Below are positions 1-25,321 of a DNA stretch of 25,321 nucleotides, one piece after another. Every line of letters starts with the position of its first letter. Position 1 is the stretch's first letter. Under the pieces are notes generated by a model. The model made no database searches. It was not told the DNA's origin and saw nothing but the letters and a program-made list of their open reading frames with translations. Location: the IMG/VR virus record IMGVR_UViG_3300030090_003037, positions 1 through 25,321 of that record. One strand, given 5' to 3'. The stretch is from a virus. The translations under genes were made by a program, and so were the position numbers.

Positions 1-2850
1 ATTATGTTCACTATCTGCTGTCCCAGCACCATTACCAGCATTATATTTAATGTTTCTTATTGCGCTTGTTCCATTGCTGCCGATAATTATGGTTTGTGAT
101 GATGTGCTGATTAACGGTCTAGCGTAATTACTACCCATGTTACCAAGAAGACCTCTGCCTACATCAGACATGTATATAGCGCCACCTTGGGTGTCTAATC
201 CAGCCCAACCAGCAGCACCTTTGACTTGCATAGTTCCTTCAGCATGAAGCATTGCTAAAGGACTATTTGTTCCTATACCGACTTTATCGCCAAATAGTCC
301 TGTCACACCAGAAACATGAGGACCAGTAGAAACAATAGATGTTGTTGTTTCATTCCCGCGAGTTGTAACGGTTTGTAAAGTATCAGCTTCTGCTGGGTTA
401 TTCTCACCAGTTAAAACTGGAACTCCACTTACATGCAAATTATTAAAGAAACCAGTAGATGGAACATAAACACCACCAGCGAAATCGAAAGTGGCACTAT
501 TATCACCGCTTGAGGAGTGTGTGACATTTCTCCCATCAGATAGAACAGTAGCTCCATCATGAGTAATTTCTATTTTTCTACCCCCCGCTATTGATCTATC
601 TCCGCTTATTATGTTAAATGTTCCTCCTAAAACACAAGAGTTATCTCCAACTACTTCATGATTTCCACCTCCTAAAATAGAGTTATTTTGTCCACTAATA
701 ACATGAGAAGCTCCAGCACCAATGAAGTTAAATCCTTTGGCAGATGGTCCCTGAATTGTGCTAGATTGTCCTCCACATATGACAGAACTACTTCCAAATA
801 TTTTGTTATTAAAACCTCCCCCTAAAAACGCTCCACCTGCTCCGCTAATTAAATTGCCATGTCCACCAGCCAATATCGCAAAATCAGTGGATAGGACATC
901 ATTATTGTAGCCGCCAACACTAGAACTCCATTGACTATTAGTTATATCTACTCCAGAGCCACCCCCGATAAAGTTGAAACCAAATAGGTCGCCTGATATT
1001 TTATTTTGAGCGCCACCAACTAAAGTATTAAAGTGTCCACTAATAGTATTTCCTGTTCCTCCAAGAACAGCAGATCCTGTGGCTGGAGATGCACCAATAA
1101 TTGTAGCACTAGCCCCGATTGCTACTGCTTGATCTGGGAATAAAACAAAAGTGTTACTATGTGCGGATTTAATGGATTCTACGTCTGCTCCAAGAAGTAA
1201 ACCTTCTGGGCTATCTGTAGAGTAACCAATTGATTTATCGGAATCTCCATTAAAAATAATTTTTGATCCATTAAAATTGATATCAGTAGTTGTAGCATTA
1301 CCCCTGTCTACAACATCTTGTAAAGTATCAGAGCCGCCACCTCCTGCTGCGTCACCAGAAAGCAAATAAGGGATACCTGTCGGGCCAGTTAATCTACCTG
1401 CTTCTCCTGTCCCTAACGCATTACCACTAACATTCAAGTTTCCACCATCTTCGGCATCTCCTTCCAAACCTGCCTCGATTGTAAAATCCCCCACCAGAGT
1501 TTGATCTCCTTGATTATAAAGATTTAAATCTGGCCCTTCAACCTCTGGTTCTAAAGTAATTGGTCCTATTGTAAATATTTCCTCATTAAAACCTACCTCA
1601 CTATCAACAGCTAACTTAAAAAACAAAGGAGTGCCTTCTGGTACACCATCGTTTGCAGTTAATCTTATTTTTTGCCCTTGCTGGATAGAGTTTAAGGGAT
1701 AATTGCCAACTAAACTGCTTCTGTTTGTAACAAAATCTTTAGTAGCACCTTGCCATATAGTTACATCTCCAAGGGCAACATAACTGCTATCTTCGTTAAA
1801 ACCTATATCAGCCTCAATAAAACCAGTGGTACCGCTTTCATTTACTGGTTGGTTGTTAAAATATTTAATAGCATTAGCCCTGTTTTCGGCTGTGGTTATA
1901 CCGCCAGTGTTTGGTGGGCTATGGTTTGTATAGTTTTCATTTAAAACTGTCTCTCCTGAAGATCTAACAAATATTTTATCAAAAGTAACTGTGTTAGCAT
2001 ATAAATAAAACTCGCTAGTATGTACACCGCCATCTTCGTTTACTACTTCATTCCTGATACCAAAATTTCTAGTATAAGTTCCAAATACATCTATGTTTTG
2101 AGACCTAGTTAAAGTAAAAGTAGAGTCTCCACCGACTCTGTAATTGGGGAAAACTACAGTTCCATCAGTATTTAAAATACTTATTCTTTGTTCTTTAACA
2201 AATGGATCAGCAGCTATCTGTGCCGCAGAGGTTAATGCCTGACCATTCCTATTTAATATATTAAATTGTAGAGTTGGTATATCAGTGTAAACTCCACTTC
2301 CAGTTGGTATTTTTGTTAAATCTGTGGAGTCAACTGTGAAAGAAGGTTGAAATTCATAAATCTCTCTAGTGGTAAATGGTCCCTCGTAGTAACCACTGGT
2401 TGTTATTTCAGTAGAGGAGGTTCCAATACCTATCTTTCCTGTTTCATCTGAATTAGCAATTGAAGGATTACCCTTATAAACAGCGACAAAAGCTCCAGAA
2501 TACTCTTGGCCTTTTAAAAAATTGTAAGGAGTTGTATTTCCAATTCCTAAATACCCATCAGCTTCAGATCTTAAATCGCCATTTGGAGTTGACCCGCCGA
2601 TAACTGTTGCACTTCCTGAAAATAAATTAGCAGCAGCGATAGCAGAAGCTCCTATAGATACAGGAATTGTAACTCCAGCACCTACTATCGTTGCGAATTC
2701 TACATCATACCAACCTGAAGCAACAGCTTTTGCATTTAAGTAACCACCTACGCCAGTAGAATTTATAGCATGACTCCTAGCCTCTAAACCGAAAGCATAC
2801 GCCCCTCCCTCTTTAGGAATTTTTAATATTGTAAAGCCTGTTTCAGTCAT
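1..2850 (-). CDS. Tail fibre / receptor-binding protein, partial (C-terminus beyond the left edge)
   Basis: The frame is open for 950 codons from ATG at 2850-2848 to the window edge; I read the left ~1.8 kb codon by codon and found no stop. The start overlaps the stop of the J-like gene as TAATG, so translation is probably coupled. Visible features: a copy of DTLQxVxxRGN near residue 508 and another near 825, a motif I associate with phage fibres; a Gly/Asn/Ser-rich repeat region around residues 570-770 with recurring ISG and GG-x-x-N units, likely a beta-roll or beta-helix shaft; and VGIGTNSPLAMLHA near 857-870, a sequence that often precedes an S74 endosialidase-type chaperone domain. That chaperone, if present, lies outside the window. 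Gene order and repeats make a distal fibre likely; the receptor is unknown. Confidence 0.85.
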   Translation of the reverse strand, partial: MTETGFTILKIPKEGGAYAFGLEARSHAINSTGVGGYLNAKAVASGWYDVEFATIVGAGVTIPVSIGASAIAAANLFSGSATVIGGSTPNGDLRSEADGYLGIGNTTPYNFLKGQEYSGAFVAVYKGNPSIANSDETGKIGIGTSSTEITTSGYYEGPFTTREIYEFQPSFTVDSTDLTKIPTGSGVYTDIPTLQFNILNRNGQALTSAAQIAADPFVKEQRISILNTDGTVVFPNYRVGGDSTFTLTRSQNIDVFGTYTRNFGIRNEVVNEDGGVHTSEFYLYANTVTFDKIFVRSSGETVLNENYTNHSPPNTGGITTAENRANAIKYFNNQPVNESGTTGFIEADIGFNEDSSYVALGDVTIWQGATKDFVTNRSSLVGNYPLNSIQQGQKIRLTANDGVPEGTPLFFKLAVDSEVGFNEEIFTIGPITLEPEVEGPDLNLYNQGDQTLVGDFTIEAGLEGDAEDGGNLNVSGNALGTGEAGRLTGPTGIPYLLSGDAAGGGGSDTLQDVVDRGNATTTDINFNGSKIIFNGDSDKSIGYSTDSPEGLLLGADVESIKSAHSNTFVLFPDQAVAIGASATIIGASPATGSAVLGGTGNTISGHFNTLVGGAQNKISGDLFGFNFIGGGSGVDITNSQWSSSVGGYNNDVLSTDFAILAGGHGNLISGAGGAFLGGGFNNKIFGSSSVICGGQSSTIQGPSAKGFNFIGAGASHVISGQNNSILGGGNHEVVGDNSCVLGGTFNIISGDRSIAGGRKIEITHDGATVLSDGRNVTHSSSGDNSATFDFAGGVYVPSTGFFNNLHVSGVPVLTGENNPAEADTLQTVTTRGNETTTSIVSTGPHVSGVTGLFGDKVGIGTNSPLAMLHAEGTMQVKGAAGWAGLDTQGGAIYMSDVGRGLLGNMGSNYARPLISTSSQTIIIGSNGTSAIRNIKYNAGNGAGTADSEHN

Positions 2851-5800
2851 TATAGGAGGGTTATTCTATCTAAAAATGATTTAGAAAATGTTAAAGTTTC
2901 ATCATAAACAACAAATATTCCAGATGATGCGTAGTCAGAATCAAAGAAAGCGTTTCCACCATCTCCAGCATTATTACCTAAAGCATTCACACTAAAGTTA
3001 AATACACCCACTTGATTTAATCTGTCGAATCCACCATTGGTAGCTGTTGTTGAATCATTAATTGTTTGTCCATTTGGTAGCGTTAAAATCATATTATAAC
3101 CTGTGCTATCAGCTACAGCCGACCAAGATCCTGTTACAGTGAATGTTTTGTCGGTTAAGTTAGGAACTCCAGTTGTTACAGAATTAATGCTCGGAGGGCT
3201 TAAAGTTTTATATGTAACACCATTAATTGTTTGTGCTACTTGATAACTAAATGTATTAGCTTTTTCTTCTATACTAATATTTTTATCAATAAGATTAAAT
3301 TTACCAGTGTTGTATTTTGTGGCTGTTACCAAGTATTCATTAGGTGCCTCTTCTTTCATGGAGATGACCTTGTATAAGAAGGGGTCTGCGTCTTTTATTT
3401 CAAATTTTGCAGGACTTCCTAATTTAACGAAAGGTAAAATATCTGGCTTATCGAATCCTGAAATTAATGATCCGTATGATTGGTTCACCACTAAACCCGT
3501 AACATTTAAAACAGATATTTGGTCTGGAGATATAGCGTCTACTTCAGAGACAGTTATTCCTCTCGTATAAGTGTCTAAAGATTCTATACCGCTGAATATA
3601 GCAGCAGCCCCTCTTTTATCAGCCGCAGCCATATTTATAGCTGCTAATTTTCCAGTATTTAAATCAGCTAATGTTTGAGTACCTGTTAATTCAGATATAA
3701 AATCTCCACCATATGTAGATTGTGCATCTCCAGATCCAAAAATCCAACCAGTTACTCCTGTTTCGAAATAAAGATAAGTTCCACTTTCGTTTAAACCTGT
3801 ATACAAAGCATACTCTTGGAATCTAGTATCGTTTAAACCTGTGGCTTCGGAGTATCCTTCTGTGTATCCTGAAAATCCATAATCTCCAGTATACCTTGCG
3901 TAAGTAGCTGTATCTAATCCTGTTACTGTAAAACCATAATACCTTTGCCTAATTGAGTTGGCAGTCAGCGTTAAATCTTCATAAGAATCTGCGCCTGTTG
4001 GATTGTATACGCTTAACACTCCCGTATTCATGGTGGTGTTAAATTCATTTGTTAATCTAATAGTTTCATCTGTTAAGTTAACACTTAAAACTTTGCCGAA
4101 GTTTGCTTTGTTTGTTTTTAATTCATCTTCAATTACTACAAGATCTCCAGGTTTGCATAGAAGGGTTTCTAATCCTGCTGTGAAGGCAACTTGTTGATTT
4201 TCTTTTATCTTTGAAAAAATTTGATGTTGAGCTGTTCTGCGAGCCATAGCTCTTGAAGTTATTCCAATGCCTTCTATTTTTTTCTTAAAAATACCTCTTT
4301 CTTTAATATCTTCTTCGTCCTCTACAACTTCAATTTTGGGTGCGAAATTATCAAATCTATCTCTATAACCAACTTCTATACAATTGAATTGTTCGTCTCT
4401 TCTATTGTTTGAATAAAAGAAAAGTCCATCTTTGACACTTTCGTTAGTAAAAAGATTAACAGCTTCTCTCGGCCTATCATCTACAAAATTTATTTCTGAA
4501 TTACTAAAAAATGTTCTACCTCTAAACAAAGAAGCTATAGTGTTAATAGCGTCAAAAATCTTTTGTCCTTGGTCAAAAACTATATTGCATGAAAATCTAG
4601 GCTCTTTTCCACCCCTACCATCTGTGACACCCACAAAGTAACCATCGTCATCTACGGCATCACAAAATCTTCCTATTTTATACAGTTGCCACTTATTAAT
4701 AGTTTCGACATCCAAATGAGTTCCCATGCCATATCTAGAGCTTGTGAGCAAATCATACAAGATCCATGCAGGGTTATCAGTCCACATCAATTCATCATGG
4801 AAAGATCCGTCCCAATCTCCTTTATAAACTAATTTATTTCTTTTGGTTGTATTATCAAAAATTTCTTGATTGGCATAATATCTTCTATCGACACCATTTT
4901 TTGTGGGGAAATAGTTACTTGGTAGCTTAACTTTTTTTAATTTACAATCAAAACTCCTTCTAGGTATATTGCCGAAAGCCCTAGAATCTAATTTAGTACC
5001 TACTATCGCAGAAAAAGGATAAGGTAAGTCTACATCGATTATTTCTGTTACTTTTCTTACGGAAACTGTTTTTGCCAATAACACAGAATTAGATTCATAT
5101 GAGAGCTTAGTTACTTTGACATATCTTTTTTGAGTGCTGTCCTCTTCAATAGTACCAGCCTCTATACCTCTTTCTCCATCAGAAGTTAAAACAGATTGTC
5201 TTGTGGTGACTGTTTCAGGTAGTTGGAAAGGTTTTGATAAATAGTTCAAGCTATCATTTGAGCCATTTAGTTCTATTATAAATTCTCTACCAGTTGTAGC
5301 TTGATAATCAGGGTTGCCTATATCAATTAAAGTGTTTCCTTCTATAAGGGCTACAATCCTGTAAGTATATTTTCTGAAAGGTATTTGTCCTTCTGATCCA
5401 TCACTCTTTTTTCCTATCTTACCTGTTTCTACCTCTATATTTAAAACAGAAGGGAAGGTGGTTCCTATAGAAATATCTTTGTTGTCTTGTCCTCTACCCG
5501 TCCTGACATCATCTACATCTTTAATTAATGTATCTTTTAGTTCTGCTATGTCTAAAGTAATAAATACCTCTTCGACATTCGGGTTGTATATTGTATGGAC
5601 AACAGGAATAGCTCTTTCATTAAATGCCGCTAAAGAATTTTCTCCCCAATCTGAATAATTTCTTGTTATTGCACGGGCATCTTTTCTTTCATCATCGCTT
5701 CCTTCATTTAATGGTAGACCGTTCTCTAGACTTGTGTTGAAATTAGTAGCTGTCTCGCCCAAAACATTGCTTCTTGTAAGCATGGAAGAGTTAGGCATTA

Positions 5801-7493
5801 TCCGTTGAGGAGCATTGTTTTGATCCCCTACAGAGTTTGGATTGCCATCAGATCTAGCGGTTCCAAAAGGTCCGAAGAGTTCTCTATCATATAGATGATC
5901 TATAAAAACTTTTCTAAAAAAGTCAAAAGGTTGTTGAAGTTCTGTTCCCTTTCTTAGTTCAGCTAAAACATTACTGTAGTTATATTTTAAACTAGGTGCG
6001 GGGATATTATTTATTGTGGTTTCTTGCTCAACAATTTGGTCCCTTATCTCCAGAGTTTTAGCGTATTTAAAAGAATTTAAATCACTTAAAGCAGCAATAA
6101 CTTCTTGAGGTATTTTATAAGTGTGAGAACTACCGTATTCGAAATCGGTGCCTCTGTCAGTTCTTACAAGGCTTGCGATTGTATCATTTTCGATTGGAAA
6201 CTCAAAAATTAAAAAGCCATGCATTGTGCCAGTTAAAGTTCCATCAGCTCCTATTTCTGGACAAGTAACATCAGTTACTCTCATTCCAGCATTTTCCATA
6301 ACTGCAATTAAGTTGAAATCATATTGCGATCCAACTGGAAAGGTGGTCATATTGTAAAGTTCTGTCCCATCTACAATCGATTTATTTAGATTGGAATTAG
6401 AGCTTTCTACTTTTACAGCAATAACTCCACCATAGTTAGCTGAATCCAAATGAAGCCCGACCAAATCATTAACTCCAGCACCATTGAAGCCAATTCTATT
6501 TAAAGCTCTTAAAGCTAAATCTCTTTGGAATAAATTACCACCCTCTTGATTATTATTTACATACAAATCATAAATAGTATTTACCTCTGGGAGTAATAAA
6601 TCATTAATTTCTCGCTCATTTTGGTTGAAAACTCTATGAGTGCTTTCATCAAACCAATTTCTAAAAAAGTTTCTTTCTCCTATGGTTCGTACAAGTAAAT
6701 CTGGCTGGAAAGAAAAAATGAATTTAGAAGATGCTAAAACGGAATCTGCCCATAAAAGACTGTTTAAATTCCCTGCTGGTCTATTATCTTGTCTGAAGGC
6801 TGCATTTGAGTCGTTATAGCCAGTTTGTTGTTCATCGTTTAGATACCAATTAAAAGTTTGAGCGCCAGCAGACCCTCTGTATTTTACAAACCCTCTAATG
6901 TAGACACTTAAATCGTAGCGACTGGCTGGTCGTAAAGGTTCTAACGGATCTGCTGGTAGAGATCTTCCACCAGTGCCACCTCTAACATTTTCATTTTCTG
7001 TTTGTCTTATGAAAACCATCGCCACATCTGTAGAAGATGAACCTTCATCATTATCTACCCCTCCAGCAGTGCTAGAATTTAAAGCTGTTATTCTTCCATC
7101 AGAGCTTCTAAGATCAGCTTCTTGTAATTCTTGGAAAAACTTACTACAATAAGTGACCCCTTCAGTGCTATCTAACTGCATGTTAAGGGTTTGTATTGTT
7201 TCAGTTTCTAAAGGTGTCAATTGATCTAATTCCCTTGGGGAATCAGTTGTCACAGCTACGGCGGTATCATCTAAATAAATACCCTGTAACATATTCAAGC
7301 CGTCTACAGTCTCTCCATTGGCATTAACAAGACCCTCAATTGGTCCATCGCTGACCAAATCTAATGTTTCTGCATAACTGTATGAAGCGCCATACTGCAA
7401 CTCACCCATAACAGGGGGCTTATAAATTGGGGGTTTTGGTTTCTTACTACCACCACCCCCAGCAATACTAAGTTTTTTGAGTAAATGCTTCAT
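2850..7493 (-). CDS. J: Tail tip attachment protein, lambda gpJ-like (1547 aa)
   Basis: Central tail-tip/host-specificity protein that caps the tail tube and contacts the receptor. The N-terminus has a Gly run (residues 12-16) then a segment with LDLVSDGPIEGLVN and IYLDD, the usual gpJ opening. The conserved gpJ core appears late, with NPAWILYDLLTSSRYGMG near residue 907, followed by the 'FxCNxVFDQGQKIFDAIN' and 'KPGDLVVI' type segments. The C-terminal ~120 residues look like a fibronectin III-type beta domain (near LSPPSINSV). At 1547 aa it is longer than lambda gpJ (about 1130 aa); much of the extra length lies before the core, roughly residues 90-850. Its ATG overlaps the gpI-like stop as TAATG. 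Family assignment is firm from motifs and from the L-K-I-J order; receptor specificity is not deducible. Confidence 0.9.
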   Translation of the reverse strand: MKHLLKKLSIAGGGGSKKPKPPIYKPPVMGELQYGASYSYAETLDLVSDGPIEGLVNANGETVDGLNMLQGIYLDDTAVAVTTDSPRELDQLTPLETETIQTLNMQLDSTEGVTYCSKFFQELQEADLRSSDGRITALNSSTAGGVDNDEGSSSTDVAMVFIRQTENENVRGGTGGRSLPADPLEPLRPASRYDLSVYIRGFVKYRGSAGAQTFNWYLNDEQQTGYNDSNAAFRQDNRPAGNLNSLLWADSVLASSKFIFSFQPDLLVRTIGERNFFRNWFDESTHRVFNQNEREINDLLLPEVNTIYDLYVNNNQEGGNLFQRDLALRALNRIGFNGAGVNDLVGLHLDSANYGGVIAVKVESSNSNLNKSIVDGTELYNMTTFPVGSQYDFNLIAVMENAGMRVTDVTCPEIGADGTLTGTMHGFLIFEFPIENDTIASLVRTDRGTDFEYGSSHTYKIPQEVIAALSDLNSFKYAKTLEIRDQIVEQETTINNIPAPSLKYNYSNVLAELRKGTELQQPFDFFRKVFIDHLYDRELFGPFGTARSDGNPNSVGDQNNAPQRIMPNSSMLTRSNVLGETATNFNTSLENGLPLNEGSDDERKDARAITRNYSDWGENSLAAFNERAIPVVHTIYNPNVEEVFITLDIAELKDTLIKDVDDVRTGRGQDNKDISIGTTFPSVLNIEVETGKIGKKSDGSEGQIPFRKYTYRIVALIEGNTLIDIGNPDYQATTGREFIIELNGSNDSLNYLSKPFQLPETVTTRQSVLTSDGERGIEAGTIEEDSTQKRYVKVTKLSYESNSVLLAKTVSVRKVTEIIDVDLPYPFSAIVGTKLDSRAFGNIPRRSFDCKLKKVKLPSNYFPTKNGVDRRYYANQEIFDNTTKRNKLVYKGDWDGSFHDELMWTDNPAWILYDLLTSSRYGMGTHLDVETINKWQLYKIGRFCDAVDDDGYFVGVTDGRGGKEPRFSCNIVFDQGQKIFDAINTIASLFRGRTFFSNSEINFVDDRPREAVNLFTNESVKDGLFFYSNNRRDEQFNCIEVGYRDRFDNFAPKIEVVEDEEDIKERGIFKKKIEGIGITSRAMARRTAQHQIFSKIKENQQVAFTAGLETLLCKPGDLVVIEDELKTNKANFGKVLSVNLTDETIRLTNEFNTTMNTGVLSVYNPTGADSYEDLTLTANSIRQRYYGFTVTGLDTATYARYTGDYGFSGYTEGYSEATGLNDTRFQEYALYTGLNESGTYLYFETGVTGWIFGSGDAQSTYGGDFISELTGTQTLADLNTGKLAAINMAAADKRGAAAIFSGIESLDTYTRGITVSEVDAISPDQISVLNVTGLVVNQSYGSLISGFDKPDILPFVKLGSPAKFEIKDADPFLYKVISMKEEAPNEYLVTATKYNTGKFNLIDKNISIEEKANTFSYQVAQTINGVTYKTLSPPSINSVTTGVPNLTDKTFTVTGSWSAVADSTGYNMILTLPNGQTINDSTTATNGGFDRLNQVGVFNFSVNALGNNAGDGGNAFFDSDYASSGIFVVYDETLTFSKSFLDRITLL

Positions 7494-8095
7494 TACGTTG
7501 GGTCCACTCTATTGCCTATGAATACAGGATTAGACTTACTGCCGCCCAAGGCTTTTTTGGGTGTTTGATGTTGTGGGAATGATTTAATGGTAGCTTGAAT
7601 AACTTGCGAACCAACTTTCAATCTTCCATATCCTATGGGAACAGGAGAGCCTTGACTAGCCACGTTTACTGTATTTGTAAATATTAATGATGATTTAGAA
7701 GCGTCAGCTTCAATTTCTAGAGCTTCGATTTCAGGTTTTGGTGTCAAAGCGTATGCAATAACTGCAAAAAATAATGCGCTAGCTATATTTGCTAAGAAAG
7801 GTACGCCGCCGACTAATGGCAAAAAGAAAGCTGGTCCTGCCCCTGCGATAGCTGGCACCAAATCTATTGTTTCAGGGTTTTTTACGCCAGAGATATGCTC
7901 TTCTTGAGTGACTCTTTTTTTATTAATAATAATGTCATAACAAAATCCTTGTTTTTGTAACTCTATTAATCTTTTAATAAAACCTTGTTTGTTGCAATCT
8001 ATCGCCTCCAATACATTTTTGGGATTAGGTAGTTCAAACTTAAAAGAACTTCCATATTCCCTCGCCAAAATTCCATGTATTTTTATTAGAGTCAT
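7493..8095 (-). CDS. I: Tail assembly protein, lambda gpI-like (200 aa)
   Basis: Tail-tip assembly factor acting with gpK and gpJ. Residues 1-83 fit the beta-grasp (ubiquitin-like) domain known for this family. Residues 84-117 are strongly hydrophobic and Gly/Ala-rich. Near residues 147-166 is the family signature GSPVPIGYGRLKVGSQVI. The ATG overlaps the K-like stop as ATGA, and its own stop overlaps the J start as TAATG, so K, I and J are translationally coupled. Family knowledge: JAB-domain gpK proteins are paired with beta-grasp gpI proteins, and processing of I by K has been proposed. The stretch after the beta-grasp part (PAIAGAG, residues 81-87) would be a candidate cleavage region, which is inference. 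Confidence 0.87.
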   Translation of the reverse strand: MTLIKIHGILAREYGSSFKFELPNPKNVLEAIDCNKQGFIKRLIELQKQGFCYDIIINKKRVTQEEHISGVKNPETIDLVPAIAGAGPAFFLPLVGGVPFLANIASALFFAVIAYALTPKPEIEALEIEADASKSSLIFTNTVNVASQGSPVPIGYGRLKVGSQVIQATIKSFPQHQTPKKALGGSKSNPVFIGNRVDPT

Positions 8096-8511
8096 TTTAC
8101 AGCCTTAATCCTTTCTAATATATTTACATCAGCTTCTATGGTTTTGGGCGTATAAATATTTATTTTTTTTGTATTTAAGCTGTAAATCAAAAAAGGTTGA
8201 CAACAATTATCAGACATTTTTACATCAAACTCTGATTCTTTTTCATCTCCCATTATATGGCTATGAAAAACTGCGACCATAGCATAAGAGTCTTTAAACA
8301 TTAAGTAACTTAAAGGATTTATTAAAAAATATGATCTAGGGTCATCAGAAGCATTATCTTCCAACTGAATAATAAATTCTTTATTTTCATAATCATACCC
8401 TAGAAAACCACATATTTCTTTAGTGAAATATTTATGGGCTATCTCTTTTATTTTATGAAGAGCTGAAACCTCTCCTTTACACTTGTACGTTTCTGCCATA
8501 ACTAAATCCAT
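8092..8511 (-). CDS. K: JAB/MPN (JAMM) metallopeptidase, tail assembly protein gpK-like (139 aa)
   Basis: Zinc-dependent JAMM peptidase of the tail-tip module. Numbering from ATG at 8511, the complete signature is visible: E32 in KEICGFL, H83-S-H85, then seven residues, S93 and D96 (HxH-x7-SxxD). The protein ends after the JAB domain, so the NlpC/P60 domain present in lambda gpK is missing. The frame could open at TTG 8532, but ATG 8511 is preferred because AGGA sits five bases before it and GGAGG a little further up. It overlaps the 3' end of the L-like gene by 35 bases and the I-like gene by four. Confidence 0.85.
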   Translation of the reverse strand: MDLVMAETYKCKGEVSALHKIKEIAHKYFTKEICGFLGYDYENKEFIIQLEDNASDDPRSYFLINPLSYLMFKDSYAMVAVFHSHIMGDEKESEFDVKMSDNCCQPFLIYSLNTKKINIYTPKTIEADVNILERIKAVK

Positions 8512-10594
8512 CAGTTCCTGGGAATCCTCCAAATCTAGGGTTTTCGGGTGTTGGGTTGGCCAAAAGCGTTTCTGGTGCTTCTTGATATTTTTCTTCTATA
8601 GCTTCGAACTCCCCACTACCTGTTAAATGGTATGGGCCTACAGTATGTATATCGACTAAACCGTTTCCTATCGCATTGCTACCAGTAGTGCCGTCCCACC
8701 AAGCAACTAAACGGTCACCAGTAATACCTGTAAAATTATCAACGCATTCATAATAATTACGAGGCGCATAATCGAATGAATTTGTGGTGACATTTGGAGT
8801 CCTTATTCTTTTGTATAAGAAATCTATCTCTTCTTGATTTATAGCCCTACTCCATACCGCCCAAGGTCCAATACAGCCATTCATAGAAGTAGTGTAAGCG
8901 TCTGTTTGCGGAGGATCATAACCTATTCTTCCAGCATAATATTCTACTGCTCCTAACATAAATGTTTGAGGAAGTGCTTTTTTGCCGAATGGATCATAAG
9001 TCATTGCTGTTCTTTCTGCCAAACTAGCAAAGTTTCCAAGGTTATCTGCTATTCTAGCTCTTCCAGCAGCGCTCTCTGTTTGTCGAGAGTTAGCGGTGTT
9101 ACTAGCATCTTTACTAACTCCATTTACAAAAAAACGTATCATGGTATCTTGATCGTTATCTTCGCCGTTTATAAAATTGGCAGTATCTATGCTATTGGTA
9201 ATTACATAAAGGTGCCACTCCCTTGAGTCTCCAGCTTGTTGTTCTTCATGTAGGGTTACGTTTCTATAAGCATTTACATTATCGTTTTGGCTAGTTGGGT
9301 TAATTAAATAACCACAATAATTTGCCGCAATAATGTTTCTTTTTTCTCCTCTTACTTTTGCCGTGCTACTGCCTTGTCTTATATTGTTTAAGCTTGTGTT
9401 GGCATTAATATTTAAAAACTGCATATTAGGCCAGTTTTGGTCATCTCTAGGAGATGTGCTTAAAACTCCAGCGCCGACAGGACTGTTGATGTTTACATTT
9501 ACCCAGCCCATTATAGTCCATGCTCCAGTAAAATGCCCAGTCAATCCATCTACCGTTGAATGAAATAATCCCGTATGGGCAGGAATCTCTGGATCGTCTT
9601 CGCTAGACATCCCCGATATTCTTACTCCACTAAAGCCACTTTGGATGTTCTGCCCTGCTACAAAACTAACTAAATCAATATCATTAAATCTTTTTCTGCA
9701 AGCTGATAGTTTTTTAGTACACCCATCTTTTTGCCAGTAAGTGGGGTTGCCATCTGGAGATTGTCCACTATTACCAGAAACACACACAAAGACTGTTTTA
9801 AGAGGTGTGCCGACTTCATTAGGATTTAGACTAGCTAACGTAATTGTCGGGCTTTCTTGTATGGCGATATCTCCTTTTACATAAGCTCTTGTCGAGTCCC
9901 ATAACGCCGAAGGATCATCAAAAAATGAGACAGGTGAGTTTGCAGGAGATTGATAGCTAGGCACAACGGGACCACCAGTGGGGTCGAGAAAAGACTCGCC
10001 GTCATCTCTTTCTATGGGTAATCCAGCGTATCTACAACCCTCCCCTCTATATTGCCAATAGCAAAACTTAGATACAATACTCCTATTGTTTACAGTAAAA
10101 TTTTCTAAGTCCAGTGGAGAGTTTAATTCAAACTCAACAAATATTTTTGACTCTTGAGTTTTTCTGCCCATCAGCCAAGTCTCATCGGTTAACTCTGCTT
10201 TAGGATCTGCTGTGCCAAATGGGTTGCCTCCCTCAAAGTTTTCGTCATCTATAAATTTAACTGATACTCTTTTTCTGACAATTTTGGCGTTTTTAAAGTC
10301 TTTATAGTTCTGTAAAAAGTTTGTGATGACATTGTTTTTGTTAGCTACTCTTATTTTTGGTCTAGCTAATTTACCATCCCCCAATATATCAAAACCCTCC
10401 GATTCAATAGCTAGAGGCAAGTATTGAACCCCTTGCCAAACCACTGACTTGTCATAAACAACTCCTCCATGAAACCCCAAAAACAAGCTGGGCTTATTGA
10501 TTCTATCAGGGAAAATTCTAAATAGCTCTAATACAGCGGTAGGCTGTAGATCTAATAAGCTACTTGCTACTTTATTTTGTCCTTCTGCCGCCAT
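8477..10594 (-). CDS. L: Minor tail protein L-like with two inserted carbohydrate-binding-type segments (705 aa)
   Basis: The N-terminal ~200 residues match lambda gpL: NSPLDLENFTVNNRSI (158-173) followed by C178 and C187 in CYWQYRGEGCRYAG, then C292 and C299 in DGCTKKLSACRKRF. In lambda gpL four such cysteines bind an iron-sulphur cluster. Two unusual insertions are seen. Residues ~228-290, between the two Cys pairs, have WDSTRAYVKGD and YWQKDGC, resembling a CBM5/12 chitin-binding-type module. Residues ~310-660 resemble a LamG/concanavalin-like jelly roll (AWTIMGWV, IRFFVNG, MNGCIGPWAVWSRAIN). The canonical C-terminal FGGFPG returns at 688-693. It is first in the tail-tip operon. No good Shine-Dalgarno is visible; a GTGTAA element sits just upstream. 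Confidence 0.85.
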   Translation of the reverse strand: MAAEGQNKVASSLLDLQPTAVLELFRIFPDRINKPSLFLGFHGGVVYDKSVVWQGVQYLPLAIESEGFDILGDGKLARPKIRVANKNNVITNFLQNYKDFKNAKIVRKRVSVKFIDDENFEGGNPFGTADPKAELTDETWLMGRKTQESKIFVEFELNSPLDLENFTVNNRSIVSKFCYWQYRGEGCRYAGLPIERDDGESFLDPTGGPVVPSYQSPANSPVSFFDDPSALWDSTRAYVKGDIAIQESPTITLASLNPNEVGTPLKTVFVCVSGNSGQSPDGNPTYWQKDGCTKKLSACRKRFNDIDLVSFVAGQNIQSGFSGVRISGMSSEDDPEIPAHTGLFHSTVDGLTGHFTGAWTIMGWVNVNINSPVGAGVLSTSPRDDQNWPNMQFLNINANTSLNNIRQGSSTAKVRGEKRNIIAANYCGYLINPTSQNDNVNAYRNVTLHEEQQAGDSREWHLYVITNSIDTANFINGEDNDQDTMIRFFVNGVSKDASNTANSRQTESAAGRARIADNLGNFASLAERTAMTYDPFGKKALPQTFMLGAVEYYAGRIGYDPPQTDAYTTSMNGCIGPWAVWSRAINQEEIDFLYKRIRTPNVTTNSFDYAPRNYYECVDNFTGITGDRLVAWWDGTTGSNAIGNGLVDIHTVGPYHLTGSGEFEAIEEKYQEAPETLLANPTPENPRFGGFPGTDGFSYGRNVQV

Positions 10595-10600
10595 ATTTTA

Positions 10601-10620
10601 ATTTACACTTCATTATTATA
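10601..10620 (-). promoter_or_regulatory. Putative promoter of the tail-tip operon (GTGTAAAT class, plus upstream TATAAT)
   Basis: Reading the minus strand, GTGTAAAT (10608-10601) is followed by TAAAAT and then the ATG of the L-like gene. This is the same GTGTAA element found 8-10 bases before five other start codons here. Ten bases further up is TATAAT (10620-10615), an alternative sigma70-type -10 that would give a 14-base leader. No TTGACA-like -35 is seen. Confidence 0.5.
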
Positions 10621-10624
10621 TAAT
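10619..10624 (+). promoter_or_regulatory. Possible -10 box for the rightward spanin operon
   Basis: TATAAT lies 11 bases before the GTG start at 10636, inside the 41-base divergent gap between the tail operon and the rightward genes. It overlaps the minus-strand TATAAT because the AT-rich core is nearly palindromic. No convincing -35 is present, so this is tentative. Confidence 0.35.
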
Positions 10625-10635
10625 ATTAAAAAGAA

Positions 10636-11346
10636 GTGAAAATTACACAGTTAAAAGAAACATCAGAGGCATGGGAGCATTTTTATGATTTTTGTGTTAA
10701 ATCTAAACCTTATGATTTTTGCTCGATAAAATCTAAAACCCTTAGAGACTGTAAAATAAAAAATAGTTTTGATGAATTCTCGTCATATGATGTCTATAAA
10801 GCACAAGAGGCAAATACCCTTATAGGTTTTTGTTTTTTAAAAGAAGAAGAGTTTTGTTTTGATGTAGCTTTTATATTTGGTATCTGGCGTAGCGTTAGAA
10901 GCTCTAAATTAATAGAGGCTACCCATGCAATATTTCATGAGGCTTTAAGCAAAAGTAATAAAAAATATTTAAAAAGCGAAATAAGACGCACATTTAAAGT
11001 AGATCCATACAAAAAATGGATTGAAAAATATGATAAGACTGCTATTATTTTTAACGACGATAACAATACTGTAGTTTGGTGCAATAGAAACGTAATGACT
11101 GTTAAATTTAAAGTAGTAGGAACAAATAAAACCACAGAATATTTGATGGGGAAAGAACTCCTGTTGGGGAAAACACAAAAAATCCCTCACGGTTTAATGA
11201 GAGAATTCAATGATGGAGAAAAAACTTACCTAGTTGATGAAAAAGGGGTTGACTTCCTATCTGAATCTGTTTTGCTGCATGGAGTTATTTCTGATAACGA
11301 AAAAAATGTAGGGAATATTTCTCTACAATTCATACCAGACAAATGA
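10636..11346 (+). CDS. Phage protein of unknown function, possibly GNAT-like (236 aa)
   Basis: I do not recognise the family with certainty. The start is GTG at 10636; no ATG lies upstream in frame within the short divergent gap. Residues ~60-140 (NTLIGFCFLKEE, then a helix with SSKLIEATHAIFHEAL, then IRRTFKVDPYKKWIEKY) have the strand-helix-strand layout and 'family-then-partner-strand' look of phage GNAT-fold proteins, but no clear acetyl-CoA loop is visible. Residues ~150-236 form a second, beta-rich part. It heads an operon with the next small gene (ATGA overlap) and the spanins, and sits next to the tail-tip operon, so a virion-related or lysis-time role is plausible but unproven. Confidence 0.6.
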   Translation: MKITQLKETSEAWEHFYDFCVKSKPYDFCSIKSKTLRDCKIKNSFDEFSSYDVYKAQEANTLIGFCFLKEEEFCFDVAFIFGIWRSVRSSKLIEATHAIFHEALSKSNKKYLKSEIRRTFKVDPYKKWIEKYDKTAIIFNDDNNTVVWCNRNVMTVKFKVVGTNKTTEYLMGKELLLGKTQKIPHGLMREFNDGEKTYLVDEKGVDFLSESVLLHGVISDNEKNVGNISLQFIPDK

Positions 11347-11543
11347 AAAAAGAAGTTATCCTTTACAGGGTATATACAAAGAAGGGCGAGTATCATCACG
11401 GTTACAGCGCAAAGCTAGAGGGTTCTCGCAATTGGGCTATCGATTGTGCTAAAACAATTCGTGGTCGAGTTACTGAAGTTTATGACGATATAGATGGGCC
11501 AGAAGAGGCGATCTTTGATTATAATAAGAAAGTAAAAAAATAA
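11343..11543 (+). CDS. Small hypothetical protein (66 aa)
   Basis: Not recognised. It is short and basic, rich in Lys and Tyr (YRVYTKKGEYHHGY near the N-terminus), with no membrane segment or cysteine cluster. The ATG overlaps the previous stop as ATGA, and its stop overlaps the i-spanin start as TAATG, so it lies inside a tightly coupled unit. Coupling on both sides and a clean frame support a real gene; there is no basis for a function. Confidence 0.65.
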   Translation: MKKEVILYRVYTKKGEYHHGYSAKLEGSRNWAIDCAKTIRGRVTEVYDDIDGPEEAIFDYNKKVKK

Positions 11544-11812
11544 TGCTTTCGCTAATTAAATCTATTTTAAAATCATTAGAATTATTTTTAAATATTAAAA
11601 ATAACAAGTTTTACTATGACATACATAGGGAACACAATAAAAGAGAAGACGAACTTATAAATGAAATTGAAAAACTTAGGCAAACTGGCACTAGTTGGGA
11701 CGCTGATAGGGCTGACCTCCTGCGCCAGCGACTCGACTCTGAACGTAAACAATTTGAACATCTATCAACCTTCTACTCTAAGACTGACGAAGGGGTCTCC
11801 GATACAGACTAA
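11543..11812 (+). CDS. Inner-membrane spanin subunit, Rz-like (89 aa)
   Basis: Likely the i-spanin, which fuses inner and outer membranes at the end of lysis together with the lipoprotein subunit. The N-terminal ~18 residues (MLSLIKSILKSLELFLNI) form a short hydrophobic/amphipathic anchor. The rest is a charged, heptad-like helix (residues ~25-80) typical of the periplasmic coiled coil of Rz proteins. The anchor is weaker than in lambda Rz. The decisive evidence is that a lipoprotein gene with an exact lipobox starts inside this gene in the +1 frame (11661) and runs past its end, the classical overlapping Rz/Rz1 architecture. Confidence 0.72.
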   Translation: MLSLIKSILKSLELFLNIKNNKFYYDIHREHNKREDELINEIEKLRQTGTSWDADRADLLRQRLDSERKQFEHLSTFYSKTDEGVSDTD

Positions 11813-11903
11813 AGATGGCGTATACACTCCCCAAACTGATGAAGTTTGGCATTCCGATGCGAGATATCGCCGCCTAGAGAGAGAAATTTATTCAGGAAAG
11901 TGA
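11661..11903 (+). CDS. Outer-membrane spanin lipoprotein, Rz1-like (80 aa)
   Basis: The N-terminus is a lipoprotein signal: Lys-rich start, hydrophobic stretch LALVGTLIGL, and lipobox LTSC with Cys21 as the lipidated residue. The mature part is 60 residues. The ATG at 11661 lies within the i-spanin gene in another frame, and the gene extends 91 bases beyond it. The residue after the Cys is Ala, not Asp, consistent with sorting to the outer membrane. With the adjacent coiled-coil protein it forms the spanin complex. It is separated from holin and endolysin by the outer-membrane barrel cassette, so it is probably transcribed with the 10636 unit. Confidence 0.83.
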   Translation: MKLKNLGKLALVGTLIGLTSCASDSTLNVNNLNIYQPSTLRLTKGSPIQTKDGVYTPQTDEVWHSDARYRRLEREIYSGK

Positions 11904-11910
11904 CACTTAA

Positions 11911-11918
11911 TGTGTAAA
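11911..11918 (+). promoter_or_regulatory. Additional GTGTAAAT-type element upstream of the barrel promoter
   Basis: GTGTAAAT at about 11912-11919 lies right after the o-spanin gene and some 40 bases before the next start codon, unlike the other copies that sit 8-10 bases before an ATG. It is part of a small dyad (ACACTTAATGTGT). It could be a second promoter giving the barrel gene a short leader, or a chance match. Confidence 0.25.
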
Positions 11919-11923
11919 TTTAA

Positions 11924-11951
11924 TTGACAAACATTACAATACTGTAATAAT
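11924..11951 (+). promoter_or_regulatory. Strong sigma70-type promoter with internal dyad (operator candidate) for the outer-membrane protein gene
   Basis: A perfect -35 TTGACA (11924-11929) is followed after 16 bases by AATAAT (11946-11951), preceded by TG to make an extended -10. The predicted transcription start is within about two bases of the ATG at 11960, so the mRNA would be nearly leaderless. The spacer and -10 contain a perfect inverted repeat, ATTACA-4-TGTAAT (11933-11948), ideally placed for a repressor or activator. Confidence 0.72.
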
Positions 11952-11959
11952 ACAAAAAT

Positions 11960-12643
11960 ATGAAAACACTACTAGTTGGTCTTATGACCGTATTGGGCGT
12001 TGCTTTTAGCATCGCAGGTTCTGAAGCTACAACTCTCGCCTCTAATATTAAGGGCGAAGCTGGAGCTTCTATTTCTAATTTCACAACAGATAGAGGTCTT
12101 GCTACTAGGGAAGATTCTCTTGGAGCTTCTATTTTGTTGGGCGCTCCCGTTGGTGGAGGCACTGTAGCTTTTGACTTTGCTCTTAGCGACACTGATAATG
12201 GCGGTGAGCTTGATTTTGGAGTTTCTTATGGTAAAGGTGTTACTTTGTTTGGCCAAGATTTTGATCTTACTGCTGGTATTTCTAGCGTAGAATCTGTCTT
12301 TGGCGATAGAGAAGAAGTCTTTGTTGGTTTGGGTTATACTTGGGTCGCAGATTTTACAGCGACTGTGTGGCATGAAGATAATAATGAGTGGTACGGAGTT
12401 GAGCTTGGAGCGTCTTATGATATCGAGACTCCTGTGGCTGGACTTGTTGCTACTCCATTTGCGACAGTAAACATCGCAGATGAATATAGTGCTGTAGAAG
12501 TTGGGGTAAAAGCAACTTATAAAGTTAGCGACCAACTTTCTGTTGGAGCCAAAGCTTCTTATAATACTAACGATTTCGACGGCACCTCTTTTGATGTTGA
12601 TAACGAATGGATTATTGGAGCAGGAGCTTCATTTAAGTTTTAA
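11960..12643 (+). CDS. Outer-membrane beta-barrel protein, phage-encoded (227 aa)
   Basis: The protein has a cleavable signal peptide (MKTLLVGLMTVLGVAFSIAGSEA region, cleavage near residue 23), then alternating beta-strand segments rich in Gly, Ala, Tyr and Asp, ending in a C-terminal strand GAGASFKF whose terminal Phe is the usual signal for outer-membrane insertion by the BAM machinery. The size suggests an 8-10-stranded barrel. Phage-encoded barrels such as lambda Lom remodel the host surface; here surface change or exclusion of other phages is inference. The gene has its own promoter, dyad and terminator and lies between the spanins and the holin, the pattern of a moron. A repeated in-frame GGAGCTTCTATT near 12061 and 12121 reflects repeated hairpin-strand coding. 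Confidence 0.85.
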   Translation: MKTLLVGLMTVLGVAFSIAGSEATTLASNIKGEAGASISNFTTDRGLATREDSLGASILLGAPVGGGTVAFDFALSDTDNGGELDFGVSYGKGVTLFGQDFDLTAGISSVESVFGDREEVFVGLGYTWVADFTATVWHEDNNEWYGVELGASYDIETPVAGLVATPFATVNIADEYSAVEVGVKATYKVSDQLSVGAKASYNTNDFDGTSFDVDNEWIIGAGASFKF

Positions 12644-12670
12644 TATTAAAGCTTTTTAAAAAAATAAAAG

Positions 12671-12699
12671 AAAAGCCTCCCGCAAGGGGGGCTTTTTTT
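12671..12699 (+). terminator. Rho-independent terminator after the barrel gene
   Basis: The stem GCCTCCC/GGGGGGC closes a GCAA tetraloop (12682-12685), is extended by A-T pairs, and is followed by seven T residues. It lies 27 bases after the barrel stop and just before the holin promoter element, so it insulates the barrel cassette. Confidence 0.9.
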
Positions 12700-12706
12700 G
12701 TATTCC

Positions 12707-12714
12707 GTGTAAAT
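12707..12714 (+). promoter_or_regulatory. GTGTAAAT element before the holin gene
   Basis: GTGTAAAT is followed by AATTAAAC and the ATG at 12723. The core ends ten bases before the start codon. The would-be -35 position falls in the terminator and has no TTGACA-like sequence, and no Shine-Dalgarno is visible, suggesting a phage-specific promoter with a leaderless or very short-leader mRNA. Confidence 0.5.
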
Positions 12715-12722
12715 AATTAAAC

Positions 12723-13040
12723 ATGGAACCTGAAAAGTCTATTTTAAAAGAGTTTTTAAACGGAGGATGGTTAGTGCCACTTGTTGGTGCTGCTGCGATG
12801 TTTGCTAGGTTATTGTCTGGGAACAGTGGTTTATCTTTAAAACAACAATTTAAAAGAGTAGCTACGGCAGCTATTGCTGCTGGCATCGCTTGGTTTGTAT
12901 TAGAACAGACAGATGTTTCATCTCTTACAAAAGCAATCACCTATGGTATTATAGGTGTAATTAGTCCAGAGGTAATTAGTGGGATTGTAAGGTTAGGAGA
13001 AAAATTCGCTAAGAACCCAGAAAAATTTATTAAGAAATGA
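12723..13040 (+). CDS. Holin, LydA / holin superfamily III-like (105 aa)
   Basis: Small inner-membrane protein with about three hydrophobic segments: residues ~14-31 (GGWLVPLVGAAAMFARLL), ~46-62 (VATAAIAAGIAWFVL) and ~69-90 (ITYGIIGVISPEVISGIV), plus a Lys-rich C-terminal tail. The GGWLVPLxGAAxM segment is typical of LydA-like phage holins. It leads an operon with a two-TM periplasmic protein and a CHAP endolysin, the expected setting for a holin that triggers lysis. The stop overlaps the next ATG as ATGA. Confidence 0.78.
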   Translation: MEPEKSILKEFLNGGWLVPLVGAAAMFARLLSGNSGLSLKQQFKRVATAAIAAGIAWFVLEQTDVSSLTKAITYGIIGVISPEVISGIVRLGEKFAKNPEKFIKK

Positions 13041-13642
13041 GACCAAAGTTTATTGTTTATTGTTTAGCCGCCATCTGTTTTGCCTTTGCTACTAAAGGTT
13101 TGCTTTTGACAGAAAATATCCAGAACACGCTAAAAGAAAATGCAAGGCAATCAGAGTCTTCTATTATGGAAATAGGAATGTGTTTTGATTGGTATGGCGT
13201 AATTATTGTAGATTCGGTTGTAAAAACATCTCACGGTGTCATAACTCCAGCAGAAATGGTAGAGACCTTAGAGGAGGAGAGGGTATATAAGGATGAATAT
13301 TTAGAAGGCTATAAGAAGGATATAACCCCAAAAGAGGTTGAGTATGCAGATTTTGTATTCGAACAAGAAAAGAAAATAAATCTTTATGTTAACCAATTAA
13401 TTGAATGGGGTAATACAAATAATGTTGAATTGATTAAAGCATCAGTTCCTACGATGTATGAGATGACTGACCCGACAATAGAAGCCATCAACAACATCAT
13501 GGATACAAAAATGTATTACAATGAGGAACAAGCTGCGATTTTAAATGAAAAAATAACTGATTACAAAAACTTCATGATACTAACAGTTGTTTTATGTATT
13601 GTGATGTCTGTGTGTGCTAGTTTTAGTAGAAGGTGTGCATAA
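13037..13642 (+). CDS. Two-TM protein with periplasmic helical bundle, resembling a chemoreceptor sensor domain (201 aa)
   Basis: Residues ~5-24 and ~178-197 are membrane spans; the ~155 residues between are almost entirely helical and charged, with long amphipathic stretches, resembling the four-helix-bundle ligand-binding domain of methyl-accepting chemotaxis proteins. There is no HAMP or signalling domain: the protein ends seven residues after the second span. It is coupled to the holin (ATGA) and the endolysin (TAATG), so it belongs to the lysis cassette. A role in lysis timing, for example as an antiholin-like periplasmic sensor, is inference from position and topology. No family is recognised with certainty. 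Confidence 0.65.
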   Translation: MRPKFIVYCLAAICFAFATKGLLLTENIQNTLKENARQSESSIMEIGMCFDWYGVIIVDSVVKTSHGVITPAEMVETLEEERVYKDEYLEGYKKDITPKEVEYADFVFEQEKKINLYVNQLIEWGNTNNVELIKASVPTMYEMTDPTIEAINNIMDTKMYYNEEQAAILNEKITDYKNFMILTVVLCIVMSVCASFSRRCA

Positions 13643-14262
13643 TGAATTTTAAAGGTAAAAAAGAAGTAGTAAGAGCGGTTCAGAAACTCCTTGGAGTATC
13701 TGCTGACGGTGCTGATGGACCCGTCACTTGGAATGCTATTTTAGCCAAGTTATCTACTAAGGAACCTGTAGCTTCTGGTGGCACCATACCAGAGAAAATG
13801 GTATCTTTAGCTAGGGAAGAAATAGGAGTTTCTGAAGTCGATGGTAGTAATTGTGGGCCAAGAGTAGATGAATATAAAGCTGCCACATGGTTAGATGCCG
13901 ACAAAGGTTGGCCGTGGTGTGCTGCTTTTATTTGTTGGCTTGTGAGAGAAGCTATAGAGGGAGAAGATGTAAAATTCAAGAGACCTAGAACTGCTGGAGC
14001 TTGGGATTTTGAAAACTGGGCTAAACAACAAAGCACAAATGGAGTCGAGCTTCGTAAACCTACAAACGAAGATATTAAAGCAGGTGATATTGTTGTATTT
14101 ACTTTTTCTCATATTGGATTAGCTGTAAAGGACGCAGACTCAAGTGGTTATGTAGTTACTATTGAGGGTAACACAAATGGGGCGGGAAGCAGAGAGGGAG
14201 GTTCTGTTTTAGAAAAGAAGCGCCATGTTTCTAAAATAAGAAGCAGAATAAGAATACTTTAG
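13642..14262 (+). CDS. Endolysin: peptidoglycan-binding segment plus CHAP peptidase domain (206 aa)
   Basis: Cell-wall hydrolase released through the holin. Residues ~5-37 (VRAVQKLLGVSADGADGPVT) match a peptidoglycan-binding domain 1 repeat. Residues ~50-206 match a CHAP amidase/endopeptidase with catalytic Cys93 in WPWCAAFICW, His157 in FSHIGLAV, and Glu175/Asn177 in TIEGNT. The start is ATG 13642, overlapping the previous stop as TAATG; an in-frame GTG at 13633 would add only three residues. No signal peptide is present, so release depends on the holin. Confidence 0.88.
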   Translation: MNFKGKKEVVRAVQKLLGVSADGADGPVTWNAILAKLSTKEPVASGGTIPEKMVSLAREEIGVSEVDGSNCGPRVDEYKAATWLDADKGWPWCAAFICWLVREAIEGEDVKFKRPRTAGAWDFENWAKQQSTNGVELRKPTNEDIKAGDIVVFTFSHIGLAVKDADSSGYVVTIEGNTNGAGSREGGSVLEKKRHVSKIRSRIRIL

Positions 14263-14290
14263 TAGACATATATCCTACTGTTTATATAAT
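14263..14290 (+). promoter_or_regulatory. Sigma70-type promoter giving a predicted leaderless transcript
   Basis: TAGACA (14263-14268), 16 bases, then TATAAT (14285-14290). The ATG at 14297 falls seven bases after the -10, exactly where transcription should start, so the mRNA would begin at or next to its start codon. Confidence 0.65.
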
Positions 14291-14296
14291 ACTTTG

Positions 14297-14596
14297 ATGA
14301 ACAAGGTCAACATCAAAGTAAATAGTCACGACATCTTTAATTTTGTTGTGGGTAATTCTGTTTTTGATCCTATCGAAAGATGCATCGACCCCACACGATA
14401 CGAAGTTTTTGATGGTTTTGTCTATGATAGTAAAACTAAAGAAAACATTACGCAAAGCCATGAATATCAGAGGTTTTGCTGGGAGGTCACTAAATTAAAA
14501 CAGTTGGCTAGAAAAATGGAGAGGAGGGAAGTGGAAAGTGTTTGTGAAGAAATCGCTGAAATTGCACCTACATACGTTCTTTTGAATCATGGCTAA
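14297..14596 (+). CDS. Hypothetical phage protein (99 aa)
   Basis: Not recognised. The N-terminal half is mixed strand/loop with a Cys and Asp-Pro motifs (FDPIERCIDPTRYEVFDGF); the C-terminal half is helical and basic/acidic (KLKQLARKMERREVESVCEE). No membrane segment is present. A TTG at 14294 precedes the ATG, but ATG 14297 fits the predicted leaderless start. It overlaps the next small gene by eight bases. Confidence 0.6.
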   Translation: MNKVNIKVNSHDIFNFVVGNSVFDPIERCIDPTRYEVFDGFVYDSKTKENITQSHEYQRFCWEVTKLKQLARKMERREVESVCEEIAEIAPTYVLLNHG

Positions 14597-14735
14597 GAAA
14601 TCTACATTACAATCTAAATATTCACTTAAGAAAAAAGTGAAAAATAAAGGCGTTCACGCTAAAAATAAAAGCTCTAACCATAAACAAAGTAAAAACTACG
14701 TAAAGAAATATAGAGGACAAGGGAAAAAAAGATGA
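14589..14735 (+). CDS. Very small, highly basic phage protein (48 aa)
   Basis: The reading frame starts at ATG 14589 within the previous gene and ends with a TGA that overlaps the next ATG (ATGA at 14732). About 40% of residues are Lys or Arg, spread along the chain, with few hydrophobics, ending NYVKKYRGQGKKR. Small proteins ending in a 'KNYxKxYRGQG' stretch recur in aquatic phages; function unknown, nucleic-acid binding is plausible from charge. Coupling on both sides and the typical C-terminus support it as real. Confidence 0.7.
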   Translation: MAKKSTLQSKYSLKKKVKNKGVHAKNKSSNHKQSKNYVKKYRGQGKKR

Positions 14736-15232
14736 TAACATTACCAATCAAAAGAGAGTTATACGATTATAGTAAAAAACTAATAGAAGAAAACAATTTC
14801 GGTCAGAGAGGTAAAGACGATGGTAGCCCAAAAGAACAATTTATTGGTATTCTATCTGAAAATATGGTGAGGCAGTATCTAGAGCTTCCGTTAATAGAAC
14901 CTAAAGGCTTCGATGGTGGTTATGATATCATGTATAAAGAGAAAAAGGCTGATATAAAATCAATGAATAGGACTGTGGACCCCAAACCTTTTTACATAAA
15001 TAATGTTTTTGATGTTCAATTAAAACATCCATCAGAAGTTTATATCTTTACTTCTCTAAATACTAAAAAGAAAAACCTGTCTATCTGTGGATGGGTATCA
15101 AAAGACGATTTTAAAAAGAGGGCATCTTTCTATCCTAAAGGGACAGTCCGAATGAGAGGCCCAGAACCCTTTCCTCTAAGAGCAGACAATTGGGAAATTA
15201 AAAATGAAGATTTAAATGAATTTAGTAAATGA
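14732..15232 (+). CDS. Possible PD-(D/E)XK nuclease-fold protein (166 aa)
   Basis: Residues ~36-80 have the order expected of the fold: a helix with Glu43 (FIGILSENMVRQYL), then a strand with Asp64 in GGYDIMY, then ADIKS with Asp74 and Lys76 as the (D/E)XK element. The C-terminal half alternates strands and loops (YIFTSLNTKKKNLSICGWV) as in several phage proteins with a restriction-endonuclease-like core. No DNA-binding domain is visible. It is coupled to the upstream basic mini-gene by ATGA and overlaps the pyrophosphatase start by 17 bases. Fold assignment is by motif only. Confidence 0.55.
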   Translation: MITLPIKRELYDYSKKLIEENNFGQRGKDDGSPKEQFIGILSENMVRQYLELPLIEPKGFDGGYDIMYKEKKADIKSMNRTVDPKPFYINNVFDVQLKHPSEVYIFTSLNTKKKNLSICGWVSKDDFKKRASFYPKGTVRMRGPEPFPLRADNWEIKNEDLNEFSK

Positions 15233-15818
15233 CATACCCATTACATCAGATGATTATGAGCATGTAAATTGCATCGTAGAGATTCCTAAAGGAACCAATA
15301 CAAAATATGAGTATGATGAGAATTTAAATATATTTAAATTAGATAGATGCCTTGTTTCTTCATTGCAGTATCCAATTAACTACGGTTTTATTCCACAAAC
15401 TATTGCTCTTGACAATGATCCTTTAGATGTCTTGATTTTTAATCATGACCCAATAGATAGGGGAAGCTTAGTATCTTGTCGGATTCTTGGTGTTTTAGGA
15501 TTTATTGACGGTGGAGAAATTGATAATAAATTAATTGCTGTTCCTCATTGGTCTCCTATAGATAAGTATAGAACAGTTCATGATATTGAGTCAGCTCACC
15601 TTAAAATATATAGGCAATTTTTCAAAATTTACAAAATAGACAGGGATTCTGACACTAAAGTCGGAGATTGGAAGTCTAAAGGTGTGGCGCTTAGAGTCGC
15701 TAAAGATTCTAATGAAAGATGGAAAAAAGCTAACCAAGAAAGATTTCATGAGGAGTGGGCAGAAAGGCAACTTTGGTCTAAAATCAAAGAAAAAGGTTAC
15801 ATAGTACAACCTGATTAG
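15216..15818 (+). CDS. ppa: Inorganic pyrophosphatase, family I (200 aa)
   Basis: Hydrolyses pyrophosphate to phosphate, pulling DNA and RNA polymerisation forward. The active site is well conserved: VEIPKG with Glu22, Arg44, YPINYGFIP with Tyr52/Tyr56, DNDPLDVLIF with Asp66, Asp68 and Asp71, and IDGGEIDNKLIAVP with Asp98, Asp103 and Lys105. Spacing follows the E. coli enzyme almost residue for residue. Length is slightly above the bacterial 175 aa. The GHG-like loop after AVP is HWSPIDKY. It is unusual in a phage; MazG-like and other nucleotide genes lie downstream, suggesting a nucleotide-pool role during replication. The start ATG lies 17 bases inside the previous gene. Confidence 0.93.
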   Translation: MNLVNDIPITSDDYEHVNCIVEIPKGTNTKYEYDENLNIFKLDRCLVSSLQYPINYGFIPQTIALDNDPLDVLIFNHDPIDRGSLVSCRILGVLGFIDGGEIDNKLIAVPHWSPIDKYRTVHDIESAHLKIYRQFFKIYKIDRDSDTKVGDWKSKGVALRVAKDSNERWKKANQERFHEEWAERQLWSKIKEKGYIVQPD

Positions 15819-15826
15819 GTGTAAAT
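15819..15826 (+). promoter_or_regulatory. GTGTAAAT element before the 60-aa membrane protein gene
   Basis: GTGTAAAT is followed by ACAAGT and the ATG at 15833; the core ends eight bases before the start. It begins immediately after the pyrophosphatase stop. No Shine-Dalgarno and no clear -35 are seen. Confidence 0.5.
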
Positions 15827-15832
15827 ACAAGT

Positions 15833-16015
15833 ATGGATACTATTCTTCAACTAGTTCAAGATAACCCTTGGTTTGGAGTTGTAACAGCCGCAATTGCTTT
15901 TGCTTCTGCTATCGCTGCTGCAACACCTACCCCTAAAGAGGGGACTTTCCTGTCCAAATTTTATAAATTAATTGATTGGGCAGCTTTAAATATTGGGAAA
16001 GCCAAGCAGAAATAG
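15833..16015 (+). CDS. Small membrane protein (60 aa)
   Basis: One central membrane span, residues ~12-31 (WFGVVTAAIAFASAIAAATP), followed by a short linker and a Lys-rich tail (NIGKAKQK). Similar short 'NPWFGVVTAAIA...TPTPKxGT' proteins occur in phages and some may be holin-like, but no role can be set from this sequence; a dedicated holin is present upstream. It forms a single-gene unit with its own promoter-like element and terminator. Confidence 0.7.
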   Translation: MDTILQLVQDNPWFGVVTAAIAFASAIAAATPTPKEGTFLSKFYKLIDWAALNIGKAKQK

Positions 16016-16047
16016 TCTACGGATTTATTTTAAATTAATCTCTAGGC

Positions 16048-16075
16048 ACCCCCTTCCTTTTGGGCAGGGGGTTTT
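16048..16075 (+). terminator. Rho-independent terminator after the 60-aa gene
   Basis: ACCCCCT (16048-16054) pairs with AGGGGGT (16066-16072), closing a loop with further CC/GG pairing, followed by four T residues. It lies 33 bases after the stop. Confidence 0.8.
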
Positions 16076-16088
16076 GCTGTATATTCGT

Positions 16089-16116
16089 TTGTCAAAAAGT
16101 TATTTAGGTGTAATAT
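16089..16116 (+). promoter_or_regulatory. Promoter before the 177-aa gene, GTGTAA class with a -35-like box
   Basis: TTGTCA (16089-16094), 16 bases, TAATAT (16111-16116), overlapping GTGTAATA (16108-16115). The ATG at 16123 follows six bases later, predicting a leaderless mRNA. This copy of the GTGTAA element shows how it may overlap an extended -10. Confidence 0.55.
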
Positions 16117-16122
16117 AGTTAT

Positions 16123-16656
16123 ATGATCTCTGATAAAGCGAAAGGTCTCTCGGGTTTAAATCATGTGGCTCATACACGAAAGCTCATGGACGAATCCACG
16201 AAGCGCTACCATCATTCATGCCTATCAGCAGGTTTAAATATCAAAAAGACTGGTAAAGCTCAAGACATAGGGCATGTTGATTTTGTCGTAAATGGAGAGA
16301 CTGTAGATTTAAAAGGATTAAAAAATTCTACCAGAGAGGGTAAAATTCTATTAGAATTCTTGACTGTCCAAGGGAAAACTGGTTGGTGTAACGAAAAAGG
16401 AACGCCCTTGTGGATTGCTTTCGACTTGGGAGCTTTTTTTCTACACGCTAAAAATATAGATCTTTACAATCTAGCCAAAGAAAAATGTAATTTAAGAGAC
16501 ACAGTGGCTAAAGTAGACCAGTGTCTATATAAAGGGTATAGGCGTAAAGGTAGAAAAGATATGATGTCTATGGTCTTACTTAATGATGTTTTGAATCATT
16601 GCGAACACTGGTTTTTACCATATTGTGAATATGAAATTCCTATCGATAAGCTTTAA
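16123..16656 (+). CDS. Second possible PD-(D/E)XK-fold protein (177 aa)
   Basis: After a helical, His-rich N-terminus, residues ~48-80 show HVDFVV with Asp53, a turn, VDLKGLK with Asp62 and Lys64 as a (D/E)XK-type element, and a following strand ILLEFLTV with Glu78, then GKTGWCN. This resembles compact endonuclease-fold phage proteins. The C-terminal half is helical and basic (KGYRRKGRKDMM). It is not similar in length or detail to the 14732 protein. Its stop overlaps by three bases the stop of the convergent minus-strand gene (shared TTAA). Function inferred from fold motifs only. Confidence 0.5.
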   Translation: MISDKAKGLSGLNHVAHTRKLMDESTKRYHHSCLSAGLNIKKTGKAQDIGHVDFVVNGETVDLKGLKNSTREGKILLEFLTVQGKTGWCNEKGTPLWIAFDLGAFFLHAKNIDLYNLAKEKCNLRDTVAKVDQCLYKGYRRKGRKDMMSMVLLNDVLNHCEHWFLPYCEYEIPIDKL

Positions 16657-16925
16657 GGATAACTTGAAAACCCTCCAGTTCCTAAATAGTTGAACCCACC
16701 ACCGAATGGTCTTATCAGCAGACCCGTTGTTGCTGGCGCAGATGTTTTCCAAGATGGTTCACGATCAAAAACATTTCTGTTGTATTCTTTTATTATGTGT
16801 TGAGAATAATATTCTTTGCCGCCACTTACTTCATATGACCCTGTGATTTCTGCTCTAAAATTAGCCCAATCACCAGAATTAGCGCTTGTGCTAGAATGTA
16901 TTCTACTTGATAAATCGTTTGGCAT
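16653..16925 (-). CDS. Hypothetical minus-strand protein (90 aa)
   Basis: Not recognised. The N-terminus is polar (Ser, Asn rich), the middle is Tyr/Lys rich, and the C-terminus is Gly/Phe/aromatic (FGGGFNYLGTGGF), a composition seen in small virion-associated proteins. It is the only gene on this strand for several kilobases and converges on the 16123 gene with overlapping stops. A GTGTAA element ends ten bases before its ATG, as in other unit-leading genes, and AAGGG gives a possible ribosome site; these support it as real rather than a shadow. Confidence 0.6.
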   Translation of the reverse strand: MPNDLSSRIHSSTSANSGDWANFRAEITGSYEVSGGKEYYSQHIIKEYNRNVFDREPSWKTSAPATTGLLIRPFGGGFNYLGTGGFSSYP

Positions 16926-16933
16926 ACCCTTTT

Positions 16934-16941
16934 ACTTACAC
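16934..16941 (-). promoter_or_regulatory. GTGTAAGT element before the 90-aa minus-strand gene
   Basis: On the minus strand GTGTAAGT is followed by AAAAGGGT and ATG (16925). The core ends ten bases before the start codon, in line with the other GTGTAA copies. It lies next to the AGAATT/AATTCT dyad that borders the divergent plus-strand promoter. Confidence 0.45.
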
Positions 16942-16948
16942 TTTTTTC

Positions 16949-16996
16949 AGAATTCTTGAAAAATTCTCTTGACTGCTTTTAAATACTGTATATAAT
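16949..16996 (+). promoter_or_regulatory. Strong promoter with adjacent inverted repeat, heading the 17005-21074 operon
   Basis: TTGACT (16969-16974), 16 bases, TATAAT (16991-16996). The ATG at 17005 is eight bases on, so the leader would be about two bases. Directly upstream of the -35 is an inverted repeat, AGAATT-7-AATTCT (16949-16967), between this promoter and the divergent GTGTAA element; it could bind a regulator of both. Confidence 0.7.
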
Positions 16997-17004
16997 CAAC
17001 GTCC

Positions 17005-17127
17005 ATGCTCTTATGGATATTTATTGTCACCGCCTGGGTAGCGTTCGTATTAATAGTTTGTCGCTGCATGGGTATTAATTCAGAACAAGAACGCTATATT
17101 GAACGCAAAGAGAAAGAAAAAAAATGA
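17005..17127 (+). CDS. Single-TM mini-protein (40 aa)
   Basis: The frame starts at ATG 17005 just after a strong promoter and ends with TGA overlapping the next ATG (ATGA at 17124). Residues ~2-21 (LLWIFIVTAWVAFVLIVCRC) form one membrane span; the rest is a highly charged cytoplasmic tail (Glu/Lys/Arg). First gene of the operon. Promoter placement and coupling argue for a real gene; function unknown. Confidence 0.65.
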   Translation: MLLWIFIVTAWVAFVLIVCRCMGINSEQERYIERKEKEKK

Positions 17128-17357
17128 AACAACAGTTATATGAAATGCTTAGATCTCAAGCGGTCGCAGATAAAAAGAAAGCGCTGCTTTCTTTCGATCT
17201 CCTTGTAGACCACCCCGCAGGTATCGGGGATCACTCCACAGATGATTTTTGGAAGAATGCGACTCAAGCTCTGGAGCTTTTGGTTGACGCAGACGATAGA
17301 CTTGAATGCCTTAAAAAATATTTTCCTGACGAACATATGTCTAGGATGACGACATGA
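17124..17357 (+). CDS. Conserved-looking phage protein of unknown function (77 aa)
   Basis: Almost entirely helical: LYEMLRSQAVADKKKALLS, then the loop HPAGIGDHSTDDFW, then a helix ending DADDRLECLKKYF. This pattern (a helix, 'GIGDHST', a second helix) recurs in small phage proteins whose function I do not know. No membrane segment. ATGA-coupled to the upstream mini-gene. Confidence 0.65.
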   Translation: MKQQLYEMLRSQAVADKKKALLSFDLLVDHPAGIGDHSTDDFWKNATQALELLVDADDRLECLKKYFPDEHMSRMTT

Positions 17358-17364
17358 CTGTAAT

Positions 17365-17397
17365 ATATGTCGAATAACTCCCTTTATTTCGACATGT
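17365..17397 (+). promoter_or_regulatory. Stem-loop enclosing the start region of the 35-aa membrane gene
   Basis: ATGTCGAA (17367-17374) pairs perfectly with TTCGACAT (17388-17395), then TAA pairs with TTA across a one-base bulge, closing the six-base loop CTCCCT. Both candidate start codons (17367 and 17394) lie in the stem arms. No T-run follows, so it is not an ordinary terminator. It could control translation, be a processing site, or bind a protein. Confidence 0.5.
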
Positions 17398-17474
17398 CTA
17401 GACTAGAAGCTTTCATTTATTTGTTGTTTTTTTTATTTGCGTTTGTTTTATTAGTTAGTTTATTATGGAAATAG
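17367..17474 (+). CDS. Single-TM mini-protein (35 aa; 26 aa from the internal ATG)
   Basis: The frame opens at ATG 17367, with a second in-frame ATG at 17394. The C-terminal ~20 residues (LEAFIYLLFFLFAFVLLVSL) are one very hydrophobic membrane span ending in LLWK. It overlaps the next gene by ten bases. No Shine-Dalgarno is visible and both start codons lie in a stem-loop, so the true start is unclear. It resembles other tiny membrane proteins in this operon, but being so short it may be a chance frame. Confidence 0.45.
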   Translation: MSNNSLYFDMSRLEAFIYLLFFLFAFVLLVSLLWK

Positions 17475-17689
17475 ATACTTCATTTTTATCTGACGAAGCT
17501 ATTATGTTTGACGACCTAGATAAATGTATCATAGGGTCAGATCAGAGAGGCTTTCTTGTTTATTCTTATAAAAAAATGCTAACACATTTCTCTAGAGATA
17601 TGCCGACAGATGATGCTGCTGAATATATTGAATTCAATGTTGTAGGAATTAAGCCTGATAATTACACTGTGGTTTATGATTTAATATGA
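17465..17689 (+). CDS. Conserved-looking phage protein of unknown function (74 aa)
   Basis: Small, acidic, mixed alpha/beta: DLDKCIIGSDQRGFLVYSY, then a helix, then EYIEFNVVGIKPDNYTVVYDL. Short phage proteins with this 'DDxxxGxxxRGxLVYSxxxM...EYIxFN' layout recur, with no assigned function. It overlaps the 35-aa gene by ten bases and the next gene as ATGA. Confidence 0.7.
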   Translation: MEIDTSFLSDEAIMFDDLDKCIIGSDQRGFLVYSYKKMLTHFSRDMPTDDAAEYIEFNVVGIKPDNYTVVYDLI

Positions 17690-17982
17690 AATTTAATTAT
17701 TATAAAATAGGATATGCAATATTCAGTTTGCTTGCGGGATTAACGGTTGGATTGTTGTTGGCAATATTTGTGGGGGTGTGTACTTTTTTTAATGCTCTTA
17801 TTGGTTTCCCGATGCAAGTTTACAGACAATGCATTGCACAATCTACAGCTAGAAGACTAGAAAAGATTTTTGGTGTCCCCAAAGACTTTCAAGCTGCTGA
17901 TTTTAAACAACCAAGTGAAGAATCTATTTGGGATAAACATATCCAAAGAATGGAAGAAAAGAAAAATAATATTAATAACTAA
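17686..17982 (+). CDS. Membrane protein of unknown function (98 aa)
   Basis: Residues ~8-42 are strongly hydrophobic (IFSLLAGLTVGLLLAIFVGV, continuing into TFFNALIGF), enough for one long or two short membrane spans. The C-terminal 55 residues are charged and helical, ending KKNNINN. Coupled to its neighbours: ATGA with the upstream gene and TAATG with the MazG-like gene. Confidence 0.65.
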   Translation: MKFNYYKIGYAIFSLLAGLTVGLLLAIFVGVCTFFNALIGFPMQVYRQCIAQSTARRLEKIFGVPKDFQAADFKQPSEESIWDKHIQRMEEKKNNINN

Positions 17983-18287
17983 TGAAATCGTTTTACGAAT
18001 TAAGTTTATACGTCCTTAAATGGGCAGACGAAAGAGGGATTTTTGATAGCCCGAACCCATTAGCTCAACTAGCTAAGACTCAAGAGGAGTTAGATGAAAC
18101 AATTCAAGCAATCAAAGACCATGATCACTATGAAATAGCCGATGGCATTGGTGATATGCTTGTGACTATTATTATCGCCGCCAGAATGTTAGAGCTTGAC
18201 CCTACAACTTGCTTGGACCAAGCATATAATGAAATCAAAGATAGAACTGGTAAAATGGTGGACGGCCAATTTGTAAAAGATGTCTAA
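17982..18287 (+). CDS. MazG-like nucleotide pyrophosphohydrolase (101 aa)
   Basis: Hydrolyses (d)NTPs or related nucleotides to monophosphate and pyrophosphate. The all-helical MazG core is visible: QLAKTQEELDETIQAI with the ExxE metal site at Glu36/Glu39, and EIADGIGDMLVTIII with ExxD at Glu51/Asp54 plus Asp58. The C-terminal NEIKDRTGKMVDGQFVK is the usual ending of phage MazG-like proteins. Its substrate is unknown; pyrophosphate made here could be used by the phage pyrophosphatase, which is inference. TAATG-coupled to the upstream membrane protein. Confidence 0.85.
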   Translation: MKSFYELSLYVLKWADERGIFDSPNPLAQLAKTQEELDETIQAIKDHDHYEIADGIGDMLVTIIIAARMLELDPTTCLDQAYNEIKDRTGKMVDGQFVKDV

Positions 18288-18765
18288 AAAAGATTTAATA
18301 AAAGCATTATTAGGTGGGCTTGCATTTGGCTTACTCGTATTCGTATTCATTCAAATCTTTTTGTTTTTTGTAGACACAGAGTTTGAAACAGAGGAGGTTC
18401 TAAAACCAGAAATTAAAATTGAGATTACCACGCCCGAACCTATTCTGGTAGAAAAGAAAGAGCGGGAGTCAGATGTGGCTATGGTCACATTCAAATATGA
18501 GATAAGAATACAAAACCAGTATGACGACGAGTTGTTAGAGCATGTAGAAACTATGGACGAAGTATTGCGTTATCTAAACGAATACACAAGATTTCACGAT
18601 GACCTGTATGTCTATGACACTAAAACAAGAGATTTGATCTTAGATGTAAAAACTTATAGACAAGTGATGCAAGAACTGCTAACTAAAGAAGAGTTGCTCA
18701 TCAAAGCCGCTGAAAATCCTAACAGCTTCTCTGATGAGGAAATATTTGAACTACTAGTAGACTAA
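18280..18765 (+). CDS. Membrane-anchored protein of unknown function (161 aa)
   Basis: Residues ~9-31 form one membrane span (LLGGLAFGLLVFVFIQIFLF). A Pro/Glu-rich linker (~38-60) leads to an acidic, mostly helical domain (~68-161) rich in Asp, Glu and Tyr. No catalytic motif is recognised. It overlaps the MazG-like gene by eight bases, and its stop overlaps the next ATG as TAATG. Confidence 0.65.
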   Translation: MSKKDLIKALLGGLAFGLLVFVFIQIFLFFVDTEFETEEVLKPEIKIEITTPEPILVEKKERESDVAMVTFKYEIRIQNQYDDELLEHVETMDEVLRYLNEYTRFHDDLYVYDTKTRDLILDVKTYRQVMQELLTKEELLIKAAENPNSFSDEEIFELLVD

Positions 18766-19079
18766 TGAAAGAAATAATTATTATTGGCTGTGTAATCTTT
18801 TTGGTGGCAACCCTTGGTGCGTTGCAATTCAAAGAAGAAGTTGTTGTAGATGAAATTATTGTCTCTTATGACAATAAAAAACAAAAAGAAATACCAGTGA
18901 CAGTTACCCTTACCAAATACCAACTCGAAAAGATGTTGAACATGGTTGACGAAGAGTATGGTTATGGTGGTCCTGCCGCACCGCAAGATAGCTTTACCTT
19001 TACTTCAATAGCTAAAGGCAATCAGCATTCAGAAGAATATAGTATTTCTTCTACGCATTTAGCTAGGAAGCCGAAATAA
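18765..19079 (+). CDS. Membrane-anchored protein of unknown function (104 aa)
   Basis: The N-terminal ~20 residues (MKEIIIIGCVIFLVATLGAL) form an uncleaved anchor or signal. Then a beta-rich stretch (EEVVVDEIIVSYDNKKQKEI) and a Gly/Pro/Ser-rich C-terminus follow. The topology matches the preceding gene (single N-terminal anchor, extracytoplasmic or cytoplasmic tail), so the two may act together. No family recognised. Confidence 0.62.
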   Translation: MKEIIIIGCVIFLVATLGALQFKEEVVVDEIIVSYDNKKQKEIPVTVTLTKYQLEKMLNMVDEEYGYGGPAAPQDSFTFTSIAKGNQHSEEYSISSTHLARKPK

Positions 19080-19080
19080 A

Positions 19081-19455
19081 ATGGGTAAAAAATTAATTTT
19101 AATTCCAATCTACTTATTTATTTCTTTGTTTTGCAGAGCGGATGACCATTGGGGTGAACCACCCCCTGTTCCAGAACTACAAATCAACCATGACATACTC
19201 AACGGCAGAGTAGAAGTTGGTTGGATATCTGATTCATCTTTTGATAAGCCTATTTGGTATATAGTAGAAGTAAAACAAGTAGATGAAAATAGAATTGTCG
19301 ATCCTCAATTCCTTTGGTTTAGACCTTTTATACCAATACAGAGTAATTTTAATGAGTATATTACAATAAACTTAAACTACAGAGATCAATTTGGAGCAGT
19401 GAAAGATTGGAGCAGAGCAGAGATGTTTAGAATAAGAGCAATGTGGGGAGCATAA
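19081..19455 (+). CDS. Secreted or periplasmic protein with signal peptide (124 aa)
   Basis: Residues 1-~21 form a signal peptide (KK then LILIPIYLFISLF, with likely cleavage after CRA, before DDHWGEPPPVPEL). The mature ~100 residues look beta-rich (GRVEVGWISDSS, IWYIVEVKQVD, AEMFRIRAMW), compatible with a fibronectin III or other immunoglobulin-like sandwich. No lipobox pattern is complete. Only one base separates it from each neighbour. Its export suggests action at the cell envelope; function unknown. Confidence 0.65.
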   Translation: MGKKLILIPIYLFISLFCRADDHWGEPPPVPELQINHDILNGRVEVGWISDSSFDKPIWYIVEVKQVDENRIVDPQFLWFRPFIPIQSNFNEYITINLNYRDQFGAVKDWSRAEMFRIRAMWGA

Positions 19456-19456
19456 A

Positions 19457-19888
19457 ATGACGAGTAAACAACTAATTGAACTACATGATCAAACCTGCAA
19501 ATCCTGTAGGGACATCATGCTGAAGAAAAATAATGATTATACTGGCGGCAAGAAAGCCACAGATATATTTGCTAATTTTAATTCATCTAAAATTCTAGAC
19601 ATCCATCCTGTGCAGGGATTGCTCTTGCGTGTGATAGATAAGGTGCAGAGAATCCGCTCCTTTACTAACGACAAAGAACTTTCTGTTCCAAATGAAACGG
19701 TAGAAGATGCTTGCGATGACATTGTAAACTATGCCATCCTTGCTAAAGCTATGCTCTTGGATGAAAGAGCTAAGAAACTTCCAACTGGAGAAGAAGAAGC
19801 TAGAGCAGAAAAACGTATGGACGTAATAGGTCAAAACGGTAATGAGGGTCTGCATTACTCCCAGATCGAACAAGAAAATGTCAAATAA
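19457..19888 (+). CDS. DUF1599/Nmad1-like, MazG-type helical protein (143 aa)
   Basis: Conserved segments in order: KKNNDYTGG (23-31), FANF (38-41), GLLLRVIDKVQRI (54-66), and ETVEDACDDIVNYAILA (80-96). This matches the DUF1599 family, proposed as a nucleotide-modification-associated, MazG-like all-helical domain. A substrate is not known. GGGAG seven bases upstream is a good ribosome site. Its last codons (…QIE…K stop) share a 29-base repeat with the end of the 20586 gene. The glycosyltransferase start overlaps its 3' end. Confidence 0.8.
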   Translation: MTSKQLIELHDQTCKSCRDIMLKKNNDYTGGKKATDIFANFNSSKILDIHPVQGLLLRVIDKVQRIRSFTNDKELSVPNETVEDACDDIVNYAILAKAMLLDERAKKLPTGEEEARAEKRMDVIGQNGNEGLHYSQIEQENVK

Positions 19889-19889
19889 T
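19860..19889 (+). repeat. Gene-end direct repeat, copy A
   Basis: CCCAGATCGAA, an 11-base variable part, and CAAATAA: the same layout, length and reading frame as the two copies at 21046-21106. The first 11 and last 7 bases are identical. It covers the last codons of the DUF1599-like gene. Confidence 0.55.
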
Positions 19890-20579
19890 ATAGCTGTATT
19901 AATGTGGTATGATGACCACGTTAAAAACTACGGAGATAACTGCTATAAAATAAATAAGGTTTACTGTCAGAAGCATGGTTACGATCTGATAAAATCATCT
20001 GATAGATTTTACAAAGACAGAAACCCACATTGGGAAAGATTCCCTCTCATACTTGATCACATAAATAGTTATGATTATGTTGTGTGGATTGATGCTGATG
20101 CATTCTTTTACAACATCTCGCCTCCAATAAAAAATCTAATAAATAAATATAAAAAAGATATTTTATTCAGCGAAGATGGGCATACTATGAACCCACCTCA
20201 TGTAAACTCGGGCGTTTTAATATTAAAAAACACAGATAGGGTTATAAACATAGTAAAAAAATGGGCTTTTTCAGAAGATTTAAAAGATAAATACTGTGGG
20301 CGCAAATTTATGGATGGTTATCTATGCCCGAAAACAAATTGGGTAGAAGACCAAGGTATGGTTAGGGGATTCGTGAGGGATAATGTCGATAATATAAATA
20401 ACATATCTCAACTTGTGCCTTATCTAGAACTGCAACATTATTACTCCGCAGAAAAAAAATCCTTAGAAAAAGTTAAAAACAAACCTTATATTTTTCATTT
20501 AGCGGGTAGGCATGAAGATAGATTCATTGAATCAAAAAAATACCTTGACCTACTCCGTAAATTAGGTCACGATATATAA
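19878..20579 (+). CDS. Glycosyltransferase, GT-A fold, GT34-like (233 aa)
   Basis: Transfers a sugar from a nucleotide-sugar donor. The N-terminal NIAVLMWYDD opens a Rossmann-like half; a DxD metal/nucleotide site is VVWIDADAFF with Asp72 and Asp74; then NSGVLILKN, EDQGMVRGF and a late IFHLAGR with the His seen in GT34-type and related families. ATG 19878 is chosen over an upstream in-frame ATG (19842) because the protein similarity begins at MSNNIAVL and the upstream part is inside the previous gene. The acceptor is unknown: modified phage DNA, a virion protein, or host surface polysaccharide are all possible. Confidence 0.82.
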   Translation: MSNNIAVLMWYDDHVKNYGDNCYKINKVYCQKHGYDLIKSSDRFYKDRNPHWERFPLILDHINSYDYVVWIDADAFFYNISPPIKNLINKYKKDILFSEDGHTMNPPHVNSGVLILKNTDRVINIVKKWAFSEDLKDKYCGRKFMDGYLCPKTNWVEDQGMVRGFVRDNVDNINNISQLVPYLELQHYYSAEKKSLEKVKNKPYIFHLAGRHEDRFIESKKYLDLLRKLGHDI

Positions 20580-20585
20580 CATCTC

Positions 20586-21074
20586 ATGAATATATTCGCA
20601 GTAGACACTGACCCCAAGATCGCCGCACAACAATTGTGCGATAAGCACGTTGTTAAAATGATTTTAGAATCAGCGCAGATGCTCTGTGCTGTGTTCCCCA
20701 ATGGCGACGCTCCATACAGGAGAGCATTCTACAATCACCCCTGCACTAAGTGGGCTAGAGAGTCAGCAGAGAACTACGAGTGGTTGCTAGATCATGCTTA
20801 CGCCATGTGTCAAGAGTATACCAGACGCTATGGTAAGGTTCATAAGTCCCTTGATACCATCCAATGGTGCGGATCTAATTACCACAAGCTAAATATACCA
20901 CGCAAAGGATTAACTAAGTTCGCACAAGCGATGCCAGAAGAATACAAAAACAATTGTTCTGTTACAGCTTATCGTTCTTATTATAACGGAGAGAAAGCTT
21001 ACTTCGCTAAGTGGACTAAAAGAGAAACTCCTTCTTGGTTTATCGCCCAGATCGAATCATCTTGCGCCAAATAA
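20586..21074 (+). CDS. Conserved phage protein, function uncertain (162 aa)
   Basis: The N-terminus MNIFAVDTDPKIAAQQLCDKHVVKMILE, seen here in two blocks (NIFAVDTDP and CDKHVVKM), followed by NHPCTKWARES, NYEWL and EYTRRYGKVHKS, matches a family common in phages and occasionally annotated as pyrimidine-dimer DNA glycosylase. I cannot confirm that activity. Conserved His, Cys and Asp residues in CDKH and NHPC could bind metal. A TATATAAC stretch ends five bases before the ATG. Its final codons are duplicated as a tandem repeat downstream. Confidence 0.75.
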   Translation: MNIFAVDTDPKIAAQQLCDKHVVKMILESAQMLCAVFPNGDAPYRRAFYNHPCTKWARESAENYEWLLDHAYAMCQEYTRRYGKVHKSLDTIQWCGSNYHKLNIPRKGLTKFAQAMPEEYKNNCSVTAYRSYYNGEKAYFAKWTKRETPSWFIAQIESSCAK

Positions 21075-21106
21075 GTCCCAGATCGAATGATATTTTGCCA
21101 AATAAG
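21046..21106 (+). repeat. Tandem gene-end repeat, copies B and C
   Basis: Two 30-base units (21046-21075 and 21077-21106), each CCCAGATCGAAT, a variable part, and GCCAAATAAG; 26 of 30 positions agree. Copy B encodes the last ten codons of the 20586 gene including its stop. Copy C lies just beyond the stop and reads as the end of a gene with an internal TGA, like a leftover scar. Confidence 0.8.
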
Positions 21107-21204
21107 CGTATATAAAATTAATAAAAAAAAATAAAAAGTTAAAAAAATTAATTAAATATTTTTTTTGCTAAACTAAAGTTTTTATTTTTTTGGTATCTAA
21201 TTAA
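21107..21204. other. Very AT-rich convergent intergenic spacer
   Basis: About 98 bases, almost only A and T, with long A and T runs, between the plus operon and the isolated minus-strand gene. No gene fits. Weak A-run/T-run pairing (21139-21166) could act as a bidirectional terminator; an AT-rich unwinding site is also possible. Neither is supported by a clear motif. Confidence 0.4.
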
Positions 21205-21543
21205 CTAAATCAAATCAGTCGATCTCTTTATCGAATCTAAAGATTTAATTTGTAGTATTAAGCTAGCCACGTTAGTAACACAAATCTTTTGTGTCGTTAC
21301 GGTTAGCGGATAATTCATCTCCGTATCTAATCTTATTCCTTCTTCGTTTGCCTCTGGCGATACAATCTCTGATACGAAATCGTATAAACCTTTTCTTTTT
21401 AATAGAGAATAATAATAATCTCTTTGTTCTTTTTGCGCCTCTACTATAACATCCATGTGGTAGTGTAATTTTATTGCGCTTGTTAGATACCTAAAATATA
21501 ATCCTTCGTTTGTGGTGAGTTCAGAAACTACTATCAAGGTCAT
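21205..21543 (-). CDS. Hypothetical minus-strand protein (112 aa)
   Basis: Not recognised. The sequence has a compact alpha/beta look: MTLIVVSELTTNEGLYFRYL, YHMDVIVEA, a helix with YYYSLLKRKGLYDFVSEIV, a loop, YPLTVTTQKICVTN and a final helix. It has some likeness to small phosphatase/kinase-type phage proteins but lacks any full motif. It stands alone on the minus strand between two plus operons and has a GTGTAA element eight bases before the ATG, which supports it as an independently expressed gene. Confidence 0.62.
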   Translation of the reverse strand: MTLIVVSELTTNEGLYFRYLTSAIKLHYHMDVIVEAQKEQRDYYYSLLKRKGLYDFVSEIVSPEANEEGIRLDTEMNYPLTVTTQKICVTNVASLILQIKSLDSIKRSTDLI

Positions 21544-21549
21544 ATATTT

Positions 21550-21557
21550 AATTACAC
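21550..21557 (-). promoter_or_regulatory. GTGTAATT element before the 112-aa minus-strand gene
   Basis: On the minus strand GTGTAATT is followed by AAATAT and ATG (21543). The core ends eight bases before the start codon. No Shine-Dalgarno and no TTGACA-like box are seen. Confidence 0.5.
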
Positions 21558-21593
21558 AAAAGAATTAAAAATAAAAAAAAGTCAAAAAAATGC

Positions 21594-21621
21594 TTGCGCC
21601 CCTAGTTTAAATGGATATAAT
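21594..21621 (+). promoter_or_regulatory. Promoter for the AT-hook / RuvB-like operon
   Basis: TTGCGC (21594-21599, weak -35), 16 bases, TATAAT (21616-21621). The ATG at 21631 is nine bases on, so the leader would be about three bases. It shares the short-leader design of the other plus-strand promoters. Confidence 0.55.
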
Positions 21622-21630
21622 AGACGGCAT

Positions 21631-21864
21631 ATGAACGAAACACCTAAGAAAAGAGGTCGCCCTGCGGGTTCAACTTCATTCACTAGAATCAAACTAAAAG
21701 ATCTAGCTGATCAGTTGGGACAGCAAGCGACCGTTGTAGTATCAAAACGGTGGTTGGAAGAAATTGGCTTGACAGTTGATCCTTCCCCTGTTAAAACAGA
21801 AACCATCAAAGAGGCAGTCGAGACTGAAGAGAAAATAGAGTTCCACATCAACACATTTGAGTAA
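21631..21864 (+). CDS. Small AT-hook protein (77 aa)
   Basis: The N-terminus PKKRGRPAGSTSF contains the RGRP core of an AT-hook, which binds the minor groove of AT-rich DNA. The remainder is helical and acidic. It is the first gene of the operon and is TAATG-coupled to the RuvB-like ATPase, so it may help recruit that enzyme to DNA or act as a regulator; both are inference. No other domain is visible. Confidence 0.68.
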   Translation: MNETPKKRGRPAGSTSFTRIKLKDLADQLGQQATVVVSKRWLEEIGLTVDPSPVKTETIKEAVETEEKIEFHINTFE

Positions 21865-22787
21865 TGAGCAAAACCACTGATATGTTTGAGGGTCTTATCG
21901 GACAAGAAACACTAAAGAAACGCTTAGACTTTTATAGCGATGCTAAGAAAGCTACAGGCACACTTCCTTTTATTCTTTTCAATGGGGCGAAGGGATTAGG
22001 CAAAACAGAGTTCGCAAAATCTTTTGCTAAGTCTCTGGGCAAACCAATGATTGAGATTAATTGCTCTACCATTCGTAATGCAGAGCAGTTCTTTGAACAA
22101 GTTTTTATTCCTGCTATTCTGGACAAGGATATCACTGTTCTGTTGGATGAGGCTCATGCCTTACCGAAAGATTTGGAAATGGCGTTTCTGACTATCTTCA
22201 ATGTCGAGGGTGCTAAGACCAAACGATTTGAATTTGGTGAATCCAGTTTCTTGTTTGACTTCCAAAGGCAGACTTTCTTGTTTGCTACTACGGAGCTAGA
22301 CAAATTGTTTCCTCCTTTTAAGGATAGACTTACTCAACTTGATTTCGAACCATATAGTCAAAAAGAGTTGGGTGGTATTATAAGCAAGAAGCTAGACTGG
22401 ATCAACTTCAAAGATGGAGTGATGTCTGATATAGCTGAAACAGTAAGAGGCAATGCACGTTCTGCGATCAAGCGTTCGTTAGAGATTAGTGCATATGCGG
22501 AGGTCAATAACAGGGCTAACTTTACTAGAGAAGACTGGAATAAACTTTGTGATCTTCTGGGTATCATGCCTTACGGCATCAATCATACAGAGTTACAAGT
22601 GATGCGTATCTTGAAAGATCGTGGAGCTTGCACACTGCAAATGTTATGTGCGGTTACTGGTATGTCGAGGACAGCTATTCAGAAAGACGCAGAGATACAT
22701 CTTTTAAAGAATGGTTTTATGAAGATAGATGGCAAGAGAGAAATCACTGGTAAAGGTGTAAAAGCATTAGAAAGGTTAGGGGAATGA
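21864..22787 (+). CDS. RuvB-like AAA+ ATPase (307 aa)
   Basis: AAA+ motor related to the RuvB branch-migration ATPase and clamp-loader subunits. Walker A is GAKGLGKT (41-48), Walker B VLLDEAH (93-97 region, Asp95/Glu96), sensor 1 LFATTE (139-144), Arg finger Arg155 in FKDRLTQL, and sensor 2 Arg199 in GNARSA. Residues ~240-307 form a winged-helix domain with RuvB-like layout (LQMLCAVTGMSRTAIQKDAE then NGFMKIDGKREITGKG). RuvB's characteristic beta-hairpin may correspond to the 115-132 insertion. It probably acts in phage DNA recombination or replication; RuvA and RuvC partners are not seen here. No Shine-Dalgarno; coupled by TAATG. Confidence 0.87.
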   Translation: MSKTTDMFEGLIGQETLKKRLDFYSDAKKATGTLPFILFNGAKGLGKTEFAKSFAKSLGKPMIEINCSTIRNAEQFFEQVFIPAILDKDITVLLDEAHALPKDLEMAFLTIFNVEGAKTKRFEFGESSFLFDFQRQTFLFATTELDKLFPPFKDRLTQLDFEPYSQKELGGIISKKLDWINFKDGVMSDIAETVRGNARSAIKRSLEISAYAEVNNRANFTREDWNKLCDLLGIMPYGINHTELQVMRILKDRGACTLQMLCAVTGMSRTAIQKDAEIHLLKNGFMKIDGKREITGKGVKALERLGE

Positions 22788-23104
22788 CAAAAAAGAAAAA
22801 AGGTTATACACTGCCCCCTACGATAACGGTGGGGGGCATGAAGTTCAAGATAGAATTCAGAGAGATGGATGACTATGGAGAGATGGACTTCGATAAAAAG
22901 ATTATTTCTATTAGGAAGGGTCTTAGTCCAGAGGATCAGCTAGACACTTTAATCCATGAGTGTCACCATGCGGCTTTAGGTATCAGTGGCTTATCAAACA
23001 TTCTTGATTGTGAGAACACAGAAGAGGCACTGGTAAGAATCGTAGATTATATGGTTATTCCTATTGTCAAACAAGAATACATCAAGTATATTAATAGCAA
23101 ATGA
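22784..23104 (+). CDS. Small zinc metallopeptidase-like protein (106 aa)
   Basis: A zinc-binding HExxH motif is visible as HECHH (His58, Glu59, His62) in TLIHECHHAALG, with a downstream Glu81 in NTEEALVRIVDY as a candidate third ligand. The N-terminal ~45 residues are beta-strands (FKIEFREMDD, KKIISIRKG), like ImmA/IrrE- or SprT-type phage peptidases. No signal peptide, so it is cytoplasmic. A role in removing a repressor or host protein is possible but unproven. ATGA-coupled to the RuvB-like gene. Confidence 0.8.
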   Translation: MTKKKKGYTLPPTITVGGMKFKIEFREMDDYGEMDFDKKIISIRKGLSPEDQLDTLIHECHHAALGISGLSNILDCENTEEALVRIVDYMVIPIVKQEYIKYINSK

Positions 23105-23268
23105 AGTGGTATACAGTAAAAGTCAATGTGACTAAAGAAGTTCGTGTCGTAGCAGGTAACACCGAAGACGCAGTAAACAGAGCAGAAAGTCTAGTGCTGA
23201 CAGAGATACTTGGAACAGAAGATCAGATATTAGCAGATAGTGAGATAAAGGGGTATGCAGAAGAGTAA
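23101..23268 (+). CDS. Small protein, beta-strand plus helix pattern (55 aa)
   Basis: The frame starts at ATG 23101 overlapping the previous stop (ATGA) and ends at TAA 23266-23268. MKWYTVKVNVTKEVRVVAG forms two strands, then TEDAVNRAESLV a helix. The strand-strand-'EDAVxxA'-helix pattern resembles DpnD/PcfM-like small phage proteins and recurs in the 23915 protein. Function unknown. Confidence 0.65.
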   Translation: MKWYTVKVNVTKEVRVVAGNTEDAVNRAESLVLTEILGTEDQILADSEIKGYAEE

Positions 23269-23530
23269 ATTATTTACAGTAGCAGACAAAGCAGGAGAAA
23301 CCAGAACTGTTTGTTGGTTGGGGGATGATAAATTTTCAGAGGACATTAAAACTTTTGATCCAGACAGAGAAGAAGATTTAGATTTAGTTGATTTGGATTC
23401 TGTGATTAGTTATTACTTTGAGAAGGACGAGCTAACCGAAGATAATGATTTGATTGGTATGAATTGGGATGGGAAAGAGGATGACTACACAGTGATCGAA
23501 AAGATCATTCACATACATATTATTAATTAA
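23255..23530 (+). CDS. Small acidic hypothetical protein (91 aa)
   Basis: Not recognised. Very acidic, with an Asp/Glu-rich centre (DREEDLDLVDLDSV) and a beta-rich start (LFTVADKAGETRTVCWLGD). It overlaps the previous gene by 14 bases. High negative charge could mimic DNA, as in phage inhibitors of DNA-binding enzymes, but nothing specific supports that. Confidence 0.6.
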   Translation: MQKSKLFTVADKAGETRTVCWLGDDKFSEDIKTFDPDREEDLDLVDLDSVISYYFEKDELTEDNDLIGMNWDGKEDDYTVIEKIIHIHIIN

Positions 23531-23546
23531 TTTAAAAGAATTTAAA

Positions 23547-23792
23547 ATGACAAAAACAGAATACGAAGTCTACTTGAGGCATGGAGATGAAGAAGGAGAG
23601 TTCTTTGTAGACGTAAGAAAAGATATTGTTGATTCTAATAACGAGATCATTAATGGTGGAGAGTATATAGAAGGAGAGATTTTTGATAATTACGATAAGG
23701 CGAAAGAAAGATTCTCACAGTTTGTGATGCAATTTTTGGAGACAGGTGATACAGTAGGTGAAAACAACGAGGTAGAATATGATAAAGCTTAA
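23547..23792 (+). CDS. Small acidic hypothetical protein (81 aa)
   Basis: Not recognised. TEYEVYLRHGDEEGEFFVDV forms strands, followed by a Gly/Glu-rich loop and a helix (DKAKERFSQFVMQFLE). Strongly acidic, like its neighbour upstream. Its 3' end overlaps the next Cys-rich gene by 14 bases. Confidence 0.6.
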   Translation: MTKTEYEVYLRHGDEEGEFFVDVRKDIVDSNNEIINGGEYIEGEIFDNYDKAKERFSQFVMQFLETGDTVGENNEVEYDKA

Positions 23793-23931
23793 CGAAAACT
23801 ATTGGGATTGTGAGTGTGAAAGTAATTACATTCACAAAAAAACAGAAACAAAACATTGTGTTAAGTGCGACACATATGAAGATGAGCAACCAGATTCTAG
23901 ACAGGAGGAAATAGATGAAAAAAACATTTGA
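23779..23931 (+). CDS. Small Cys-rich protein, zinc-ribbon-like (50 aa)
   Basis: Starts at ATG 23779 inside the previous gene and ends 17 bases into the next. NYWDCECESNYIHKK and HCVKC give CxC plus CxxC (Cys11, Cys13, Cys27, Cys30), a likely zinc site, followed by EDEQPDSR. Small phage proteins with 'NYWDCECxxxYIH...C..C...EQPDSR' recur, with no known function. The conserved motifs make this a confident gene despite its length. Confidence 0.8.
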   Translation: MIKLNENYWDCECESNYIHKKTETKHCVKCDTYEDEQPDSRQEEIDEKNI

Positions 23932-24121
23932 GATGCAATTGCGGATGCACGTAGATGCAGAGACGGAAGAGGATGCCGTGAGACAATTCCTTGCCGATCT
24001 TGAAATGATTGACTTTGTAGATAGCTATAGATTGCGTAGTGATATTGCGCTAGATGTCAGAGATATTACTTCGGGGGAAGATGCTGTAGATGCCGTGAAG
24101 TTAACTTATGTGGACAAATGA
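23915..24121 (+). CDS. Small hypothetical protein, DpnD/PcfM-like pattern (68 aa)
   Basis: Opens with strands (TFEMQLRMHVDAET) followed by EEDAVRQFLADLEMI, the strand-'EDAV'-helix pattern also seen in the 23101 protein, then a second half RSDIALDVRDIT. AGGAGG eight bases before the ATG is the best Shine-Dalgarno in the window. The stop overlaps the next ATG as ATGA. Confidence 0.68.
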   Translation: MKKTFEMQLRMHVDAETEEDAVRQFLADLEMIDFVDSYRLRSDIALDVRDITSGEDAVDAVKLTYVDK

Positions 24122-24528
24122 TCTGCAAACAATCTAAATGCAAGTATCCTGTTACCTGTGATCATAACAGTAAATGCATGGAAGAATTAATTATATTAGC
24201 AAACCACAATAGAAACAATAAAATGAAAGCGACTATAAACATAACTAACACAATGCTCGATAAGAGTATAATCGACGCAAACAAATCAGTTTGTGAGCTA
24301 GCCAAACAATTCTCTTTTGATTATTCAGAAGCAGATTGTGGAGCCAAACATCCAGTATCGGGCAAGTATCCTGATGGAACCGAAGCAAGAGTAACCTTCT
24401 ATAAGGCTAAGACCAGAGGAGATAAGAGAATCTCTATTACCAAGCTAAAGCATCAAGCACAGGCAGGTGATGTAGTAACACTCCAAAAGAATCGGGGTAA
24501 AATTAAGATCTTGATCAATGAACAGTAA
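24118..24528 (+). CDS. EcoRII-N-like DNA-binding-type protein with Cys-rich N-terminus (136 aa)
   Basis: Residues 1-35 carry four cysteines (Cys3, Cys8, Cys14, Cys20), then Met36 begins MKATINITNTMLDKS and a domain with DGTEARVTFYKAKTRGDKRISI, resembling the DNA-binding pseudobarrel of EcoRII-N-type proteins. Similar phage proteins may start at the second Met, so the Cys-rich part may be a fusion or, less likely, a separate short gene read through without a stop. ATG 24118 is preferred because of the ATGA overlap. Domain call is by pattern only; no catalytic motif. Confidence 0.55.
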   Translation: MICKQSKCKYPVTCDHNSKCMEELIILANHNRNNKMKATINITNTMLDKSIIDANKSVCELAKQFSFDYSEADCGAKHPVSGKYPDGTEARVTFYKAKTRGDKRISITKLKHQAQAGDVVTLQKNRGKIKILINEQ

Positions 24529-25174
24529 ACTACAAGTCAATCCGACAGACATCACAGATTTCCATCGGGACGCTAATCAACTAGAATCCTTTTGGTTATT
24601 CTGTATGTTTGTGGCAGGAAAGAATAGTGACTATGCTTCACGTTGCCTAAGTAAATTAATTCATGGGGCAAAACTTGGGCAAGACATAGGAGAGGATGGG
24701 GTTTTTAATTATTTTAAATCCATAGGAGAGGTGGGAATCCACAATGCGCTAGTCGCAAGTAAGGTCGGACAGTATGGTAGACTAACAAAAGGTATCATGC
24801 AGTCTCTTGATCTTGATTTGAGGACTTGTAGTTTGGATGATCTCCTTAATGTGTATGGAGTGGGCAACAAGACAGCACGTTTCTTTTTGCTTCATACCAG
24901 ACAGGGTTGTGACTATGCAGTTCTTGACACTCACATCCTTGCATGGTTGAGAAATCACGGGGTAGACAATGCCCCCAAGAACACACCAACTAATAGCAAG
25001 CTTTACAGAGAACTAGAGAAACAGTTTAGGTATTTATCTCGACTGGAATTTCCCTACCTGTCAGACGCACAAATTGATTTGTTGATTTGGTCTGATCAGA
25101 GTGGCAGAATCTCAGGAGAGGAAGTTTTCGATATGAAGTTTCCCTTTGAGTCCAGAGACGGAGTAGACGATTAA
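24518..25174 (+). CDS. HhH-GPD superfamily DNA glycosylase-like protein (218 aa)
   Basis: Likely base-excision enzyme or derivative. The helix-hairpin-helix is LLNVYGVGNKTARFFLLHTR, with Lys118 in GVGNKTA; 19 residues later Asp137 lies in YAVLDTHILAWL. In endonuclease III the Lys in GVGRKTA and the Asp in VDTH are catalytic at the same spacing, so both are conserved. The C-terminal Cys cluster for a 4Fe-4S centre is absent. The first ~100 residues are helical. It overlaps the 24118 gene by 11 bases. It might act on damaged, host or modified bases; the substrate is unknown. Confidence 0.8.
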   Translation: MNSKLQVNPTDITDFHRDANQLESFWLFCMFVAGKNSDYASRCLSKLIHGAKLGQDIGEDGVFNYFKSIGEVGIHNALVASKVGQYGRLTKGIMQSLDLDLRTCSLDDLLNVYGVGNKTARFFLLHTRQGCDYAVLDTHILAWLRNHGVDNAPKNTPTNSKLYRELEKQFRYLSRLEFPYLSDAQIDLLIWSDQSGRISGEEVFDMKFPFESRDGVDD

Positions 25175-25179
25175 AAATC

Positions 25180-25321
25180 ATGAGTTACGAGATTGAATTT
25201 TTTGACAAGCAGGGAGAGTTATGTGGCTCGACTCAAACGCTTGACTTCGGTGATCCTGAGTTGTATACTGAGACAGGTAAGTTAGTAGAGATAGCCAAAG
25301 AAGATATAAAGTTATTTCCTG
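25180..25321 (+). CDS. Partial hypothetical protein at the right edge (first 47 codons)
   Basis: The frame from ATG 25180 stays open to the window end. It begins MSYEIEFFDKQGELCG and looks acidic with an N-terminal strand pair. It starts five bases after the HhH-GPD stop. Too little is visible to assign a family. Confidence 0.55.
   Translation, partial: MSYEIEFFDKQGELCGSTQTLDFGDPELYTETGKLVEIAKEDIKLFP

Follow-up and report, generated by a model that had tools for sequence, protein, structure and literature searches.

Does the unusually long gpL homologue of this virus owe its length to domains added to an otherwise intact tail-tip hub, and what might such domains do at the end of the tail? 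The DNA that we have analyzed is an IMG/VR virus record of 25,321 bases, probably a fragment, which we refer to in its full length as the window.

The gpL gene and its conserved core

The features of the gene and of its core are as follows.

8477..10594, minus strand: gpL homologue (tail-tip hub), 705 aa, ATG start, no internal stops
10085..10594, minus strand: HDI/attachment domain, gpL residues 1-170, as seen in the AlphaFold2 (AF2) model of residues 1-305
10034..10063, minus strand: first cysteine pair, C178/C187 (CYWQYRGEGC), aligned to lambda C173/C182
9698..9721, minus strand: second cysteine pair, C292/C299, aligned to lambda C205/C212 in a weak second segment
8480..8533, minus strand: conserved C-terminal tail FGGFPGTDGFSYG, residues 688-705, starting with F688-GGFPG

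The ORF at 8477-10594 encodes a homologue of gpL and heads an L-K-I-J tail-tip cassette: it matches PF05100 (E=4.2e-41, 141 bits against a cut-off of 25, residues 47-199), phrog_18 (E=4e-51) and lambda gpL 8iyk (E=9.5e-22). Because the N-terminus was poor in the full-length AF2 model, residues 1-305 were modelled separately with a deeper alignment (pLDDT 87). Residues 12-170 of this second model superimpose on lambda gpL (8iyk_L; Z 16.8, rmsd 3.6, 151 aligned), which is followed in the list of matches by the counterparts in T1, Sf11, JBD30, RcGTA, Chi and R4C.

A 99-row profile of residues 1-305 matches lambda gpL at 9e-39 and places C178/C187 on lambda C173/C182; the counterparts of C292/C299, lambda C205/C212, come from a second, weak segment of that match (lambda cysteine numbering from PMC10721106). 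All four cysteines are invariant in each of two alignments, one of 64 and one of 99 relatives. By these alignments they stand in the lambda register, and they are predicted to hold a [4Fe-4S] cluster. The C-terminal tail is conserved to the same degree as the gpL core, with an entropy of 0.66 bits against 0.68 for the core and 1.72 for the insert that precedes the tail. Both cysteine pairs and F688-GGFPG are located where the initial annotation had put them, and its statement that the gpL core is intact around the added segments agrees with the lambda gpL fold match, the invariant cysteines and the conserved tail.

Two consecutive insertions

Over its full length, the 233-aa gpL of Synechococcus phage S-H1 can be aligned to the window protein, interrupted only by small indels and two large gaps, which extend from C187 to C292 and from C299 to FGGFPG in the numbering of the window protein. 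All four cysteines and FGGFPG are aligned; between the second and third cysteine S-H1 has 21 residues and the window gpL 104, and between the fourth cysteine and FGGF the corresponding numbers are 10 and 388. The excess over minimal gpLs such as that of S-H1 is therefore about 80 residues at the first site (slot 1) and about 375 at the second (slot 2). The refined boundaries are approximately 196-289 for slot 1 and 304-687 for slot 2, with a jelly-roll core at 319-672:

9728..10009, minus strand: slot-1 insert, residues 196-289, missing from S-H1, weakly CBM5/12-like
8534..9685, minus strand: slot-2 insert, residues 304-687, empty in relatives L080, L177, L209 and L241
8579..9640, minus strand: LamG/pentraxin-type jelly-roll core, residues 319-672, assigned by AF2 fold match and by PF13385 in relatives

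The two segments had been described as nested. This holds in the sense that each lies within the gpL core; an arrangement with one insert inside the other was rejected, as the S-H1 alignment shows two consecutive insertions.

Of the 198 distinct gpLs in the fetched loci, 70 are short at both sites, with some 20-39 residues at the first and under 20 at the second; in 5 only the first site is large, and in 123 both are. These proportions are not natural frequencies, because the census was seeded with queries from this phage group and with S-H1. None of the 198 is large at site 2 only. Outside L-like ORFs neither the LamG profile nor the slot-1 profile matched anything in the fetched loci. The PF05100 match, the S-H1 alignment and the census together bear out the original description of a gpL homologue with two insertions.

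The opposite view, that all gpL homologues have these residues as a normal part of their core, was named at the outset as the observation that would count against insertions. We found no point in its favor: 70 gpLs of the census lack both inserts, 5 more lack the one in slot 2, and S-H1 and R4C have only about 10 residues at slot 2. In the face of these minimal homologues this view was rejected, and we consider it almost certainly wrong.

Slot 2: a LamG-like jelly roll

In the AF2 model the stretch 304-687 is a jelly roll, with mostly good confidence. Its top fold match is the LamG domain of PAPP-A (Z 17.2, rmsd 3.6, 213 aligned, residues 320-672), with further matches to BACOVA_03559, a putative carbohydrate-binding protein of Bacteroides (Z 15.7), and to pentraxins (Z about 13). 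The family HMM PF13385 matches the inserts of 7 of 33 relatives (best E 2.7e-7), while the window's own insert has no match to it. As judged from the model, slot 2 holds a jelly roll of the LamG/pentraxin type, in keeping with what had been read from the sequence alone, and ligand binding by it is a prediction. LamG domains are frequently protein-binding rather than sugar-binding, and LamG jelly rolls are frequent on viral proteins. In cultured phages (50,697 phage records) tblastn gave no match to the LamG insert at E<=1.

In L080, L177, L209 and L241 slot 2 is empty, with slot 1 and FGG[FY]PG retained. The content of a filled slot 2 also varies. In the gpL of L195 (4001-6364) a DUF7402/F5-8-type domain (E 1e-9) opens the slot, ahead of the remaining insert; L074 and L076 carry an additional stretch inside the insert, starting with NYLR.S; and the inserts of the L220 group are too diverged from LamG for a sequence link to be established by hhalign.

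Slot 1: a probable CBM5/12-like domain

Among Pfam families, PF02839 (CBM5/12) matches slot 1 most often, in 8 of 38 relatives, but the matches are weak (best E 0.0096) and the window's own slot 1 has none. A comparison by hhalign of the slot-1 profile with three bacterial CBM5/12 repeats gave p=1.7e-4 and a probability of 49%. The ten PDB matches of the same profile, likewise weak (best E 0.14), are mostly chitin-deacetylase or NodB-type proteins. The relatives keep a recognizable pattern over residues 196-289 (W, Y..G..V, Y-V-C, P, N-P-x-W), and the W..Y..G..V motif of CBM5/12 is present, with Y238 and W287 invariant and G241 in at least 90% of the relatives of alignment A4. Residues 190-290 are modelled with confidence by AF2; the fold matches of the model of residues 1-305 are dominated by the HDI domain. 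Slot 1 is thus probably a CBM5/12-like domain, for which sugar binding would be expected by family resemblance. The initial assignment to CBM5/12 draws some weak support from the relatives and from hhalign, and none from a PF02839 match in the window itself.

In cultured phage genomes the only tblastn matches to slot 1 had E values of 5-7, one of them in an unrelated repetitive ORF of 1615 aa. The gpL of cyanophage S-2L (L084:2845-4152, 435 aa) carries a different, Ala-rich insert of about 180 residues in slot 1.

Divergence of the inserts and distribution on the core tree

The two inserts have changed much more rapidly than the core. Where gpL cores are 90-95% identical, the mean identity is 69% for slot 1 and 64% for slot 2, and the entropy of slot 1 (1.53 bits) approaches that given above for slot 2 (1.72, against 0.68 for the core). 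Such rapid divergence would also be compatible with a relaxed constraint on an exposed decoration.

In a tree of the core (inserts left out; a quick tree with SH-aLRT support only), the gpLs that bear slot 1 form one side of a well-supported branch, with the exception of S-2L, whose slot-1 insert is longer and unrelated-looking. The state of slot 2 changes at least 4 times, gain and loss not being distinguished, and 3 of these changes are forced by well-supported branches. Empty slots are found in at least three separate places, all among filled rows: L080, L177 and the L209/L241 pair. L080 stands beside L076, which has LamG, at 86% core identity. Another pair, L043 and L215, has 96% identity in the core and 42% in the LamG slot, a figure that may be depressed by the truncation of L043 at its 3' end; the contrast is possibly a LamG domain swap.

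A possible role of gpL as a display scaffold

What could the two domains do? We think it fairly probable that this gpL is a two-slot display scaffold, whose inserts would provide weak and reversible adhesion to host glycans at the tail tip. Sequence and model show that the attachment domain retains the usual fold and contacts of the hub, and the four Fe-S cysteines and the FGGFPG tail would retain theirs as well. The Fe-S region carries the CBM5/12-like domain in the loop separating the cysteine pairs, and the LamG/pentraxin-type jelly roll follows the last cysteine, ahead of the C-terminal tail. In lambda the outer surface bears the Fe-S domain, and three copies of gpL make up, together with J, the last ring (PMC10721106); the equivalent protein of JBD30 has its C-terminus buried in the core of the baseplate (PMC11445458). 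By analogy, the chain may exit the core at the Fe-S region, bear the two domains outside, and return to bury FGGFPG; if the tip has three gpL copies, like that of lambda, it would be encircled by three domains of each kind. Low-affinity contacts with host-surface glycans would then hold and orient the virion ahead of the engagement of J and of the fibre, a role resembling that of the CBM-decorated 'evolved Dit' of Gram-positive siphophages. We infer the surface position, the stoichiometry and the glycan binding of the inserts.

Weak host-glycan adhesion is the most economical reading and most likely the right one, its main rivals being bracing of the tip and attachment to the environment. According to the former, the inserts are structural, and brace the tip cone or dock side fibres with no contact to the host. 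Fold by itself is no proof of binding, and in JBD30 the upper-baseplate (gpL-like) and distal tail proteins do build the fibre attachment sites (PMC11445458). Nevertheless, four relatives that share the L-K-I-J cassette have nothing in slot 2, whose insert is therefore dispensable for assembly at least in those four, and both inserts are far more variable than the core, unlike a conserved docking surface; we regard a structural role as unlikely. The rapid divergence, with gain or loss, likewise suits a variable host surface better than a constant polymer, and for this reason we rate as somewhat improbable, a shade below bracing, that the inserts bind environmental polysaccharides (algal exudates, chitin, mucus, particles) and so keep virions near their hosts. 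LamG and CBM5/12-type domains are indeed present in proteins that act on polymers of this kind, and the weak PDB matches of the slot-1 profile, mostly of chitin-deacetylase type, point in the same direction. That the jelly roll is an enzyme, a ConA-like glycanase or depolymerase cutting surface polysaccharide, is very improbable: glycoside hydrolases are among the members of the ConA-like superfamily, but by fold and by HMM the jelly roll matches LamG, pentraxin and lectin-like domains best, not GH catalytic domains.

A stronger version of the adhesion idea would make the gpL hub of this phage group a main determinant of host range, beside J and the fibre, with slot 2 as a site where close relatives exchange lectin modules (LamG alone, LamG with a discoidin-like domain, LamG with a further stretch, or nothing). 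We find this doubtful, if worth bearing in mind. The L-K-I-J cassette is kept in relatives both with and without LamG, and L080 and L076 offer a natural pair for probing the part of hub decoration in adsorption.

Comparison with known tail-tip hubs

Lambda gpL (PF05100; PDB 8iyk) has the same attachment fold, four cysteines and L-K-I-J gene order, but it is only 232 aa long, with short loops at both slots. The PF09356-type hubs RcGTA g13, R4C gp14 and JBD30 gp50 have a four-Cys metal site and a domain of about 80 residues in slot 1, so that an occupied slot 1 is already known; in RcGTA and R4C this domain is named oligosaccharide-binding, and in all three hubs slot 2 has only about 10 residues. 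No sequence relation between the R4C domain and the CBM5/12-like domain described here was detected by hhalign (probability 0.1; distant homology could escape a single-sequence R4C template), and identification of slot 1 with the R4C hub domain was rejected as having no sequence support. In connection with phage LSH1, the C-terminal region of gpL has already been called hypervariable and near the cell wall (PMC13243795); the changes in LSH1 and Jersey are fold replacement and truncation, not insertion of LamG or CBM domains. A functional parallel may be evolved Dit/Tal (PMC7291167), in which CBM-type domains occupy loops of a conserved ring or hub protein at the tail tip and are thought to serve secondary host adhesion. 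There the carrier is Dit/Tal and host binding is demonstrated, whereas here the carrier is gpL and binding is proposed by analogy; this analogy would extend the 'evolved' adhesion idea of Gram-positive Dit/Tal to the gpL of lambda-like phages.

A CBM5/12-like domain in slot 1 and a LamG domain in slot 2 of gpL were not found in the open-licence papers searched, and at its sensitivity tblastn detected neither in cultured phage genomes. For the authors of the lambda tail structure the role of the widely conserved gpL Fe-S domain was unknown (PMC10721106). That two domains are accommodated with the cysteines and tail undisturbed, and that several relatives do without one of them, supports the notion of this region as a rigid, outward-facing platform.

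Neighboring genes and host

The other genes of interest in the window are listed below.

1-2850, minus strand: fibre ORF, open at the window edge
2850..7493, minus strand: gpJ homologue, phrog_31 (E=1e-99) and PF13550
7493..8095, minus strand: gpI homologue, phrog_32 (E=2e-26)
8092..8532, minus strand: gpK-like ORF with a JAB domain only, Prok-JAB (E=2e-5, just under the Pfam cut-off) and phrog_30
13633-14262, plus strand: endolysin, phrog_9589 (E 4e-15)

The initial annotation had assumed further sugar-binding domains in J and in the fibre; a Pfam scan of both revealed none. The repeat region of the fibre ORF weakly resembles an ice-binding-type beta roll (PF21300, E 0.002, below the cut-off). 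In the gpJ homologue about 790 residues precede the phrog_31 core match, compared to about 440 in the profile, so that the protein is much extended at its N-terminus; the core is followed by a stretch rich in Tyr and Gly (YARYTGDYGFSGYTEGYSEATG). The gpK-like ORF has a TTG start and overlaps the end of L, and shows no match to NlpC/P60.

No tRNA was found in the window, and no host could be assigned: the genome scan returned no prophage, and three matching MAG contigs are of uncertain binning. The ORF at 15216-15818 on the plus strand has no PHROG match; we take it, from its DNDPLDVL motif, to be a putative inorganic pyrophosphatase. L opens the series of genes on its strand, with no M or H gene directly upstream. 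Within 10594-11346, a plus-strand gene of 236 aa with no assigned family begins 42 bases away from L and is retained in most relatives.

Follow-up and report, generated by a model that had tools for sequence, protein, structure and literature searches.

The 25,321-base IMG/VR virus record analyzed here (IMGVR_UViG_3300030090_003037; the whole stretch is referred to as the window) carries the hexamer GTGTAA shortly before start codons on both strands. This raises the question of whether the copies are coincidental, serve translation or regulation, or, as the original prediction held, form the core of an undescribed promoter that is specific to the phage and yields leaderless mRNAs. The features concerned are the following:

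8477..10594, minus strand: L-like tail gene (705 aa), the source of the comparison set of relatives
10603..10608, minus strand: GTGTAA preceding the tail-tip L gene, whose ATG is at 10594
11912..11917, plus strand: GTGTAA lying 42 nt ahead of the 11960 gene and immediately 5' of a sigma-70-type promoter (TTGACA at 11924); absent from the original list
12675..12699, plus strand: intrinsic terminator with a 7-bp stem (GCCTCCC/GGGGGGC), a GCAA loop and seven T
12707..12712, plus strand: GTGTAA preceding the holin gene, whose ATG is at 12723
12723..13040, plus strand: holin-like gene (105 aa; phrog_6384 holin, E 0.0036)
15819..15824, plus strand: GTGTAA of the 60-aa gene (ATG at 15833)
15833..16015, plus strand: 60-aa gene (phrog_9685)
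16089..16116, plus strand: sigma-70-type promoter TTGTCA-N16-TAATAT, ending 6 nt before the ATG at 16123
16936..16941, minus strand: GTGTAA of the 90-aa gene (ATG at 16925)
16653..16925, minus strand: 90-aa gene (reading frame and homologues)
21552..21557, minus strand: GTGTAA of the 112-aa gene (ATG at 21543)
21205..21543, minus strand: 112-aa gene (reading frame and homologues)

All six originally reported copies were located, each ahead of the ATG of a reading frame: 10608-10603 (minus), 12707 (plus), 15819 (plus), 16108 (plus), 16941-16936 (minus) and 21557-21552 (minus), with gaps to the ATG of 8, 10, 8, 9, 10 and 8 nt, respectively. The bare hexamer is near chance in the window, as had been expected (17 copies against 13.6 by shuffles), and it is the position that is enriched: six copies at gaps of 8–10 nt were observed against 0.04 expected for about 42 starts (Poisson p 8e-12, or 3e-8 when corrected for 4096 hexamers). 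The additional claim that the element always stands at genes heading a unit was too strong, since the 15833 gene has a codirectional neighbor 14 nt upstream and does not head a unit by strand. Many GTGTAA genes of the relatives are likewise situated 14–45 nt behind a neighboring gene, and some copies would therefore be internal promoters.

The comparison with homologues upheld the sharing of the element for five of the six genes. Upstream of L, GTGTAA was present in every homologous sequence printed, down to 41–54% identity of the L protein; it was found in 32 of 32 distinct upstream sequences of the holin gene, in 20 of 20 for the 60-aa gene across several unrelated contexts, in 16 of 16 for the 90-aa gene and in both homologues found for the 112-aa gene (G001 and G004). 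The remaining upstream region varies at the holin, 60-aa and 90-aa genes. The sixth copy (16108-16113), overlapping the TTGTCA-N16-TAATAT-N6-ATG arrangement of the 16123 gene, was present in none of 21 aligned homologues, several of which carry comparable sigma-70-like boxes; because of this absence and the sigma-70-type promoter at the same place, it was rejected as a real element and is probably a coincidence. Of 23 homologues, about two thirds keep the newly noticed copy at 11912, with proteins that are in most cases only 31–57% identical. The sigma-70-type promoter of the same 11960 gene matches at 11 of 12 positions, and the GTGTAA probably serves as a tandem late promoter whose transcript has a short leader. 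A further GTGTAA at 10648-10643 (minus) is the reverse complement of the start of a divergent, GTG-initiated gene at 10636, for which reason its conservation is probably coding, and this copy was not accepted as an element.

The search with the L protein yielded 80 related viral loci, and larger records of 67–104 kb were retrieved piecewise. In an unbiased test, each hexamer with an ATG 7–11 nt later was counted and all 4096 were ranked. GTGTAA took the first rank in six related records (49 against 14.9 expected, p 8e-14), followed by AGTGTA, its own overlap, and was top again in four further relatives (41 against 12.3, p 5e-12). At ATG starts predicted with a simple purpose-written gene caller in seven large relatives, 59 copies stood against 2.5 expected (p 9e-59). 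The enrichment at a fixed distance from starts thus extends to the relatives: among the copies located 7–11 nt before predicted starts, the gap was 8, 9 or 10 nt in 49 of 50. In this first clade the reverse complement and nearly all single-base variants were at about background (GTGTAT, 17 against 12.0). The 82 instances belong to 19 gene families, of which 13 were seen in more than one genome, and the genes preceded include L, holin, a 155-aa and a 281–300-aa gene, PhoH and a ClpA-like AAA+ gene. These p-values overstate the evidence because related sequences are not independent; the spread over 13 families and two clades is not affected by kinship to the same degree. GTGTAA stands before these genes as an exact hexamer, in one orientation and at a fixed position, and is strongly conserved there. 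No paper describing it as a phage promoter was found in the literature, the window DNA had no near match among cultured phages and no match in Rfam, and the L gene, sought in bacterial genomes to find the host, was found in none.

The surroundings of the element bear on its function. Neither a −35 nor any other shared upstream element was detected within 50 bp, where no flanking column exceeded 0.41 bit, consistent with the lack of a −35 originally reported for most copies. The same profile bears on the idea that a phage repressor or activator binds GTGTAA as an operator overlapping weak promoters. A short exact word would suit such a function, as would the extra AAAGTTAAACTTT-type repeats adjoining the clade-2 MAKRKYTKKSDYW gene beside terminase; however, the hexamer is neither palindromic nor repeated, keeps a single orientation, varies by only 3 nt in its distance to the ATG and is accompanied by no other shared promoter element, which makes this reading highly improbable.

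The holin gene provides a limit on the transcript start. Only 7 bp separate the end of its intrinsic terminator from GTGTAA, and 23 nt separate it from the ATG. Most of 29 homologues keep the hairpin and T-run with other stem sequences; unless there is read-through, the transcript should therefore start within about 23 nt of the ATG. The absence of a Shine-Dalgarno sequence, reported originally for most copies, was complete among the GTGTAA genes (SD-like motif in 0 of 50), an absence partly forced by GTGTAA occupying the Shine-Dalgarno position. This coincidence of place might suggest a translation-initiation signal in a leadered mRNA, i.e., a non-SD site for the ribosome or a ribosomal protein instead of a promoter, and some copies only 14–20 nt behind a neighboring gene would fit such a signal. 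But with the holin terminator a transcript would start at the element anyway; GTGTAA is almost never found at genes overlapping the upstream gene, where it would be needed equally; operon-internal genes of the same genomes carry AGGA at a gap of 7–9 nt instead; early TATACT genes manage without it; and, by sequence reading, the hexamer shows no complementarity to the usual 3' end of 16S rRNA. A translation signal is accordingly regarded as quite unlikely.

Host-type boxes in the same genomes peak close to the start codon, TATACT at a gap of 6 nt and TATAAT at 5–6 nt to the ATG. In sigma-70 promoters such spacing puts +1 on or beside the A of the ATG. A −10 hexamer opening at the TAA of GTGTAA would end 5–7 nt from the ATG, as TATACT and TATAAT do; read as a "GTG-extended −10", the element shares the host-type geometry, hence the expectation of leaderless mRNAs. 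Both features of a leaderless promoter, a putative −10 box 5–7 nt from the ATG and the missing Shine-Dalgarno sequence, are present, and the conserved motif upstream of late genes is distinct from host promoters.

A second clade, in which protein B (see below) is only about 50% identical, shows GTGTAA or GTGTAT(AA) ahead of the same set of genes (L, the 154-aa gene and others); its L homologue carries GTGTAA 9–10 nt before the ATG. Among 293 starts of 22 clade-2 loci, GTGTAT was found 34 times against 1.3 expected and GTATAA 44 times against 2.7. The core common to both clades is GTGTAW, the clade-2 form of the motif is GTGTATAA, and the −10 hexamer in this clade is often TATAAT itself. It is here that reading by an ordinary host sigma, or by host polymerase with a phage co-activator (as in P23-45 and N4), has to be weighed against a phage sigma: clade-2 GTGTATAAT contains a perfect sigma-70 −10, and phage proteins such as gp39 are known to redirect the host holoenzyme to −10-only promoters (PMC7403470). 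Clade 1 speaks against it, as GTATAA, which is nearer to TATAAT, is at background there (26 against 24.9) and conservation is as strict for GTG as for TAA; moreover, the early clusters use TATACT and not GTGTAA, and two sigma-like proteins are encoded. Reading by host sigma, or by host polymerase with a phage co-activator, is thus considered unlikely.

The two sigma-like proteins, A and B, are divergent members of the sigma-70 family and answer the suggestion to search for a phage sigma factor; they are encoded by the relatives, the window fragment itself holding neither gene, and occur in both clades. A (P0001) is an ECF-like protein of 224–238 aa encoded near the terminase genes, its gene overlapping the end of the preceding short gene. 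B has about 200 aa, is sigma-70-like and has its own promoter without GTGTAA, the upstream region being an AT-rich TATAAATA stretch with ACGTTA/ACGTAA repeats. Matches of A to the ECF superfamily and of B to the ECF superfamily and SigK/SigE types were mostly below the curated cut-offs, while Sigma70_r2 matched A over the cut-off in one genome (24.1 bits). The best Foldseek hits of A were ECF sigmas and those of B, among the hits listed, sigma factors of many kinds, with E-values of only 0.004–0.02 on models of mean pLDDT 68 and 79. Both proteins show a region-4-like C-terminus, yet GTGTAA has no visible −35. None of 50,697 phage records matched either protein. The PHROG that contains the phiEco32 sigma gp36, phrog_1740, is matched by clade-2 A with E 3e-5 and by clade-1 A with E 0.02–0.16, in both cases over region 2 only.

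B was present in 16 of 18 records of at least 42 kb, some of which had been fetched by B itself, and was missing in the fragments G003 and G004. A was considered as a clade-1-specific factor, which was rejected: short clade-2 contigs stop just before the A locus, and all 14 examined that reach it carry the gene, so presence or absence cannot separate A from B. A is slightly preferred as the GTGTAW reader, with a probability near even and B somewhat behind, because of the phiEco32 parallel (protein family and TGTATA in the promoter), from which a role of A may be extrapolated. A phage-encoded RNA polymerase was rejected as the reader: the relatives gave no PF00562 match for a multisubunit enzyme, for which the positive control was detected, and no PF00940 match for a T7-type enzyme, for which the positive control gave no match either.

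Taken together, the comparative evidence favors the phage-specific promoter giving leaderless mRNAs, in support of the original reading, because an exact hexamer in one orientation and at a fixed distance is conserved despite diverging flanks, directly follows a terminator at the holin gene, lacks a Shine-Dalgarno sequence and occurs in a lineage whose members encode sigma-70-family proteins. In the explanation that we consider probable, GTGTAA (GTGTAW) would be the core of a late promoter read by the host core RNA polymerase with a phage-encoded sigma-70-family factor. The GTG of this "GTG-extended −10" would lie at about −15 to −13 without a −35, followed by TAAWWW in clade 1 and TATAAT in clade 2; transcription would start on the A of the ATG or up to about 2 nt upstream of it, and the late mRNAs would be leaderless and free of a Shine-Dalgarno sequence. 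The early small genes would be served by promoters of the host type (TATACT/TATAAT), placed in the same leaderless arrangement. More tentatively, and with somewhat less than even confidence, this may amount to a two-sigma cascade in an uncultured, widespread lineage, in which both early and late mRNAs are leaderless, the "GTG-extended −10" acts without a −35 and its last bases co-evolve with the sigma between the clades (GTGTAA versus GTGTATAA). Such a promoter would make the late genes of this lineage, which counts hundreds of metagenomic contigs and for which no cultured member was found, readable and predictable from sequence alone; two proteins and a minimal 6-bp target are named as candidates. 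The clade difference in the last bases of the motif would offer a natural experiment on sigma specificity, and the system, if true, would clearly exemplify a regulon of a phage sigma whose mRNAs are leaderless.

Among known systems, phages phiEco32 and 7-11 possess a sigma that reads a single −10-like block (consensus tAATGTAtA in phiEco32) and drives structural genes (PMC4331800). The likeness consists in the phage-encoded sigma and in TGTATA, common to the phiEco32 consensus and clade-2 GTGTATAA; apart from this stretch in clade 2, tAATGTAtA is not reproduced, the core here being GTGTAA. In two copies of the phiEco32 consensus before genes, the ATG lies nearly 40 nt downstream with an AGGAG-type Shine-Dalgarno sequence between, in contrast to the present element, which abuts the ATG without one. 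Orthology of A with gp36 was not supported by pairwise or hhalign comparison, the profiles being shallow. The T4 late promoter (gp55, gp33, gp45) had been invoked originally. There a phage sigma recognizes a brief and strongly conserved −10-like box, TATAAATA, spanning −13 to −6 (PMC1524935), and the resemblance holds as a concept only, as one short −10-like box. It does not extend to the motif (GTGTAA/GTGTATAA instead of TATAAATA), to the probably leaderless mRNAs or to the proteins: T4 gp55 falls in phrog_234 while A and B do not, hhalign with shallow profiles gave no orthology of either with gp55, and no DnaN-type sliding clamp matched over the cut-off. In Thermus phage P23-45, extended −10 promoters of middle and late genes stay active after phage takeover, and gp39 acts on the host sigma-A holoenzyme with no phage sigma (PMC7403470). 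Extended −10 promoters would be common to both systems, whereas a phage sigma is proposed here and host sigma-A operates there. Leaderless promoters of mycobacteria and other bacteria also place the −10 box within a few nt of the ATG, with no Shine-Dalgarno sequence; they are host promoters and not a phage-specific class as proposed here. The GTGTAA system is not placed in the phiEco32 or T4 type, the consensus, sigma homology and leader structure being different; it would work like the phage-sigma promoters of phiEco32 and T4 and would be unusual among them in being leaderless.

The proposed late-promoter core GTGTAA was also located within the gene that matches window 10636-11346 in four related viral records:
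G002, 93884
G003, 52724
G004, 30061
G017, 84013
It stood 10 nt upstream of an ATG, from which a C-terminal product of 83-86 aa would result; the element may represent either an internal promoter or a consequence of the coding sequence. In the second clade of relatives, direct/inverted repeats of the AAAGTTAAAAGTTAAACTTT type abutted GTGTATAAT on its upstream side before the terminase-adjacent MAKRKYTKKSDYW gene (L281, L282, L295, L319), possibly forming an operator at this single late promoter.

Boxes of the TATACT/TATAAT type, ending approximately 6 nt upstream of the ATG and in several cases preceded by TGTGC or TGTGG, were found at clusters of short, probably early, genes:
L082:17605-19932 and L083:1-3332 (G001, about 37.6-43.3 kb)
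L086:1-6130 (G002)
These boxes are promoters of host type, leaderless in appearance. The 95.6-kb relative G002 also carried a large sugar/glycosylation cluster, encoding glycosyltransferases, DegT aminotransferase, GDP-mannose dehydratase, epimerases and radical SAM proteins:
L088:1918-18716 (G002, about 42-59 kb)

Repeated ACGTTA/ACGTAA words together with TTTATAAATATATTATAAATA preceded the sigma-like gene B (75 bp upstream; L180, L196 and L206 among others), which looks like a promoter under separate regulation; the gene B start codon was in many cases GTG or TTG. The start of the second sigma-70-family gene, A, was overlapped by the gene directly before it, encoding a 110-aa zinc-ribbon-like protein (MNHxYCTECG...CSxCG), a possible partner of sigma A:
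L282:4409-4738
L285:1343-1675
L319:2823-3155

A further gene had a strong sigma-70-type promoter, with GTGTAA farther upstream:
window 11960-12643, 227-aa protein
Its product, with only weak NCBIfam matches, might be a host-surface or superinfection-exclusion protein; with a signal-peptide-like start and a C-terminal F, it resembles an outer-membrane beta-barrel.
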